Assembly (NCBI GenBank): GCA_023386315.1
Contig: JAEWJZ010000030.1
Span: forward strand, 62,001 to 126,000
Source of the DNA: Bacillota bacterium
Lineage (GTDB): Bacteria > Bacillota > Clostridia > Lachnospirales > Lachnospiraceae
DNA length: 64,000 nt
Direction: 5' to 3'
Position numbers and translations under genes: made by a program
Notes under the pieces: generated by a model
What the model was told of the DNA's origin: nothing
Database searches by the model: none
The model's input: only the letters and a program-made list of their open reading frames with translations
Shown: piece by piece, positions 1 through 64,000 of the stretch
Position numbering within the stretch: the stretch's first letter is position 1
Layout of the letters: every line of letters begins with the position of its first letter

Positions 1-42
1 TCAGATGATGAATGATAATACCGGGGAAAAGAAAGAGAAACA

Positions 43-708
43 ATGATTGTTAACGACAGGATAACGGAATATATTAAATCTCTGGAGACAGACCGGAACG
101 GGTTTCTTGCAGAGATTGGAGAAAGGGCAAGAGAAAACGGGGTTCCGGTCATAAGAGAAGAAACCGCAGCCTTTTTACAGACAATGACTGCTGCCATGCA
201 GCCTCAGGCAATTTTAGAGGTGGGAACTGCCGTTGGCTATTCTGCCCTTCTGATGGCGGAGGTCATGCCCCGTAACTGCCATATTACTACCATAGAAAAA
301 TATGAGAAGAGAATTCCGGAAGCGAAGTTTAACTTTGAAAGAGCCGGAGAAACGGATCGGATTACCTTGTACGAAGGGGATGCTGAGGAGGTATTAGAGG
401 GGCTTAGCGGCCCCTTTGACCTTGTCTTTTTAGATGCCGCTAAGGGTCAGTATTTAGTCTGGCTTCCCAGAATTCTTGAACTTTTAAGGACGGGCGGAAT
501 GCTGATTTCAGACAATGTTCTCCAGGATGGAGATATCATAGAATCCCGCTATGCAGTGGATCGGCGCAACCGGACCATTCATGGGCGGATGCGGGAATAT
601 TTGTTTGAGTTAAAGCATTGTGACCAGCTTATTACATCGGTGGTTCCAATTGGAGACGGAATTACTGTCAGCATTTTAAAAGAGAAGTACGAGAGAGGAG
701 TTACATGA
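43..708 (+). CDS. trmR: tRNA 5-hydroxyuridine O-methyltransferase (TrmR/YrrM-like)
   Basis: A 221-residue SAM-dependent O-methyltransferase of the class I Rossmann type. The SAM site is visible as VGTAVGYSALLMA (about residues 60-72), followed by an acidic strand end (TTIEKYE) and the metal-site motif LVFLDAAKGQY (about 128-138) with SDNVL downstream. In Bacillus subtilis the homologue YrrM (TrmR) methylates 5-hydroxyuridine at tRNA wobble position 34, and it sits beside U32-family hydroxylation proteins, as here. The stop overlaps the next start by four bases (ATGA), so the two genes are probably translationally coupled. A reading frame ending in TGA near base 15 may be the tail of an upstream gene cut by the window edge. 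The tRNA role is inferred from gene order; the methyltransferase fold is secure. Confidence 0.85.
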   Translation: MIVNDRITEYIKSLETDRNGFLAEIGERARENGVPVIREETAAFLQTMTAAMQPQAILEVGTAVGYSALLMAEVMPRNCHITTIEKYEKRIPEAKFNFERAGETDRITLYEGDAEEVLEGLSGPFDLVFLDAAKGQYLVWLPRILELLRTGGMLISDNVLQDGDIIESRYAVDRRNRTIHGRMREYLFELKHCDQLITSVVPIGDGITVSILKEKYERGVT

Positions 709-1934
709 GAAAGACCGAACTTTTGATTCCGGCAGGCAGCCTGGATGTCTTAAAAACCGCAGTGATCTACGGTGCAGATGCTGTCTATATCGGAGGAGAA
801 GCCTTTGGACTGCGTGCCAAGGCAAAAAACTTCACAAATGATGATATCCGGGAAGGAATTGCCTTTGCCCACGACCGCGGGGTAAAAGTTTATATCACAG
901 CCAATATTCTGGCTCACAACGAAGATCTTTCCGGAGTAGAGGAATATTTTAACGAATTAAAGGAAATCAGACCGGATGCGGTGATTATTTCCGATCCGGG
1001 TGTATTCGCCATTGCAAAACGGGTGATTCCTGATATGGAACTTCACATCAGCACCCAGGCGAACAACACAAATTATGGAACCTATCTGTTCTGGCATCAG
1101 CTGGGGGCAAAACGTGTGGTATCAGCCAGAGAGCTTTCCCTTGCTGAGATTAAGGAAATCCGGGGAAAGATTCCGGAGGATTTAGAAATCGAAAGCTTTA
1201 TACACGGAGCCATGTGCATGTCCTATTCCGGCCGCTGCTTATTGAGCAACTTTATGACGGGCAGAGATGCAAACCAGGGCGCCTGCACCCACCCCTGCAG
1301 ATGGAAATATTCCCTCGTAGAAGAAAAACGTCCGGGTGAGTATATGCCGGTTTATGAAAATGAGCGGGGGACTTACATCTTTAATTCCAAGGATTTATGC
1401 ATGATCGAGCATATTCCGGAGATGATGGATGCGGGGATCGACAGCTTTAAGATCGAAGGTCGTATGAAAACGGCTCTTTATGTGGCGACGGTGGCGAGAA
1501 CCTACCGAAAAGCCATTGATGATTATAACAAAGATCCTGAGCTTTATAAAGCAAATATGGACTGGTACCGGTCTGAAATCGGAAAATGTACCTACAGGGA
1601 GTTTACAACAGGATTTTATTTTGGCAAGCCTGATGAGACTACTCAGATCTATGACAACAATACCTATGTAAAAAATTACACCTATTTAGGAACGGTTGAG
1701 GTTGTTGATGAGAGAGGGTATGCAAGAATCGAGCAGAAGAATAAATTCACGGTTGGAGAGACAATTGAGGTCATGAAGCCTGACGGAAGAAATTTGGAAG
1801 TCAAAGTCAAAGGCATATGGAATGAAGATGGAGAAGCACAGGAAAGTGCACCTCACTCAAGACAGATTCTTTTTGTCCATCTTGATGCAGAGGTGGAACC
1901 ATACGACATTCTGCGCAGAAGTGAAATAGAATAG
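705..1934 (+). CDS. trhP: U32 family protein, tRNA wobble uridine hydroxylation (TrhP-like)
   Basis: A 409-residue peptidase U32 family protein. It starts with the TIM-barrel-like opening ELLIPAGSLDVLKTAVIYGADAVY and contains the family signature around residues 165-200 (SFIHGAMCMSYSGRCLLSNF, then GACTHPCRWKY). Four conserved cysteines there are thought to hold an iron-sulfur centre. The C-terminal part (about 320-409) is the usual small beta-barrel. B. subtilis YrrN and YrrO (TrhP1/TrhP2) make 5-hydroxyuridine in tRNA together with the methyltransferase encoded just upstream. Here only one U32 gene follows trmR. Older annotations call the family collagenase or protease; the neighbour argues for tRNA modification. 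The length and start are typical. Confidence 0.85.
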   Translation: MRKTELLIPAGSLDVLKTAVIYGADAVYIGGEAFGLRAKAKNFTNDDIREGIAFAHDRGVKVYITANILAHNEDLSGVEEYFNELKEIRPDAVIISDPGVFAIAKRVIPDMELHISTQANNTNYGTYLFWHQLGAKRVVSARELSLAEIKEIRGKIPEDLEIESFIHGAMCMSYSGRCLLSNFMTGRDANQGACTHPCRWKYSLVEEKRPGEYMPVYENERGTYIFNSKDLCMIEHIPEMMDAGIDSFKIEGRMKTALYVATVARTYRKAIDDYNKDPELYKANMDWYRSEIGKCTYREFTTGFYFGKPDETTQIYDNNTYVKNYTYLGTVEVVDERGYARIEQKNKFTVGETIEVMKPDGRNLEVKVKGIWNEDGEAQESAPHSRQILFVHLDAEVEPYDILRRSEIE

Positions 1935-1954
1935 ATTTATTATGAGATTTTAAG

Positions 1955-2001
1955 CACTGTCCGGCATGGCAGGTTAAGCAGCCGGATGGTGTTTTTCTTT
2001 T
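1955..2001 (+). terminator. Rho-independent terminator after trhP
   Basis: An 11-bp stem (CACTGTCCGGC with GCCGGATGGTG, two G-T pairs) and a 15-base loop are followed by TTTTTCTTTT. It closes the trmR-trhP unit. Confidence 0.85.
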
Positions 2002-2106
2002 CCGGCTAAACCTGGTGGTTGTTGTAGAAACTGCCATATTGTGGTATGCTATAAAATGGACATAAGGATATGCAAATTTAGAAGTTAGCAGAGCGGAGGC
2101 TTACTT

Positions 2107-2931
2107 ATGATATGGATTTTGTGGCTCACAGCTGTTTTATGTGTGGTTTATTATATTATCATTGCGGTTTATTCAGGCTTAGCCACTTCTTTTTCCCTGA
2201 TCTGGCTGTTTATTGCAGCTTTATGCATGATTTTGACAGGAGGTTGGGAAGCTTATATAAAGCATAAGGATAAAGTTCCTTTGTGGGTTCCGGTTTCCGT
2301 TGTAACCATGTGCTGCACCGGAATTCTGGTATTTGCAGTGGTTGAGATCCTGGTATTTACAGGAGTGGCCGCCCGTGATACATCGAATCTTGATTATGTG
2401 ATTGTTCTTGGGGCGAAAGTAAAGGAAACAGGGATCACAAAATCACTAAAAAAACGCCTGGATAAGGCAGTGGAATATGTGGATAAGAATCCGGGAACGA
2501 TTCTGGTTTTATCCGGTGCCAGGGGAGAAGATGAGCCGGTTGCCGAGGCAGAGGCCATGAGGGATTATCTGGTTTATAACGGCGTAAGGGAAGAACAGCT
2601 TATTTTGGAGACCCGTTCCCACAGTACAGTTGAGAATATTGCTTACAGCCGTGTAGCTATTGAAGAGGACCAGGCAAAGAAAAAAGCCCACAGGCTGAAC
2701 AGTCCGGGAATTGTGGTTCCGGGGGCATTTGAAGAGGTACCGGATAAACCCATAAGAGTTGGGGTACTGACCAGTGATTTTCATGTGTTCCGTGCACAGC
2801 AGATCGCTAAAAAATGGGGGATTCCTGATATTTACGGAATATCCTGCGGATCAGATCCCGTTCTTTTTATACATTTTTGCGTCAGGGAATGTGCGGCTAT
2901 ATTAAAAGACAAATTAGTGGGCAATATGTAA
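2107..2931 (+). CDS. YdcF family (DUF218) membrane protein
   Basis: A 274-residue protein. The first 90 residues contain three hydrophobic segments (about 2-22, 27-45 and 58-82). They are followed by a DUF218/YdcF domain, recognised by LDYVIVLGAKVKETG, ILVLSGARGEDEP, the SxSTxENI-type motif (ETRSHSTVENIAYS) and GVLTSDFHVFRA. ElyC/SanA-type members act on envelope or lipid-carrier metabolism, but the substrate of this one is unknown. It follows a terminator and has its own likely promoter (a TATAAA box near 2051), with a start just downstream of a GGAGG. It is followed closely by the M16 peptidase gene and may be cotranscribed with it. Confidence 0.8.
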   Translation: MIWILWLTAVLCVVYYIIIAVYSGLATSFSLIWLFIAALCMILTGGWEAYIKHKDKVPLWVPVSVVTMCCTGILVFAVVEILVFTGVAARDTSNLDYVIVLGAKVKETGITKSLKKRLDKAVEYVDKNPGTILVLSGARGEDEPVAEAEAMRDYLVYNGVREEQLILETRSHSTVENIAYSRVAIEEDQAKKKAHRLNSPGIVVPGAFEEVPDKPIRVGVLTSDFHVFRAQQIAKKWGIPDIYGISCGSDPVLFIHFCVRECAAILKDKLVGNM

Positions 2932-2965
2932 TTAATACAGAATTTGCAGGAGGAAGAAATAATAT

Positions 2966-5890
2966 ATGAATCTATTAAAAAAACTTGCAGCCTATGAGGT
3001 TGTGGAGGAAAAAGAAATTGTGGAGTTAAACGCAACCGGGTGCGTACTTCATCATAAAAAAAGCGGAGCCAGAATCTTCATCATACCGTGTGACGACGAG
3101 AACAAGGTATTTAACATTGGATTCAGGACTCCTCCCAGGGACAGCACAGGAGTGGCACACATTCTGGAACACAGCGTTTTATGCGGTTCCGATCAGTTCC
3201 CTGTTAAAGACCCCTTTGTGGAGCTGGTCAAAGGTTCCCTTAACACATTCTTAAATGCCATGACTTATCCGGATAAAACCGTATACCCGGTTGCCAGCTG
3301 CAATGAAAAGGATTTCCATAACCTGATGAATGTCTATATGGATGCGGTACTTCATCCAAATATCTATAAAGAAGAGAAGATCTTTATGCAGGAAGGCTGG
3401 CATTATGAGCTGGAAGACAAAGACTCCGATTTAATCTATAACGGAGTGGTTTACAATGAAATGAAGGGCGCTTTTTCCTCTCCGGAAGAGGTTCTTGACC
3501 GTTTTACCAGAAAGGTGCTTTTCCCCGATAACTGCTATGGCCAGGAATCAGGCGGTGATCCATCCTATATCCCTGACCTGACCTATGAGGATTTTTTGAA
3601 TTTCCACAGAAAGTATTATCATCCTTCTAACAGCTATATCTACCTTTACGGTGATATGGATATGGAAGAAAAGCTTATATGGCTTGATGAAAAGTATTTA
3701 AGCCACTATGATCAGACAGAGGTTGACTCCAGGATTGTGAGACAGAAACCGTTTGAACATCCGGTGCAGGAAGAGACTTACTATTCCATAACAGAAGGAG
3801 AATCGGAAGAGAATGCCACTTATCTTTCCATTAATACCGTGGTTGGAACCGATCTGGATCCCAAACTGTATGTAGCATTCCAGATTCTTGAGTACACTCT
3901 TCTTGATGCGCCCGGCGCCCCATTAAAACAGGCGCTTATTGATGCAGGAATCGGGCAGGATATTCTTGGCGGATATGACAGCGGCATTTTGCAGCCATAT
4001 TTTACTGTTATTGCTAAAAATGCAAACAGAGAGCAGCTGGGAGAGTTCCTTGCAGTTGTAAAGGGAACCTTAAGAAAGCTTGTAGACGAAGGCATTAATA
4101 AAAAGAGCTTAAAGGCTGGTATGAATTATTACGAATTCCGTTATCGGGAAGCAGATTACGGTTCCGCGCCAAAGGGACTGATGTATGGTCTTCAGTGTAT
4201 GGACAGCTGGCTTTATGACGGTGATCCCATGATGCACTTACAGTACCAGGCGACCTTTGATTATTTAAAGAAGGTTGTGGATGACGGCTATTTTGAACAG
4301 CTGATCAGAGAGTATCTGCTGGATAATCCGTTTGAAGCAATACTGACTGTCAGCCCGAAAAAGAACTTAACAGCAGAGGAAGATGCGAAGACAGCCGGAA
4401 AGCTTGCAGCGTATAAGGCTTCTCTTTCAGAAAAGGAGATCACCCGTTTAATAGACCAGACAAAATCATTAAGAGAATATCAGGAAAACCCGTCTCCACA
4501 GAAAGATTTAGAGAAGATTCCCATGCTCTCCAGAGAAGATATCAGCAGAGAACCGGAGGAGATTATCTGGGAAGAAAAGGAAGTCTATGGAGTTAAGGTA
4601 ATTCATCATGAGATGTTCAGTTCAGGAATCGGCTACTTAAAAGTACTGTTTGATACGTCGGTTCTTCCCATGGAGGATCTGCCTTATGTGGGATTTTTAA
4701 AATCTTTGCTTGGATATGTTAACACGGAAAACTACACTTACGGAGATTTAGCCAGTGAGATTCATTTAAACAGCGGCGGTGTCAGCTTTAGTGTGACCTC
4801 TTATCCTGATTTAAAGAACAGAGGTCAGTTTAAAGGTTATTTTATGGCAAGTGCCAGAGTACTCTATGATAAGATTGATTTTGGATTCTCTATTTTAAAT
4901 GAAATCCTGACCCGTTCTCTCTTAGATGATGAAAAAAGGGTGGGAGAGGTAATCAGCGAAACCAGATCCAGAGCAAGAATGAAACTGGAAGGTGCCTGCC
5001 ATTCGGCAGCAGTGGCAAGAGCTACATCCTATTTTTCTCCTGCATCCTATTTTAATGATATGACAGGGGGAATCGGTTATTATGAGTTTTTAGAAAAACT
5101 GGAGAAGGAATATGCGGCTGATAAGAAAACGTTTATAGCCAGATTTCAGTCTGTGGTGAAAAAACTCTTTACTACAGGCAATATGCTGGTAAGCTATACG
5201 GCAGATCAGGAAGGCTATGCTCTTCTTCCCGATGCGATGAAAAAGCTGACGGATGGACTGCCTGCAGGAGACGATAAGCGGTATTCTTTCATTTATCCGT
5301 CAGGTAACAGAAACGAAGGTTTTACAACCGCGTCCCAGGTTAACTACGTGGCAAGGTGCGGAACCTTTGCTGGTACAGGTTTGGAATATACAGGAGCTTT
5401 AAAGATACTAAAAGTCATTTTAAGCTATGATTACCTTTGGATTAATCTGCGGGTCAAGGGAGGAGCTTATGGCTGTATGAGCGGATTTGGACGCTCTGGC
5501 GAAGGCTATTTCGCTTCCTACCGGGATCCTAATTTAAAAGAGACAAACCGGATTTATGAAGGTGTAGTGGAATATCTGGAAAACTTCCAGGTGGAAGACC
5601 GGGATATGACCAAATACGTAATCGGAACCATCAGTGACATGGATGTGCCTTATCCGCCGTCTACCAAAGGAAACCGCGGTCTGTCCGCCTATATTTCAGG
5701 TGTGAGCAGAGAGATGATGGAAAAAGAACGGGAAGAGGTATTAAACGCATCACAGGAAGACATAAAAAGCCTGGCTCCTATCGTAAAAGCGGTATTAAGC
5801 ACCGGCAGTCTCTGTGTCATCGGCAATGAAGAAAAAATCGCAGCGGAAAGTTCCATGTTTGAAGAGACAAAGAACCTATTCCACTCATAA
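2966..5890 (+). CDS. M16C family zinc metallopeptidase (insulinase/PreP-like)
   Basis: A 974-residue inverted-zincin peptidase of family M16C. The N-terminal catalytic half has the HxxEH site at residues 65-69 (HILEH), with the third zinc ligand expected at Glu165 in YNEMKGAF. The central domain and the inactive C-terminal half (about 540-974) have the full two-halves architecture typical of presequence-protease relatives. These enzymes enclose and degrade peptides of moderate length. No signal peptide is seen, so it should be cytoplasmic. An AGGAGG stands before the ATG. The era gene follows 17 bases after the stop, which suggests cotranscription. Confidence 0.9.
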   Translation: MNLLKKLAAYEVVEEKEIVELNATGCVLHHKKSGARIFIIPCDDENKVFNIGFRTPPRDSTGVAHILEHSVLCGSDQFPVKDPFVELVKGSLNTFLNAMTYPDKTVYPVASCNEKDFHNLMNVYMDAVLHPNIYKEEKIFMQEGWHYELEDKDSDLIYNGVVYNEMKGAFSSPEEVLDRFTRKVLFPDNCYGQESGGDPSYIPDLTYEDFLNFHRKYYHPSNSYIYLYGDMDMEEKLIWLDEKYLSHYDQTEVDSRIVRQKPFEHPVQEETYYSITEGESEENATYLSINTVVGTDLDPKLYVAFQILEYTLLDAPGAPLKQALIDAGIGQDILGGYDSGILQPYFTVIAKNANREQLGEFLAVVKGTLRKLVDEGINKKSLKAGMNYYEFRYREADYGSAPKGLMYGLQCMDSWLYDGDPMMHLQYQATFDYLKKVVDDGYFEQLIREYLLDNPFEAILTVSPKKNLTAEEDAKTAGKLAAYKASLSEKEITRLIDQTKSLREYQENPSPQKDLEKIPMLSREDISREPEEIIWEEKEVYGVKVIHHEMFSSGIGYLKVLFDTSVLPMEDLPYVGFLKSLLGYVNTENYTYGDLASEIHLNSGGVSFSVTSYPDLKNRGQFKGYFMASARVLYDKIDFGFSILNEILTRSLLDDEKRVGEVISETRSRARMKLEGACHSAAVARATSYFSPASYFNDMTGGIGYYEFLEKLEKEYAADKKTFIARFQSVVKKLFTTGNMLVSYTADQEGYALLPDAMKKLTDGLPAGDDKRYSFIYPSGNRNEGFTTASQVNYVARCGTFAGTGLEYTGALKILKVILSYDYLWINLRVKGGAYGCMSGFGRSGEGYFASYRDPNLKETNRIYEGVVEYLENFQVEDRDMTKYVIGTISDMDVPYPPSTKGNRGLSAYISGVSREMMEKEREEVLNASQEDIKSLAPIVKAVLSTGSLCVIGNEEKIAAESSMFEETKNLFHS

Positions 5891-5907
5891 CACAAAGGAG
5901 AATCTAT

Positions 5908-6813
5908 ATGGATCATAATTATAAATCTGGCTTCGTTTCTTTAATCGGGCGCCCAAACGTGGGAAAATCTACCCTGATGAATCATTTAATCGGGCAGAAA
6001 ATCGCCATTACCTCCGACAAGCCCCAGACGACAAGAAACAAGATTCAGACCGTTTATACGGATGACAGGGGGCAGATTATATTCCTTGATACTCCGGGTA
6101 TCCACAAGGCAAAAAATAAGCTGGGAGAATATATGGTAAATGTGGCAGAGCACACGTTAAAGGAAGTGGACGTAGTGCTGTGGCTGGTGGAGCCTACCAC
6201 CTTTATCGGTGCCGGAGAGCAGCATATAGCAGAGCAGTTGAATCAGGTGAAAACACCGGTAATTCTGGTCATCAATAAGATTGATACGGTAAAAAACCAG
6301 GAAGAGATTCTCACATTCATAAACGCCTATAAGGATATCTGCAAGTTTGCGGAGATCGTCCCGGTATCCGCTTTAAAGGATAAAAATACGGATTTAATGC
6401 TGGAACTGATTTATAAGTATCTTCCGGAAGGTCCCCAGTATTACGATGAAGATACGGTAACAGACCAGCCTATGCGCCAGATATCTGCAGAGCTGATCAG
6501 AGAAAAGGCACTCCGGCTTTTAAACGATGAGATCCCACACGGAATCGCTGTAACAGTAGAAAAGATGAAGGAGCGGGACAACGGAATCATGGATATTGAA
6601 GCCAATATTATCTGTGAGCGGGAATCTCATAAGGGAATCATCATCGGAAAAGGCGGATCGATGCTAAAGAAGATCGGAAGCGCGGCAAGAAGGGAAATTG
6701 AAGATCAGCTGGAGATGAAGGTGAATTTACAGCTTTGGGTCAAGGTCCGCAAAGAGTGGCGTGACAGTGAACTGTATATGAAAAATTATGGGTATAGCCA
6801 GAAGGATATATAA
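5908..6813 (+). CDS. era: GTPase Era
   Basis: A 301-residue Era GTPase, the usual length. The G1 motif GRPNVGKST is at residues 14-22, G3 DTPG at 61-64, and G4 is the NKID motif near 125. The C-terminal KH domain shows the GIIIGKGGSMLKKIG loop (about 246-260), which binds the 3' end of 16S rRNA during 30S maturation. It is followed by recO after 15 bases; era-recO adjacency is common in Firmicutes and supports both calls. Confidence 0.98.
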   Translation: MDHNYKSGFVSLIGRPNVGKSTLMNHLIGQKIAITSDKPQTTRNKIQTVYTDDRGQIIFLDTPGIHKAKNKLGEYMVNVAEHTLKEVDVVLWLVEPTTFIGAGEQHIAEQLNQVKTPVILVINKIDTVKNQEEILTFINAYKDICKFAEIVPVSALKDKNTDLMLELIYKYLPEGPQYYDEDTVTDQPMRQISAELIREKALRLLNDEIPHGIAVTVEKMKERDNGIMDIEANIICERESHKGIIIGKGGSMLKKIGSAARREIEDQLEMKVNLQLWVKVRKEWRDSELYMKNYGYSQKDI

Positions 6814-6828
6814 AAGCGGTGGTTAACA

Positions 6829-7494
6829 GTGAGGGAAACAGAGAAACTGACGGGGATGGTAATTAAAGTGTCTCCGGTAGGAGAGATGGATAAGCGTCTT
6901 GTGATACTGACCAGGGAAAGAGGGAAGATCACCGCATTTGCCAGAGGTGCAAGAAGGCCCGGCAATCCGTTCATGGCGGTGAGCAGGCCCTTTGCCTTCG
7001 GCCAGTTTTCCCTTTATGCCGGAAGGGATTCCTACACACTCCAGTCTGCGGAGATTTCCAATTATTTTGAAGAGCTGGCGGCAGATATGGAATGTACTTG
7101 TTATGGTTCCTTTTTTCTGGAATTTGCCGATTACTATTCCAGGGAAAACATTGACGGGACCGGACTGTTAAAGCTTTTATACCAGTCAGTAAGGGCTCTT
7201 TTAAAACCTGCTTTAAATAACCAGATGGTTTTACGGATTTTTGAACTGAAAGCCATGGTATTAAACGGGGAATATACCGAGAAACCGCCACGGCAGGTCA
7301 GTGACTCGGCTAACTACGCATGGGAGTATGTGATCGGTTCCCCCATAGAGCATTTATATACCTTTACCTTAACGGAACCGGTGCTTTTAGAATTCTCCCG
7401 CTGTGTGGAAATCAATAAAAAGCGGTACGTAGACCGCGAGTTTCATTCTCTGGAGATTTTGCAGACGATGATGGGGAGTAAAGTATTGAAATGA
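6829..7494 (+). CDS. recO: DNA repair protein RecO
   Basis: A 221-residue RecO. The N-terminal OB-fold region reads TGMVIKVSPVGEMDKRLVILT and KITAFARGARRP, which is characteristic of the family. RecO anneals single strands and loads RecA with RecR in gap repair. The predicted start is GTG, since no in-frame ATG fits. The protein is slightly shorter than many RecO proteins (about 240-260), and I do not see the CxxC-type zinc motif found in some family members. It lies directly after era and ends four bases into an in-frame ATG that is probably not the real start of the next gene. Confidence 0.93.
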   Translation: MRETEKLTGMVIKVSPVGEMDKRLVILTRERGKITAFARGARRPGNPFMAVSRPFAFGQFSLYAGRDSYTLQSAEISNYFEELAADMECTCYGSFFLEFADYYSRENIDGTGLLKLLYQSVRALLKPALNNQMVLRIFELKAMVLNGEYTEKPPRQVSDSANYAWEYVIGSPIEHLYTFTLTEPVLLEFSRCVEINKKRYVDREFHSLEILQTMMGSKVLK

Positions 7495-7547
7495 CAGGCA
7501 GCATTTGGTATAATGCTCTCATATGTGCCAATGCAGGAGGAATTTGG

Positions 7548-8177
7548 ATGAAAAAAAGGAAAGCGGTTCTGACTGCCCTGCTGGCAGCAGGCGTGCTGAC
7601 AGGATGTCTTGGGAATGGCGGCAGCAGCACCTTGAATTCAGAGAGCAGCAGAATCTATGTAACGGAAGAAGGAACATTTCAGACTGCAACGGTGGAATCT
7701 TATGCGCAGCAGGATTATTATAATGGAGATGAACTGAAAACATTTTTGGAAGAAGCAGTTTCTCAATATAACGGGGCAAACGGGCAGAACCAGGTAGCCT
7801 TAGACTCCTGCACACTGGATAACGGAACAGCCAAAATGATGTTCCATTATGCATCTCCGGATGCACTGATTGGATTTACAACCAAGTATGAAGACAAAGC
7901 CAATCAGGTGGAGTCCATTGCAGTAAATAAGCTGTCTGAAGTTTACGGTCAGAGTGAATCAGAGGGAGTGGCCTTTATAAAAGCATCCGACGGGAAAGAA
8001 GCAGACGAAAAGGCATTGACGAAAAGAGGAGATAACCATGTGGTTGTTGTGACATCAGCCAATCCCGTAACCATACAGACCCAGGGAAAGATTCTGTTTG
8101 TTTCAAACAATGTGGTGATAAAGGATAGTCATACTGTACAGACAGTAAAGGGAAAAAGCTACATTATTTTTAAATAA
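7548..8177 (+). CDS. Secreted lipoprotein of unknown function
   Basis: A 209-residue lipoprotein. The ATG at 7548 is preferred because it follows GCAGGAGG at a good distance and begins a clean signal peptide: MKKRK, a hydrophobic stretch, then the lipobox LTGC. An earlier in-frame ATG at 7491 overlapping recO would put 19 odd residues before that signal. The mature part (about residues 23-209) is mixed alpha/beta with no motif I recognise. It lies between recO and glyQS with short gaps and probably belongs to that transcript. No function is proposed. Confidence 0.8.
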
Positions 8178-8191
8178 GAGAGGTTAAGATC

Positions 8192-9580
8192 ATGGAAAAG
8201 ACAATGGAAAAGATAGTGGGACTGGCAAAGTCAAGAGGATTCGTATATCCGGGCTCTGAAATTTACGGAGGTCTTGCAAATACCTGGGATTACGGTAATC
8301 TGGGAGTGGAATTAAAGAATAACGTAAAGAAAGCCTGGTGGCAGAAATTTATTCAGGAAAGCCCCTATAACGTAGGTGTGGACTGCGCAATCCTGATGAA
8401 TTCCCAGACCTGGATTGCTTCCGGCCACTTAGGCGGATTTTCCGATCCTCTTATGGACTGTAAAGCATGTAAGGAACGTTTCCGCGCAGATAAGCTGATT
8501 GAAGATTACATGGGTGAACATGGAATTACCATCGAAGGTTCCGTAGACGCATGGTCTCAGGAAGAGATGAAAAAGTACATCGATGAAAAGAACATCTGCT
8601 GCCCAAGCTGCGGAAAGCATGACTTTACCGATATCCGCCAGTTTAACTTAATGTTCAAGACCTTTCAGGGCGTTACGGAGGATGCAAAGAATACTGTTTA
8701 TTTGAGACCTGAGACAGCTCAGGGTATCTTTGTAAACTTTAAGAATGTTCAAAGAACCTCCCGTAAGAAGATTCCTTTCGGCATCGGTCAGATAGGCAAG
8801 TCTTTCCGTAATGAGATCACTCCTGGAAACTTTACCTTCCGTACCAGAGAATTTGAGCAGATGGAGCTGGAGTTCTTCTGTGAACCGGATACAGATTTAG
8901 AGTGGTTTGCATACTGGAAAGAGTTCTGTATCAGCTGGTTGAAGAACTTAGGCATCAAAGATGATGAGATGCGTGTCAGAGACCATGAGAAGGAAGAGCT
9001 TTCCTTCTACAGCAAGGCAACCTCAGATATTGAATTTTTATTCCCGTTCGGCTGGGGTGAATTATGGGGAATTGCAGACAGAACCGATTATGACTTAACC
9101 CAGCACCAGAATACTTCCGGTCAGGACTTAACCTATTTTGATGACGATAAGAAGGAGCGTTATATTCCATATGTTATCGAGCCTTCTCTGGGAGCTGACC
9201 GTGTGACGCTTGCGTTCCTTTGTGCTGCATACGATGAGGAAGAGATTGCAGATGGTGATGTACGTACAGTCCTTCATTTTCACCCAGCCATTGCTCCGGT
9301 GAAGATTGGTGTTCTTCCATTATCCAAGAAATTAAATGAAGGCGCAGAGAAAGTATTTGACGAGCTGCGCAGATATTATAACTGTGAATTTGATGACAGA
9401 GGAAACATTGGAAAGCGTTACAGAAGACAGGATGAGATTGGTACTCCATTCTGCATTACCTATGATTTTGATTCAGAAGAAGATCACGCAGTAACAGTCC
9501 GTGACCGTGATACCATGGATCAGGTCAGAGTTCCCATTGCAGAACTTAAGAGCTATTTCGAAGATAAGTTCCATTTCTAA
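8192..9580 (+). CDS. glyQS: Glycine--tRNA ligase (homodimeric type)
   Basis: A 462-residue class II glycyl-tRNA synthetase of the one-chain type, charging tRNA-Gly in the cytoplasm. Recognisable blocks are the N-terminal [17 protein letters not shown], the class II motif 2 region around [13 protein letters not shown] and [16 protein letters not shown], motif 3 near [14 protein letters not shown], and the anticodon-binding domain after about residue 360. The gap to the upstream gene is only 14 bases, so no T-box leader can precede it; it is probably transcribed from the era-recO side. A terminator follows. Confidence 0.97.
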
Positions 9581-9587
9581 AGAACAG

Positions 9588-9631
9588 AATCCGGGAGAGA
9601 ATCTAATATTAGATTTTCTTCCGGATTTTTT
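9588..9631 (+). terminator. Rho-independent terminator after glyQS
   Basis: AATCCGG pairs with CCGGATT, with a further inner helix formed by AATCTAATATTAGATT. The stem is followed by a T run. It separates glyQS from the convergent cupin gene. Confidence 0.8.
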
Positions 9632-9643
9632 ATATGGTTGCCG

Positions 9644-10108
9644 CTAGTTCTGCTTATCGGAATCTCTTTTCGTCCAGTGAACGGTATCCGGCTGGTGGAC
9701 AACCGGGGCGTAGATACAATAGATTTTCAGAGGGCGGTCTCCGGTATTGATCAGATTATGCCAGGTGTTGGCAGGAATCAAAATGGCACAGCCATTGTCT
9801 ACGGTTTGGGTATAAAGAAGGTCATAGGGGCTGTCACCCATACAGATCATACCATCTCCGTCTGCAACACAGATATACTGATCTTCATTTGGGTGATTTT
9901 CCACACCGATTTCATAATCAACGGGAATACTCATTAAAGTCAGCTGCATATGTTTTCCTGTCCATCTTGTTGTCCGGAAGGAAGGATTTCTTAAGGTATC
10001 ATGATTGATATTAAGAATGAGAGGGGAAGGTCCGTAGTCATTGGCATCCCAGGAATAGTAGGAGCGATGATGACAGGTGAAATTGCAAATGAAATTACAG
10101 TCAGACAT
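9644..10108 (-). CDS. Cupin-domain protein
   Basis: A 154-residue single-domain cupin. Motif 1 is visible around residues 66-78 (YEIGVENHPNEDQYICV) and motif 2 around 108-120 (AILIPANTWHNLIN), giving the usual metal-binding His/Glu pattern. The C-terminal KIYCIYAPVVHQPDTVHWTK resembles cupins annotated as mannose-6-phosphate isomerase-like. The substrate is not evident. It is monocistronic: a TATAAT (complement at 10143-10148) lies upstream on this strand, and the gene converges with the glyQS terminator. The start has only a weak ribosome site. Confidence 0.8.
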   Translation of the reverse strand: MSDCNFICNFTCHHRSYYSWDANDYGPSPLILNINHDTLRNPSFRTTRWTGKHMQLTLMSIPVDYEIGVENHPNEDQYICVADGDGMICMGDSPYDLLYTQTVDNGCAILIPANTWHNLINTGDRPLKIYCIYAPVVHQPDTVHWTKRDSDKQN

Positions 10109-10187
10109 TATGGCATTACTCTTTTCTCGTATGCTGTAATGTATTATATGGTACTGTATTCTTAAGTGATAACAATATCAGAGAAAC

Positions 10188-10235
10188 AAAAAAGCCGCAG
10201 GAGGAAAATCCAGTTGGATCATCCGGACCTGCGGC
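10188..10235 (-). terminator. Terminator of the nup operon
   Basis: Read leftward, GCCGCAGG and CCTGCGGC form a perfect 8-bp stem with a 26-base loop, followed by a T-rich run (the complement of the A run at 10187-10193). It ends the bmpA-nupOPQ unit. Confidence 0.85.
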
Positions 10236-10242
10236 AGTTTCG

Positions 10243-11196
10243 TTATCTCTGTCCTTTGTCGTAAGGAATTCCCTCCGCTTTTGGAGCCTGGGAATTTCTT
10301 GAAGTAAAGACAAGTACGATTAAAGTGATGATATAAGGAACCATTTTGTAGAAATAGCTGGGAATTCCAAGGGCACTTAAGAAGGGAATTCCGGAATATG
10401 AGGAAGCCACCGCTTTCATCAGTCCGAAGAAGAGAGAGCACAGCATGATATTTACCGGTTTCCACTGACCGAAGATTAATACCGCCAGCGCCAGGAATCC
10501 GTATCCTGCAACATCGGCATTAAAGTTGGTGGAAGTGGGAACTACAAATACCAGACCTCCAAGACCGCCTAATGCTCCTGAAATTAAAACTCCCGCATAC
10601 TGCATCCTGTAAACATTAATTCCTGCAGAATCTGCTGCCTGGGGGTGTTCTCCGCATGCACGAAGTCTTAAACCGAATCGGGTGCGGTAAAGCACTACGG
10701 CTGATAAAATAAAGATTAAGATTCCCACGTATGTGGTAATATAGGCGTTCTGGAATAAAAGCGGTCCGATAAACGGAATGCTTCCCAGAACAGGAACCGA
10801 GATTATGCGGAAGGTATTGTTAAACGGAACCTGCTGCACCCCCTGGATAACTCGGGCAACGAAAACCGCAAACGCAGGAGCAAACATGTTTAAAGCAGTA
10901 CCGCTGATTACCTGGTTTGATTTCATGTTGATCGATGCATAAGCATGAAACAGTGAGAATACCATTCCGGTGCCCATGGATATTAATATGGCGATAATCA
11001 GCTGCAGCTGTCCGCTCATACTGCTGCCTGTAAAATTAAGAAACAGGATTCCGGTAAATGCTCCCATGGTCATAATACCTTCCAGCGCGATGTTGACAAT
11101 ACCGCTTCGCTCCGAAAACATGGCTCCAAGAGCAACGATCATGAGAGGAATCATGAAATACATGGTCTGCTGAAAAATGAAATAAATAACACTCAT
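10243..11196 (-). CDS. nupQ: Nucleoside ABC transporter permease (NupQ-like)
   Basis: A 317-residue integral membrane permease of the branched-chain/ribose type (BPD_transp_2 family) with about eight to nine hydrophobic helices. The family block ERSGIVNIALEGIMTMGAF (about 29-47) and GENPxAA-like ACGEHPQAADSAGI (about 180-193) are typical of the second permease of BmpA-linked nucleoside importers. Its start overlaps the stop of the preceding permease gene by four bases, so it is the last gene of a tight operon. Substrates of this class are purine and pyrimidine nucleosides. Confidence 0.88.
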   Translation of the reverse strand: MSVIYFIFQQTMYFMIPLMIVALGAMFSERSGIVNIALEGIMTMGAFTGILFLNFTGSSMSGQLQLIIAILISMGTGMVFSLFHAYASINMKSNQVISGTALNMFAPAFAVFVARVIQGVQQVPFNNTFRIISVPVLGSIPFIGPLLFQNAYITTYVGILIFILSAVVLYRTRFGLRLRACGEHPQAADSAGINVYRMQYAGVLISGALGGLGGLVFVVPTSTNFNADVAGYGFLALAVLIFGQWKPVNIMLCSLFFGLMKAVASSYSGIPFLSALGIPSYFYKMVPYIITLIVLVFTSRNSQAPKAEGIPYDKGQR

Positions 11197-12302
11197 GATT
11201 TCTTTCCTCCTTTCTCAGCTTCGCCTGACTTTGCATTTTTCTGCCCCATAATCTTTGACATAATAATCTTCACCATCAGGGCAAATGCACTGAAATAGAT
11301 AATGACTGCTACGATAATATCAATAATTTCCGTGGAAAACTCAAACAGCTGTAAATAAAAGCCGCCTGCTGTCAGGTATGCGATGAAAATACCGGAGAAC
11401 AGTACACCAATGGGATTATTTAAGCCAAGGAGAGCAACGGAAATACCTGTAAAGCCTTCGGAAGGCAGCACATCTTTAATCTCGATATGCTTACCGGTTC
11501 CTGCAAGGAATAAGAGACCTCCTGCAAGACCTGCAATGGCGCCGGCGATTACCATGGAAAGAATAATGCTTTTCTTTTCATTGATACCCGCATATTTGCT
11601 GGCATCCCGGTTGAATCCAACGGCCTTCAGCTCATAGCCGAATGTGGTCTTATTTAAAATAACCCAGATGAGGATTACTACCAGAATGGCGATTATAATT
11701 CCTCCGTTGACACTGGAACCCTGGAAAATCCTGTCCAGACCCATCTTCGGGATATTAGCGGTTGCAGCCACGTTCTTGGATTCGTTACGCAGATTGTTAA
11801 ACAGTGGTTTGTAGCTTTTTGTAATCCAGTTTACCAGGTACATGCCGATATAGTTCATCATAATAGAAGCAATCACTTCATTCACGTTGTAGTAGGCTTT
11901 TAAAATTCCCGGTACCAGTCCCCACAAGGCGCCCAGGATTACGCTGGCCGCCAGGGCTATAATCCAGTGAGCCGGCCCCAGTGAGGTCCAGAGAATGCCC
12001 ACATAGACGGCTCCAAAGCCTCCCACGATAAACTGACCCGGAGTACCGATGTTAAAGAGTCCGGTTTTAAATGCAAATCCTACAGAAAGACCGGTGAGAA
12101 TAATCGGTGTGGCATAATAAAACACCTGACCGACGCCTTTGGCGCCGTGAGTAAAGGCTCCTGTTAAAATGGTAGCAAATCCGGGAAGTGCCTGCACCGG
12201 ATTGCACAGAAACAAGATAATCAGTCCCACAATCAGTCCCAGAATAATGGCGAAAACGGAAGAGAGAATGCCTGTATGATCTTTTATCTGTTTCGGTTTC
12301 AT
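11193..12302 (-). CDS. nupP: Nucleoside ABC transporter permease (NupP-like)
   Basis: A 369-residue permease with about ten hydrophobic segments, partner of NupQ. The block KTGLFNIGTPGQFIVGGF (about 80-97) and KAVGFNRDASKYAGI (about 225-239) mark it as the first permease of the nucleoside importer class. It begins by overlapping the ATPase gene by four bases and ends overlapping the other permease gene by four bases, which suggests coupled translation and equal stoichiometry. Confidence 0.88.
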   Translation of the reverse strand: MKPKQIKDHTGILSSVFAIILGLIVGLIILFLCNPVQALPGFATILTGAFTHGAKGVGQVFYYATPIILTGLSVGFAFKTGLFNIGTPGQFIVGGFGAVYVGILWTSLGPAHWIIALAASVILGALWGLVPGILKAYYNVNEVIASIMMNYIGMYLVNWITKSYKPLFNNLRNESKNVAATANIPKMGLDRIFQGSSVNGGIIIAILVVILIWVILNKTTFGYELKAVGFNRDASKYAGINEKKSIILSMVIAGAIAGLAGGLLFLAGTGKHIEIKDVLPSEGFTGISVALLGLNNPIGVLFSGIFIAYLTAGGFYLQLFEFSTEIIDIIVAVIIYFSAFALMVKIIMSKIMGQKNAKSGEAEKGGKKS

Positions 12303-13834
12303 AGTGTGCCACCTTCTTTCTTAGCGCCTGCCATATAAAGACCTAATTCCTGAACGGTAATGTTCTCAGGGTCTAAGTCGGCAACGATTCCGCCTTCAAA
12401 CATGACTAAAATCCGGTCGCTTAAATTCATAACTTCATCTAATTCCAGTGATACCAGTAAAATTGCTGCGCCTGCATCCCGCTGTTTTACCAGCTGGTTG
12501 TGAATGTATTCGATGGCGCCCACATCCAGTCCCCTGGTAGGCTGTACTGCAAGAAGAATATCCGGCCCTTTTGAGATCTCCCTGGCTACAATTGCCTTCT
12601 GCTGGTTACCGCCGGACATGCTGCGGGTAGTGGTAAATGCTCCTTCGCTGCTCCGGATATCATAATTCTCAATCAGCTTCTGTGCATAATCATAGATCTG
12701 GTCATTCTTTAAAAATGTGCCGCTCTGGAATTCTTTGTCAAAATACTGCTGAAGAACCAGATTGTATGCCAGGTTATATTCCAGCACCAGACCATGCTTG
12801 TGTCTGTCCTCCGGTATGTGGGAGAGACCGTGGGTGTTTTTGTAGCGGATACTTTTTTTAGTCATATCCTCACCGTTAATGGAGACTGTACCGTGGCCTG
12901 GGTCTGAAATGCCGGTGATAGCATGAATCAGCTCTGTCTGCCCATTGCCGTCAATACCGGCGATACAGACAATTTCGCCTCTTCTTACCTGGAAGGATAC
13001 ATCATGAACTAACTTCTTGGTCTGTCCCTTATGTTTGGCCTCTACGGATAAGTCCTTTACTTCAAGAACCACTTCACCAGGTTCTGCAGCCTTTTTATTG
13101 ATGGTTAAGTTCACCTTCCGGCCAACCATCATTTCTGACATCTCTTCCCGTGTGGTATCAGCAACATCTACGGTTCCAATATATTTACCGCGGCGCAGAA
13201 CGGAACAGCGGTCTGCTACCGCCTTGATTTCATTGAGCTTGTGTGTGATGAACAGGATGGATTTACCTTCCGTTACCAGATCCCGCATGATCTGCATCAG
13301 TTCATCAATTTCCTGAGGGGTCAAAACTGCGGTAGGTTCATCAAATATCATGATTTCATTATCACGATAAAGCATTTTTAAAATTTCAACCCTTTGCTGC
13401 ATTCCAACAGTAATATCAGATATCAAAGCATCAGGGTCTACGAAAAGTTTGTATTTTTCACTTAATTCCATTACTTTTTTCCGGGCATCATCCATCTTTA
13501 AAAATCCATGTCTGGTTGTTTCCATGCCCAGTACAATATTTTGTAAAACTGTGAAATTCTCCACCAGCTTGAAATGCTGATGCACCATGCCGATACCAAG
13601 TGCATTGGCATCCAGCGGACCTGTAATTTTTTCTTCATTACCACGAACCCGGATCGAGCCTTTTTCCGGCTGATATAATCCGAATAAAACACTCATGAGA
13701 GTGGATTTGCCTGCTCCGTTTTCTCCCAGGAGGGCGTGTATCTCGCCTTTTTTCAGCTGAAGTGTAATGTCATCATTGGCGATGATACCGGGAAATTCTT
13801 TTGTGATATGAAGCATCTCAATAATGTAGTCCAT
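12299..13834 (-). CDS. nupO: Nucleoside ABC transporter ATP-binding protein (NupO-like)
   Basis: A 511-residue double-ATPase protein. The first cassette has Walker [10 protein letters not shown] (about 37-45) and Walker [12 protein letters not shown]; the second has a degenerate Walker A-like GIDGNGQTE, with [15 protein letters not shown] and [11 protein letters not shown] longer reading frame extends 40 codons upstream. I place the start at 13834 because that ATG has AAGGGGG before it and begins the conserved [15 protein letters not shown]. The double cassette is typical of sugar and nucleoside importers of this family. Confidence 0.9.
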
Positions 13835-13894
13835 AAAATCCCCCTTACTTCGGTACCTATCTATGGGACCCGGTACCAGGTTAATAAAGTTATA

Positions 13895-13955
13895 AACCAA
13901 AAAGAAGATGCCGTAAGAGACCAGATCTGTTATGACTGGTGAATCAAACGGCATC
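13895..13955 (-). terminator. Hairpin between bmpA and nupO (attenuator-like)
   Basis: On the leftward strand GATGCCGT and ACGGCATC pair across a 33-base loop that contains a small inner helix (ACCAG/CTGGT). They are followed by TTCTTTTTGG. The site lies between the binding-protein gene and the ATPase gene. It may lower expression of the membrane components relative to the lipoprotein, a common design; this role is inferred. Confidence 0.6.
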
Positions 13956-14021
13956 TCCTTTCCTTTTTTATGTCAGAATACTGACATCGTGGTATGCCCG
14001 AAAGGGCACTACCCCTGCGGA

Positions 14022-15197
14022 TTATTCTACAAAGTTAATTTTAGTTTTTTCAAGCTTTAAGTCTTTGTTCGGATCGTTATTATCCTGAGAAGGCTGTACC
14101 AGTGTTACCTTGCCATCCTTTAATTCAGTGAAGATTTTTTCATAATCTTCTTTTGTGAATTTGGTAAACTTGGAAGTTTCCATAGGAAGGCCGATACCAT
14201 CGTTCTTAGCTGAGAAGATGCTTGTCTCGCCGCCTGGGAACTTGTTGTCATAGAAATCTTTTACACCATCGTATACAGATACGGAAAGCTGTTTCATGGC
14301 AGAAGTGATGACTGTTTCAGACTCAAAGCTCTGGTCAACGTCAACACCAATTACTTTTTTGCCCTTTTCCTGAGCTGCAGCCATAACAGAGTTGCCAACA
14401 GCACCACCGCAGCCGAAGATTACTTCGGTTCCGTTCTGATACCAGGATGCTGCCATAGACTGGGCTTCCGGAGTTGCAGCGAAAGCACCTGTATAGTTGT
14501 ACATAATTTCAATGTTGTCAATACCCATTTCCTTAGCAGCATAATCGGCACCTTCAGCAAATCCGTAACCATAACGGATAACTGCAGGAACTGCCATACC
14601 GCCTAAGAAACCAAGCTTTGTATAACCGTCTTTAACTGCTGCATAGCCGGCTAAGAAACCAGGCTCGTCCTCCTGGAACAGGATGGGCATAACATTGGCT
14701 TCTGTCTTGTATTCTGAGTAATCTGCGTTATGAGGAACTCCATCAAGAAGAATGAAGTGAACATCCTTATACTGTTCCTGAGCAAGGAATACCGGTTCTT
14801 CAAATAAGAAACCTGGACATACAACTAATTTAGCGCCGCCTTCAATAGCAAGTCCGATGGTCTCCAGATAAGAATCTGTGGTACCTTCCTGCGGCTGATA
14901 GTACTTGTAGGAGATCTTGTTCTCTTCTGCGTACTTCTTCATACCTTCCCATGCACCCTGGTTAAATGATTTGTCATCAATGGTGCCAAGGTCTGTAACC
15001 AGCGCCAGTTCATATCCGTTTGATGAATCAGATTTGACAGATGTTGCACCGGTGGTTTCAGCAGCTTTTTCAGCTGCAGTTGTGGTTTCTGCTGATGAAG
15101 CTGCAGTTGTTGCCGTTCCGGAATTGGAAGAACCACATGCGCTGAGTGTTGCAGCCATCATGACTGCCATAGCTAATGCGAGAGCTCTTTTTTTCAT
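14022..15197 (-). CDS. bmpA: BmpA/PnrA-family nucleoside-binding lipoprotein
   Basis: A 391-residue lipoprotein of the BMP family (NupN/PnrA type), the extracellular receptor of the nup importer. The ATG at 15197 is chosen over one nine codons earlier because it starts a normal signal peptide (MKKRALALAMAV, lipobox LSAC) and has AGGAGG upstream. The early mature part is a Ser/Thr/Ala/Glu-rich linker, then the domain begins with YELALVTDLGTIDDKSFNQGAW, the hallmark ligand-binding segment. GGAKLVVCPGF and the VIGVDVDQ motif follow. It leads the leftward operon. I found no purine riboswitch in its leader. Confidence 0.92.
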   Translation of the reverse strand: MKKRALALAMAVMMAATLSACGSSNSGTATTAASSAETTTAAEKAAETTGATSVKSDSSNGYELALVTDLGTIDDKSFNQGAWEGMKKYAEENKISYKYYQPQEGTTDSYLETIGLAIEGGAKLVVCPGFLFEEPVFLAQEQYKDVHFILLDGVPHNADYSEYKTEANVMPILFQEDEPGFLAGYAAVKDGYTKLGFLGGMAVPAVIRYGYGFAEGADYAAKEMGIDNIEIMYNYTGAFAATPEAQSMAASWYQNGTEVIFGCGGAVGNSVMAAAQEKGKKVIGVDVDQSFESETVITSAMKQLSVSVYDGVKDFYDNKFPGGETSIFSAKNDGIGLPMETSKFTKFTKEDYEKIFTELKDGKVTLVQPSQDNNDPNKDLKLEKTKINFVE

Positions 15198-15435
15198 AAT
15201 ACGATCATTCCTCCTGTTATTCATATATTTTCAGAGATAACACTAATGTATCATATTTCAGCGCTGGAAACAATCTTAATTGATGATATTTTGCATAAAA
15301 ACTGAGATAAAAATATCTGTCATTTTAAGACATATGCCCTGACTTTTAAATGTTAAATCCCCCTTTCCTTCTTTTCCTTGTTATTTAATTAAATTATGTT
15401 AAACTATTTTAAGACTTAAAAAAGGAGACTTAATT
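15198..15435. promoter_or_regulatory. Divergent intergenic region bmpA / MATE
   Basis: This 238-base AT-rich spacer must hold the promoters of the leftward nup operon and the rightward MATE gene. I see AT-rich -10-like boxes on both strands (TATGAT leftward near 15250) but no clear consensus -35 and no riboswitch-like fold. Confidence 0.4.
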
Positions 15436-16758
15436 ATGAAAAAAGTAAATCTACTGGAAGATCCCGTAAAAAAATTATTCGCAGGATATCTTCTTCCGTC
15501 AATTAGTGCAACAATGGTCACATCCATTTATATATTAGCAGATACTCTTATGATTGGAAGAGGAGTGGGCGCGATCGGAATTGCCGCCCTGAATATACTT
15601 CTGCCTCTGTTCAGCCTGTTTTTTGCAACCGGAATGCTGTTTGGGGCAGGGGGCGGAATACTTTTATCTGTATGCAAAGGGAAAAAAGACGGCCTGGCTG
15701 CAAATCAGTATTATACGGCTGCATTTATTATGGCTGCAGTGATGAGTGTTACCTATACCGTTTTTGGTCATGCTTTTTTTCTGCCCATTACAGCATTTCT
15801 GGGGAGAAATGAAAATATGACGCCTTATGTGGAGGAGTATGGAAGGATTCTGATATCAGGAGCCCCCGCTTTTTTATTTGCATCTTTTTATCAGGTATTT
15901 GTGCGCAATGATAAAGCACCAAGGCTTGCCATGACAGCAGTGGTTTCAGGAGGAGTGTTAAATATTATCCTGGATTATGTTCTGATGTTTCCCATGCAGA
16001 TGGGTATGAAAGGGGCTGCTGCCGCCACTGTCATCGGCAGCTTTGTAACTCTTTTTATATTGCTGACACACCTGGTTTCAAAAGAAAATACGTTAAGATT
16101 TGTCACAGGAATCCACTTAAAGCAGGCGGCAGATGTGGTGAAAAATGGATTCTCCAGCTTTTTACTGGATATGTGTAATGGGATCGTCACCTTCTTATTT
16201 AACCGACAGATTCTTTCCATCGCCGGTGAACTGGGAGTGGTGGTTTATGGTATTATTTCCAACAGCGCATATATTGCATCGTCAGTCAATAACGGAATAT
16301 CCCAGGCAGTACAGCCGATACTGGCAACAAATTACGGGGCAGGAAAAAAAGAAAGGTTAAAGGAGGTAAGGCATCTGGCAGAGGGAACAGCCTGTCTGTC
16401 CGGTGTGCTGTTTGCCGGGATGGGACTTTTGTTTCCGGCTCTTGTAACAGAAGCATTTGTAAGACCTGATAAGGAAATTATGGCTATGGCGGTTCCAGCA
16501 GTACGGATTTATTTTCTGTCCTTTGCAGCAATGGGGCTGAATGTGCTTTATACCACCTGGTTCCAGTCAGTGATGGAACCTGCAAATGCTTTGAGAATCT
16601 GCCTGCTTAGGGGAATTGTTTTAAACAGTCTTCTGGTTTTTATTCTTCCATTATTTATGGGAGTCACCGGAATCTGGACTGTCATGCCAGTGACGGAAGT
16701 GCTGACTCTTACCGCATGTCGAATTATGTTAAAGAAACAGGCTATTTGTCGAACTTGA
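15436..16758 (+). CDS. MATE family efflux transporter
   Basis: A 440-residue polytopic protein with about twelve hydrophobic helices. It shows the MATE opening NLLEDPVKKLFAGYLLPSISATMV and the TLMIGRGVG motif, with an internal repeat beginning near residue 230. MATE proteins export cationic drugs or metabolites using sodium or proton gradients. Substrate and inducer are unknown. It stands alone, with AAAAAAGGAG before the ATG, between the divergent nup operon and ppdK. Confidence 0.9.
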   Translation: MKKVNLLEDPVKKLFAGYLLPSISATMVTSIYILADTLMIGRGVGAIGIAALNILLPLFSLFFATGMLFGAGGGILLSVCKGKKDGLAANQYYTAAFIMAAVMSVTYTVFGHAFFLPITAFLGRNENMTPYVEEYGRILISGAPAFLFASFYQVFVRNDKAPRLAMTAVVSGGVLNIILDYVLMFPMQMGMKGAAAATVIGSFVTLFILLTHLVSKENTLRFVTGIHLKQAADVVKNGFSSFLLDMCNGIVTFLFNRQILSIAGELGVVVYGIISNSAYIASSVNNGISQAVQPILATNYGAGKKERLKEVRHLAEGTACLSGVLFAGMGLLFPALVTEAFVRPDKEIMAMAVPAVRIYFLSFAAMGLNVLYTTWFQSVMEPANALRICLLRGIVLNSLLVFILPLFMGVTGIWTVMPVTEVLTLTACRIMLKKQAICRT

Positions 16759-16894
16759 TTTCGTATATACGAACACAAATCGCATATCAGAAAAAGACAG
16801 ACTTTGTAAGTGCTTTCAATGCAATTGTATTTAAAAAAGAGAAAATTACTTCAAATAATCAATGAAAACCTCTTTACTCCCCTTTTAATTGTGC

Positions 16895-16900
16895 TATAAT
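16895..16900 (+). promoter_or_regulatory. Probable -10 box of ppdK
   Basis: A perfect TATAAT lies 75 bases before the ppdK start. The -35 side (CTTTAC about 17 bases upstream) is weak. Confidence 0.5.
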
Positions 16901-16974
16901 ACTTTCAGGGCTTTTCCGCAATGGAAGGCGCGGGGGAGCAGCATAATTTACACTTTTTTAGGAGGATTTTACTT

Positions 16975-19599
16975 ATGGCAAGAAAATGGGTTTATTTGTT
17001 CACCGAGGGAAGCGCAGACATGAAAAACCTGTTAGGTGGCAAAGGGGCGAATCTGGCAGAGATGACCAATTTAGGTCTGCCGGTTCCTCAGGGATTTACG
17101 ATTACGACTGAGGCATGTACTCAGTATTATGAAGATGGGGAAACAATTAATGACGAGATCATGGGACAGATCATGGATCATATCGAAAAGATGGAAAAAA
17201 TCACCGGCAAAAAGTTTGGTGATAACGAGAATCCTCTTCTTGTTTCCGTTCGTTCCGGAGCCCGGGCGTCAATGCCTGGTATGATGGATACGATTTTAAA
17301 TCTTGGACTGAATGAGAAAGTAGTGGAAGTGCTTGCTGAAAAATCAGGCAATCCGCGCTGGGCATGGGACTGCTACAGAAGATTTATTCAGATGTTCTCC
17401 GATGTAGTTATGGAAGTAGGTAAAAAGTACTTCGAAGAGCTGATTGATGAAATGAAAGAAAAAAAGGGTGTTACAGAGGATGTACAGCTGACTGCTGAGG
17501 ATTTAAAAGAGCTTGCAGGACAGTTTAAAGATGAATATAAGGAAAAAATCGGTTCTGATTTCCCGGCTGATCCTAAGGAGCAGTTAATGGAGGCAATCAA
17601 GGCCGTATTCCGTTCCTGGGACAACCCAAGAGCCAATGTTTACCGCCGTGACAATGATATTCCCTATTCCTGGGGAACTGCTGTCAATGTTCAGATGATG
17701 GCATTTGGAAATATGGGTGAGACTTCCGGTACCGGTGTTGCATTTACCCGTGATCCTGCAACTGGCGAAAAACATCTCATGGGTGAATTCCTGATGAATG
17801 CACAGGGTGAAGATGTGGTTGCCGGTGTGCGGACTCCTCAGAAGATCGAGCAGTTAAAAGAGGTTATGCCTGAAGTTTATCATAAATTTGTGGGAATCTG
17901 CAGTATCCTGGAAGATCACTATAAGGATATGCAGGATATGGAGTTTACAATTGAAGACAAGAAGCTTTATATGCTTCAGACCCGTAATGGCAAGAGAACA
18001 GCGAAAGCTGCTTTAAAGATTGCCTGTGATTTAGTTGACGAGTTTATGATCACAGAAGAAAAAGCAGTTAAGATGATTGATCCGAGAAACTTGGATACTC
18101 TGCTTCATCCTCAGTTTGATGCAGAAGTATTAAAGAAGACAGAGCCGGTTGGAAAGGCACTTGCTGCTTCTCCTGGTGCTGCCTGCGGTAAGATTGTTTT
18201 CACAGCAGATGATGCAAAGACATGGAAGGAAAGAGGAGAAAAGGTGGTTTTAGTCCGTCTGGAAACCTCTCCTGAAGATATTGAAGGAATGAAGGCAGCT
18301 CAGGGTATTCTGACTGTAAGAGGAGGAATGACCTCTCATGCAGCTGTAGTTGCAAGAGGAATGGGAACCTGCTGCGTATCCGGCTGTTCTGAAATTGCCA
18401 TGAATGAGGCAGCGAAAAAGTTTGTTCTTGCAGGCAAGGAATACCACGAAGGAGACTGGATCTCCCTGGACGGATCAACCGGTAAGATTTACGACGGAAT
18501 TATCCCGACAGTCGATGCAACCGTTGCCGGTGAGTTCGGAAGAATTATGGCGTGGGCAGATAAATATAGAAAGCTGAAAGTAAGAACCAATGCAGATACA
18601 CCTGCTGATGCCAGAAAAGCCAGAGAGCTTGGTGCAGAGGGAATCGGTCTTTGCCGTACCGAGCATATGTTCTTTGAAGGCGACAGAATTGATGCGTTCC
18701 GTGAGATGATCTGTTCCGATACAGTGAAAGAGAGAGAAGCAGCACTGGAAAAGATTCTTCCGGTACAGCAGGGAGATTTCGAAGCTCTTTATGAGGCTCT
18801 GGAAGGAAATCCTGTTACCATTCGTTTCTTAGATCCGCCTCTTCATGAGTTCGTACCTACAGAGGAAGATGACATTAAGAAACTGGCTGATACTCAGGGC
18901 AAGACTGTGGAGCAGATCAAGACAATCATTGATTCTCTCCATGAATTCAATCCAATGATGGGACACAGAGGATGCCGTCTTGCTGTTACCTATCCTGAGA
19001 TTGCAAAAATGCAGACAAAGGCAGTGATCCGTGCTGCAATCAACGTTCAGAAAGCACATCCGGACTGGAATGTATGCCCTGAGATCATGATTCCTCTGAT
19101 CTGTGATGAGAAAGAATTAAGATTTGTGAAAAAGATTGTTGTTGAGACTGCAGATGCAGAGATTGCAGCAGCAGGCAGCAGCTTAACCTATCAGGTAGGA
19201 ACCATGATTGAGATTCCGAGAGCAGCACTGACTGCAGATGATATCGCAAAAGATGCGGAATTCTTCTGCTTCGGTACCAATGACTTAACTCAGATGACCT
19301 ATGGCTTCTCCCGTGATGATGCAGGTAAGTTCTTAAACGCTTACTATGATACCAAGATCTTTGAGAATGATCCATTTGCAAAACTGGATCAGACCGGCGT
19401 AGGCAAGCTGATGGAGACTGCAATCAAGTTAGGCAAGAGCGTTCGTCCTGATATGCATGTAGGTATCTGCGGCGAGCACGGCGGAGATCCGTCTTCCGTA
19501 GAATTCTGCCATAAGATTGGCCTTGATTATGTATCCTGTTCCCCGTTCCGTGTGCCGATCGCAAGACTTGCGGCAGCGCAGGCGGCGTTGAATAATTAA
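16975..19599 (+). CDS. ppdK: Pyruvate, phosphate dikinase
   Basis: An 874-residue PPDK, the same length as the Clostridium symbiosum enzyme. It interconverts pyruvate + ATP + Pi with phosphoenolpyruvate + AMP + PPi, in glycolysis or gluconeogenesis. The N-terminal ATP-grasp domain begins KWVYLFTEGSADMKNLLGGKG. The phosphocarrier His is about residue 455 in GGMTSHAAVVARGMG. The C-terminal PEP/pyruvate TIM barrel contains GTNDLTQMTYGFSRDD and the active-site Cys near 832 (ICGEHGGDPSS). The start at 16975 follows AGGAGG; a longer frame from 16921 is rejected because it adds an unrelated 18-residue lead. It is monocistronic. Confidence 0.98.
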   Translation: MARKWVYLFTEGSADMKNLLGGKGANLAEMTNLGLPVPQGFTITTEACTQYYEDGETINDEIMGQIMDHIEKMEKITGKKFGDNENPLLVSVRSGARASMPGMMDTILNLGLNEKVVEVLAEKSGNPRWAWDCYRRFIQMFSDVVMEVGKKYFEELIDEMKEKKGVTEDVQLTAEDLKELAGQFKDEYKEKIGSDFPADPKEQLMEAIKAVFRSWDNPRANVYRRDNDIPYSWGTAVNVQMMAFGNMGETSGTGVAFTRDPATGEKHLMGEFLMNAQGEDVVAGVRTPQKIEQLKEVMPEVYHKFVGICSILEDHYKDMQDMEFTIEDKKLYMLQTRNGKRTAKAALKIACDLVDEFMITEEKAVKMIDPRNLDTLLHPQFDAEVLKKTEPVGKALAASPGAACGKIVFTADDAKTWKERGEKVVLVRLETSPEDIEGMKAAQGILTVRGGMTSHAAVVARGMGTCCVSGCSEIAMNEAAKKFVLAGKEYHEGDWISLDGSTGKIYDGIIPTVDATVAGEFGRIMAWADKYRKLKVRTNADTPADARKARELGAEGIGLCRTEHMFFEGDRIDAFREMICSDTVKEREAALEKILPVQQGDFEALYEALEGNPVTIRFLDPPLHEFVPTEEDDIKKLADTQGKTVEQIKTIIDSLHEFNPMMGHRGCRLAVTYPEIAKMQTKAVIRAAINVQKAHPDWNVCPEIMIPLICDEKELRFVKKIVVETADAEIAAAGSSLTYQVGTMIEIPRAALTADDIAKDAEFFCFGTNDLTQMTYGFSRDDAGKFLNAYYDTKIFENDPFAKLDQTGVGKLMETAIKLGKSVRPDMHVGICGEHGGDPSSVEFCHKIGLDYVSCSPFRVPIARLAAAQAALNN

Positions 19600-19626
19600 T
19601 GCGTTGGCAATGAGCCGTGCAAAAAT

Positions 19627-19690
19627 AAGTGTCGGAAAGCCCGGTGGAGAGCTTGCTCTCCACCGGGCTTTCTGATGCTTATTTTTATAG
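19627..19690. terminator. Strong, probably bidirectional terminator after ppdK
   Basis: GAAAGCCCGGTGGAGAG and CTCTCCACCGGGCTTTC form a perfect 17-bp stem with a CTTG loop, extended by outer AAAAATAAG/CTTATTTTT arms. It marks the edge between the housekeeping block and the AT-rich lanthipeptide block. Confidence 0.92.
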
Positions 19691-19757
19691 GGCGAAGCCC
19701 GTGACCGAGATGGAGCGTAAGCGGAATCGAGGTTATAACAGCGGAGATATGTGCTGA

Positions 19758-20225
19758 TACAATTCGTGGACTAAAATAATATTATGTTTAGGCGGTATTA
19801 TTGCATTGGAGTTGCTGTCATCCATGCAGTGTCATTGTAATAAATGCATTTTAATTAATTCAATTTTAAAACCTACGAATGAGTTTTATAAAAATTTAAT
19901 GCTGCCTGCAAATATGAATATTTACGGAGAGCAGGTAATTTCAATGATTAAATTTGAAAGTCAATATTATGGTGTTTCTCTAACCAACTATTTACAAAGA
20001 GATGATGATTTTACGTATTATATTAAAAATATAAATGCAGAAATATATGGTATTTATGGTGATAGAGGGTATGAAAACTATCTTAACCGAATAAAAGATT
20101 TATGTCTGCCAGAAGATATATATAATAGAATAAATTTTCGATTTGTGAAGAATTCCTGCCATATGCCAATGATAGAAAATCCGATTGAATTAGCGCAGAT
20201 AATAAAAGACATAATTGAAAATTGA
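19758..20225 (+). pseudogene. C-terminal remnant of an alpha/beta hydrolase
   Basis: The open frame from the stop at 19755-19757 to TGA at 20225 reads like the second half of an alpha/beta hydrolase. It shows a nucleophile-elbow-like LCLGGIIALELL followed by CILINS, a G-D pair (IYGDRGYENY) where the acid residue is expected, and a closing NSCHMPMIENP that fits the usual GHxPxxExP catalytic-His segment. The N-terminal half (first strands and oxyanion hole) is missing, and the nucleophile position has Cys (TGT) instead of Ser. The only start options are TTG at 19806, inside the fold, or later ATGs. It is AT-rich like the lanthipeptide genes and abuts the ppdK terminator region, so it is probably a relic truncated when the island joined. 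Confidence 0.65.
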
Positions 20226-20228
20226 TGC

Positions 20229-20280
20229 ATAAAAAAGCTGCGCACAGCATTTTAATGAGCTGATGCACAGCTCTTTTTTT
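20229..20280 (+). terminator. Terminator-like hairpin before the lanA promoter
   Basis: AAAAAAGCTG plus GCACAGC pairs, with small bulges, with GCTGATGCACAGC plus TCTTTTTTT. The T run follows the stem. It insulates lanA from upstream reading. Confidence 0.65.
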
Positions 20281-20324
20281 CCTTTATTTGCAGATTTTGA
20301 CTCGTATCATTAACAACATCATAG

Positions 20325-20388
20325 AAAATTACATTTTAAGTCGTAAAAATTACATGCAGTCAAAAAAGAGCTAATTTCTTGATATAAT
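20325..20388 (+). promoter_or_regulatory. lanA promoter with 21-bp-spaced direct repeat
   Basis: AAAATTACAT occurs at 20325-20334 and again at 20346-20355, exactly 21 bp apart (two helical turns), each followed by AGTC a few bases on. A perfect TATAAT lies at 20383-20388, but its -35 region (near 20359-20365) is poor and directly abuts the second repeat. This is the expected arrangement for activation by an OmpR-type regulator such as the LanR encoded at 28274-28948. Binding is inferred. An imperfect hairpin (GTAAAGTGA with TTTCACGTTTAC, 20407-20431) lies in the leader. Confidence 0.6.
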
Positions 20389-20483
20389 ATAGACATGAAC
20401 TTGGTAGTAAAGTGATTCATTTCACGTTTACTATATATGATCAGATTTAGATTATATAACTACATAGAAAGGGGGACGAGGTC

Positions 20484-20657
20484 ATGAATAAAGATTTTGA
20501 TTTGGATCTTAAAATGGACAAGGGTTCAGTAGATGTAGGAGAATCAAAAATTGCAAGTGTTGCTTATTGCACACCTGGTTGTTTAACAGGATCTACCTGT
20601 GGAACAAGTGAATGTGGATTGACAAGAAACTGCACAAACACATGGTTATGCTACTAA
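20484..20657 (+). CDS. lanA: Class I lanthipeptide precursor peptide
   Basis: A 57-residue precursor. The leader (about residues 1-22) carries the class I FNLD-type box as FDLDLK (5-10), which binds LanB, and ends GESK before the proposed core at Ile23. The core has six Cys (29, 33, 39, 44, 50, 56) and ten Ser/Thr. Its first part, IASxxYCTPGC then LTG, matches the nisin/epidermin ring A/B pattern: Ser25-Cys29 and Thr30-Cys33 are the expected lanthionine and methyllanthionine, the lipid II-binding cage in nisin. The rest (STCGTSEC, GLTRNC, TNTWLCY) does not look like the nisin hinge and D/E rings. GGGGGA precedes the ATG at 20484. It is followed by a hairpin and lanB. Ring pairing beyond A/B is speculative. 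Confidence 0.93.
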   Translation: MNKDFDLDLKMDKGSVDVGESKIASVAYCTPGCLTGSTCGTSECGLTRNCTNTWLCY

Positions 20658-20677
20658 TTTCCATGTAAACCCGATGC

Positions 20678-20721
20678 AAACGTACATGCATTTAGATGAT
20701 TCACAAAATGCATGTACGTTT
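20678..20721 (+). terminator. Perfect 16-bp hairpin between lanA and lanB
   Basis: AAACGTACATGCATTT (20678-20693) and its exact complement (20706-20721) flank a 12-base loop. The following TACATTTTG is only weakly T-rich, so partial termination or processing is likely, letting lanA outnumber lanBTC. ATGTAAAC at 20663-20670 can alternatively pair with GTTTACAT at 20718-20725, which overlaps the 3' arm. Confidence 0.75.
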
Positions 20722-20811
20722 ACATTTTGTGGAGGTAATTTTTCTGGCGGATATTAAGTTTCTATTTTGGTCAGGCATACAAGAGTTAAGCAAGGAGGAT
20801 ACGGTTAAAAT

Positions 20812-23800
20812 ATGAAAGATTTATTCAAAGATATAGGTTCCTTTATGATAAGGACACCGAGTCTGCCAATTAATTTATTGACAGATAATATAGAAAGTGC
20901 AAATAACATAGATCATATTATGTTTTTATTTGATTCTCCTCAATACAAAGATCAGTTTGATGAAGCTATATTTGTGGCCAGCCATGATTTATATGAATCC
21001 ATGCAACACTATAAAGAGGATGGCACAGCAAGGGATACGAACTATTTGTTGAATTCAATCTATAAATATTTTAGCAGAAGCTGTTCCAGATGTACTCCAT
21101 TTGGATTATTCTCGACGGTTGCATTTGGCGATATTACTTCTGAAAGAACATTATTTGAATTAAGCAGTGCAGAATTAAAAAGAAAGCCCCTGATCGATTC
21201 AGAGTGGTTATTCCAAGTGGTTTTTATGTATGAATCCAAGTACTTAAAATCTCTTCGATACACAATCAATGAAAGTGTTGCAATTCAGAAAAACAAAGCA
21301 ATTTTGTTTAATTGCACAAAAGACAGCAATGGGGAAAAAGTAAATAAAAAATCTGTAAAGTACTCCAACGCATTTGAAGTAGTTTTAAGAATATCAGGAG
21401 ATTACGTGAGTTATTCTGATATTATAAAAAACCTTAAAAAAGAATATCCCAATGTGGAAGAAAACACATTCCATACATATATCCAATCTCTAATAAAGGA
21501 AGGTTATTTAATTTCCGATCTACGTCCACCATTGACAATCGTTGATCAATTTGAATACTTTATCTGTAAACTTCAGGAATATGATATAAATACAAAAACT
21601 ATAGTTGACATAAAAAATGAAATTCAAGAATATTCCAGTGGCTATAAAAATAATACCATCGAATGTCTGACAAAAATTTTCAAAGATATGAAGAGAATTT
21701 ACAACTCCAAAAACTACCTGACCATAGATTCTTCCTTTTCCTACAGCCAATGCAATTTAAATCAAAATGAAATAAAAAAAATAAATAAGCTCCTCAATTT
21801 ATTTGTACAATTTAATATCAAAGAGCCTTTCAATAGTTTAAATGATTACAAGAACAAATTTTTAGAAAAATATGGCCTTTCCAGGTGTGTTCCTTTGACT
21901 GAACTTATTGATACTGATACTGGAATAGGTTTTCCATCCCATTATGATGGAAAAACCGGCATGAATAATTTTGGAGAATATATCAATCCCTGGATACGAT
22001 TTTTTGAAAGAAAATATGTAGATTCCATAAGACTTGGTCAGGAAATTGAGATCACTGATGCAGATATGGGAATGCTTTTAACAGAAGATATTGATATGGA
22101 TCAGTTGCCCAAATCCATGGAGATTTACTTTAATTATGTGAAAGACAATGGAAAGGATGTTTATTATTTAAGTAATATTTTTGGATCGACTTATGCAGGG
22201 AAATCATTTGGAAGATTTTCTCATTTGATGAAGAATCCAGAACAGTTCTTTAAAGAAATAAATAAAAATTATGGTGATGAATGCCAGGTCTGTGAATTTA
22301 CTTACTTACCCGATAGTTTATATTCCGCAAACGTGATCCGAAATATGCATGGCTCCACTTATGAAACAAGTTTTGGGACTACAAATTCAAAAGATCAGGC
22401 ATTTAAACTTAAACTAAGTGACATCTTAGTAGAATTTAAAAATAACAAATTATATTTAAAGTCAGCGGCTAACAATAAAAGAATTATCCCAACATCTACC
22501 AATATGTTTAATCCACAGCTAAAACCCAGAATATTAAGATTAATTGACGAAATATCTTCTGATGGAATCAGGTTTTATAATAAACCATGGCAATACTTAC
22601 TGGAGAAATTTGCCTATCTTCCAACTATACGATATAAAAACTTCGTATTGGAGCAGGAGAAATGGATTATTAAAATAGGTGATCTTGGTTTAACAAAACA
22701 TTATGATTTTGCTGAGTTTAAAAATAAGTTTACCGAATACATAAATTCAAGAAATATACCCCTTTGGGTGGATGCCGTAGATGCAGACAAAAAACTTCTG
22801 TTAAATCTGAAAGAGGACAGATGTTTATCTGTGTTGCAGAAATTACTGGAAAAATCAGAAACAGTTGTGGAAAGATATAATATAGAATCAGAACATCCAG
22901 TGAAACTGAATGATACTTCTTATTGCTGTGAATTGGTAATACCATTAATTTTAGCTCAGGATGCTAACTCCCATAAGGCCAATGATTTTGACATTACCAA
23001 GAATTATGGTAATGTCAGATATAAAGAGCCTTTAGATGAGTGGTTATATTTCAAAATATACGGTATTGAGGAATACGCAGATTATCTTTTAGGTGAAGCT
23101 TTGTATGCTCCATTGCAGAAATTACTTGAAAATAAAGAAATAGACAGCTATTTCTTCATTCAGTATAAAGATCCAGATTTACATCTGCGATTGAGATTAA
23201 AAGCTGATAATACTAAATTAATGTTGGTGCTGCCAAAAATGTTAGATATATTAAGCCAGCTTATGAAAAACTCTCTTATCTCAAACTATTGTATTGATTG
23301 TTATGAGCTTGAATTGGAGAGGTATGGCGGATATGATTTGATGAACTATGCACATGAGGTGTTTTATAAAGACAGCATAGCAATTCAAACGATAATCTAT
23401 GAAAAAAATAATCATAATATAAAAGTGTCAGATGAACTTTTAGCATCAGTGATTATTTACTTTCACATGCAAATATTTAATTTGAGTTTTGAAGATATGT
23501 TTGTATTTCTCAATTGTGAAAATCCTACCAAGAGCTATCAAAAAGAATTTAGAGAACATAAGGATACCTACGTTGATTTCGCAATAAAGTATTTGTATCA
23601 TGAAACGATAAATCCAGAGATTGATTTTATTTTGAAAATATTATCGGTAAAAATTGAATCAATGAAAGAATATTTAAATAAAATCGAAGAATATTACCCG
23701 GATAACAAAGCTGTAAAATTTAGCATACTTGATAGTCTGCTGCATATGAACATGAATCGATTATTTGGTCCCAATACGGAATTGGAAAAAAAGATGAGAA

Positions 23801-23868
23801 GTTTAGCACGTCATACATATTACTGTGTTTACAGCAGAAAAAAAATAGGTATATTGGGTGGTAAATAA
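20812..23868 (+). CDS. lanB: Class I lanthipeptide dehydratase
   Basis: A 1018-residue full-length LanB (NisB is about 990). It dehydrates Ser/Thr of the LanA core using glutamyl-tRNA. The N-terminal glutamylation domain shows the family block RCTPFGLFSTVAFGD (about 94-108). The C-terminal elimination domain (SpaB_C type) includes the signature FFIQYKDPDLHLRLRLK (about 781-797). Low-GC codon use matches lanT and lanC and differs from ppdK. The start lies 13 bases after AGGAGG, somewhat far, but no better codon exists. lanT starts two bases after its stop. Confidence 0.96.
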   Translation: MKDLFKDIGSFMIRTPSLPINLLTDNIESANNIDHIMFLFDSPQYKDQFDEAIFVASHDLYESMQHYKEDGTARDTNYLLNSIYKYFSRSCSRCTPFGLFSTVAFGDITSERTLFELSSAELKRKPLIDSEWLFQVVFMYESKYLKSLRYTINESVAIQKNKAILFNCTKDSNGEKVNKKSVKYSNAFEVVLRISGDYVSYSDIIKNLKKEYPNVEENTFHTYIQSLIKEGYLISDLRPPLTIVDQFEYFICKLQEYDINTKTIVDIKNEIQEYSSGYKNNTIECLTKIFKDMKRIYNSKNYLTIDSSFSYSQCNLNQNEIKKINKLLNLFVQFNIKEPFNSLNDYKNKFLEKYGLSRCVPLTELIDTDTGIGFPSHYDGKTGMNNFGEYINPWIRFFERKYVDSIRLGQEIEITDADMGMLLTEDIDMDQLPKSMEIYFNYVKDNGKDVYYLSNIFGSTYAGKSFGRFSHLMKNPEQFFKEINKNYGDECQVCEFTYLPDSLYSANVIRNMHGSTYETSFGTTNSKDQAFKLKLSDILVEFKNNKLYLKSAANNKRIIPTSTNMFNPQLKPRILRLIDEISSDGIRFYNKPWQYLLEKFAYLPTIRYKNFVLEQEKWIIKIGDLGLTKHYDFAEFKNKFTEYINSRNIPLWVDAVDADKKLLLNLKEDRCLSVLQKLLEKSETVVERYNIESEHPVKLNDTSYCCELVIPLILAQDANSHKANDFDITKNYGNVRYKEPLDEWLYFKIYGIEEYADYLLGEALYAPLQKLLENKEIDSYFFIQYKDPDLHLRLRLKADNTKLMLVLPKMLDILSQLMKNSLISNYCIDCYELELERYGGYDLMNYAHEVFYKDSIAIQTIIYEKNNHNIKVSDELLASVIIYFHMQIFNLSFEDMFVFLNCENPTKSYQKEFREHKDTYVDFAIKYLYHETINPEIDFILKILSVKIESMKEYLNKIEEYYPDNKAVKFSILDSLLHMNMNRLFGPNTELEKKMRSLARHTYYCVYSRKKIGILGGK

Positions 23869-23869
23869 T

Positions 23870-25666
23870 ATGCAGAAATTTAAAATATTAAGTACTTCAG
23901 AAGTAAAGGAAATGCTTTCTTCACTAAAAGTGATTCCCAAATCCATTAAAATATTTTTCCAGGCCAGCAAACTGATATTTGTCCTAACCATTATTATTAA
24001 TATTATTGCGGGTATCGTTCCTGTAATTTCCGTAAATATTTTTGGTAACCTGATTAATGCTATTTCAGCCAAAGATTTAGATAGCTCGTTGAAGATATTA
24101 GCAATCTACATCGGCATTAGTTTTCTGTCAGGTATGATTATAAGTATTAAAACTTTTTTATTTACCAAATTTCAATTGTTGTTAGATTATGAATTGATTA
24201 ACAGGCTATTGGATAAGTGCGCCATTATGTCTTTGGAGGAATTTGAAAATTCTGACATACAGGATCAGCTGCAGCATATCCTATCGCAGGTGGGATTCAG
24301 GCCTTATAATATCTTTACTACCACATTGACACTTGTAACGTCAATTACTACCATACTTTCATCTGTTTATATCATGCTGATGTGGCGGCCTTTGTCAGTA
24401 TTTCTTATCATTGTTCCCGCGTTTGCCTTTTCAATTTTCTATCTTTCCATAAGTAAAAGAGAGTTCCAGACAGAAGAAAGAAATGCAAAGAAAGCCAGAA
24501 GTATATGGTATTATGAATTTTTACTAACAAAGGATCAATCTTTTAAAGAAGTTAAAATTTTTAATTTAGCCAGACATATTATAAAGAGACATAATGATTT
24601 AAAGCAAAGCGTTATTAATGAAAACTTATACAACACCAAGGTACGGCTGATTATATCCGTTGTATTTGATTTTGTTGATCAGATCTGTATGGCAATACTC
24701 ATGATTTTAATCATATTATCCGTAATTGCCGGAGAAATTTTAATTGGTAACGCTGTTGCACTTCTAAGAATTATAAGCATGATGTTTGATAGCTTTAACA
24801 GTATCATGAATATTATTTACAGCATAAATCAAAACAGTTTGTATATGACAAAATTGATTAATTTTCTAAGTAAGCCTGGTAATGCAAATAGGAATGAAAA
24901 TTATAAACTGAATGATTTAGATCAGATTGAAATAAATAACCTAACATTTGCATATCCGGAAACAGATAAAAAAGTTCTTCAGAATATCAATATAAAAATT
25001 AATAAAAACCAAAGAGTTGCATTGTTCGGAAGAAATGGATCTGGCAAAAGTACATTAATAAAATTATTATTGGGATATTATTTAGTTGATGACGATATGA
25101 TTAAGATGAATGGAATCCCTTTAAATAAAGTTAATATTGACAGCTTACATAAATTAACAGGAATACTATTCCAGGATTACTGTAAGTATGAACTATCAGT
25201 AAAGGATAATGTAGGTTACGGTAATATTGATGAAATCGATAACGAAGCCCTAATAAAAGAGTCACTGGAAGAAGCTGGGATAGACTTTCTTCCTCCTGAT
25301 TTAAATCAGCAGCTTGGAAAATGGTTTTCAGATGGAATACAGTTATCTGGCGGACAGTGGCAGAGAGTTGCTCTGGCCAGGTGCTTTTTCAAAAAAGCGC
25401 AAATGTATATTTTAGATGAACCAAATGCGGCGCTGGATAAAATGGGTGAGAAAAAAATAATGAACACATTTTTTGAACTTACAAAAAATAAGATTGGCGT
25501 GTTTATTTCTCATAAAATTGCACATGTCATGCTAGCTGATAAAATAATTTATCTGGACGAAGGAAAGATCGTGGCAGAAGGTACACATGAGGAGTTATTA
25601 AAAACATGTCCTTCCTATAAAGAAATTTACGATCTGGAATTCGATATACCCCAAAATGGAGGCTGA
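23870..25666 (+). CDS. lanT: Lanthipeptide ABC exporter
   Basis: A 598-residue fused membrane/ATPase exporter of the NisT/SpaT type. About six hydrophobic helices fill residues 30-310. The ATPase has Walker A GRNGSGKST (about 386-394), signature LSGGQWQR (about 490) and Walker B MYILDEPNAALD (about 511). There is no N-terminal C39 peptidase domain, so leader removal must be done by something else. The ATG at 23870 is preferred over an upstream GTG overlapping lanB, because GGTGG precedes it. lanC follows after two bases. Confidence 0.95.
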   Translation: MQKFKILSTSEVKEMLSSLKVIPKSIKIFFQASKLIFVLTIIINIIAGIVPVISVNIFGNLINAISAKDLDSSLKILAIYIGISFLSGMIISIKTFLFTKFQLLLDYELINRLLDKCAIMSLEEFENSDIQDQLQHILSQVGFRPYNIFTTTLTLVTSITTILSSVYIMLMWRPLSVFLIIVPAFAFSIFYLSISKREFQTEERNAKKARSIWYYEFLLTKDQSFKEVKIFNLARHIIKRHNDLKQSVINENLYNTKVRLIISVVFDFVDQICMAILMILIILSVIAGEILIGNAVALLRIISMMFDSFNSIMNIIYSINQNSLYMTKLINFLSKPGNANRNENYKLNDLDQIEINNLTFAYPETDKKVLQNINIKINKNQRVALFGRNGSGKSTLIKLLLGYYLVDDDMIKMNGIPLNKVNIDSLHKLTGILFQDYCKYELSVKDNVGYGNIDEIDNEALIKESLEEAGIDFLPPDLNQQLGKWFSDGIQLSGGQWQRVALARCFFKKAQMYILDEPNAALDKMGEKKIMNTFFELTKNKIGVFISHKIAHVMLADKIIYLDEGKIVAEGTHEELLKTCPSYKEIYDLEFDIPQNGG

Positions 25667-25668
25667 TT

Positions 25669-26940
25669 ATGAATTTACCGAATGAAAAAAAGCGTGAGTT
25701 GGATAATTTCATAATGAATATATCAAAAAAATTGTCCGACGCAGATTATGTTCAGGAGATATTTGCTTCAAATAACACTGAGTATCGATGTACTTCAGTA
25801 GCAGTTTCATATCCGGCATTATGTATATTATTTTCGGAACTTCAATTAAATTTTCCGGATTACGATTTTGATAAGTATGCTCATACATATCTGGAGATAG
25901 TAAATGACTATATGGGCCAAAATAATATCTATGATATCTCCCTGTTTGATGGGTTATGCGGTGTGGGTTTTGCCGCGCATTGTATGTCAGACCATGGGAA
26001 ACGGTATCAATCGTTTATAAAGAGCTTAAACGAGCACATTATTGATATTGCGGACAGTAATATTTTAAAGTATAAAGAATTACCATTTAACGAACTATTT
26101 TATGATATTATGTATGGGTTAACCGGTACAGCCACTTATCTGTTGAATTTTCACTCGGAACAGAAAGTAAAAAAGACATTGCTGCACATTCTGCAATATT
26201 TAACTGATCTATGCAAAACAGGAGACAATGGAATCCCACGCTTTGCAATCAGAGCAGATGAGAGCCAATTGTTTCCTCTCGAGAATAGTCCTGAGATTCG
26301 ATATATAAATTTAGGGGTTGCACACGGGATACCTGGCATGCTTTTAATATTATGTAAATCCTATGAATCAGGAGTATATGTGCAAGACCAGCTGGAAGCA
26401 ATAAAGTATTTATCAGAATTCATTTTTAACAGCTGCATAAAAGACAGTGATGATATTTTTTGGGAAACTCAAAAAATATTAGGAATGGATCAGGAGAAAG
26501 CAGTACCTTCCAGAGATGCGTGGTGTTATGGTACTCCAGGTGTGGCGTATTCATTATTGATTGCTTCAAAGATCCTGGATAATGATGAAATGCGTGAGCT
26601 TGCGGTTGACAGTATGAAATTATCTTTAAAAAGAATGCGGCAAGTTATCTCACCTACTTTTTGTCATGGACTTTCTGGTTTGTGCTGTCTGACCAGAAAA
26701 TTCTATGAATACACGGATGATAACTTCTTTTATGAAGTGTATATGAAGACATTGGATCATTTACTGGAATCCTACAGTGACCAATATCCGTTTGGGTTTA
26801 AAGATACGGAAATAGAGGAAGGGCATATTGTGAATAAGGATGAAATAGGACTCTTAACAGGAACCAGTGGAGTGATCCTGACTATTTTATCTTGCTATCA
26901 TCCTGTTAAAACACAATGGGATTCAATATTTTTATTATAA
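25669..26940 (+). CDS. lanC: Lanthipeptide cyclase
   Basis: A 423-residue LanC that catalyses Michael addition of Cys thiols to dehydrated residues. The expected active-site His is H219 (GVAHGIPGM). The zinc ligands are C286 (WCYGTPGVAYSL), C332 and H333 (FCHGLSGL), at almost the same numbers as in NisC (H212, C284, C330, H331). The closing LLTGTSGVILTIL is the last barrel repeat. GGAGG precedes the ATG. It is the last gene of the rightward arm and faces lanK across a shared hairpin. Confidence 0.96.
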   Translation: MNLPNEKKRELDNFIMNISKKLSDADYVQEIFASNNTEYRCTSVAVSYPALCILFSELQLNFPDYDFDKYAHTYLEIVNDYMGQNNIYDISLFDGLCGVGFAAHCMSDHGKRYQSFIKSLNEHIIDIADSNILKYKELPFNELFYDIMYGLTGTATYLLNFHSEQKVKKTLLHILQYLTDLCKTGDNGIPRFAIRADESQLFPLENSPEIRYINLGVAHGIPGMLLILCKSYESGVYVQDQLEAIKYLSEFIFNSCIKDSDDIFWETQKILGMDQEKAVPSRDAWCYGTPGVAYSLLIASKILDNDEMRELAVDSMKLSLKRMRQVISPTFCHGLSGLCCLTRKFYEYTDDNFFYEVYMKTLDHLLESYSDQYPFGFKDTEIEEGHIVNKDEIGLLTGTSGVILTILSCYHPVKTQWDSIFLL

Positions 26941-26944
26941 AAAA

Positions 26945-26969
26945 CAGCGGTCCGATTGTCGGACCGCTG
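26945..26969. terminator. Shared hairpin between convergent lanC and lanK
   Basis: CAGCGGTCCGA and TCGGACCGCTG form a perfect 11-bp stem with a 3-base loop. The T-rich tail lies on the leftward side (complement of the A run at 26935-26944), so it is a proper terminator for lanK. For lanC the tail is poor. Confidence 0.85.
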
Positions 26970-28298
26970 TCAGAATTTAATTGTAACAACCCCTCCGGAC
27001 TTATTGTTACTCAGATAAAGCTGACCTTCGTGGGTCTTGACTGCCTGTGCGGCAAACCAGAGACCGAGACCATTATGACCGTCTGCACCACGCGCCGTAT
27101 CCCCACGCCACAGACGTTCCGTTGCATGCTGTAAAGCCGGCTTACTAAAGCCGGGGCCTTCATCACACACAGTCACCTGCCAGCCGCCATCTGCCATACT
27201 GCCTGTCAAATATACGTTTCCACCCACCGGTGAATGCTCTATGGCATTTTGTACTACATTTCCAAGGGCGCGAAGTAAATGTTCTTTTTGGACGTTTACA
27301 GAACCGTTAAGACTGTTCTGGGTTTTTATGCACACGCCCCTGGCTTCTGCAATGGCCGTAGTGTTACTGATCAGTTGGTCAAACAGGGCGTTCAGGCTGG
27401 TATTTTTAAAAGCTTCCTCCTCACCTGCCGAGGTTTCAAGTAAACAAGTAACATACTGCCTGGCACGTTGATTGCTGGCTGCAATTGTTTCCACCATCTT
27501 ACGGTCGCATTCAGGCAGTTCTTCGTCAAGCAGCAGTTCGGCATTGCCTCCTATCAGGGTGAGGGGGGTTTTTAAATCATGGGCCAGTGCGGCTATTTCT
27601 GCTTCCCGTTCCTGCTGTGCCGCCCACTGAGAGGACAGGGAGTTGTACAAAGCACCTCTCATATGCTCCATTGCATCAAGTGCCTGATCGTATTCCCGTA
27701 TCCCTGCGTGTGGAATTGTAAAATCCAGTTCCTGTGCACCGACCTTGCGGCTAACCTCATCAAACAGTTTCAGTTTGGAGGCAAGACGCTGACGAAGCCA
27801 CAGGGTGTTAAACAGAAGACAAAACACCAATGCTGCACCCAATGATGACAGCCACAGATATTCAAAGGGGGGCAGGACACCTCGCAGAACAGGATCTGCA
27901 AACTCTGATCTGTAATAATATCGTATGATTACCGTGCTTCCATCTCTATAAGTGTGTCTGGAAACACGCATATTATATGCATCTTCATGTAAAAGACTGG
28001 TCAGGTTTTTCAATTTCCTTCCTTTGGTATTGCTTTCCAGAACTTTACCATTCCGATCAAATAAAGCGTACTCTGCCAAAAAATCGTCACTTGGAGAAAC
28101 GAAAGTTTCCGGGTCACCAGCCAGCATTTGTTCTACCTGTTGGCTGGAAGTATATGAATTATAGAAAAAGCCGGTGTTTACGAGCCGGATAAATAACCAA
28201 TACCATAACAAGCAGCATAATAGCATGCAGCCAAGCATAACAATGCCAAAGCGTAAAAGGACAAAGGAAAGACTTACAGATCTTCGTTTTTTCGCCAT
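26970..28298 (-). CDS. lanK: Sensor histidine kinase of the lanthipeptide locus
   Basis: A 442-residue membrane histidine kinase: TM1 about residues 13-36, an extracytoplasmic sensor of about 100 residues, TM2 about 125-147, a HAMP-like linker, the H-box ALAHDLKTPLTLIGGNAELL, and an ATPase with NVVQNAIEHSP, DEGPGFS and NGLGLWFA. The short sensor and gene order suggest it senses the mature peptide or envelope stress. The ATG at 28298 follows GGGGGGTGGG; a TTG six codons earlier is possible. It overlaps lanR by 25 bases. Base composition is clearly richer in GC than lanBTC and lanFEG, hinting at a separate origin. Confidence 0.9.
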   Translation of the reverse strand: MAKKRRSVSLSFVLLRFGIVMLGCMLLCCLLWYWLFIRLVNTGFFYNSYTSSQQVEQMLAGDPETFVSPSDDFLAEYALFDRNGKVLESNTKGRKLKNLTSLLHEDAYNMRVSRHTYRDGSTVIIRYYYRSEFADPVLRGVLPPFEYLWLSSLGAALVFCLLFNTLWLRQRLASKLKLFDEVSRKVGAQELDFTIPHAGIREYDQALDAMEHMRGALYNSLSSQWAAQQEREAEIAALAHDLKTPLTLIGGNAELLLDEELPECDRKMVETIAASNQRARQYVTCLLETSAGEEEAFKNTSLNALFDQLISNTTAIAEARGVCIKTQNSLNGSVNVQKEHLLRALGNVVQNAIEHSPVGGNVYLTGSMADGGWQVTVCDEGPGFSKPALQHATERLWRGDTARGADGHNGLGLWFAAQAVKTHEGQLYLSNNKSGGVVTIKF

Positions 28299-28948
28299 TT
28301 GTAACCCACCCCCCAAATTGTATCGATAGGACTGATGCCGTGGGCTTTCATCTTGGCACGGATATTTTTAATGTGCTCTGCAACAGCGGACGGATCTCCC
28401 TCTGCGTCAAAGCCGAAAACGGCTTCGTATAATTGTTCTTTGGTAAACACCTGTCCGGCGTGAAGTGCCAGATGCTCACAGATCGCATATTCGCCCTTGG
28501 TGAAGGGCAGTGTGTGTTCACCAGCAAATGCCGTTTTTGCCTGTATATCGAAGCGGACGCTGCCTCGTTTTAATATGTGGGTTGGCTGACGCACTTCCCT
28601 CCGAAGATGGGCGCTTACCCTGGCACGCAGCTCTGCAACACTGAAAGGTTTTTTAATGTAATCATCGGCTCCCAGGCCAAAGCCCTGAACGAGAGCCGAA
28701 TCTTCTGCTTTGGCGGTTAAAAACAGGATAGGGCAATCCACTTCGGTACGGATCCGTCTGCAGAAGGAAAATCCATCCTCGCCGGGCATCATTACGTCAA
28801 GAAGCAAAAGATCGTATAATCGGCATCTGGCGGGCTGTAAGGAAGCGGCATTTGCTTCAGTGTCTACCTGGTAACCTTCTTTTTCCAGAGCAGTGCGTAC
28901 CAGAGCCAGCATATCCAGATCATCGTCGATGACTAACAGTTTTGGCAT
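28274..28948 (-). CDS. lanR: OmpR-type response regulator of the lanthipeptide locus
   Basis: A 224-residue response regulator. The receiver domain has the acidic pocket DDD at 8-10, phosphoacceptor Asp51 (LLLDVMMPGEDG) and the conserved Lys in KKPFSVAELRARV. The C-terminal winged helix (about 125-224) ends with IDTIWGVGYKWRK, typical of the OmpR/PhoB class used as LanR (NisR, SpaR). A good AAGGAGG precedes the ATG. It likely activates lanA through the 21-bp repeat and perhaps its own operon. GC content is higher than in lanG just upstream. Confidence 0.92.
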   Translation of the reverse strand: MPKLLVIDDDLDMLALVRTALEKEGYQVDTEANAASLQPARCRLYDLLLLDVMMPGEDGFSFCRRIRTEVDCPILFLTAKAEDSALVQGFGLGADDYIKKPFSVAELRARVSAHLRREVRQPTHILKRGSVRFDIQAKTAFAGEHTLPFTKGEYAICEHLALHAGQVFTKEQLYEAVFGFDAEGDPSAVAEHIKNIRAKMKAHGISPIDTIWGVGYKWRKNEDL

Positions 28949-28965
28949 AGAATATCCTCCTTATC

Positions 28966-29697
28966 TTACTCTTGTATAACTCTGCCTTCCCATCTACTAT
29001 ACCATAATATTGTGAGAACCAGAACAGCCGAAGTAATAATAATCAGAGAAATTACTCCAGGAATAACAGATCCACTGGTAAGGTTAAAATAATCTTTTAA
29101 AAACCGCACACCCCATTCCCAGGGAATAGCCGGCCAGATTTTATCACCAATGGAATTTTCAAAGTAACCAGCTAAAATTGTACCTGCTATTCCTGATAAA
29201 ACGGAGATACTGAAACCAAATTTAAAAGCAATGGGTACATGTATAACATATAAAAATAAGTTACTTAATAAAAATGAGCAGAATATAAAAAAATAGGAAC
29301 CAAAGTCCATAAAGTTCATATTTAGAAAAAAATTCACTCCGGCATAAAAGCATAGTTCGTATAGTATGATACTAGTGGAAGACAGAAACAGCAGAAAGAA
29401 CAATTTACCCAGATAAACACTTCTTCTGGATTCTACGATTCCCAGAGCGTTTTGGACATTGTTGATATTACGGTCTAAATTAATAAAAATTGGTACTACA
29501 AAACTAACAAACATAGGATAGCATATTTGCAACAAAATGAAAAACAGCCGAACATCAGAAAAAATACGGTATCCACCAGAATTGTAATAAACTAAAAATA
29601 ATGTTGTGATTACGACAGGAGGCAGCAGATGCAATAGTATAAGCGGAGTTCGTTTAATTTTAGTAAAGTTAGAAAAAAATTCTCTTGTAATTGTCAA
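28966..29697 (-). CDS. lanG: Lanthipeptide immunity ABC permease (LanG/MutG-like)
   Basis: A 243-residue membrane protein with six hydrophobic helices. It begins with a short cytoplasmic ITREFFSNFTKIKRTPLILLHLLPP that is typical of MutG/SpaG immunity permeases. WPAIPWEWGVRFL near the last loop also fits the family. Together with LanE and LanF it pumps the lanthipeptide away from the producer membrane. The start overlaps lanE by four bases. Confidence 0.85.
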   Translation of the reverse strand: MTITREFFSNFTKIKRTPLILLHLLPPVVITTLFLVYYNSGGYRIFSDVRLFFILLQICYPMFVSFVVPIFINLDRNINNVQNALGIVESRRSVYLGKLFFLLFLSSTSIILYELCFYAGVNFFLNMNFMDFGSYFFIFCSFLLSNLFLYVIHVPIAFKFGFSISVLSGIAGTILAGYFENSIGDKIWPAIPWEWGVRFLKDYFNLTSGSVIPGVISLIIITSAVLVLTILWYSRWEGRVIQE

Positions 29698-30455
29698 TTT
29701 CGATACACCTGCCCTCTGTACCAGCGTGCAAATAGAAATGTAAGAACGACCGCAGTGAGCAGGCTTACAACCACCAGCAGTGAACTCTGGCCTAAACTCA
29801 GAATCTGTCTTGTACCTCCCTGAACCAATAATCCGTTTGGCAAAACTCCGAATAAGGTAATCATAAACCTGGCGGTCCAGCTATATGGAAAAAACCAGAA
29901 TATAGGCGTCAGAGAAAAAAACAAACCACCAAATCCAGCGAAAATCAGATTAATGATCATAGAACCTACGAATCCGGCTTTTTGATCCAAAAACAAGCAG
30001 AAAGGGATCTGCCATAATAAAGTCAGCCATAATAAGCAGTATTCTAAAACATAATATCCGGTATGTTTGAAAGCACTTAAGTCACCTGACTGCATGTATT
30101 CTGAAATAATAGATATCAATGATAGTAATAATGAAATCAGCAAAAGATTAAGTGCTATTAAAATTGTTTTAGAAATAAATGTATTTTTTAAGTCTATGGG
30201 CAGGCTGTAAATAGTCCGGTAATTGTGTTTTTGTTCCTTATTATTTACTAAGTGGCATAATATCACAATGGATAAAGACGCAATGGGTACACACCAATTG
30301 CAGACGATGGAGCATGAAAAACCACCTAAACCAATACCCACAGATAAAAATATAACTGCTATTAAAATTAAGGCTGCCGGAATATATAATATGAGTTTCC
30401 GAAACAGGGTGCGTTTAAATTTTAAGTTTTCTGCTGCCAGATAGGTTCGTAACAT
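29694..30455 (-). CDS. lanE: Lanthipeptide immunity ABC permease (LanE/MutE-like)
   Basis: A 253-residue six-helix permease beginning RTYLAAENLKFKRTLFRKLILYIP, the characteristic start of MutE/EpiE/SpaE proteins. The segment NWCVPIASLSIVILCHLVNNKEQKHNYRTIYSLPI is a family block. It shares one base with the end of lanF and four with the start of lanG, so the three transporter genes are tightly coupled. AT-rich. Confidence 0.87.
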   Translation of the reverse strand: MLRTYLAAENLKFKRTLFRKLILYIPAALILIAVIFLSVGIGLGGFSCSIVCNWCVPIASLSIVILCHLVNNKEQKHNYRTIYSLPIDLKNTFISKTILIALNLLLISLLLSLISIISEYMQSGDLSAFKHTGYYVLEYCLLWLTLLWQIPFCLFLDQKAGFVGSMIINLIFAGFGGLFFSLTPIFWFFPYSWTARFMITLFGVLPNGLLVQGGTRQILSLGQSSLLVVVSLLTAVVLTFLFARWYRGQVYRN

Positions 30456-31207
30456 CAGGAAGCACGCTCCTTTCTTATGATATCCATAAACAACTGTTCC
30501 AGATTCTCATTGGCATCAATTTTATCCTGATACAGAAGTGACCCATTATTTAGAATGCCTATGTCATCGGCGACCTGCTGTATCTCGCTTAAGATATGAC
30601 TGGATACAATGACTGAAATCCCGGATACTGCGAATGTACGGATCATTTTCCTTAAATCTTCCATTCCGAAAGGATCCAGCCCATTGGTAGGCTCATCTAA
30701 GACTAACAATTCGGGGTCATTTAAAAGCGCTAATGCGATACCCAGCCTTTGCTTCATTCCCAATGAAAAATCAGCAATCTGCTTATTTTCCGTATCCATT
30801 AAGTCCATTCTTTCCAAAACTTCAATGCATTTATCGGTTGAGATCCCCATAAGAGTTGCCCGGACTTTTAAATTTTCAAACGCTGTTAAATTTTCATACA
30901 AAGGAGGTGATTCAATGAGGGAACCAATCCTTAATAGATCTTTTCTGCTCCAGGGGTGATTATCGAATATTATTTCTCCGGAAGTGGGGGTGATAATACC
31001 TGTAATCATCTTCAGTAATGTTGATTTGCCAGCACCGTTAGGTCCTAACAGACCGTAGACAGAATTTTTCCTTACAGACATAGATAAATCATTAATTGCA
31101 TATGTCTTTTTAAATTTTTTGGAAACATGATTGGTTTTTATCATATACTCATGCATCATAACATCCTCCATTTCACAATTAGCCGCTTTGTACAGTGTCT
31201 GTTCCAT
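30455..31207 (-). CDS. lanF: Lanthipeptide immunity ABC ATPase (LanF-like)
   Basis: A 250-residue ATP-binding subunit. Walker A GPNGAGKST (about 55-63), signature FSLGMKQRLGIALALL (about 148) and Walker B LLVLDEPTNGLDP (about 168) are intact, and the sequence fits bacitracin/MutF-type immunity ATPases. Two starts are possible: 31207, with a strong AAAGGAGGT, and 31159, with GGAGG five bases upstream. I report the longer one, although the conserved domain begins only after the second. It heads the leftward lanFEG-RK operon. Confidence 0.9.
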   Translation of the reverse strand: MEQTLYKAANCEMEDVMMHEYMIKTNHVSKKFKKTYAINDLSMSVRKNSVYGLLGPNGAGKSTLLKMITGIITPTSGEIIFDNHPWSRKDLLRIGSLIESPPLYENLTAFENLKVRATLMGISTDKCIEVLERMDLMDTENKQIADFSLGMKQRLGIALALLNDPELLVLDEPTNGLDPFGMEDLRKMIRTFAVSGISVIVSSHILSEIQQVADDIGILNNGSLLYQDKIDANENLEQLFMDIIRKERAS

Positions 31208-31290
31208 AGGGGTACCTCCTTTTGACCTGTTACTGTTATGGTAACAGCCATTTTTAAGGATTTTATAAGGAAGTGGTTTTTACAGTAAAA
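31208..31290 (-). promoter_or_regulatory. Probable promoter and dyad of the lanFEGRK operon
   Basis: Read leftward, TTTACT and TATAAA are spaced by 16 bp about 50-80 bases before lanF. CTGTTAC (31227-31233) and GTAACAG (31241-31247) form a dyad in the leader. No copy of the lanA AAAATTACAT repeat is seen here. Confidence 0.45.
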
Positions 31291-31393
31291 AAATGGAAAA
31301 TGAAAAATAGAAAGGCTATGATTAAAACATGACATACAGCTGCCGTATTATGCATGTTATAATTGTAGTAAAATTAATTGGGAGGAGTATAAC

Positions 31394-31819
31394 ATGAATT
31401 CAGAAATAATCGCAAAAGCAAATAAGATAATTGAAGAAAAGGCTGTAGGTGGAAATGAGGGATATTGTGCTTTAACATTAATCGACATGGATGACTATCC
31501 AACAACCTCAACAATATCCGTATCAAAATCTGATGGCATAAACTGGCTTACATTCTGTACAGGATTTGGCAGTGATAAAACCAAAAGAATTGAAAGATGC
31601 AACAAAGCAAGTGTTTGTTTTAATTCTGTTAATCATAATATTACACTGGTGGGTATAATAGAAGTATTGACAGACCCTGAAATTAAAAAAGAAATGTGGT
31701 ATCATGGACTTGAAAATCATTTCAGCGGTCCTGATGATCCCAATTACTGTGTTCTGCGTTTCACTACAACCCGCTACAATCTTTTTGTGGATTGGAAGGA
31801 AGCAAAGGGGGTCTTATAA
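31394..31819 (+). CDS. Pyridoxamine 5'-phosphate oxidase-like flavin-binding protein
   Basis: A 141-residue protein of the PNPOx-like split-barrel fold. Recognisable elements are the opening helix followed by YCALTLIDMDDYPTTSTIS, INWLTFCTGFGSDKTKRIERCNKASVCF (the strand and helix that hold FMN phosphate in relatives) and the C-terminal NYCVLRFTTTRYNLF. Such small proteins bind FMN, F420 or heme; the substrate here is unknown. GGGAGG precedes the ATG. It begins a rightward run of accessory genes next to, but divergent from, lanF; no link to the lanthipeptide is shown. Confidence 0.75.
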   Translation: MNSEIIAKANKIIEEKAVGGNEGYCALTLIDMDDYPTTSTISVSKSDGINWLTFCTGFGSDKTKRIERCNKASVCFNSVNHNITLVGIIEVLTDPEIKKEMWYHGLENHFSGPDDPNYCVLRFTTTRYNLFVDWKEAKGVL

Positions 31820-31853
31820 ACAAATTATTCTATAAAGCAAAGGAGATCTTTTA

Positions 31854-32204
31854 ATGGAAACACCACGAATCTTTCATATGCCCTTTTCCGATATTTATCC
31901 GCTTTATATAAAAAAAGCTGAGAAAAAAGGAAGAACCAGAAAGGAAGTAGATGAAATCATTTTCTGGCTGACAGGCTACGATGAGCTTTCATTACAGCAG
32001 CAGATAGAGAAGGAAATAAGTATGGAAGACTTCTTTCATCAGGCGCCCCTTCTGAATCCCAAAGCTTCTATGATTAAAGGGGTTATCTGCGGCTACCGGG
32101 TGGAAGAGATCGAAGATGAACTGATGAGGAAGATCCGGTATCTGGATAAATTAATTGATGAACTGGCCAAAGGTAAGGCAATGGAAAAAATATTAAGACA
32201 ATAG
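31854..32204 (+). CDS. DUF2200 family protein
   Basis: A 116-residue protein that matches the DUF2200 family over its full length: an opening [23 protein letters not shown], then [40 protein letters not shown] and the closing [17 protein letters not shown]. The family is widespread and small and has no established function. The gene follows the PNPOx-like gene after 34 bases and may share its transcript. Confidence 0.8.
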
Positions 32205-32261
32205 TGATTATCAATTTGCGCTGGCTACATCAAACGATAATAAGAAACTCGGAGGTAATGT

Positions 32262-33062
32262 ATGTATTATGAGAATACTAAGGCCATTGAACGAAAAACA
32301 GTGGGATATAGAAAGCCTGGCAGCATTGTCTGTATCGTATTAATCATTGCTCATCTGATGAGCCTGTGGTTTTATACCTCAGTATCTGCCAATTCAGCGG
32401 AACCTCCCGGTTTCACCATAATCGTATTGAATTCCAGAGAGAGCCTTTCGTTATCTCTGCAAATACCAAATGACAGTTTAAGCGAATTAAGAATCAGAGA
32501 GAGCGAAAAAAAAGGCTGGGAAAAATACTATAAAGTATATTTCCATTACCGCGTGTATCCGCCGAAGATTGAGGATATAAAGGATATAAAACTTATTGTT
32601 CAAAGCAGTAGTAAAAGCTTTCAGTGTAATCTTCCGAAAGGAACCTTTGATAAATACAATAATATTTTAACGCTTGATATGAAATCGGAAACTCTTACGG
32701 TCGGTCAGTCTCCCTTACGGGTACCTGCTCTGGTTGCCTTGCGGGTTATCCTGACGTTGCTTATTGAAGGTGCTGTTTTTTTTCTCTTTGGATACCGGCA
32801 AAAGAGAAGCTGGCTTGTCTTTGCATCGGTCAATCTGCTTACACAGGCAGGATTAAATGCTATGCTTACAGGTCCTAATTTAAGCAATTACTGGATACTT
32901 GGTTATATATTTGGTGAAATGTTGGTATTTATCATAGAGATGATTGCATATCTTAGTTTAATAAAGGAATACAGGAAAAGGCGTGTTGCGTTTTACGTAA
33001 TGCTCGCCAATACTGCCAGTCTGATATTAGGAGGCATGTTGATTACATATTTGCCGGTTTAA
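32262..33062 (+). CDS. Membrane protein of unknown function
   Basis: A 266-residue protein that I do not recognise. Visible layout: a cytoplasmic basic N-terminus, one hydrophobic segment at about 22-42, an extracytoplasmic domain of about 110 residues (45-150), then four hydrophobic helices (about 152-178, 182-202, 212-236 and 243-264). The start follows GGAGG. It is followed by a terminator and looks like the last gene of the short rightward run. Confidence 0.65.
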   Translation: MYYENTKAIERKTVGYRKPGSIVCIVLIIAHLMSLWFYTSVSANSAEPPGFTIIVLNSRESLSLSLQIPNDSLSELRIRESEKKGWEKYYKVYFHYRVYPPKIEDIKDIKLIVQSSSKSFQCNLPKGTFDKYNNILTLDMKSETLTVGQSPLRVPALVALRVILTLLIEGAVFFLFGYRQKRSWLVFASVNLLTQAGLNAMLTGPNLSNYWILGYIFGEMLVFIIEMIAYLSLIKEYRKRRVAFYVMLANTASLILGGMLITYLPV

Positions 33063-33085
33063 TATTATTTTACAGCCTTTTGAGG

Positions 33086-33112
33086 AGTCATAGTATAAAA
33101 CTATGGCTTTTT
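33086..33112 (+). terminator. Terminator
   Basis: AGTCATAGT and ACTATGGCT pair (one G-T) around a five-base loop, followed by TTTTT. Confidence 0.75.
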
Positions 33113-33235
33113 CTACGAACAAAACCGGAATAATTACGAGGTATAAAAAATGATCTGAAATAATGGTAAAATAAAATAATTATGCCCAGTGACAGCAAAA
33201 CAATAATGCCAAAGAAGTTTAAAGGGGAAAGACTC

Positions 33236-33913
33236 ATGAATAAAAAAATTTTCTTATATTGTTTTTTGGTTATAGCTTTAACTGGCTGCTCGGATACAGG
33301 TAAATCCCCAGCTGCAGCAGAGCAGCCAAAAGAAAGTCCGACTGCCGTCTTGGTTCAGGAGTCTTCCGTCGGGACCAGGCAGGAAGTTTCCTGGCAGACA
33401 GCCTATAAGGACATAATCAGTCATGGGGGTGGTCATCTGCCTGATCCATATAAATTAAGGGGAGAAGATGGATTGAATCCATCGGTCTATCTGGGGATTC
33501 ATGATTTTAATGGAGACGGGATTCCTGAATTAATATTGGGGGATGGGATTTCTCTCAGCGTGTATACTTATGAAAATCATGGATTGAAAAAGGAAGCGGA
33601 CCTTTATGAGCCGGAAGGCTGGTATATTGTTAATGAATTATATTTACAGAACAATTGTCTGATTCTTGTGAGCAATGGATCGGATGGATGCGGATATGTG
33701 GGATTTACCTGGCTAAATGGTGCCTATATTACGGGGACACATGATGATTACAATCCTGACCGGTCTTTTTTGTATGATGCTGAGACTACATATAAAGCTT
33801 TTGATGATATATTCCATATAACCAAGCTGGAAGATAACTGTAAAAAATCTTTAATTAAAAGAAACAGAGAGAGCGGTGATTTCACAGGAGACTGGTCTGA
33901 TGTGAAATGGTAA
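33236..33913 (+). CDS. Lipoprotein with calcium-type FG-GAP/dockerin-like motif
   Basis: A 225-residue lipoprotein. The start is placed at 33236, where AAAGGGG precedes the ATG and a signal peptide follows (KKIFLYCFLVIALTGC lipobox). A linker of Pro/Ala/Glu leads to a domain containing HDFNGDGIPELILGDG (about 95-110), a calcium-loop-like DxNxDGxxE motif seen in FG-GAP and VCBS-like surface proteins. It is probably extracellular and membrane-tethered. The function is unknown. It lies alone between two terminators, just before the sigma-factor gene. Confidence 0.7.
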   Translation: MNKKIFLYCFLVIALTGCSDTGKSPAAAEQPKESPTAVLVQESSVGTRQEVSWQTAYKDIISHGGGHLPDPYKLRGEDGLNPSVYLGIHDFNGDGIPELILGDGISLSVYTYENHGLKKEADLYEPEGWYIVNELYLQNNCLILVSNGSDGCGYVGFTWLNGAYITGTHDDYNPDRSFLYDAETTYKAFDDIFHITKLEDNCKKSLIKRNRESGDFTGDWSDVKW

Positions 33914-33937
33914 AAGAGATGAATGATACGGGCAGTA

Positions 33938-33980
33938 AGTCCGGGTGGGATTCTGGCGGATCCTGGTCCCGGACTTTTTT
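33938..33980 (+). terminator. Strong terminator after the lipoprotein gene
   Basis: AGTCCGGG and CCCGGACT flank a 22-base loop and are followed by TTTTTT. Confidence 0.85.
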
Positions 33981-34028
33981 GTTGAATAATTTAACAGAAT
34001 AACCTAACGTTAATGGAATCAAGAGATA

Positions 34029-34075
34029 AAATGCTGAATAATATGGAGATTTCTCCTTATTATCCGGCATTTTTT
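34029..34075. terminator. Second hairpin, possibly bidirectional
   Basis: A long imperfect stem (AATGC..AATAAT..GGAGA with TCTCC..ATTAT..GGCATT) is flanked by A and T runs. It further insulates the sigma-factor promoter. Confidence 0.65.
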
Positions 34076-34151
34076 ACGTGATCCCATAAAAAGATAGTTT
34101 TTTATCTACAATCATATTATGCGAAAAAAATAAAGATTCAGAAGAATTTAG

Positions 34152-34179
34152 TTTACAATATTACTCTTTTTTTCTTTTT
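34152..34179 (+). promoter_or_regulatory. TcdR/UviA-type candidate promoter
   Basis: TTTACA (34152-34157), 16 bases, then CTTTTT (34174-34179). This resembles the -35/-10 pair reported for promoters read by the clostridial toxin and bacteriocin sigma factors (TcdR, UviA), and suggests self-activation of the sigma gene that follows. Caveats: the region is T-rich, so CTTTTT could be chance, and the predicted 5' leader would be very short, starting about at the AGGAGG. Confidence 0.45.
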
Positions 34180-34199
34180 GCCTTTTAGGAGGTAAGAAA

Positions 34200-34739
34200 A
34201 TGGGAGAAAGTGTTCATGTAATTATTGAGGAAATAAAAAAAGGTAATAAGGAAAAATTCTTACTGATAGTAGATAAAATGACTCCGCTGATTAACAAGTA
34301 TGTACGTCTTTTATATAAAGATGAAAAAGAGGACATGCATTCAGAATTTGTACTCAGTCTGCTGGAGGCCATCAATTCAATGCAATATTATAAGGAAGAT
34401 GGGCAATGTGTATACTTTTTAAGCAGAGCCCTAAAAAACAAATTCTTAGAACAGTATAAAAAAAGCAAGCAGCATTTTGATTCTGAGGCTACTGTTGAGG
34501 ATGAGTTTTTTACTGAGATCAGCGTGGACCAGCCTCTCTACGACGACTGGCTGTTTCATGAAGATCTAAAAGCTATGCTTTTAAAAACGGACGGGAAACA
34601 GGCTGTTATATTGTGGGATATCATCTTTCATGAAGAATCGGATGCAGTAATTGCGGAGCGGCATTCGGTGTCCCGCCAATACGTGAACCGAGTCAGAAGA
34701 AATTTTTATAGTCTTCTGAAAGATAACTATTATAAATAA
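34200..34739 (+). CDS. TcdR/UviA-like RNA polymerase sigma factor
   Basis: A 179-residue small sigma-70 family protein. The N-terminal part (about 1-80) fits region 2: FLLIVDKMTPLINKYVRLLYKDEKEDMHSEFVLSLLEAI. The C-terminal region 4 helix-turn-helix reads DAVIAERHSVSRQYVNRVRRNFYSLLKDNY. Length and pattern resemble the group of toxin/bacteriocin sigma factors (TcdR, UviA, BotR, TetR), closer than ordinary ECF factors; TcdR likewise ends with an SRQAVN-type recognition helix. The holin gene 29 bases downstream strengthens the parallel. No anti-sigma gene is adjacent. A phage late-gene activator is the main alternative. Confidence 0.7.
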   Translation: MGESVHVIIEEIKKGNKEKFLLIVDKMTPLINKYVRLLYKDEKEDMHSEFVLSLLEAINSMQYYKEDGQCVYFLSRALKNKFLEQYKKSKQHFDSEATVEDEFFTEISVDQPLYDDWLFHEDLKAMLLKTDGKQAVILWDIIFHEESDAVIAERHSVSRQYVNRVRRNFYSLLKDNYYK

Positions 34740-34768
34740 AAGAAGAAGGCGTTGCAGGAGGTGCAGTT

Positions 34769-35233
34769 ATGGAAAAAAAACTGGTTCTGGAAAAAAGCGC
34801 AATGGGAATCATCAGTGCCTGGATTATGGATCAATTCGGACTTTTATTTCCTGCTGTTTCTTTATTGACCATACTTATGATTACGGATTACATATCAGGA
34901 ATGCTGGCCTCGAAAAAGGAAGCACTGGACAACCCGGATAATAATAAGTATGGCTGGAACAGCAGGAAAAGCCGGATCGGCCTCTATAAAAAGGCAAGTT
35001 ATATATTCATGATTCTGGCGGCAGTCAGTACGGATTATGTCATCTATAAATTTTCTACTGAGATCGGAATTAAATTTGAGCATAAGACGATCTTTGGATT
35101 ATTGGTAACTGTCTGGCTCATAATTAATGAATTAATTTCTATTTTAGAAAATGCAGGGCGAATGGGTGCCAGAATGCCGGAATTTCTTCAAAAAGTTCTC
35201 ACGGAATTACGGGGCAAAATAGATAAAGACTAA
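34769..35233 (+). CDS. Phage_holin_4 / TcdE-type holin
   Basis: A 154-residue membrane protein of the toxin-secretion/phage-lysis holin family (TcdE, BhlA-like). It has three hydrophobic segments at about 28-47, 76-94 and 103-124. The family block ITDYISGMLASKK (about 39-51) and NSRKSRIGLYKKASY (about 68-82) are clear. It is longer than many phage holins because of its N-terminal and C-terminal soluble ends. It is paired with the sigma gene and converges on agrB with only nine bases between. No endolysin or phage structural gene is nearby, so a role in protein release rather than phage lysis is inferred. Confidence 0.85.
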   Translation: MEKKLVLEKSAMGIISAWIMDQFGLLFPAVSLLTILMITDYISGMLASKKEALDNPDNNKYGWNSRKSRIGLYKKASYIFMILAAVSTDYVIYKFSTEIGIKFEHKTIFGLLVTVWLIINELISILENAGRMGARMPEFLQKVLTELRGKIDKD

Positions 35234-35242
35234 AAAGGCAGC

Positions 35243-35824
35243 TCATTCCTTTCGGCGGGTATTCATGCCGGTTAATTTGGATAATATCAGGGTGGAAAAT
35301 ACTAATAAATAAATCAGCGCCTCTAAGAAAATATAGTTTTCCAAATTCAAAAAGAGAAAGCCCAGCGCAGCAAGGAAGCTGATGAACAGTGTGCGGTCAG
35401 TTTTTTGAGTAAACGTCTGATTTTCGTCTGTGTCAACCGGGCGGTTGGGATGATCGACAGCTCCTGTGAGTTTGATCAGTACCATAAAAACAAAGTACAG
35501 AAGAAACGAAACAGGAGCTTTCAGGCTGTAATATTTTACGATCAGAAGTATGACAGTCATGGTGGCGCAGGAGAAAATCAGGCAGGAGTAATAAGACTTT
35601 AAATGCAGTCCTCCATTAAAGGAGCGGAGGGGAATAAACAATAAAAAAAACAGCAGGCATTCCACTTCCATATTCAGAAAAGCTGCAATACAGAGACTGC
35701 AGACCAGATTTAAAAACAGTTCCAGAAAGCTTTGAAAACCATATAAATAGATTTCATAGTCTTCTTTTGAAATTACTTCTTTTTTAAGAATATAATTGGT
35801 AATTGCGATGGACAGCCGTTCCAT
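35243..35824 (-). CDS. agrB: AgrB-type autoinducer peptide processing protease
   Basis: A 193-residue AgrB. Catalytic His74 (SFNGGLHLKS) and Cys81 (YYSC) have the same seven-residue spacing as H77/C84 of Staphylococcus aureus AgrB. Hydrophobic helices lie around 33-50, 52-68, 83-97, 103-118, 149-160 and 162-180. It cuts the AgrD peptide and forms the thiolactone ring. AAGGAGG precedes the ATG. It is the last gene of the leftward agrA-agrC-agrB unit. Its peptide substrate is encoded at 38554-38694 on the other strand. Confidence 0.93.
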   Translation of the reverse strand: MERLSIAITNYILKKEVISKEDYEIYLYGFQSFLELFLNLVCSLCIAAFLNMEVECLLFFLLFIPLRSFNGGLHLKSYYSCLIFSCATMTVILLIVKYYSLKAPVSFLLYFVFMVLIKLTGAVDHPNRPVDTDENQTFTQKTDRTLFISFLAALGFLFLNLENYIFLEALIYLLVFSTLILSKLTGMNTRRKE

Positions 35825-35840
35825 ATTACGATCCTCCTTT

Positions 35841-37139
35841 TCATTTTTCAGGTTCCTGATATAAGATCACAACCGCTTTAAATATGTTCCCCTGAACCTG
35901 CGTGATGGCCTCTCCGTTGCAGGCGGCTACAGCCTGCTCGATGGAAAACAGACCCAGTCCATGATGGGCGGGATTTTTCTTAGTGGTCAGAAAATGTTTC
36001 TGACCGTCTGTGTATCGTTCCCCCTCGAAGGTATTCCAGACGACAATAGAAAGGATTCCCTTCTGATAGGACATTTCCAGTTCGATTTTCGGATGTCCGC
36101 TTTTCATCTGGCGGCAGGCTTCCAGGGCATTTTCTAACAGGTTGCCAAGAATGATGGTCAGATTTCCATTTTGGAAAGGCATTGTGGGGGGAATAAAAAT
36201 ATTGGTACAGAATTCTATATTTTGTTTCCGGGCGACGGAACTTTTATAATTCACAAGAGAATCCACCACTATATTACCGCTGCGGGATATCTCGTGTATT
36301 TTTTTCAAATTTCCCTTTTCCAGGAGTTCAGTGAGATAAGTGGCTGCATCTTCATTTTTCCCTGAATTTACCATGCCCAGTATGCTGATTAAGTGCTGCT
36401 TCATGTCATGGCGCAGCAGACGGATTTCGGTATTTTGCATCTCCCGTTCCTCTGCCTGGCGGCTGCAAAGCTCTAATTGCTGCTCATAGAGCAGAGTCTT
36501 TTTTTGATATTCCGAACTTGCTGCCAGCGATTCAAATACCTCAAAAATAATATAATTAATAAGCAGCAGTAAAATTCCTGATATAAAGGAAAAAAGAAGC
36601 TCATTCTCAGCAGTGCTGCTGATCAGAAAAATGTTATGCATAATATAAATACTTCCTGCAGGTACCATAAGCAAAATCGCCATGTACCGGAAGGAAATAT
36701 CACCAGTGCTTTTATGCTGGAGACAGTGTCCGGTAATAATTGCAAAAACAAGCATTACGATTTTTGATATAATGGCTCCTGAGAGACCAGCTTTATCATC
36801 TAAATTCAACATATTTAAGATCATATGTATGATAATTTCCACCAGCATCCAGATCGTACAGATCAAAAAAGAGAACAAGGCACATTTTTTCCAGCTTTCC
36901 GAATAAGAAATACTGGTTGCAAGAAAGACAAACACCATGTTGAATAAAAGTGTCAGTGTAGGTGAGATTCCGTTTTCAATGCCCAGAAACAGCTGAAAGA
37001 AATAATAGGCCACCCAGATTATGTATGTTGTAGTTTTTTTCCAGGAGGGAACGAAAAAAGCATTGATGCACTTATGTATAACTAAAATATAAAAAAGTGA
37101 GAGAAACGGACTTACAACAGCTGACGAAAGAACTTTCAT
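35841..37139 (-). CDS. agrC: AgrC-type quorum-sensing histidine kinase
   Basis: A 432-residue kinase with about six to seven N-terminal hydrophobic helices (residues 5-205), a coiled-coil-like linker (YEQQLELCSRQAEEREMQ), the HisKA-like motif RLLRHDMKQHL with likely phospho-His244, and a GHKL ATPase (NLTIILGNLLENALEAC, HGLGLFSIEQAV). This is the HPK10 class that senses cyclic peptides. It starts one base after the agrA stop and is followed by agrB after 16 bases. Confidence 0.92.
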   Translation of the reverse strand: MKVLSSAVVSPFLSLFYILVIHKCINAFFVPSWKKTTTYIIWVAYYFFQLFLGIENGISPTLTLLFNMVFVFLATSISYSESWKKCALFSFLICTIWMLVEIIIHMILNMLNLDDKAGLSGAIISKIVMLVFAIITGHCLQHKSTGDISFRYMAILLMVPAGSIYIMHNIFLISSTAENELLFSFISGILLLLINYIIFEVFESLAASSEYQKKTLLYEQQLELCSRQAEEREMQNTEIRLLRHDMKQHLISILGMVNSGKNEDAATYLTELLEKGNLKKIHEISRSGNIVVDSLVNYKSSVARKQNIEFCTNIFIPPTMPFQNGNLTIILGNLLENALEACRQMKSGHPKIELEMSYQKGILSIVVWNTFEGERYTDGQKHFLTTKKNPAHHGLGLFSIEQAVAACNGEAITQVQGNIFKAVVILYQEPEK

Positions 37140-37140
37140 A

Positions 37141-37881
37141 CTATTTTACCCCCGCTTTCTTGCTGGCCAGATCACATAATTGTTTGCGTATTTTCTTTTG
37201 CCTGTCTTCGCTGATCTGCAGTGTGGTTGATTTTCCTCCGTTTTCAATAACAAGACTGGAAAAGTTCATGGTGCTGACATAATCATAATTTACAAGATAA
37301 GACTGGTGTATCCGCAGGTACCGCTGTTTGTTTCCGGTTAACTCTTTCTCCACATCGTTGAGCTTTCCGTAAAAAAACTCCTCTCTGCCATCCTTTAAAT
37401 AAATATATACAATCCGGTTGCGGCTTTCAAAATAGATCACATCCTTTAACGCTACCTTTTTAATCTCTTTATTAAAATTAAATTGAAAATAGACGTTATT
37501 TTCATTAATCCGTTCATACGCTTCTTTAAAATACCGGGAGAATTTCGCTGTGTCCAGCGGCTTGGAAAGAAAACGGAACGGCTCCACCTCAAATAATTCT
37601 TTTAAATACTGTTCGTATCCGGAAATATAAATTAACAATGCAGTCTTATCTTTTTGCCTGATGCGCCGGGCGGCTTCAATTCCGTTTTCCTGTGACATTT
37701 CTATATCAAGAAAGATCAGGTCAAATAAGTTACCAAGATTTACGTATTTCGTCAGCATGGAACCGTCAAAAAATACGTCGACTTCAATTTCAATACCGTT
37801 TGCCAAAGCTTCTTTCTTTATTAATTTCTCTAACATTCCTGTAAAAAGAACATCATCATCACAAATTGCTATTCTTAACAT
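37141..37881 (-). CDS. agrA: AgrA-type LytTR response regulator
   Basis: A 246-residue response regulator: the receiver domain has CDDD at 7-10 and phospho-Asp59 (LIFLDIEMSQENGIEAAR), and the C-terminal LytTR DNA-binding domain covers about 138-240 (VIYFESRNRIVYIYLKDG, YLRIHQSYLVNYDYV). It heads the leftward operon. It probably acts on the region 37882-38131 and on the agrD promoter; repeats of TTGTC-type sequence occur in both. Confidence 0.92.
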   Translation of the reverse strand: MLRIAICDDDVLFTGMLEKLIKKEALANGIEIEVDVFFDGSMLTKYVNLGNLFDLIFLDIEMSQENGIEAARRIRQKDKTALLIYISGYEQYLKELFEVEPFRFLSKPLDTAKFSRYFKEAYERINENNVYFQFNFNKEIKKVALKDVIYFESRNRIVYIYLKDGREEFFYGKLNDVEKELTGNKQRYLRIHQSYLVNYDYVSTMNFSSLVIENGGKSTTLQISEDRQKKIRKQLCDLASKKAGVK

Positions 37882-38131
37882 ACTTACCCTTCCCCATTAA
37901 AACTGTGTACTTTATTTATTCAAAAATGAAACATGTATATATGTATATCGTACGTTACCTCCCATTAATTAAAAGGGAGAAATAGGAGCTTTTGTCGCAT
38001 TTTGTCTAATTGATCATATTAAAAATTACTTGCAGGCTCGAAATTTCAACATGATGTAATTTTTTCAATGGAAATATAATATTTTCTTATTGCACTAAAA
38101 ATATTATATCACATTTATGGAGGTAACAAAA
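37882..38131. promoter_or_regulatory. Divergent agrA / membrane-peptide regulatory region
   Basis: This AT-rich spacer must hold the leftward agr promoter and the rightward promoter. TTGTCGCAT (37992-38000) and TTGTCTAAT (38002-38010) are tandem near-repeats, similar to TGTCGTTAT and TGTCATTAT before agrD. A small dyad, CTCCC/GGGAG, is at 37959-37979. LytTR binding here is only a suggestion. Confidence 0.4.
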
Positions 38132-38452
38132 TTGAAACCCTATCTGCTTTTAATTATTTCTCTCTGCACCCTGTTTTTAATTGCAAATTTAATTCATCTC
38201 ATCCTGGAAAAAAATGATGATCGAAAATCCAACAAAAAAATTTATGTAATAAATATGATGGCGGCTGTTGTCATTTCCAATTGTATTGAGTGGAGTGAAA
38301 TGCAGTTTGAAAGGAGAGCTGCATTTCTGGGGGAAAGCTTTATATCCCTGCTTAATCTTATTAATATACTGTTGTGTCTGGTTCTGGTGCTGTTCATGCT
38401 TTTTGTTAAGAATGACAGAGAGAGGATTCATCAGTATCAAAATCGGGAATAA
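38132..38452 (+). CDS. Small membrane protein of the agr locus
   Basis: A 106-residue protein of unknown function. I place the start at TTG 38132, eight bases after GGAGG; the ATG at 38117 overlaps that ribosome site. Hydrophobic segments are at about 3-24 and 68-96, with a charged middle (EKNDDRKSNKK) and a weaker segment near 40-55. No signal or immunity motif is recognised. It lies between agrA and agrD and reads in the same direction as agrD. Confidence 0.55.
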   Translation: MKPYLLLIISLCTLFLIANLIHLILEKNDDRKSNKKIYVINMMAAVVISNCIEWSEMQFERRAAFLGESFISLLNLINILLCLVLVLFMLFVKNDRERIHQYQNRE

Positions 38453-38462
38453 TTACGAGCAG

Positions 38463-38512
38463 TGTCGTTATTTTTACAACTTGTCATTATTAAGCTGCTG
38501 AAATTGTATAAT
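38463..38512 (+). promoter_or_regulatory. agrD promoter with tandem repeat
   Basis: TATAAT at 38507-38512 is preceded by TTGTCA at 38481-38486 with a 20-base spacer, too long for unaided use. The near-repeats TGTCGTTAT (38463) and TGTCATTAT (38482) are 19 bases apart. Long spacers and direct repeats are typical of AgrA-activated promoters; activation is inferred. Confidence 0.5.
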
Positions 38513-38553
38513 CGCATTATCTTAATTTCTTTATAAAAATGGAGGTAGAAAGA

Positions 38554-38694
38554 ATGGAATGTAAAAGTAATATTGCAGCTAAGTTCATGGAACAGGTAGC
38601 CAGAAAATCAGTGGAGCTGGCATCTCAGAGCAGATGCATGTATATCTATCACCAGCCGAAGATGCCGGCAGAGCTTAAGAAATTTAAGAAATAA
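38554..38694 (+). CDS. agrD: AgrD-type cyclic autoinducer peptide precursor
   Basis: A 46-residue peptide. The N-terminal part is an amphipathic helix (KFMEQVARKSVELAS). The centre SRCMYIY contains Cys28, which should form a thiolactone with Tyr32 (ring CMYIY). The C-terminal tail HQPKMPAELKKFKK has the conserved Pro and acidic/basic pattern recognised by AgrB; S. aureus AgrD aligns with its DEVEVPKEL tail. GGAGG stands nine bases before the ATG. It lies on the strand opposite agrBCA, with its own promoter. Confidence 0.88.
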   Translation: MECKSNIAAKFMEQVARKSVELASQSRCMYIYHQPKMPAELKKFKK

Positions 38695-38806
38695 GCATCA
38701 GAAATTTTAATTGCAAAATTTTCTGCGGGACATGATATCCTTTGAAAAAGTTGGCTATAATTTTAACAGGACTTCCTCAAAGGGAACCAATCATGGAGGG
38801 CAGATA

Positions 38807-39430
38807 ATGAGAATTCCAAAACACATCGGAATCATTCCTGACGGAAACAGACGCTGGGCTGTGGACAACGGCATAAAAAAAGAAGAAGGGTATGATAAGG
38901 GCATCTCGCCTGGTATGACCCTTTACCGGCTCTGCAGGGATCTGGGAGTGGAAGAAATGACCTTTTATGGCTTTACCGCAGATAATACCAAACGTCCTGC
39001 GGTACAGCGGGAAGCATTTTCCAAGGCCTGCGTGAAGGCTGTGGAGGTGCTGTCTAAAGAGAATGCACAGCTTCTGGTTCTTGGTAAGACTTCTTCGGCC
39101 ATGTTTCCGGACGAGTTGAAACCATACACCAAAAGGGTGTGTTTCGGAACCGGGGGAATGAAAATCAACTTCCTGATTAATTACAGCTGGGAATGGGATT
39201 TGGGACTGTCAGAGGGGACCATAGGCCCAGAGCTTAAAACCTCCGATGTATCAAGAATGGATTTGATAATCCGGTGGGGAGGAAGGAGAAGACTTTCCGG
39301 CTTTCTTCCGGTTCAGTCCGTTTATTCGGATATGTACGTAGTCGATGATTACTGGCCGGATTTTAAAACGGATCATGTTTACAAAGCACTGGAGTGGTAC
39401 TCCAGACAGGATGTGACCCTGGGGGGGTAA
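38807..39430 (+). CDS. Short, diverged cis-prenyltransferase (UppS-like)
   Basis: A 207-residue protein clearly of the undecaprenyl diphosphate synthase fold: HIGIIPDGNRRWA at 5-17 with the catalytic Asp, YGFTADNTKRP in the place of FSTENWKRP, and LIIRWGGRRRLSGFLPVQ near the end. It is shorter than normal UppS (about 240-250). It differs at conserved positions: the Glu of the RTGGE block is Arg, and the Glu of the YAELY block, a magnesium ligand in E. coli UppS, is Asp. The start at 38807 follows GGAGG; the frame is open further upstream but unsupported. Its place after agrD suggests a cluster-specific role. Confidence 0.75.
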   Translation: MRIPKHIGIIPDGNRRWAVDNGIKKEEGYDKGISPGMTLYRLCRDLGVEEMTFYGFTADNTKRPAVQREAFSKACVKAVEVLSKENAQLLVLGKTSSAMFPDELKPYTKRVCFGTGGMKINFLINYSWEWDLGLSEGTIGPELKTSDVSRMDLIIRWGGRRRLSGFLPVQSVYSDMYVVDDYWPDFKTDHVYKALEWYSRQDVTLGG

Positions 39431-39448
39431 AAAAAGAGAATACATTTT

Positions 39449-39474
39449 AAGGCAGCCGTGCAGGCTGCCTTTTT
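39449..39474 (+). terminator. Terminator after the UppS-like gene
   Basis: AAGGCAGCC and GGCTGCCTT form a 9-bp stem with a five-base loop, followed by T residues. Confidence 0.9.
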
Positions 39475-39574
39475 GTGGTTAAAGGAAAAATTGCTTGATA
39501 TTAGTGATATATGCTATAATGTTGAAGTAAAAACTGATTATATTATATGAAATACACAACTGGAGGAGCTGGAA

Positions 39575-41326
39575 TTGATCAGACAACTACTTAACCGATA
39601 TAAAAGCTATAATATAGCGAAAAAGACTCTTATTATTCTTCTGGCCGGTTCCATCGTTCCGTTAATGATAATGGAAACAATTACCTGCACCATTGCTGCC
39701 AGTACTTTAAAACGGCAGACTGATACTCTGATGGAAAGCAATATGAAGCTGTCACAGAAAGGTCTGGAAGATTACTTCTCCCAGTATGACGGCATTATCA
39801 TGTCTATATATACAGAAAACCAGTATGCGCTGAAATTAGAAATGTTAAATGTCTGGGATTCCAGGAATTATTATCTCATAAAAAAGGAGCTGGAGGATGA
39901 TCTGGAGAATATTTCCTACTTACATCCTGAAATTCTGGGAATTGCTGTGGTTACGCAGAAAAAAGAGTGCATTGGTTATGATTCCGTTACCAACAGCACC
40001 AGAAACAGCTTTTGCTTTCCGGATAAGGAAAAAAGCTGGCTGGAAGTAGCAGATGAGACATTTTTAAATACACGGACGGTCTATTCTGACGTCATAAACC
40101 GAAGTGAGGATAACGGAAAGAGCCGGAATATTCTGTATCTTGGCCACAGGATCGCAGATATTAATAATTACAGGCAGGGAACGGTTGGGAGTATTCTGAT
40201 CTGTCTGGATGAAGAACGGATCAGAGAGACGTATTCCCAGGAAGATAAGGAGGACAGGACCGTTTCGTTTCTTTGTGATACCAATGGAACTATTATCTCC
40301 AGCAATCAGGCGGAGCTCATAGGAACCAGAATTGAACCGGTTATGAAGGCGCGGTTTTCCAGTATCTATACAAAACCGGTTTTAAATGGTCAGTATGTGC
40401 TGGTTACTGTTCGGGACAACCGGGAGCTTTTAAAGGATTTTAAATATATTTTTGAGGTCATTTTATTGCTGACGATCCTGATTATTATAACAAGTATTCT
40501 TATAATGCTGCGTTTTGCCGAGTCCCTTCAGGTCAGGGTGGAGAAGATAACTTCGGCTATGGACAAGGCTTATAAAGGAGATTATACAGTCCAGATCAGT
40601 CATTCCTGGCAGGATGAATTCGGAATTATTGCCAGGCATTTTAACCACATGGTTACAAAGATAGACCAGTCGGGCAAGATGGAAAAGGAAGCTCTTTTAC
40701 GGGAAAAGAATGCGGAACTAAAGGCACTGGAAGCACAGATCAATCCACATTTTCTCTACAACACCTTAGATGCCATTAACTGGATTGCTATCGAAAATAA
40801 ACAGTTTCTCATCAGCAAGATGTTGAAGAATCTGGCAAATATTCTACGTTACAGCATACATAAAAGCAATGGCGTGGTCAGTGTAAGAAGTGAAACAGAG
40901 TATTTAAAGCAGTATATTTTTCTTCAGCAGCAGCGTTTTTCCTTCTCCTTCCATTGCATCATGGATATAGATGAGGAAGTGATGGATCTTAAGATGCATA
41001 AGCTTTTATTTCAGCCTTTGATTGAAAATGCCATCAACCATGGCTTTCCGGGCAGGTCAGGGGAAGACTTAATCACTTTAACCATTAGAAAAAAAGGGGA
41101 AAGGCATCTGATGATTGAGGTAAAAGACAACGGAAAGGGGATGGATCCTGAGTTGGTTCGTGAACTCAACCATTATGATTATTCGGCCAGTTCTTTGGAG
41201 GGGAGCATCGGAGTGAGAAATGTCATCATGAGAATTAAATATTACTATGGCGAAGAGGGAAATTTTAAGATTGAATCAGATGGAAACGGGACAACAGTCA
41301 GGGCAGAAATTTTATTTGAACAGTAG
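39575..41326 (+). CDS. YesM-type sensor histidine kinase
   Basis: A 583-residue membrane kinase. TM1 is about 17-40, a large extracellular sensor (dCache-like) spans about 42-285, TM2 is about 292-312, then HAMP. The His_kinase/LytS-type motif EAQINPHFLYNTLDAINWIA is near 388-407, and the GHKL ATPase shows LLFQPLIENAINHG and KDNGKGMDP. The start is TTG at 39575, following TGGAGGAG. With the YesN-type regulator next to it, it should respond to an extracellular glycan or oligosaccharide and control the importer at 44.2 kb. Confidence 0.9.
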   Translation: MIRQLLNRYKSYNIAKKTLIILLAGSIVPLMIMETITCTIAASTLKRQTDTLMESNMKLSQKGLEDYFSQYDGIIMSIYTENQYALKLEMLNVWDSRNYYLIKKELEDDLENISYLHPEILGIAVVTQKKECIGYDSVTNSTRNSFCFPDKEKSWLEVADETFLNTRTVYSDVINRSEDNGKSRNILYLGHRIADINNYRQGTVGSILICLDEERIRETYSQEDKEDRTVSFLCDTNGTIISSNQAELIGTRIEPVMKARFSSIYTKPVLNGQYVLVTVRDNRELLKDFKYIFEVILLLTILIIITSILIMLRFAESLQVRVEKITSAMDKAYKGDYTVQISHSWQDEFGIIARHFNHMVTKIDQSGKMEKEALLREKNAELKALEAQINPHFLYNTLDAINWIAIENKQFLISKMLKNLANILRYSIHKSNGVVSVRSETEYLKQYIFLQQQRFSFSFHCIMDIDEEVMDLKMHKLLFQPLIENAINHGFPGRSGEDLITLTIRKKGERHLMIEVKDNGKGMDPELVRELNHYDYSASSLEGSIGVRNVIMRIKYYYGEEGNFKIESDGNGTTVRAEILFEQ

Positions 41327-41344
41327 GCAGGAGGAAGGACAGAC

Positions 41345-42850
41345 ATGAAAATTCTCGTTGTAGAAGATGAACCCAATACCAGGAACGGAATTATAAAAAT
41401 TATTGAGGCTTATACCAGCCATGAAGTTGTGGGAGGGGCAGGCGACGGTGAAACAGGACTTTCTGAGGTTTTGCGGTTAAAACCCGACGTAGTCATCACA
41501 GATATCAATATGCCGGAGATGAACGGTCTTATCATGATTGAACGAATGAGAAAAGAGGGGTGTGAGGCTGCTGCTGTCGTACTTACCGGTTATTCGGAAT
41601 TTGAATATGCTCAGAGGGCAATCCAGCTGTCGGTCGTGGAATATCTTTTAAAGCCTTTAAGCGTAGAGGACATTATGACTGTGCTGGAGACTGTGGAAAA
41701 CAGACTGTCAAAGACAAGGGCAAAGACGGTTTCACCACAGCAGCTGTTATTTTCTCTGCTGACCGGGAGTCAGGGGGAGGAAGTCATGAGGCAGTTTGCG
41801 GGTGAAATCCGTTATCAGAACGGACAGGAAATCTCTCTTTTTTTAATCCAGTCGGAAAGTATTCTGGAGGATACTGTCAAGCAAATGGCTGAGATGTTAA
41901 AAGAAAGTCTGGAGGTAAACTGTCTGACCAGTTTTTATACCTTTCTTCTCCCTTATGAAAGGCAGATACTGGTGATGTTATTGGACGGACAAAGCGTCCG
42001 ATATTTAAAGAATCTGTTTCAGACCAGGATTCTTAAGGAACTGAAGGAAAAGGGAGAGTTTTTAATCAGTTTTGAAAGCATTTATGGAATTGCCGAATTA
42101 AAGGATACAATCAGACAGATGCAGGACATCTTAACTTACAGTTTTCTATTCTCTGAAAGCTGCATTATTGATCAGGAGCTTTTAAAAGGACTGGTTTTTG
42201 AAAGGATTGATTATCCTGAGTATTTGGAGCATGGGGTTAAGCGGGAAATAAAGAATGGGAATCCGGATGGAATCAGACGGATAGCCGGGCTTTTTGAGGA
42301 ACAGGTGATATTACGGAGAGAACGGCCTGAAATAATAAAAAACCATACGGTTCGTTTTGTCATGGCGATTCTGGATACAGCAAGAGAACTGATGAAGGAT
42401 AAGGATATAGATGGGCTGTATCAGTATCTCTTAAACGATATGATGAAAACTGGGATCAGAGAGGTATTTTTAAATAATTACCGGAAGATTATCGGTATGG
42501 TGACAGACGAACGGGACAGCAAAACATTGACGGACAACGGCATGATTTTAAATGTCATTGGCTTCATTCGGCAAAACTATGCCAGCGAAATATCTCTTAC
42601 GGATGCGGCGGAACTGGTGGGAATCACTCCGGAATATTTAAGTAAGCTGTTTACCAAGGAAATGGGGATCAATTTTACTGCATTTCTGGGTGAATTCCGC
42701 ATCAGCGCGGCAAAAAAACTGCTTGCCTCCGGTAAATATAAAATCTATGAAGTGGCAGAGCTTGTGGGATATAAGGATACCAAATATTTTAATAAGGTGT
42801 TTCGTTCCATTGCAGGAGTCTGCCCGTCGGATTACAGAAAGGGGGTATAG
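41345..42850 (+). CDS. YesN-type AraC response regulator
   Basis: A 501-residue regulator: the receiver domain (about 1-120) has EDEP at 6-9 and phospho-Asp55 (VVITDINMPEMNG), a middle region of about 270 residues follows, and the C-terminal AraC double helix-turn-helix (about 400-501) includes EISLTDAAELVGITPEYLSKLFTKEMG and VAELVGYKDTKYFNKVFRSIAG. It forms the pair with the upstream kinase and is coupled to the next gene by a two-base gap. Confidence 0.92.
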   Translation: MKILVVEDEPNTRNGIIKIIEAYTSHEVVGGAGDGETGLSEVLRLKPDVVITDINMPEMNGLIMIERMRKEGCEAAAVVLTGYSEFEYAQRAIQLSVVEYLLKPLSVEDIMTVLETVENRLSKTRAKTVSPQQLLFSLLTGSQGEEVMRQFAGEIRYQNGQEISLFLIQSESILEDTVKQMAEMLKESLEVNCLTSFYTFLLPYERQILVMLLDGQSVRYLKNLFQTRILKELKEKGEFLISFESIYGIAELKDTIRQMQDILTYSFLFSESCIIDQELLKGLVFERIDYPEYLEHGVKREIKNGNPDGIRRIAGLFEEQVILRRERPEIIKNHTVRFVMAILDTARELMKDKDIDGLYQYLLNDMMKTGIREVFLNNYRKIIGMVTDERDSKTLTDNGMILNVIGFIRQNYASEISLTDAAELVGITPEYLSKLFTKEMGINFTAFLGEFRISAAKKLLASGKYKIYEVAELVGYKDTKYFNKVFRSIAGVCPSDYRKGV

Positions 42851-42852
42851 CC

Positions 42853-44109
42853 TTGAACCGGAAGATTGGGAAATTACTTATTTTTGCCTGGGCAGGTGTA
42901 CTGCTTTTACTGGTGGGAGTTCTGGTGAATTTCTGCATGGAAACCAAGGTGACGCACCAGCCTGTAAAAACAGAAAAGCAGCTGACGATTATGGCAGTTT
43001 ATGAAGGGGATGAAAGTAATGAATACTTAAAAAAATTAATCGATGAATACTCGGTCATACAGGGTAATCCCAGAGTGGACATCAGGTATGTTGCCCAGTC
43101 CGCATTTCAGAAGCAGCTCTGTCTTTATAAGGATCAGAACAGCCTTCCGGATTTAATTATCTGCGACAGCGTCATGACGCCGGCACTTCAGTCCATGGAA
43201 ATTCTACGGGATATGTCGGATTATATGACAGGGGAGAGGACCAGACGTTTTTTAAAACACGCTTATGGAAGCTGCGTGGTCAATGGAATCTGCTATGGAG
43301 TTCCGTTTACCAGCAATCCCTATGTGGTTTTTTATAACAAAGACCATCTGACCAGGTACGGGAAAGAGATCCCGGATAATATGGAAGATTTTTACCAGCT
43401 TTGCAGGGAAACAAAGAGTCTGGGAACATACAGTTTCGGAATCGCTGTAAAAAACAAGGAAGACATAGCCTCCAGTTTTCTTCAGCTGGTCTATTCGGCG
43501 GGAGGAACCCTGCGCAGTCTGGATTCGGAAAACAGCATGAAATTGTACGAAATACTGGGAAAAATGCGGGATGAGGGAATCATTGCCCAGGATGTGATTA
43601 ACTGGAATCAGAAGGATTTAATGCAGGCCTTTTCCAAAGGATATGTAAAGATCGCTGTTGCCAGACTGAGTTCCATGTCGCTTTTAGAACACTCTGACAG
43701 CCAGATAAACTACGAAATAGCTGAAATTCCTTATATCCAGAAGCAGACCTTTTTGTTTCAGGGAGACATGATCGGGGTTACAGAGACTGCTGATGAGGCG
43801 GAGGCATTAAAACTGCTTGATTATTTAACCTCACCGGAGGTGGCAGAGTCTTATTATAAAAACACTTACAGTCTCTCCGTAAGAACTGATGTGTGTGTGA
43901 ATCCGGGGAAAATGAGGGGGCTGTCAGATGAATTTGTGGAACGGGAACGGAACCAGAGCGTTTTAAAAAGCACCTATTCCACCTGGTTTATCATTTCTGA
44001 TTCCATTGCAGGGGCGATGTCGGATTTTTTCGGAGATAAATCCATGACTCCCCATGCAGTTGCGGCCAGGCTTCAGGGAGAGATACGAAGCGCCATTCTA
44101 GAACGGTAA
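42853..44109 (+). CDS. Membrane-anchored extracellular solute-binding protein
   Basis: A 418-residue family 1 solute-binding protein with an N-terminal hydrophobic anchor (about 7-28, ending VNFC) but no clean lipobox. Blocks such as LTIMAVYEGDESNEYLKKLI, LPDLIICDSVMTP and VPFTSNPYVVFYNKDHL are typical. The start is TTG at 42853, two bases after the regulator stop. Being in the kinase-regulator unit rather than beside the permeases, it may present ligand to the kinase (a three-component arrangement). The start and anchor type are less certain. Confidence 0.8.
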   Translation: MNRKIGKLLIFAWAGVLLLLVGVLVNFCMETKVTHQPVKTEKQLTIMAVYEGDESNEYLKKLIDEYSVIQGNPRVDIRYVAQSAFQKQLCLYKDQNSLPDLIICDSVMTPALQSMEILRDMSDYMTGERTRRFLKHAYGSCVVNGICYGVPFTSNPYVVFYNKDHLTRYGKEIPDNMEDFYQLCRETKSLGTYSFGIAVKNKEDIASSFLQLVYSAGGTLRSLDSENSMKLYEILGKMRDEGIIAQDVINWNQKDLMQAFSKGYVKIAVARLSSMSLLEHSDSQINYEIAEIPYIQKQTFLFQGDMIGVTETADEAEALKLLDYLTSPEVAESYYKNTYSLSVRTDVCVNPGKMRGLSDEFVERERNQSVLKSTYSTWFIISDSIAGAMSDFFGDKSMTPHAVAARLQGEIRSAILER

Positions 44110-44207
44110 GGGAGATTAAAATTACACCCCTTTTCTAAAAATTTGGAATACACCGGGGAAATGTCTTATGCTAAGATTCATCTAACAAATAAAAAGGAGA
44201 GGGTATT

Positions 44208-45626
44208 ATGAAAAAAATGAAACGGATTCAGGCAGCAGCGCTTGCTTCAGTTATGGCGCTTTCCTTAACGGCTTGTCAGGGGGCAGGAAGTAAGCCGGAA
44301 ACCCAGGGAGGAAGCACAGCGGCAGCAACACAAAAGGAGACGGAAAAACCGGCTGGTCAGACAGCGGCAGCAGGAAAAACAAAGATTAGCATTACCTTCC
44401 GTAATGACGGAAGCGATGTACTGAAGAAGTGGTTTGAAAACGCCTATGAGACTTATGACAAGAAAGATTCCATTGAGCTTGATATTGCACCCATCACTGC
44501 ATCAGAGGGAGACTATTTTGCAAAGGTGGCACTGGCTCTGCAGTCGGCAGATACTGCGCCGGATATCGTATGTGAAGATACCTTCCAGCTTCCTTCAGAC
44601 GTGGCCGCCGGATATTTAACCAATCTTTCCAGTTATTTAAAGGACTATAAGGAATGGAACGACGGGACTTTCTACGGGGCACTGGTGGATGGCGTTACTT
44701 ATGACGATGGTAGCGTATACGGCATTCCTTATTGTACAGATACCAGAGGACTCTGGTATAACAAGGATGTATTTGCTGCAGCAGGACTTGACACCAACTG
44801 GCAGCCGAAAACCTGGCAGGATGTTCTTGATACCTGCAAGATCATTAAAGAAAAATGTCCGGATGTGGTACCGTTCTGGTGTAATTCCGGCGTAGCAACC
44901 GGAGAAGCAACTTCCATGCAAACCTATGAAATGCTTCTTTACGGAACAGGGGAACAGCTTCTTGATAACAACAAATGGATTGTAAAAAGCGATAATATTT
45001 TAAAATCCTTAAATTTCATCAGCACAATTTATAAAGACGGTTACGGTCCTTCCCTGTCAAAAGTATTAAACGGTGAGGCAGGCAATATCGCATCAAGAGA
45101 ATATTTACCAAAAGGCAAGCTTGCGATCTCGTTAGACGGTTACTGGATGACCGGAAATTACAAGGAAACAGGAGCTGCACCATGGCCGGAGTATAAAGAT
45201 AAGCTTGGAATTGCAGCCATGCCGACAAACGAAGGACAGGCGCCGGGAAGTGTAACCATGTCTGGTGGCTGGGCATTATCCATACCTAATCTGTCCGATC
45301 AAAAGGATGCAGCCATGGATTTTATCAAACACTGCATGAGCTATGATGTATATTTAGATACCATCATTGCCCAGGGAAATATTGCTACAAGAACCGACAT
45401 TGCAAAAGATGCTTCCTATTCTTCCCAGCCGTTTATGGAGACCTGCACCGGCTTCCTTTCAGGAGCGTTTTACCGTCCAAGAAACAGCCAGTACACTACC
45501 GTTACTACTCACATTCAGACAATGGTTGAATCCGTCGTATCCGGCACCAGCCCGGAGGATGCAATGGCACAGTATCAGTCAGATGTGACCAACAGCGTAG
45601 GCGCGGAAAATGTAGTGGAAAAATAA
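44208..45626 (+). CDS. CUT1-type sugar-binding lipoprotein
   Basis: A 472-residue lipoprotein: a signal peptide with lipobox LTAC (about residues 18-21), a Gly/Ser/Thr/Gln-rich linker, then a family 1 solute-binding domain (KISITFRNDGSDVLKKWFENAY, APDIVCEDTFQLPSD, YGIPYCTDTRGLWYNKDVF). AAAAAGGAGAGG precedes the ATG. It is the receptor for the two permeases that follow; the downstream GH38 gene suggests a mannose-containing oligosaccharide or N-glycan fragment as substrate. Confidence 0.93.
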   Translation: MKKMKRIQAAALASVMALSLTACQGAGSKPETQGGSTAAATQKETEKPAGQTAAAGKTKISITFRNDGSDVLKKWFENAYETYDKKDSIELDIAPITASEGDYFAKVALALQSADTAPDIVCEDTFQLPSDVAAGYLTNLSSYLKDYKEWNDGTFYGALVDGVTYDDGSVYGIPYCTDTRGLWYNKDVFAAAGLDTNWQPKTWQDVLDTCKIIKEKCPDVVPFWCNSGVATGEATSMQTYEMLLYGTGEQLLDNNKWIVKSDNILKSLNFISTIYKDGYGPSLSKVLNGEAGNIASREYLPKGKLAISLDGYWMTGNYKETGAAPWPEYKDKLGIAAMPTNEGQAPGSVTMSGGWALSIPNLSDQKDAAMDFIKHCMSYDVYLDTIIAQGNIATRTDIAKDASYSSQPFMETCTGFLSGAFYRPRNSQYTTVTTHIQTMVESVVSGTSPEDAMAQYQSDVTNSVGAENVVEK

Positions 45627-45704
45627 AGTCAAAATGAGGTCAGAGAGGGCAGGTTAGTCATGTACCTGCCCTTCCCTTTTACCGCATTCCATAAGGAGGC
45701 AACT

Positions 45705-46583
45705 ATGAAGAAAAAACAAAGCGGCCTGTTGGAAGAGGCAAGAAAATCGGTACTTTTGGTGCCGTCAGTCCTTCTTCTACTTGTTTTCTTTGTCGTTCCC
45801 ATACTGCTTACGGTGTATTACTCCTTTACCAACTTAGCTTTGTCAGGGGAGAATGCCAGGCAGTTGAAATTTATCGGACTGAGTAATTATTTTACCATGT
45901 TTAAAGACAGAACGGTTCGCATCAGCATCAGAAACACACTGGTATTTCTGCTTGGAAGCCTTGTGGGACAGCAGGTTTTAGGTTTTATCATCGCCCTTAA
46001 TATGAGAAATAAAAACAGGGTTTTCAGAGGTATTGCGGGTCCTATCTTTTTAGCAGGATGGATTATGCCTGAGGTGGTTGTGGCCCTTTGCTGCAGCACA
46101 TTTTTTGGAGACAGCGGAACCTTAAACCAGATTTTTTCGTTTCTTCATCTGCCGGAAGTAGAATTTTTATTTGCAATTCCCATGCTTACGGTGATACTGG
46201 CAAATATCTGGCATGGAACAGCATTTTCCATGATGAATTTCCAGTCTGCCCTTGACGGAGTTCCGGCTGATATCGAGGAAGCGGCAAGAGTGGATGGTGC
46301 AGGACCTTTTCAGACCATGATCCGGATTATCCTTCCATGCATTAAAAATACCATTGCAACCAATACCATGCTCAATACTCTGTCCACTCTTGGTGTGTTC
46401 GGGTTGATTTATATGATGACTGGAGGCGGTCCGGGAACCAAAACACTGACTCTTCCCATCTTTATGTACAGACAGGCATTTATCTCCCAGCAGCTTGGTT
46501 ATGGAACTGCCATATCCATGATCCTTTTGGTGATTGGAATTGTTCTCAGCGTATTTTATACCAGAATTATGAGAAATGATTGA
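45705..46583 (+). CDS. CUT1 sugar ABC permease (MalF-like)
   Basis: A 292-residue permease with six hydrophobic helices. The ATG at 45705 has AAGGAGG; an in-frame ATG 15 codons earlier is ignored. The EAA-type loop reads ADIEEAARVDGAGPFQTMIRIILP (about 186-209). GGGPGTKTLTLPIFMY is typical of the MalF side. The encoded N-terminus overlaps nothing, and the second permease starts 13 bases after its stop. Confidence 0.92.
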   Translation: MKKKQSGLLEEARKSVLLVPSVLLLLVFFVVPILLTVYYSFTNLALSGENARQLKFIGLSNYFTMFKDRTVRISIRNTLVFLLGSLVGQQVLGFIIALNMRNKNRVFRGIAGPIFLAGWIMPEVVVALCCSTFFGDSGTLNQIFSFLHLPEVEFLFAIPMLTVILANIWHGTAFSMMNFQSALDGVPADIEEAARVDGAGPFQTMIRIILPCIKNTIATNTMLNTLSTLGVFGLIYMMTGGGPGTKTLTLPIFMYRQAFISQQLGYGTAISMILLVIGIVLSVFYTRIMRND

Positions 46584-46596
46584 AGGAGGCAATGAC

Positions 46597-47418
46597 ATGT
46601 ATTGGAAATTTCGTAAAACGATACCTTACCTGGTATTGACACTTTTAGCTGCAGTGTTTGCCCTGCCTCTTCTCTGGATTATACTGGCCTCCTTTGATGC
46701 CAATGCTTCCCAGGCAGTGAAAATGCCGGCTCAGTGGACCATTGAAAATTATAAAACCATTCTGTTGAATCAGGCAAATCAGAGAGCTTTTGGGAACGGG
46801 CTTCTCATCTCTTTAGGACAGTCTATTCTGGTGGTGTTCATTGCGGGACTGGCGGCTTATCCTTTATCAAGATACGAACTTCGTTATAAAAACATGTTTT
46901 TATATACGATTTTGTTTATGACCTCACTTCCCATTACAGCAGTTATGGTTCCAGTCTATAAAATGTTTCTGACTGTGGGGCTGTATGATAAAATCGGAGG
47001 GCTTATCCTGTTTCTCACGGCAACTTCCATGCCCTATGGAATCTGGCTGATGAAAAATTTCATGGATAATGTGCCCATAGAGCTGGAGGAAGCTGCATGG
47101 GTGGATGGAGCCTCTTCATTTGACAGCTTAAGAAAAATCATTGCACCTTTAATGTTCCCCGGAATTTGTGTTGTTTTCATTTTTACCTTTTCCGGAAGCT
47201 GGGGCAATTTCTTTGTACCTTATATTCTGCTTCAGACTCTTGATAAGCTTCCCGCATCGGTGACGCTCTATCAGTTTTTTGGGCAGCATGGGATGGTAAT
47301 CTATGGTCAGCTGGCGGCGTATTCCGCAGTCTATGCAGTTCCGTCCATTGTCCTTTATGTTCTGTCCCAGAATTACATGTCAAAAGGCTTCAACATGGCC
47401 GGCGCAGCCAAGGGCTGA
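46597..47418 (+). CDS. CUT1 sugar ABC permease (MalG-like)
   Basis: A 273-residue permease with six hydrophobic helices and the EAA loop IELEEAAWVDGASSFDSLRKIIAP (about 154-177). The ATG at 46597 has GAAGGAGG at the right distance; an ATG seven codons earlier overlaps the upstream gene. No ATP-binding gene is present in the operon, so a shared MsmK-type ATPase elsewhere is expected. Confidence 0.92.
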   Translation: MYWKFRKTIPYLVLTLLAAVFALPLLWIILASFDANASQAVKMPAQWTIENYKTILLNQANQRAFGNGLLISLGQSILVVFIAGLAAYPLSRYELRYKNMFLYTILFMTSLPITAVMVPVYKMFLTVGLYDKIGGLILFLTATSMPYGIWLMKNFMDNVPIELEEAAWVDGASSFDSLRKIIAPLMFPGICVVFIFTFSGSWGNFFVPYILLQTLDKLPASVTLYQFFGQHGMVIYGQLAAYSAVYAVPSIVLYVLSQNYMSKGFNMAGAAKG

Positions 47419-47438
47419 TGAAAAAGGAGGAATTTAAC

Positions 47439-50400
47439 GTGATTTTAATAAAAGAGAGAATCGGCAAGCTGTTAAGTGATTTACAGTTATTAATTTACAG
47501 AGAAGAAATTCCTGTATCAGAGTACCGGATGCTTCAATCAGCAGAACGGTTTGAGAATGTGAAGAATTTGGATACACAGTCCTGGGAGAAGCTTGGAAAG
47601 GAAGAGCTTTGGGGCGGACACAGAGAATATTACTGGTTTGAAACGGAAGTTACCATACCAAGGGAATGGGAAAACCAGTGTGTGGTTTATGAACTGCGTA
47701 CTGGAAGGGAAGGATTCTGGGATGCCACCAATCCCCAGTTTACCATTTATGTAAATGGAATCAGGCGGCAGGGTCTGGATGTGAATCACCGGGAGGTGCT
47801 TTTAACCAGGCAGGCAGCTGCAGGAGAAACCTTCCGTATTATTTTATCCGCTTTTACGGGAGATCAGAACTTTAAGCTGGTGATGGATTCACGGATCCGG
47901 ATTCTTGATCAGGAGACGGAGCAGTATTTTTATGATGTGTCGGTTCCTTATGAAGCTGCGAAGCTGCTGCCGGATGGAGACAGCAGTTGTATAGCCATTT
48001 TAACTGCAGCAAATGAATCCCTGAATCTGCTGGATTTAAGAAAAGAGTATTCTTCTGAATACTATGAGAGCTTAAAAAGGGCTTCTGCCTATATGAAGGA
48101 AGAGTTTTATGACCGGTACTGCGGAGGGGAAAGTAAAACCGTATGCTGCGTGGGCCATACCCACATTGATGTGGCATGGCTTTGGACACTGGCGGTTACG
48201 GAGGATAAGGCAGTCAGAAGTTTTTCCACCGTTTTAGAGCTGATGAGACAGTATCCGGAATATAGTTTCATGTCCAGCCAGCCCCAGCTTTATAAATATG
48301 TAAAAGAGAACGCTCCGGATGTGTTTGAGGAGATTAAAAAGCGTGTGGCAGAGGGAAGATGGGAAACTGAGGGCGGCATGTTTGTGGAGGCGGACTGTAA
48401 TTTATCCTCTGGAGAGTCGCTGATCCGGCAGTTCCTTCACGGTAAAGAATTCTTTCGGGAAGAGTTTGGAACAGACAATGTGATTTTATGGCTTCCCGAT
48501 GTATTCGGCTATTCTGCCGCGCTTCCGCAGATTATGAAAAAATGCGGAATCCGGTATTTTATGACAACCAAGATCAGCTGGAATGAATTTAACAAAATGC
48601 CATATGACACCTTTTACTGGGAGGGAATTGACGGAACCAGAATTCTGACTCATTTCAGTCCAAGCAGGGAATATAACAAGGCGGTGGTTTCAGGGGGAAC
48701 GGAGACAGAACATTTTACCACTTATAACGCTTATTTAAACCCCACCTATGTGAAAGGGGCCTGGGAACGGTACAGTCAGAAATACTTAAATGATGAAGTG
48801 CTGATGTCCTTTGGATACGGGGACGGAGGCGGCGGTCCGACAAAGGATATGCTGGAGAATCAGAGAAGGCTTGAAAAAGGGATTCCAGGCTGCCCCAAAA
48901 CACAAATGACAACCTCCAGAAGGTTTTTTGAAGATCTGGAGAGGGAGGTAAAGGGTAAAAAATATCTTCCTTCCTGGGTAGGAGAGCTTTATCTGGAATA
49001 TCACAGGGGAACCTATACCTCTATGGCGAGAAATAAAAAATACAACCGCAAGTCCGAGTTTCTCTTTGAAAATGCAGAATGTTTCGGAATGCTTGACCGG
49101 ATACTGACAAATCACACCTATCCCAAGAAAGCCATTGACGAAAGCTGGGAAGTGATTTTAAGAAACCAGTTCCATGATATTCTTCCAGGCTCTTCTATTA
49201 AAGAGGTGTATGAGGACTCCAGAAATGAGTATGAGAAAATAGCAAAGACAGGAAAGAAATTAGTAGATCTGGCTTTAAGTCATGTGACAGAACAAATCGG
49301 CGGGACCAGAAATACACTGGCTGTCTTTAATCCCAACAGTGTTACAGGAGAGGGACTTGTATCTGTGAAGCTGCCGGAGGGCATGAGAAATCCTTCCATA
49401 TCAGACGGAGATGACAGGCTTCCGGTTCAAATCACAGAAGAAGGAACCGCTTTGTTCTGTGCGTTTAAGGTGCCATCCAAGGGGTACCGAACATTCATCC
49501 TGAAGGAAGACGACGGGAAAGGGGTGGTTACCTCTTTAATGGCAGATGAGAGGCATCTGGAAAACCAGTTCGTCCATGTGATTTTAAATGAGAAGGGACA
49601 GATATCCTCCATTTATGACAAGATCATGGAACGGGAGGTCCTTCCGGATCAAAAATGTGCCAATGTGCTGATGACCTATGAGGACCGTCCCCATAATTAC
49701 GATGCCTGGGATGTAAATAATTATTATGTGGAAAAATCCTGGGAAATTACAGATGCTGCTTCCATAGATCTTGTGGAAAACGGTCCGGTCCGCGCCACTG
49801 TATGTGTAAAAAGAAAATATTTAGATTCTGTCATTGTACAGTATATTTCCCTTACTTATAACAGCCCGGAAATCCTAATCCGCAACGAGATCGACTGGAA
49901 GGAAAAGCATATCTTTATGAAATCCATCATTCCAGTTGATGTTCATACGGACGAGGCAGTCTTTGATATTCAGTATGGAAATGTGAAACGGAAGACCCAT
50001 TATAACACAATGTGGGATTATGCCAGATTCGAGGTCTGTATGCACAAATGGCTTGATGTCTCGGAAGGAGATTACGGAGTCAGTGTTTTAAATGACTGTA
50101 AATACGGCTGTCACGTTCATAATGGGGAGATCGGAATATCCATGCTTAAATCAGCGGTTTATCCAAACCCTGATGCAGACAAGGAACATCACAGCTTTGT
50201 GTTTTCCATTTATCCTCATAAGGGAGACTGGAAAGAGGCGGGTACGCCAAAGAGAGCTTATCTTCTTAACAATCCCATGACTGCCAGATTAAAGGTATCT
50301 GACGGGGGCAGTCTGCCGGGTGAGTTTTCTCTTGTAAAGACTGATGCAGATAACGTTATTATCGAAGTGGTGAAGGAAGAACGAAAAGGAGAGGATATGA

Positions 50401-50585
50401 TAATCCGCTTCTATGAGACTGGTAACGTAAGAACCAGGGGAGAAATGGTCTTTGGAACGGAGGTATTAAGGATCTGGGAATGCAATATGCTGGAGGAAGA
50501 GGAACAGGAAGTCCCATTGTCAAACAGCATAGCTTCCTATACCATAAAACCTTATGAGATTAAGACCTGGAAAATACACAGATGA
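47439..50585 (+). CDS. GH38 alpha-mannosidase
   Basis: A protein of about 1048 residues of glycoside hydrolase family 38. The catalytic domain begins with the zinc-binding HTHIDVAWLW (about 239-248), the nucleophile Asp is expected in WLPDVFGYS (about 353), and the later domains (helical bundle, beta-sandwiches) extend to the end. It is cytoplasmic, with no signal peptide, so it acts on imported alpha-mannosides. The GTG at 47439 is preferred because AAGGAGG lies eight bases before it; an ATG at 47418 overlapping the permease stop (TGATG) would add seven residues. It is the last gene of the YesMN-linked operon. Confidence 0.93.
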   Translation: MILIKERIGKLLSDLQLLIYREEIPVSEYRMLQSAERFENVKNLDTQSWEKLGKEELWGGHREYYWFETEVTIPREWENQCVVYELRTGREGFWDATNPQFTIYVNGIRRQGLDVNHREVLLTRQAAAGETFRIILSAFTGDQNFKLVMDSRIRILDQETEQYFYDVSVPYEAAKLLPDGDSSCIAILTAANESLNLLDLRKEYSSEYYESLKRASAYMKEEFYDRYCGGESKTVCCVGHTHIDVAWLWTLAVTEDKAVRSFSTVLELMRQYPEYSFMSSQPQLYKYVKENAPDVFEEIKKRVAEGRWETEGGMFVEADCNLSSGESLIRQFLHGKEFFREEFGTDNVILWLPDVFGYSAALPQIMKKCGIRYFMTTKISWNEFNKMPYDTFYWEGIDGTRILTHFSPSREYNKAVVSGGTETEHFTTYNAYLNPTYVKGAWERYSQKYLNDEVLMSFGYGDGGGGPTKDMLENQRRLEKGIPGCPKTQMTTSRRFFEDLEREVKGKKYLPSWVGELYLEYHRGTYTSMARNKKYNRKSEFLFENAECFGMLDRILTNHTYPKKAIDESWEVILRNQFHDILPGSSIKEVYEDSRNEYEKIAKTGKKLVDLALSHVTEQIGGTRNTLAVFNPNSVTGEGLVSVKLPEGMRNPSISDGDDRLPVQITEEGTALFCAFKVPSKGYRTFILKEDDGKGVVTSLMADERHLENQFVHVILNEKGQISSIYDKIMEREVLPDQKCANVLMTYEDRPHNYDAWDVNNYYVEKSWEITDAASIDLVENGPVRATVCVKRKYLDSVIVQYISLTYNSPEILIRNEIDWKEKHIFMKSIIPVDVHTDEAVFDIQYGNVKRKTHYNTMWDYARFEVCMHKWLDVSEGDYGVSVLNDCKYGCHVHNGEIGISMLKSAVYPNPDADKEHHSFVFSIYPHKGDWKEAGTPKRAYLLNNPMTARLKVSDGGSLPGEFSLVKTDADNVIIEVVKEERKGEDMIIRFYETGNVRTRGEMVFGTEVLRIWECNMLEEEEQEVPLSNSIASYTIKPYEIKTWKIHR

Positions 50586-50692
50586 CTTGTAAAAAATAGA
50601 ATGAAAAACGTAATAATGCACAATTTTACTCTTCATTTACTTATCATAATGCATATTGAGGTTAGAAATCTATTATGTTATTATCTTCCTAG

Positions 50693-50704
50693 GTAAACGT
50701 TTAC
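50693..50704. promoter_or_regulatory. Palindromic LacI-type operator upstream of its regulator gene
   Basis: GTAAACGTTTAC is a perfect 12-bp palindrome with a central CG, immediately before the ribosome site of the LacI-family gene. A nearly identical site precedes the TRAP genes. A CcpA cre site is an alternative reading. Confidence 0.7.
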
Positions 50705-50715
50705 TAGGAGGAATT

Positions 50716-51750
50716 ATGAAAAGAAAAGCGACACTAGTTGATTTGGCAGAGAGAGCGGGAGTGTCTTATGTGACGGTCCATAAAGCACTGAACAACAAGC
50801 CCGGGGTCAGTGAGGAAAAAAGAAAGGAGATTTTAAAATTGGCGGAAGAACTGGAATATTCAGCGAATATTGCAGCTTCCGTGCTCAAAAGACCGGAAAT
50901 TTGTATTGCAGTAGTTTTACAGGGGTTGGACACTCCGAACAGCTTCTTTTTTGAACGGATGTGGAAAGCGGTCGATGAGGTAGAGAAAGAGTATCTGAAT
51001 TATAAGGTCACGTTTTTAAGATTTCCGTCAGATATAACCAGCAGGAGCCAGAAAGAAATTCTTAAGGAGCTGGCTTTTAGAGATGATGTGCATGGAGTTA
51101 TTATTAACTGTCTCGACCGAACGGATTTGAATGATGAGATTAATATTCTGATTAATAAGAGAATTCCGGTTGTTACGGTTAATTCTGACGCCCCTGATTC
51201 TTTACGAAGTGATTTTATATCTGCTGACAATTTCAGAATAGGTAAACTGGCAGCAGGCCTTCTGCTTTTTGGAAGCGCAGGTGACAGCGGAAAGGTTCTG
51301 GTATTGGGAGGAAGCCGTTACGCTGAGGTACATCAGGAAAATATACGGGGGTTCAGGGAGGAGATGGAGCAGTATTCCAACATCAGCCTCAAAATTCTTT
51401 ATCAGATGGATTATCCCGACCAGGAGGAAAGGGTCCATGCTTTTCTTCTGGAGAATCCTGATGCTGCGGGAGTCTACAGCAACAGCTCCACTGGAACTTA
51501 TTTCATGTGCAGGACAGCGAAAAAGCTTGGATGGAACAGAGAAGGCAAACTAATAGGAAGTGACGCATTTAAGGAGTTGATTCCGTATTTTGAAGAAGGG
51601 GTATTAGATGCCTGTATCTGGAAAAATCCGGCAAAACAAGTCAGTGAAGCCGTAGCGGCAGTATATCACAGAATTTTAAAAAGTCCGTATACAAAGAACG
51701 AAATAGATTTAGGAATTTTAATGAAACATAATGTGCAGGATTATATTTAA
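50716..51750 (+). CDS. LacI-family transcriptional regulator of the TRAP module
   Basis: A 344-residue LacI-family repressor. The N-terminal helix-turn-helix reads TLVDLAERAGVSYVTVHKALNNKPGVSEEKR (about 5-35), with hinge helix NIAASVLKR. The ligand domain is of the ribose-binding type (about 60-344). The start at 50716 follows AGGAGG; the open frame 20 codons further upstream runs through the operator. Matching palindromes before this gene and before dctP indicate autoregulation and control of the TRAP operon. Confidence 0.92.
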   Translation: MKRKATLVDLAERAGVSYVTVHKALNNKPGVSEEKRKEILKLAEELEYSANIAASVLKRPEICIAVVLQGLDTPNSFFFERMWKAVDEVEKEYLNYKVTFLRFPSDITSRSQKEILKELAFRDDVHGVIINCLDRTDLNDEINILINKRIPVVTVNSDAPDSLRSDFISADNFRIGKLAAGLLLFGSAGDSGKVLVLGGSRYAEVHQENIRGFREEMEQYSNISLKILYQMDYPDQEERVHAFLLENPDAAGVYSNSSTGTYFMCRTAKKLGWNREGKLIGSDAFKELIPYFEEGVLDACIWKNPAKQVSEAVAAVYHRILKSPYTKNEIDLGILMKHNVQDYI

Positions 51751-51768
51751 TTCTGTCACGTGCTTAAA

Positions 51769-51780
51769 GTAAACGTTTAA
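51769..51780. promoter_or_regulatory. Second LacI-type operator, before dctP
   Basis: GTAAACGTTTAA repeats 11 of the 12 bases of the palindrome at 50693 and lies just before the dctP ribosome site. Confidence 0.7.
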
Positions 51781-51796
51781 CCATAGGAGGAATGTC

Positions 51797-52840
51797 ATGA
51801 AAAATAGAAAATTATTAACAGTTCTGTCTTTCATATCCGCAGTTTCTATCCTTATGACAGGATGCGGAAGCTTTCATAAGCCAACAGAAATGCCGGATAC
51901 GGGTGACAGCAAAAAAGCGGCAAAAGCCGAAATTATACTCAGGGCCGGCGAGACAAATCCGGCCACTCATATCATGTCCAGGGTATGGTACCGCTTTGCG
52001 GATATTGTCAATGAAAAATCGGAAGGGCGTATTTATGTGGAAGTTTATCCCGCCGGACAGCTGGGAGATGAAAGAACACAGTTACAGACTTTGCAGATGG
52101 GAGCGCTGGATTTCTTCCGGGTGTCCACCTATACAGCCGGGGATTTCGGAGCAGAGAAATTCAATCTCTTTTCTCTTCCCTATTTGTTTACAGGCAGAGA
52201 GCATCTGTGGAAGGTGGTAAACAGCCAGATCGGCTCAGATCTTCTCAAGGATATTGATGACAATGTGGATGGGATGGTTGGACTTAGCTATTTGGAAGAG
52301 GGAGCCAGGAATTTCTTTACTACGAAGAAGGCTGCCGTGGAACCGGAAGATTTAAAGGGAATGAAAATAAGAATTGCAGAATCTTCGATTTTGATGGATA
52401 CAATCCGGTGCTTTGGTGCCAATCCAACCCCTATTTCGTACAGTGAGCTGTTTACTTCCCTTCAGACCGGAGTGGTGGATGGAGCGGATCAGCCTCTTTC
52501 CGGTTACTATTCCAATTCCTTTAATGAAGTGTCTCCTTATATGGTCATGGATGGTCATACATACGGGCTCAGTGTTATGGTCATGAGCAAAAGGACTTTT
52601 GAGAAATTAAGCGAAGAGGACCGGCAGCTGATCATGGATGCCGCTTTGGAAGCCTCTCTATACAATAAAGAGGTGGCACAGCAGGAGGACGATGAAATCA
52701 TGAAAAAGCTGGAGGAAGCCAATACTCCCGTTATTCAGCCCCGGGATATTACAAAATGGCAGGAAATGGTCCAGCCAGTATATGAAAAATATGGAAAAGA
52801 GTATACGGATTTGATTGATGAGATCAAGGCGATGCAATAA
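51797..52840 (+). CDS. dctP: TRAP transporter solute receptor (DctP)
   Basis: A 347-residue TRAP receptor. Signal and lipobox read SILMTGCG (about 17-24). The domain has ILRAGETNPATHIMSRVWYRFADIV, the family block GRIYVEVYPAGQLGDERTQLQTLQMG, and LKGMKIRIAESSILMDTIRCFGANPTPISYSELFTSLQTGVVDGADQP, where the Arg in KIRI normally salt-bridges the carboxylate of the ligand. Substrates are organic acids such as uronates or sugar acids; which one is unknown. GGAGG precedes the ATG. Confidence 0.95.
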   Translation: MKNRKLLTVLSFISAVSILMTGCGSFHKPTEMPDTGDSKKAAKAEIILRAGETNPATHIMSRVWYRFADIVNEKSEGRIYVEVYPAGQLGDERTQLQTLQMGALDFFRVSTYTAGDFGAEKFNLFSLPYLFTGREHLWKVVNSQIGSDLLKDIDDNVDGMVGLSYLEEGARNFFTTKKAAVEPEDLKGMKIRIAESSILMDTIRCFGANPTPISYSELFTSLQTGVVDGADQPLSGYYSNSFNEVSPYMVMDGHTYGLSVMVMSKRTFEKLSEEDRQLIMDAALEASLYNKEVAQQEDDEIMKKLEEANTPVIQPRDITKWQEMVQPVYEKYGKEYTDLIDEIKAMQ

Positions 52841-52853
52841 GGAGGAATCAGGA

Positions 52854-53321
52854 ATGGAAAAAGCATTTAAAATATTTAATCGGATCCTGTGCAATATCTG
52901 TATGTTGCTGCTCCTGCTGGAGGTGGTGATTGTTGCGGGTGTGGCAGGCTCCAGATATGTGTTCCGGTATACACCTGCATGGGGAGAAACACTGGCTCTT
53001 CTGTTTGGCGTATGGTTCGTTTTTCTGGGCGGAGCCTATGCAATTTCAGAGGATGTTCATTTAAAGATGACGCTGCTGGACGGTCTGGTAAGTGAAAAAG
53101 TTTTATGGTATCTTGAATGGTTTGGTCTTGGGATTACGGCAGTACTTGGAGTTTCCATGTTTGTTTATGGAACTTCGCTCCTGAATATTGCAAGTAGAAA
53201 TAGAATAACAGGACTGGGACTTCCGTCCACTGTTTTGTATGCTGCGGTTCCTGTAGCAGGAATATGTTTTATTGTTGAAATTCTGGATAGAGGGAGGGAG
53301 CTGTTATGTCAACACAGTTAA
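52854..53321 (+). CDS. dctQ: TRAP transporter small permease (DctQ)
   Basis: A 155-residue four-helix membrane protein (segments about 11-36, 47-66, 84-105 and 121-146) with the DctQ block AGSRYVFRYTPAWGETLALLFGVWFVFLGGAYAISEDVHLKMT. The ATG at 52854 follows GGAGGAATCAGGA; the longer frame from 52815 overlaps dctP. Its 3' end overlaps dctM by 16 bases. Confidence 0.93.
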   Translation: MEKAFKIFNRILCNICMLLLLLEVVIVAGVAGSRYVFRYTPAWGETLALLFGVWFVFLGGAYAISEDVHLKMTLLDGLVSEKVLWYLEWFGLGITAVLGVSMFVYGTSLLNIASRNRITGLGLPSTVLYAAVPVAGICFIVEILDRGRELLCQHS

Positions 53322-54598
53322 TTGCAATTGTCATTTTATTATCCGTATTTTTTGGCCTGATGATTCTGAGGATTCCCATAGCTTTTTCTGTTGGAATGTC
53401 CTGCTTTGCCACCTGCTGGTATCTCGATATTCCTGCTGATATAATTGCCCAGAATATGGTTAAGGGTGTCAATGGATATTCTCTTATGGCGGTTCCGTTT
53501 TTTATTCTCATGGGTGAGATTATGAGTACGGGTGGAATTGCCCGGCGTCTGGTTGATCTGGCATCCAGCCTGGTAGGGTGGATGAAAGGGGGACTGGCTA
53601 TGGTAACCGTTGTTGCCTCCATGCTGTTTGGCTGTGTATCCGGTTCCTCAACAGCCTGTACGGCAACTTTGGGACCCGTCATGATTCCCATGATGGAGAA
53701 AAAGGGGTATAACAAGGAATTTGCAACTGATATTACCATGTCAAGCTCCATCACCGGGCTGCTGATTCCGCCAAGTCATAATATGGTAATATTTGCCATG
53801 GTGGCAGGCGGCGTTTCCGTAGGTTCTCTATTTATGGCAGGAATCATTCCAGGATTACTGATCGGATTCATACTTATGGCATATAGTTATATAAAAGCGA
53901 AAAAAGAAAATTACCCTACTGAAGCCGCATTTTCCATAAAGAAGGTGGCAGTTGCATCTGCAAGAGCATTCTGGGGACTGATTACGATTATAATTGTGGT
54001 GGTAGGTGTGTGTACCGGTATTATAACGGCGACAGAATCGGCGGCAGTTGCGGTTATATGGTCGATTTTTGTTACATTTGCATTATACAGAGAGGTACCC
54101 ATTACCGAATTGCCCAAAATGGTTTTAAGAGCAACACGGACACTGGCTATGATTTTAATGCTGGTTGCGACCTCATCTGCATTTGGCTGGCTTTTAGCCT
54201 ATTTAAAAGTTCCGCAGCTCATTACAGGCGGGATCTTCAACATATCCACAAATCCGTATGCCGTACTTTTTATTATTAATGTAATTCTTGTCCTTCTGGG
54301 TATGCTGATGGATATGTCTTCAATTATACTGATAGCGACACCAATTTTGCTTCCTATCGTCACATCTATTGGAATGAGCCCGGTTCATTTCGGAGCATTG
54401 CTGATTGTGAATCTGGGGATTGGTTTGCTGACACCACCGGTAGGCGGAACCCTGTTTATCGGATCGGCAATTTCGGAAATCAGATTTGAACGCCTGGCAA
54501 AAACAATGCTTCCGCTGTATGCGGTATTAGCAGCTGTGCTCATGCTGGTAACATATATACCGGAGATCAGCCTGACCCTGCCTGCTTTGGTTAAATAA
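53306..54598 (+). CDS. dctM: TRAP transporter large permease (DctM)
   Basis: A 430-residue polytopic protein with about eleven to twelve helices. Family blocks include MAVPFFILMGEIMSTGGIARRLVDLA, GCVSGSSTACTATLGPVMIPMM and ITGLLIPPSHNMVIFAMVAGG. It transports the acid anion with sodium once DctP delivers it. The gene overlaps dctQ and is followed by the hydrolase gene after 21 bases. Confidence 0.95.
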   Translation: MSTQLIAIVILLSVFFGLMILRIPIAFSVGMSCFATCWYLDIPADIIAQNMVKGVNGYSLMAVPFFILMGEIMSTGGIARRLVDLASSLVGWMKGGLAMVTVVASMLFGCVSGSSTACTATLGPVMIPMMEKKGYNKEFATDITMSSSITGLLIPPSHNMVIFAMVAGGVSVGSLFMAGIIPGLLIGFILMAYSYIKAKKENYPTEAAFSIKKVAVASARAFWGLITIIIVVVGVCTGIITATESAAVAVIWSIFVTFALYREVPITELPKMVLRATRTLAMILMLVATSSAFGWLLAYLKVPQLITGGIFNISTNPYAVLFIINVILVLLGMLMDMSSIILIATPILLPIVTSIGMSPVHFGALLIVNLGIGLLTPPVGGTLFIGSAISEIRFERLAKTMLPLYAVLAAVLMLVTYIPEISLTLPALVK

Positions 54599-54619
54599 TA
54601 AAATGGAGTGATAAATAAA

Positions 54620-55384
54620 ATGGAAAAATTGGTATCAGAAGCAGGTGCAGAACTGGAACTTTTCCTCATTGAGAGTGATCAGTCCCTTCCCATAGTTATT
54701 ATATGCCCGGGAGGTGGATACAGGTGGCTGTCCGGCAGGGAGAAAGAACCGGTTGCCGCAGCGTTTAACCGCCAGGGTTTCCATGCAGCAATTTTAAATT
54801 ACCATGTTAATATAGAAAATTTGGGATTTCAGCCAATGTATGATTTGGCCTGGGCTGTGAGCTGTATAAGGAATGCCGTAGGTATCAGCGTAGATAAACA
54901 AAAAATTTTTGTCTGCGGTTTTTCAGCAGGGGGACATGTAGCAGCTGAGCTTGGAGTGTATTGGGATAGCCGGGAACTTTTTCCGGCAGGAAACTGGCAG
55001 GAGCATAAGCCGGATGGATTAATTTTGTGCTATCCGGTTATAACAGCGGGGGAATATGCTCATAGGGAAAGCATTCGGATGCTTTCGGATGATGAGTGCG
55101 TCTGGAACTGGTTTTCTTTGGAAAAGCATGTAAGCAGCAAGGTACCGCCGGCATTTATCTGGCATACTGTCACAGATACCGATGTTCCTGTACAGAATTC
55201 TGTGCTTTTCGCGGAGGCATTGCTGCAGTGTCATGTACCTCTGGAGCTGCATCTTTTCCCATACGGGGTCCATGGTCTCTCTCTGGCCACAAAAGAAGTG
55301 GAAGAACCATCAAAGTGCAGGTTTGCAGATAACCATGTTGCCATGTGGCTGGATCTGTGCACAGACTGGATCAGAAACTGCTGA
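54620..55384 (+). CDS. Alpha/beta hydrolase, esterase-like
   Basis: A 254-residue alpha/beta hydrolase of the BD-FAE / acetyl esterase type: an oxyanion-hole segment IVIICPGGGYRWLSGREKEP (HGGG-like), a nucleophile elbow CGFSAGGHVAAELG with Ser about 103, an acidic residue in HTVTDTDVPVQNS and His in PYGVHGLSLA. It is cytoplasmic. It probably removes acyl groups from the compound imported by the TRAP system. The ATG at 54620 follows GGAG; a GTG at 54608 is possible. Confidence 0.85.
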   Translation: MEKLVSEAGAELELFLIESDQSLPIVIICPGGGYRWLSGREKEPVAAAFNRQGFHAAILNYHVNIENLGFQPMYDLAWAVSCIRNAVGISVDKQKIFVCGFSAGGHVAAELGVYWDSRELFPAGNWQEHKPDGLILCYPVITAGEYAHRESIRMLSDDECVWNWFSLEKHVSSKVPPAFIWHTVTDTDVPVQNSVLFAEALLQCHVPLELHLFPYGVHGLSLATKEVEEPSKCRFADNHVAMWLDLCTDWIRNC

Positions 55385-55481
55385 GCCATCTCCTCTCCTT
55401 CCTGCTTGCATAAATGAACAAGCCGTAATAGAATGTAAAGAGAAATTCAAGCGGGTTTGCAAGCAGAGGAGGGAGCATGGT

Positions 55482-56495
55482 ATGATTACAATTAAGAAAA
55501 TGGCGGAATTACTTGGTACCAGCACGACCACCGTATCCAATGTCATACACGGGAAGCCGGGGGAAGTATCGCCTGTTATGGTGGAAAAGGTGAAAAAGCT
55601 GATTGAAGAGTATGACTATGTTCCAAACAGGAATGCCAGGAATCTGGCCAGAAACCGGTCCGGAATTATCGGACTGGCAATGAAAGCCAGTGAAAATAAG
55701 TACGATAACTTTGTAAAAGATCCCTTTGCAGGGGAACTGATCGGGGCAGTGGAACGGTTTGTACGGGCAAAGGGATATTTCACCATGCTCTATGTTTCCA
55801 GTGATATAGGGGAAATTATAAGCTCGGTTTCCAGCTGGAATGTGGATGGTCTGATTCTTCTTGGAATGCAGAAAGAGGATGGGGAACTGTTAAATCAAAA
55901 GATGAATAAGCCCATGGTTTTTGTGGATGCCTATTTTGAAGACGCTTCCTTTGAATATGTAAATGTTGGAATCGATGACAGAAAGGGCGGCAGGGATATT
56001 ACAGAATATCTTATACAGTCCGGACATCAGAAAATTGCATTTTTGGCGGATAACTGTATGGGAGTAGACTGTCAAAGGTTTATGGGTTACCGGGATGCGC
56101 TGACCAGTGCCGGTCTGCCATGGAAGGAAGACAACTTTATCAGGCTGAAACCAAGCGGCGCTGATTTATCCCTTATTTTATCCCAGGCCTATGAGCGGGT
56201 TCGGGACTTTACCGCGTTTATCTGTGCATCTGATTATTATGCGGCTTATATTTTAAATGATTTAAAGGATCGGGGTATGAAGATTCCGCAAGAACTTTCC
56301 ATAGTGGGATTTGATGATAATATCTGCAGCCGTCTGGTAAGACCTGCACTGACGACAGTTCACCAGGACGTAACGGAAAAAAGCCGGATTACTGTGGAAA
56401 AGCTGTTTCATATAATAAATGAAGAGAATTACGGAGCAAATTTTGAACAGCTTCCAATTTTTATCGTAGAGCGTTCTTCCGTGAGAAAAATGTAA
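55482..56495 (+). CDS. LacI-family transcriptional regulator of the alpha-glucoside module
   Basis: A 337-residue LacI-family repressor: the helix-turn-helix ITIKKMAELLGTSTTTVSNVIHGKPGEVSP starts at residue 2, the hinge is RNARNLARNRSGIIGLA, and a periplasmic-binding-like domain follows. The frame is open for another 100 codons upstream, but those lie over the hydrolase gene; the ATG at 55482 follows GAGGAGGGAG. It is expected to control the importer and GH13 genes at 57-63.8 kb. Candidate operators lie at 56637 and 56763. Confidence 0.92.
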   Translation: MITIKKMAELLGTSTTTVSNVIHGKPGEVSPVMVEKVKKLIEEYDYVPNRNARNLARNRSGIIGLAMKASENKYDNFVKDPFAGELIGAVERFVRAKGYFTMLYVSSDIGEIISSVSSWNVDGLILLGMQKEDGELLNQKMNKPMVFVDAYFEDASFEYVNVGIDDRKGGRDITEYLIQSGHQKIAFLADNCMGVDCQRFMGYRDALTSAGLPWKEDNFIRLKPSGADLSLILSQAYERVRDFTAFICASDYYAAYILNDLKDRGMKIPQELSIVGFDDNICSRLVRPALTTVHQDVTEKSRITVEKLFHIINEENYGANFEQLPIFIVERSSVRKM

Positions 56496-56536
56496 GTTTT
56501 CTGCAAAGGGAGCCTTATTTTTAAAAAGTAAGAAGT

Positions 56537-56608
56537 GAACCGTATGCGTTAATAGCGCACGTGCGGTTTGATAAGGGGGTAGCCTGGAAATAGGCTGCCC
56601 TACTTTAT
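56537..56608 (+). mobile_element. Solitary group II intron 3' end (domains V and VI)
   Basis: Domain V at 56537-56569: GAACCGTA pairs over 8 bp with TGCGGTTT, a two-base CG bulge sits on the 3' side, then TGCG pairs with CGCA over a seven-base loop. A GAT linker follows. Domain VI at 56573-56605 pairs AAGGGGGTAGCCT with AGGCTGCCCTACTT over 13 bp and leaves a single bulged A (56602), exactly seven bases from an AT end (56608), as expected for a branch point and 3' splice site. There is no reverse transcriptase and no domain I-IV; the LacI gene ends only 41 bases upstream. The triad is AAC instead of AGC, so it is probably a dead 5'-truncated insertion. Confidence 0.7.
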
Positions 56609-57076
56609 TATTGTCAAAAAAGTGATAAAACATTATAAGCGATTGATCTATAGAAAATGTGTCTGAAATTTGATGGTAAAAATATATAACGTATAATAAT
56701 CATTTGTAAATTGGTAAAAATACACAAAAAATAAGGTGGAAAATTTGTGGATAACACGAAAACATGTCAAGCGATTGACATGGAGCGCAGAGAGGAATAT
56801 ACTCAGGGTATAGCATACGCAAAGACGCTTCCATGAGGCGGTATATTTTGCGGAAAATCAGAATATCAGGTAAGGCAGCAAGGCAGAAGCTTCCAAAAGC
56901 GCAGGAGCTGAAGTATGGAAGACACATTTATATAATATAAATAACTTGAAAAAACTCTTGTTATATCATCTATAAAGTGCTAATATATTATGTATAGAGA
57001 ACTTATGCGCATAAGTTACAATATAGTTATTAAAATATCACATATTGACAGCATATTTAATAATGGAGGGCGTATT
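56609..57076. other. Long intergenic region before the alpha-glucoside operon
   Basis: No supported gene. It contains the 10-mer AAGCGATTGA twice (56637 and 56769); the second is inside the palindrome CATGTCAA-GCGA-TTGACATG (56763-56782), a good LacI-family operator candidate. A likely promoter is TTGTTA (56958-56963), 17 bases, TAATAT (56981-56986). Short open frames here lack ribosome sites. Confidence 0.55.
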
Positions 57077-58411
57077 ATGAAGAAATACTTATGGGTTATG
57101 GCGATGGCAGGAGCAGCAGCGGTTTTGTCACTTGCAGGCTGTGGGAAGAGTACGCAGTCAGATGGAACTGTGACATCGGCTGCCAGCAGCGAATCCGCAG
57201 AAAGCAAGGGGGACAGCCAGGCAAAGTCCGGCGGGCAGGCGATTCGGATCGTTAACGGAAAGATCGAAATTGATGAACCGTTAAAAGCTTTCGCTAAAAA
57301 ATATCAGGAAAAAACCGGTCAGGAGGTTGTGATTGAGTCTCTTGGAGGCGGAGTTGACATCAATGGCACCATGAAGGGATATCTGGCTGCAGGCAATATG
57401 CCGGATTTATTCGTATTCGGGGGCGAAGGGGATTATCAGACCTGGAAGGATTATATGGCAGATTTAAGCGGAGAAGAGTGGACATCCAAAACAGAATTCG
57501 GTTTTAAATCAGAAGATGGAAAAACGGTAGGTTTTCCTTACGCAGTAGAGGGCTATGGCATTACATATAATAAGGACGTTCTTGAGAAAGCAGGGGTAGA
57601 TCCCGCTTCTCTCACAAGCTATGACGCGTTTAAAAAAGCCTTTGAGACCATTGATCAGAAGAAGGATGAGCTGGGACTGACCGCTGTATGCTCGGTTGCC
57701 GCTGAATCCGGTCAGATGTACTGGTCAACAGGAAACCATCTGTTTGGTTACTATTTATCAGGCGGGTTAAAGAGAGGCGATACCACTTATATTGATCAGT
57801 TAAAATCCGGAAAGACGGATACAGAACGTCTGGGACAGTTTGCGGATTTTATGAAACTTCTGTTTGATTACTCCGATAAGAATACCCTGATATCCGGAAC
57901 CTATGATGATCAGCTGGCTTTGTGGGCGAAGGGAAAGACCGCGTTTATCACTCAGGGGAACTGGATTGATCCGTCTCTTCCTGATTACGATGTAAAATTT
58001 GACTGTGGAATAGCTCCTCTGGCATTTACAAAGGAAGAGATGAAGGGAGTTCTTGCAGACTGTCCATCCTGGTGGGCTGTTTATAACAAAGGCACCAATA
58101 TTGATGCATGCAAGGCCTTTTTAAAAGAGCTTGCTCTGTCTGACGAAGGCCAGGAGTGTCTGGTAAGTGACTGCGGAATGATTTCTCCTTATACCACCTG
58201 TAAGGTAAGCCCTAAGACACCTTTGGCCATGAGTTTAAAAACTTATGTGGATGCAGGCAACACTTATTCCTGGGAATGGACGAAGATGCCGGAAGGAATC
58301 TCCATGAATGCAACAGGTGCTGTGTTTGAACTGTATGCAAAAGGGGAGATTGACAAGGACGGATTCGTGAATATGATGCAGACAGCCATTGCAGACTATG
58401 TGAAAAAATAA
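57077..58411 (+). CDS. CUT1-type sugar-binding lipoprotein (alpha-glucoside module)
   Basis: A 444-residue lipoprotein: signal MKKYLWVMAMAG with lipobox LAGC (about 20-23), a Ser/Ala-rich linker, then a family 1 binding domain (QAIRIVNGKIEIDEPLKAFAKKYQEKTGQEVVIES, NMPDLFVFGGEGDYQTWKDYM, GFPYAVEGYGITYNKDVLEKAG). The start at 57077 follows GGAGGG; the open frame 29 codons upstream lacks a site. It feeds the permeases at 58.5-60.4 kb. The GH13 enzymes downstream suggest isomaltose- or maltose-type oligosaccharides. Confidence 0.93.
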   Translation: MKKYLWVMAMAGAAAVLSLAGCGKSTQSDGTVTSAASSESAESKGDSQAKSGGQAIRIVNGKIEIDEPLKAFAKKYQEKTGQEVVIESLGGGVDINGTMKGYLAAGNMPDLFVFGGEGDYQTWKDYMADLSGEEWTSKTEFGFKSEDGKTVGFPYAVEGYGITYNKDVLEKAGVDPASLTSYDAFKKAFETIDQKKDELGLTAVCSVAAESGQMYWSTGNHLFGYYLSGGLKRGDTTYIDQLKSGKTDTERLGQFADFMKLLFDYSDKNTLISGTYDDQLALWAKGKTAFITQGNWIDPSLPDYDVKFDCGIAPLAFTKEEMKGVLADCPSWWAVYNKGTNIDACKAFLKELALSDEGQECLVSDCGMISPYTTCKVSPKTPLAMSLKTYVDAGNTYSWEWTKMPEGISMNATGAVFELYAKGEIDKDGFVNMMQTAIADYVKK

Positions 58412-58482
58412 CTGGGCAGGGCGGCTAAACAGCCGCCCGTATCCATATGGAAACGCTAAGGCAGAGATAAAGGAGAAAGCGT

Positions 58483-59523
58483 ATGGAGGGTAAAGCAAAA
58501 AAGATAAGTTCAATTCTGCCGGCAGCAGTAGGTGCAGTAATGGTCTGCTGCGGGCTGTATTCAGATTTTTACAACCGGGAATTCTGGGGAAGGGGTCCAT
58601 TGCTTGCAGGTGGACTGATATTGATCATCGCCAGTCTTTATCTGTTACCGGGAAGAAAACACCGGGCGATTGTAAACGGTTTATTTCTGCTTCCCCTTAC
58701 AGGAGCTTTCTTCGTAACCGTCCTGATCCCTTTTCTGTTCGGTATTTTTTATTCGTTTACAGATTGGAACGGGATCCGGTTTACCCAGTTTATAGGGCTT
58801 AAGAATTATGCGCAGATGTTTCATGCCCCGGATTATTTATATTCGCTGCTTATTACATTCTTATTTACGGTTTTTAATATGGTTTCGGTTAATTTTGCGG
58901 CATTCTTTCTTGCTCTTTTATGTACCTCCGGGGTAAAGGGAAGAAATTTTTACAGGGCCTCATTCTTTCTTCCTAATTTAATCGGCGGTATTGTCCTTGG
59001 ATATGTCTGGCAGTTTATATTTAATAAAGTATTTACAAGCCTGATCGCAGGAAGTGTTTCCATGCTGACGAATCCCAATCTGGCTTTCTTTGCAATTCTG
59101 ATTGTGAGCACATGGCAGTATGCCGGGTATATTATGATGATCTATGTCACCGGACTTCAGGGAGTTCCAAGAGACATTTTAGAAGCGTCGGCTGTTGACG
59201 GGGCGGGGGCGTTAAAAACTCTCTTACACATCAAACTGCCCATGATTGCCAATACCTTTACGGTGTGTATTTTCCTCACCCTTGTCAATTCCTTTAAGCA
59301 GTTTGATTTAAATTATGCCATTACAAACGGGGCACCCAGCCGGATTCTGGGAGCAAAAGCGGTGGCTTCCACCGAGTTCCTGGCTCTTAATATATATAAT
59401 ACGGCTATTGCCAGAAACAGATATGCGGAGGGGCAGACAAAAGCGGTGGTGTTCTTCCTCATTCTGGCGGTGGTATCTCTTACCCAGGTATCCATCAGTA
59501 AAAAGAGGGAGGTGGAATTATGA
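58483..59523 (+). CDS. CUT1 sugar ABC permease (MalF-like)
   Basis: A 346-residue permease, longer than usual because two extra hydrophobic segments (about 10-25 and 34-52) precede the six core helices. The EAA loop reads RDILEASAVDGAGALKTLLHIKLP (about 228-251). The next gene starts inside its last codons (four-base overlap), so translation is coupled. AAAGGAGA precedes the ATG. Confidence 0.92.
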   Translation: MEGKAKKISSILPAAVGAVMVCCGLYSDFYNREFWGRGPLLAGGLILIIASLYLLPGRKHRAIVNGLFLLPLTGAFFVTVLIPFLFGIFYSFTDWNGIRFTQFIGLKNYAQMFHAPDYLYSLLITFLFTVFNMVSVNFAAFFLALLCTSGVKGRNFYRASFFLPNLIGGIVLGYVWQFIFNKVFTSLIAGSVSMLTNPNLAFFAILIVSTWQYAGYIMMIYVTGLQGVPRDILEASAVDGAGALKTLLHIKLPMIANTFTVCIFLTLVNSFKQFDLNYAITNGAPSRILGAKAVASTEFLALNIYNTAIARNRYAEGQTKAVVFFLILAVVSLTQVSISKKREVEL

Positions 59524-60410
59524 GAGAAAATCATGGGCGGAAAAGGATTACATGGGACGCAGGGCAGTCAAAACGGCTTATTCCGGAGCTGATCGGTTTG
59601 ATTCTGTCTCTTTTCGTGCTGTCTCCCTTTATCCTGGTAATATTCAATGCGGCCAAAAAAAGTGCGGATATAGTGATCAGTCCCATTGCACCGCCCTCTG
59701 ACTGGGGGCAGCTACTGGTCAATTTAAAAAATGTAATCGGCAATCAGAACTTCAGCTATTGGAGATCTTTTGGAAGTTCATTGTACATAACCGCAGTCAG
59801 CCTGATTCTGCTGACCTTATTTTCCAGTATGGCGGCATGGGTGCTGGTCCGGAATAAGACAAAATGGTCACAGGTGATTTTCATGATGTTTGTGGCATCC
59901 ATGGTCATACCGTTTCAGGTGGTGATGCTGCCCCTCCTGTCTACGTTTCGTAAAGTGTCCGAATTTACAGGGATTCCCCTGTTAAGCAGTTACACAGGAA
60001 TCATTACCGCTTATCTGGGATTTGGAGGATCCTTATCCGTGTTTATTCTTCATGGATTTATAAAAGGAATTCCAAAGGAACTGGAGGAAGCGGCCTGGAT
60101 TGATGGCTGCAGTCCTGAGAATACATTCTTTCAGATCGTGTTTCCGCTGTTAAAGCCTGTGCAGATGACAGTGCTGATTCTCAACGGAATCTGGATCTGG
60201 AACGACTATCTCCTTCCGTCGCTGATGCTGGGGCTGAATGGAAGAATCAAAACCCTGCCTGTTGCAGTGAGCAGCTTTGTAGGTTCCTATGTCAAGCAGT
60301 GGGATTTAATCCTGGCGGCAGCATTTCTGGCCATGATTCCCATCGTTATTCTGTTTTTATGCGCCCAGAGGCAGATCATACAGGGAATGGTAGAAGGGGC
60401 GATTAAATAA
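59520..60410 (+). CDS. CUT1 sugar ABC permease (MalG-like)
   Basis: A 296-residue permease with six core helices and the EAA loop KELEEAAWIDGCSPENTFFQIVFP (about 189-212). No ATPase gene follows, as in the first importer of this window. It ends 16 bases before the first GH13 gene, within one operon. Confidence 0.92.
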   Translation: MRENHGRKRITWDAGQSKRLIPELIGLILSLFVLSPFILVIFNAAKKSADIVISPIAPPSDWGQLLVNLKNVIGNQNFSYWRSFGSSLYITAVSLILLTLFSSMAAWVLVRNKTKWSQVIFMMFVASMVIPFQVVMLPLLSTFRKVSEFTGIPLLSSYTGIITAYLGFGGSLSVFILHGFIKGIPKELEEAAWIDGCSPENTFFQIVFPLLKPVQMTVLILNGIWIWNDYLLPSLMLGLNGRIKTLPVAVSSFVGSYVKQWDLILAAAFLAMIPIVILFLCAQRQIIQGMVEGAIK

Positions 60411-60426
60411 TGAAAAGGAGTCTGCT

Positions 60427-62115
60427 ATGGAACGGAAATGGTGGAAAGAGGCAGTGGTATATCAGATCTATCCCAGAAGCTTTAAAGACAGCAACGGGGA
60501 TGGAATCGGAGACTTAAACGGGATCAGGGAGAAGCTCCCATATTTAAAACTGCTGGGAATTGATGTAATCTGGCTTTCACCCATTTATCAGTCCCCTAAT
60601 GATGATAATGGATATGACATCAGTGATTACAAAATGATTATGGATGAGTTCGGAACCATGAAAGATTTTGATGATCTTTTAAATGAAGCCCATGAAAACG
60701 GGATCCGTATTATTATGGATCTGGTGGTGAATCACACCTCTGATGAGCATCCATGGTTTTTGGAGAGCCGGAAAAGCAGGGAGAATCCTTACCGGGATTA
60801 TTATATCTGGAGAGAGGGAAAAGGAGAGGGAGTGCCGCCCAATAACTGGGGAGCCTGCTTTGGAGGTTCTGCATGGAAACTGGATGAGAAAACCGGCATG
60901 TATTACCTCCATTTGTTTTCGCCTAAGCAGCCGGACTTAAACTGGGAAAATGAGACTGTCCGAAGGGAAGTCTTTGAGATGATGGACTGGTGGTGCAGGA
61001 AAGGAATCGATGGTTTCCGCATGGATGTGATCAGTATGATATCCAAGAATCAGGCATTTCCCGACGGGGAAGTAAAGGAAGGACTTTACGGTGATTTCTC
61101 ACCTTACGCAGTTCATGGACCTATGGTTCATACCTATTTAAAGGAGATGAATGAAAAGGTTTTGTCTCAATATGATCTGATGACGGTAGGTGAGACTGCC
61201 GGGGTTACTGTGGAGGAAGCCAGAAAATATGCGGGAGCAGAAGAACATGAGTTAAACATGGTGTTTCATTTTGAGCATGTGGAGGGAGACGGAGAACTGT
61301 TAAAGTGGACGGATAAAAAGCCGGATCTGCTGCGGTTAAAAAAGATTCTTTCCAGATGGCAGGAGGATCTGGGAGAAGATGCCTGGAACAGTTTATACTG
61401 GGATAATCATGACCAGCCAAGAGCTGTATCCCGCTTTGGTAATGACAGCAGCCGTTACAGAGAAGTTTCCGCCAAGATGCTGGCAACCTGCCTTCATATG
61501 ATGAGGGGGACTCCTTATATCTATCAGGGAGAAGAGCTGGGGATGACTAATTTCCCATTTACAGAGTTAACCCAGTTCAGAGATATCGAAAGTCTGAATG
61601 CCTATGGGGAACTTACCGGGAAAGGGCTGGTCACCCATGAAAAGATGATGAGATATTTACGGTGCAAAAGCAGGGATCATGCAAGAACTCCCATGCAGTG
61701 GGACGATGGACCGTCTGCCGGATTCACCGTTTCAGTACCCTGGATATCTGTCAATCCCAATTATACTGAAATCAATGCAAAAAAGGAACTGGCTGATGAG
61801 AATTCCGTATTTCATTATTACAGGAAGCTGATAGAGCTGAGAAAGAAATATGAAATAATTGTATACGGAAGCTACCAGCTGATTATGAAAGAGGATACCA
61901 GGGTATTTGCCTACATCCGCAGTCTGCAGAGTGAGAGGCTGCTTGTGCTCTGTAATTTTTCTGATGAGGAGGCAGCCGTATCTTTACCGGAAGAATTTTT
62001 AAGAGAGAATGCAAAGTGCCTTATTGATAATTATGATGATCCTTCCTCTGAAAGGCGGGGCAGACTGCTTCCTTATGAGGCGGCAGCCTATTATCTGGGG
62101 AAGGAAAAAAACTGA
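60427..62115 (+). CDS. GH13 alpha-glucosidase (oligo-1,6-glucosidase type)
   Basis: A 562-residue cytoplasmic GH13 enzyme, probably subfamily 31. The barrel contains VVYQIYPRSFKDSNGDGIGDLNGI (region VI area), DLVVNH (about 98-103), GFRMDVI with nucleophile Asp200, TVGETAG with acid Glu256, and WDNHDQPR with Asp329. DLVVNHTSDEHPWF favours alpha-1,6 or short alpha-glucosides. A Val after the region II nucleophile neighbourhood (MDVI) is the pattern usually linked to alpha-1,6 specificity. AAAGGAG precedes the ATG. Confidence 0.93.
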   Translation: MERKWWKEAVVYQIYPRSFKDSNGDGIGDLNGIREKLPYLKLLGIDVIWLSPIYQSPNDDNGYDISDYKMIMDEFGTMKDFDDLLNEAHENGIRIIMDLVVNHTSDEHPWFLESRKSRENPYRDYYIWREGKGEGVPPNNWGACFGGSAWKLDEKTGMYYLHLFSPKQPDLNWENETVRREVFEMMDWWCRKGIDGFRMDVISMISKNQAFPDGEVKEGLYGDFSPYAVHGPMVHTYLKEMNEKVLSQYDLMTVGETAGVTVEEARKYAGAEEHELNMVFHFEHVEGDGELLKWTDKKPDLLRLKKILSRWQEDLGEDAWNSLYWDNHDQPRAVSRFGNDSSRYREVSAKMLATCLHMMRGTPYIYQGEELGMTNFPFTELTQFRDIESLNAYGELTGKGLVTHEKMMRYLRCKSRDHARTPMQWDDGPSAGFTVSVPWISVNPNYTEINAKKELADENSVFHYYRKLIELRKKYEIIVYGSYQLIMKEDTRVFAYIRSLQSERLLVLCNFSDEEAAVSLPEEFLRENAKCLIDNYDDPSSERRGRLLPYEAAAYYLGKEKN

Positions 62116-63798
62116 ATGGAGAAATATGAAATGAATAAACAATGGTGGCATGATAAGGTGGCCTATCAGATCTATCCGAAAAGTTTTTGCGATACCAATG
62201 GTGACGGAATCGGGGACTTGAGAGGCGTGATTTCAAAGCTGGATTATTTAAAGGAGCTTGGAATTGATATCATATGGCTTTCTCCTATCTATCAGTCTCC
62301 CTTTGCAGATCAGGGATATGACATTTCTGATTATTATAAAATCGATCCCAGATTCGGCACAATGGAGGATTTAACAGAACTGATTGCCGAGGCGAAGAAA
62401 AGGAATCTTTCTATATTACTTGATCTGGTGGTGAACCATTGTTCCGATGAACATGAATGGTTTCAGAAGGCTCTTAAGGATCCGGAAGGGGAGTATGGTA
62501 AGTATTTTTATATCAGGGAAGGAAGAGATGGGAAAGAACCTACCAATATCCGGTCATATTTTGGAGGAAGTGCATGGGAACGGATCGGAGATACCAACCT
62601 GTATTACCTTCATCTTTTTCATAAAAAGCAGCCGGATCTAAACTGGGAAAATCCGGTTGTACGGGGAGCAATCTACGATATGATCAACTGGTGGCTTAAG
62701 AAAGGTATTGCGGGATTTCGGATCGATGCCATCATGAATATTAAAAAGGCACTTCCTTTTCATGATTATGCGCCGGACCGGGAAGATGGACTGGCAGACT
62801 GCAGGCTGATGTTAAAAGAGAATGAAGGAGTCATGGATTTTCTGAAGGAGATGCGGGAGGCGACCTTTAAAAAATACAACGCGTTTACCGTTGGAGAGGT
62901 ATTTAATGAAAAAAAGGAAGAGCTGAATGATTTCATAGGGGAAGACGGATGTTTTTCTTCCATCTTTGATTTCAGCCAGACTGTGTTCGGCGCCAGTGAA
63001 AAAGGCTGGTATGACAATCAGCCGGTTACACCAGATGATTACAGAAAATGCTGCTTTGACAGTCAGAAGAGGGCGGAAGGAATCGGTTTTCTTTCTAATA
63101 TTATTGAAAATCACGATGAGCCCAGGGGTGTGAGCAGATATATTCCGGAGGGAGAATGTTCCGATGCAGCAAAGAAGATGCTTGCGACCCTTTATTTTCT
63201 TTTAAAAGGAATTCCCTTTCTCTATCAGGGACAGGAAATAGGCATGGAAAACGTTCCCTTTGACAGCATCGACCAGTTTGATGATATTTCCACTTTGGAT
63301 GAATACCGGGTGGCACTGAGGGCGGGACTGTCAAAAGAACAGGCTTTTGAAGCTGTAAGACGTTACAGCCGGGATAATGCCAGGGTCCCCTTCCAGTGGG
63401 ATGACAGTGAAAACGCCGGGTTTACAAAAGGAACTCCGTGGCTTATGGTCAATCCGGATTATCAAACCATTCATTTACAGCGTCAGTCTGCAGATCCTGA
63501 CTCCGTTTTTTGCTATTATAAAAAACTGATTGCACTAAGAAAGGCTGAGGGATACAGGGATACCTTTGTATACGGTCAGTTTACACCAGCTTATACAGAA
63601 AAAGAAAGAGTAATGGCTTATTTTAGAACGGGAAATAATCAAAGAATTCTTGTTATAGGAAACTTTAAAATGGCTGAGCAGGAAATTGAGCTGGAAAAAC
63701 CATATAAAAACATTCTGCTTCACAATTACCATACAGCCGGGGGGGATGGAACGAAGCTTTTATTAAAGGGATATGAGGTTCTTGTTCTGGAGTTTTAA
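62116..63798 (+). CDS. Second GH13 alpha-glucosidase
   Basis: A 560-residue GH13 enzyme, a paralogue of the upstream enzyme in the same operon. Catalytic residues are Asp204 (GFRIDAI), Glu261 (TVGEVFNE) and Asp334 (ENHDEPR). Its region II has Ala after the Asp (IDAI) where the first enzyme has Val, which suggests a different linkage preference; division of labour is inferred. The start may be 62116, directly after the upstream stop, or ATG 62131, five codons later; both have weak purine-rich sites. The substrate loop near 205-245 (NIKKALPFHDYAPDREDG) differs most from the first enzyme. Confidence 0.92.
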   Translation: MEKYEMNKQWWHDKVAYQIYPKSFCDTNGDGIGDLRGVISKLDYLKELGIDIIWLSPIYQSPFADQGYDISDYYKIDPRFGTMEDLTELIAEAKKRNLSILLDLVVNHCSDEHEWFQKALKDPEGEYGKYFYIREGRDGKEPTNIRSYFGGSAWERIGDTNLYYLHLFHKKQPDLNWENPVVRGAIYDMINWWLKKGIAGFRIDAIMNIKKALPFHDYAPDREDGLADCRLMLKENEGVMDFLKEMREATFKKYNAFTVGEVFNEKKEELNDFIGEDGCFSSIFDFSQTVFGASEKGWYDNQPVTPDDYRKCCFDSQKRAEGIGFLSNIIENHDEPRGVSRYIPEGECSDAAKKMLATLYFLLKGIPFLYQGQEIGMENVPFDSIDQFDDISTLDEYRVALRAGLSKEQAFEAVRRYSRDNARVPFQWDDSENAGFTKGTPWLMVNPDYQTIHLQRQSADPDSVFCYYKKLIALRKAEGYRDTFVYGQFTPAYTEKERVMAYFRTGNNQRILVIGNFKMAEQEIELEKPYKNILLHNYHTAGGDGTKLLLKGYEVLVLEF

Positions 63799-63822
63799 AT
63801 GGAACGATTGTCCATGGGATCG

Positions 63823-63851
63823 TTGACATTGGATCTATGGAGGAATATAAT
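63823..63851 (+). promoter_or_regulatory. Consensus sigma-A promoter of the edge gene
   Basis: TTGACA (63823-63828), 17 bases, TATAAT (63846-63851): both hexamers and the spacer match the consensus exactly. Confidence 0.88.
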
Positions 63852-63859
63852 GAAGTCAG

Positions 63860-63883
63860 GGGTATATACGTTGGTATATGCCC
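63860..63883. promoter_or_regulatory. Palindromic operator over the predicted start of transcription
   Basis: GGGTATATAC - GTTG - GTATATGCCC: 10-base arms with one mismatch. It covers the expected +1 of the consensus promoter, a position suited to repression, possibly by the product of the gene that follows. Confidence 0.7.
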
Positions 63884-63916
63884 TTTCGTTTATTAAGACA
63901 TAGGAGGAAAATAGTT

Positions 63917-64000
63917 ATGGGTGATAAAAAATCAGATAGTCTTCATTGCCCCTGCTGCAAACGGCATTGTCCGCTCGCTGATCTTCACTGCAGCAAAGGA
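63917..64000 (+). CDS. N-terminal fragment of a Cys-rich protein, cut by the window edge
   Basis: Twenty-eight codons are visible from an ATG that follows TAGGAGGAAA. The fragment has the metal-site-like pattern HCPCCKRHCPLADLHC (five Cys, three His in 16 residues), then SKG at the edge. Similar Cys-rich N-termini precede winged-helix (MarR-type) domains in some Clostridia, and the strong promoter with an overlapping operator would fit an autoregulated regulator. This is an inference; the domain is outside the window. Confidence 0.5.
   Translation, partial: MGDKKSDSLHCPCCKRHCPLADLHCSKG

Follow-up and report, generated by a model that had tools for sequence, protein, structure and literature searches.

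Nisin, the reference for much of the comparison below, has a ring C spanning T13 to C19 (nisin numbering) and a Dha at position 5 (Dha5). For maddinglicin (MadA/MadB/MadC), the passages covered here of two papers give seven Cys and a prediction of four intertwined C-terminal rings (PMC9889658, PMC12241602). In the same passages, the authors argue from the missing hinge and the missing LanI that no pores are formed (PMC9889658), and the missing hinge and tail rings are described (PMC12241602). Paenilan is matured by an unclustered S8 protease and its cluster holds no protease, according to the passages covered of PMC8960859, and the nisin O leader, likewise from a cluster without a protease, is cleaved by trypsin (PMC11811420, passages covered). 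The core sequence of paenicidin B is printed in PMC7829367. A lanthipeptide of Paenibacillus sp. APC 4171 is a prediction that was called closest to paenicidin B by the authors' tools (PMC11381294, passages covered), and an mBio 2025 survey of nisins mentions, in its passages covered, a Lacrimispora variant termed nisin RL8var (PMC12506125).

The locus described here lies in a window of 64,000 nucleotides, i.e., the whole stretch of DNA that was analyzed, from a bacterium close to the genus Lacrimispora. The open reading frame lanA (20484..20657, plus strand) reads exactly as the 57-residue precursor with nisin-type N-terminal pattern that the initial annotation had described. Its translation is MNKDFDLDLKMDKGSVDVGESK-IASVAYCTPGCLTGSTCGTSECGLTRNCTNTWLCY, the hyphen marking the putative cleavage point between the leader (residues 1-22) and the core (residues 23-57). 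As is characteristic of class I, the leader carries an FDLDL box (FxLD-type) and lanA lies beside lanB and lanC genes. LanA reaches 47.6 bits against the NCBIfam model TIGR03731 of the gallidermin/nisin family (cut-off 29.3) and is barely at the 21-bit cut-off of the Pfam model PF02052 (Gallidermin). The 35-residue core contains ten Ser/Thr and six Cys (positions 7, 11, 17, 22, 28 and 34), the later ones spaced 6, 5, 6 and 6 apart in STC, TSEC, TRNC and TWLC contexts, as previously annotated. The annotation was also right that the nisin hinge and the intertwined D/E pattern are missing: the core shows neither a hinge after ring C nor TxTCxC rings and is not a nisin in the strict sense. The pattern is more than chance, as seen from the family score, the copies in relatives and the place directly upstream of lanB, lanT and lanC. 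The original assignment to the class I lanthipeptides is supported.

The genes lanA, lanB, lanT and lanC follow each other on the same strand. LanB (20812..23868, plus strand) is a dehydratase of 1018 aa with the domains PF04738 and PF14028, which by analogy would depend on tRNA-Glu. LanT (23858..25666, plus strand) is an exporter ABC transporter of 602 aa for which Pfam returned no C39 peptidase domain, and LanC (25669..26940, plus strand) is a cyclase of 423 aa (PF05147) whose zinc motif residues were aligned to NisC and MadC. The best structural match of LanB is MadB (9g04; 564 bits, residues 1-1006), and NisB (4wd9) is matched with 274 bits over residues 47-995. LanC aligns over residues 8-422 with MadC (8byk) and partly with NisC (2g02). 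By eye, the LanB stretches TPFGLFS, HLRLRLK, ELERYGG and DSLLH align with regions of NisB that we take to be catalytic. Likewise by eye, the Cys of DAWCYG and the Cys-His of CHG in LanC fall on Cys and Cys-His positions of NisC, presumably its zinc ligands. Judged from these alignments, the catalytic and zinc motifs of both enzymes are intact.

Relatives were collected by three protein searches and one scan of named genomes (8 loci). They come from Lacrimispora species, Paenibacillus ottowii and three MAGs, one labelled Hungatella and two with the label Paenibacillaceae and loci that match Lacrimispora; two of the relatives carry the NCBI label 'gallidermin/nisin family lantibiotic' of Lacrimispora. 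The 42 precursor records of the window's type (type 1) comprise 30 distinct precursors and 26 distinct cores from Lacrimispora, other Clostridia and Paenibacillus, with identical cores counted once and cores cut one residue past Cys6. Left out of this count are the two truncated rows P0025 and P0028, P0030, in which the cage motif finds no match, the rows P0036 to P0047, which are fragments or of nisin type, and L008 to L011 and L030 to L032, which are weak or of nisin type. P0029, P0031 to P0035 and L034 form a separate count as type 2. Within the nearest genus, 9 of 25 genomes gave a match, seven of them with a close LanA copy (86 to 100% identical) and two with ordinary nisin-type cores. 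Ordinary nisin-type precursors of this genus are found at L008 and L009 (genomes G006 and G014). The family sample yielded matches in 2 of 397 genomes, namely G001 (this type) and G403 (nisin-type); the latter, from another genus of the family, has three tandem matches (L030-L032), two of which read as nisin-type. For the genus of P. ottowii, matches were obtained in 6 of 75 genomes, two of this type and four representing paenilan or a one-residue variant. The tail that had been called unfamiliar is therefore so in print, as far as searched, but not in the databases, where its pattern recurs in 26 distinct cores.

Across these cores, each Cys keeps one upstream hydroxyl. The donors lie at offsets of -4, -3, -4, -3, -3 and -3 before Cys1 to Cys6 and are Ser/Thr in 26, 26, 26, 26, 26 and 25 of the 26 cores, counts that are not independent because the variants are related. 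This retention predicts six side-by-side rings, S3-C7, T8-C11, T13-C17, T19-C22, T25-C28 and T31-C34, and the natural variation thus agrees with the earlier estimate of up to six rings, the last near the C-terminus. The donors of Cys4, Cys5 and Cys6 can each be Thr or Ser (Thr/Ser 12/14, 25/1 and 18/7), and P0024 alone lacks a hydroxyl residue at the place predicted for the ring F donor. Two hydroxyls of the window core outside the donor set vary, position 15 being Ser/Thr in 12 and position 16 in 14 of the 26 cores. In ten TGELC cores and one TGQLC core, T13 is the sole hydroxyl between Cys11 and Cys17.

The same class I lanthipeptide might instead carry overlapping tail rings, either with Cys34 linked to Thr29 and Cys22 to Ser20 or with intertwined C-terminal rings like those that maddinglicin is predicted to have. 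Ser20 is invariant (26/26 cores) and could be a rival donor for ring D, and the residue five before Cys6, Thr29 in the window, is Thr in 23 of 26 cores and could be a rival donor for ring F. In addition, the nearest solved enzymes are those of maddinglicin, with its four intertwined C-terminal rings predicted in the passages covered. We nonetheless regard such an arrangement as rather unlikely. A Ser20-Cys22 ring would span three residues only, Thr and Ser exchange without loss at the Cys4 and Cys5 donors, and the Cys6 donor is retained in 25 of 26 cores. Moreover, P0026 has Leu at position 29 yet keeps Ser at 31, and P0027 keeps Thr three before Cys6.

With the ring partners suggested by this variation, we consider it reasonably probable that the locus makes a class I lanthipeptide antibiotic with six rings in a row, which captures lipid II and blocks wall synthesis without nisin-type pores. 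In this model, in which lipid II binding, killing mode, cleavage site and regulation are putative, LanB would dehydrate Ser/Thr of the core, and addition of the six Cys by LanC would then close a row of six small (methyl)lanthionine rings. LanT would export the modified precursor, and a protease encoded elsewhere would remove the leader, probably after Lys22. Rings A and B, which equal the nisin lipid II cage in sequence, would form a nisin-type cage for the lipid II pyrophosphate, and four further compact rings would replace the nisin hinge and cationic tail. The near-neutral, hinge-less product would kill Gram-positive competitors through lipid II capture and a block of wall synthesis, while LanFEG would protect the producer and LanRK would control expression.

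Both the hinge and LanI are missing here as in maddinglicin, as far as tested, which favors lipid II capture without pores. Formation of nisin-like pores despite the missing hinge could draw on the match of rings A and B to nisin and on the retained TG of ring C. It appears improbable, however, as the core has no Asn-Met-Lys hinge and no TxTCxC pattern for D/E rings, and the side-chain net charge (K,R minus D,E) is zero or negative throughout, ranging from -2 to 0 in 26 of 26 cores with a value of 0 for the window core.

Convergent to the biosynthetic genes, lanF, lanE, lanG, lanR and lanK occupy 26970-31207. The immunity ABC transporter consists of the ATPase LanF (30455..31207, minus strand; TIGR03740, 348.7 bits, cut-off 309.75) and the permeases LanE (29694..30455, minus strand; TIGR03732, 173.3 bits, cut-off 145.2) and LanG (28966..29697, minus strand; TIGR03733, 133.1 bits, cut-off 117.2), so that all three components of a LanFEG transporter score above the cut-offs of their NCBIfam models. 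In LanF, a Glu that aligns with the Gln of ABCA3 replaces the Q-loop Gln (GSLIESP), which we take to be a mark of lantibiotic immunity ATPases. LanR (28274..28948, minus strand) is a response regulator with a Trans_reg_C domain, and LanK (26970..28316, minus strand) is a sensor histidine kinase with HisKA/HATPase_c domains. Each of the nine genes is an uninterrupted reading frame in the window; identity to the Lacrimispora counterparts is 84 to 100%, as far as these are contained in the fetched loci. The cluster is a real, conserved class I lanthipeptide system, complete except for a leader protease and LanI.

The identities form a mosaic. The window LanA is the same as in L. xylanisolvens DSM 3808 (L014; 100% identity) and 86% identical to that of L. 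amygdalina (L018), and LanG and LanE are 100% and 98% identical to L. amygdalina and only 90.5% and 93% to L014. Judged from these three loci, precursor and immunity genes look as if exchanged separately. About 4.6 kb from lanF, an agr-like pair of a GHKL sensor kinase and a LytTR response regulator is encoded at 35841-37881 (minus strand), beside a 193-aa ORF (35243-35824) with no NCBIfam hit. A holin-like protein is encoded at 34769-35233 (plus strand; TIGR01593, 46.9 bits, cut-off 40.2), adjoined by an ORF (34200-34739) whose sigma-factor hits stay below cut-off.

Neither an S8 leader protease nor a LanI lipoprotein was among the Pfam hits of 27 window proteins, 17 from the region 15436 to 34739 and 10 more, which amount to about half of the 53 larger ORFs (at least 130 aa) of the window. 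S8 queries run by phmmer against all 169 window ORFs of at least 60 aa likewise gave no match. The only peptidase among the 27 proteins is an M16C/PreP-type enzyme of 974 aa (2966-5890, plus strand), about 15 kb from lanA. S8 matches were present in all seven type-1 genomes of the Lacrimispora genus that were searched, with 20 to 27 matched stretches each, and thus candidate leader proteases exist elsewhere. For the window, Lys22 is the probable end of the leader; the relatives differ widely in the final leader residues, so that one common protease is not evident. The lack of a leader protease in the cluster makes maturation less certain, and that no S8 enzyme was found in the window would fit a cluster that is silent or decayed in this strain and gives no product. 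Such a state is hardly probable, given nine open genes at 84 to 100% identity to the covered Lacrimispora counterparts and a precursor whose changes between relatives keep the donor pattern. In three Lacrimispora-type loci, lanC and lanK are separated by an extra ORF of ~290-300 aa that bears a lipobox-like ISMGC (L012, 16825-17694; L013, 16486-17361; L017, 16677-17585), which is absent from the window and is possibly a LanI-type immunity lipoprotein or an unrelated insert. At L012 and L017, a phage-lysozyme-like ORF (by eye) is also found there.

Upstream of lanA, an inverted-repeat box GTGATTCATTTCAC (20412..20425, plus strand) begins 72 bases before the start codon and just upstream of a TATATAT stretch, and is a candidate LanR operator. 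Of 10 type-1 upstream regions, 8 contain GTGATTNATTTCAC without a mismatch and the other two (L013 and L018) differ from it by one base, and the best match in the sole type-2 region (L034) is 4 bases off. The box has one exact match only in the window; three further copies with two mismatches were rejected as being at chance level. A sigma-70 consensus scan listed no plus-strand promoter at the box or TATATAT, and hence the reading of TATATAT as a -10 element is by eye. Between lanA and lanB, an RNA hairpin with a perfect 16-bp stem is located at 20678..20721 (plus strand). The region 20655-20745 folds at -29.4 kcal/mol (z -5.53), with 0 of 200 shuffles as good, and a similar stem was seen by eye at the same place in L019. 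The hairpin was not listed in a terminator scan of the window; it is perhaps a partial terminator/attenuator or a processing site that keeps the lanA transcript in excess. That the peptide is mainly a signal inducing its own cluster via LanRK, with weak or no killing, would suit the presence of LanRK and the conserved box but is very improbable, as a dedicated LanFEG immunity transporter is present, the lipid II cage motif is kept and autoinduction and killing coexist in nisin.

The type-2 cores, seven in number and all from Paenibacillus, represent a sister subfamily with most of the layout preserved, namely the cage, TGxxC, SS(E/D)C and the T-x-x-C step. They differ from type 1 in that Cys5 comes one residue earlier and the last ring is variable, with its donor at -3 in 5 of 7 cores and possible at -4 in 7 of 7. 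At the sole type-2 locus examined (L043), LanB and LanC are 26% and 24% identical to the window's enzymes, as compared to 65-66% and 67% for two Paenibacillus type-1 loci. In trees containing no NisB, MadB or paenicidin enzymes, L043 groups with the paenilan LanB (10 rows; support 100/100, both rows flagged for unusual composition), and the corresponding LanC pairing is weaker (94/93, long branches). The P. ottowii genome G437 contains both a type-1 and a type-2 cluster. Its loci are L042 and L034/L043 as well as L035/L044 with a precursor that is paenicidin-like by eye; no LanB or LanC match was found in the 20-kb surroundings of L035/L044, and L035 matches our profile weakly (21.4 bits, positions 4-36, mostly leader).

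Either precursors came to be paired with different enzymes, or the layout has two origins. We propose, as a tentative and somewhat doubtful idea, a distinct scaffold that joins the nisin lipid II cage to four single-file small rings, with no hinge and no net positive charge, and that would be the product of two unrelated LanB/LanC lineages (~25% identical) found in Clostridia and Paenibacillus and even together in a single genome. If this were true, selection would act on the ring layout itself, and the product would be a non-pore-forming lipid II binder in which the invariant Ser-Glu-Cys ring would add a contact absent from nisin. With nearly the same ring layout next to two diverged LanB/LanC pairs, it may also be asked whether the substrate or the cyclase determines topology. 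The 26 natural cores represent a hinge-less, uncharged lanthipeptide with a putative lipid II cage and would offer a way to tell apart the parts of nisin needed for lipid II capture and for pores.

No paper describing this peptide was found for Lacrimispora/Lachnospiraceae lanthipeptides or for core stretches in the literature searched, which extended to neither subscription papers nor supplements, and the passages covered of PMC12506125, PMC13289728, PMC11811420 and PMC11170972 contain no description of it. In the passages covered, the sole sequence hit for core stretches is the APC 4171 prediction. None of the 30 distinct type-1 precursors matches the starting pattern of the nisin survey as given in the passages covered of PMC12506125; the survey then continued with an HMM, and its complete list of cores stands in supplements outside this comparison. 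A close characterized homologue with the same full core, which would have spoken against the initial annotation, did not appear in the literature searched; many uncharacterized homologues exist.

Paenilan of P. polymyxa E681 shares with the window the class I type and a cluster without protease but differs in its 26-residue core and its sequence. Paenibacillus hits had raised the suspicion that it is the same peptide, which the printed sequence and the paenilan relatives ruled out. The paenicidins A and B resemble the window core in six Cys, the lack of a hinge and the Ser-x3-Cys start (paenicidin B core compared), but have no CTPGC and nine instead of six residues from Cys2 to Cys3. By eye, the paenicidin B and window cores are unlike, and paenicidin was absent from the hits of the three protein searches. 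The APC 4171 peptide, which is the P0029 sequence, shares Cys 7, 11, 17 and 22, TGxxC, SSEC and the T-x-x-C step, and thereby the layout over the first two thirds, with the tail departing after position 23.

Maddinglicin has the closest solved LanB and LanC and is likewise hinge-less, with a nisin-like N-terminus and a cluster without LanI. The window core differs from it in having six Cys, a tail spacing of 6, 5, 6 and 6 and a different tail sequence, and is not of the maddinglicin type. With nisin and subtilin (five rings), the locus shares the FDLD-type leader box, the S-x3-C of ring A, the CTPGC of ring B, the TG opening ring C and the LanB-T-C, R-K and F-E-G genes. In contrast to nisin, ring C is predicted to be two residues shorter (T13-C17), Ala stands at position 5, which is never Ser/Thr in the 26 cores, and the window core has no hinge, no intertwined D/E rings and a side-chain net charge of 0. 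The tail is unlike those of the characterized members compared here, and the core is not unique in the databases.
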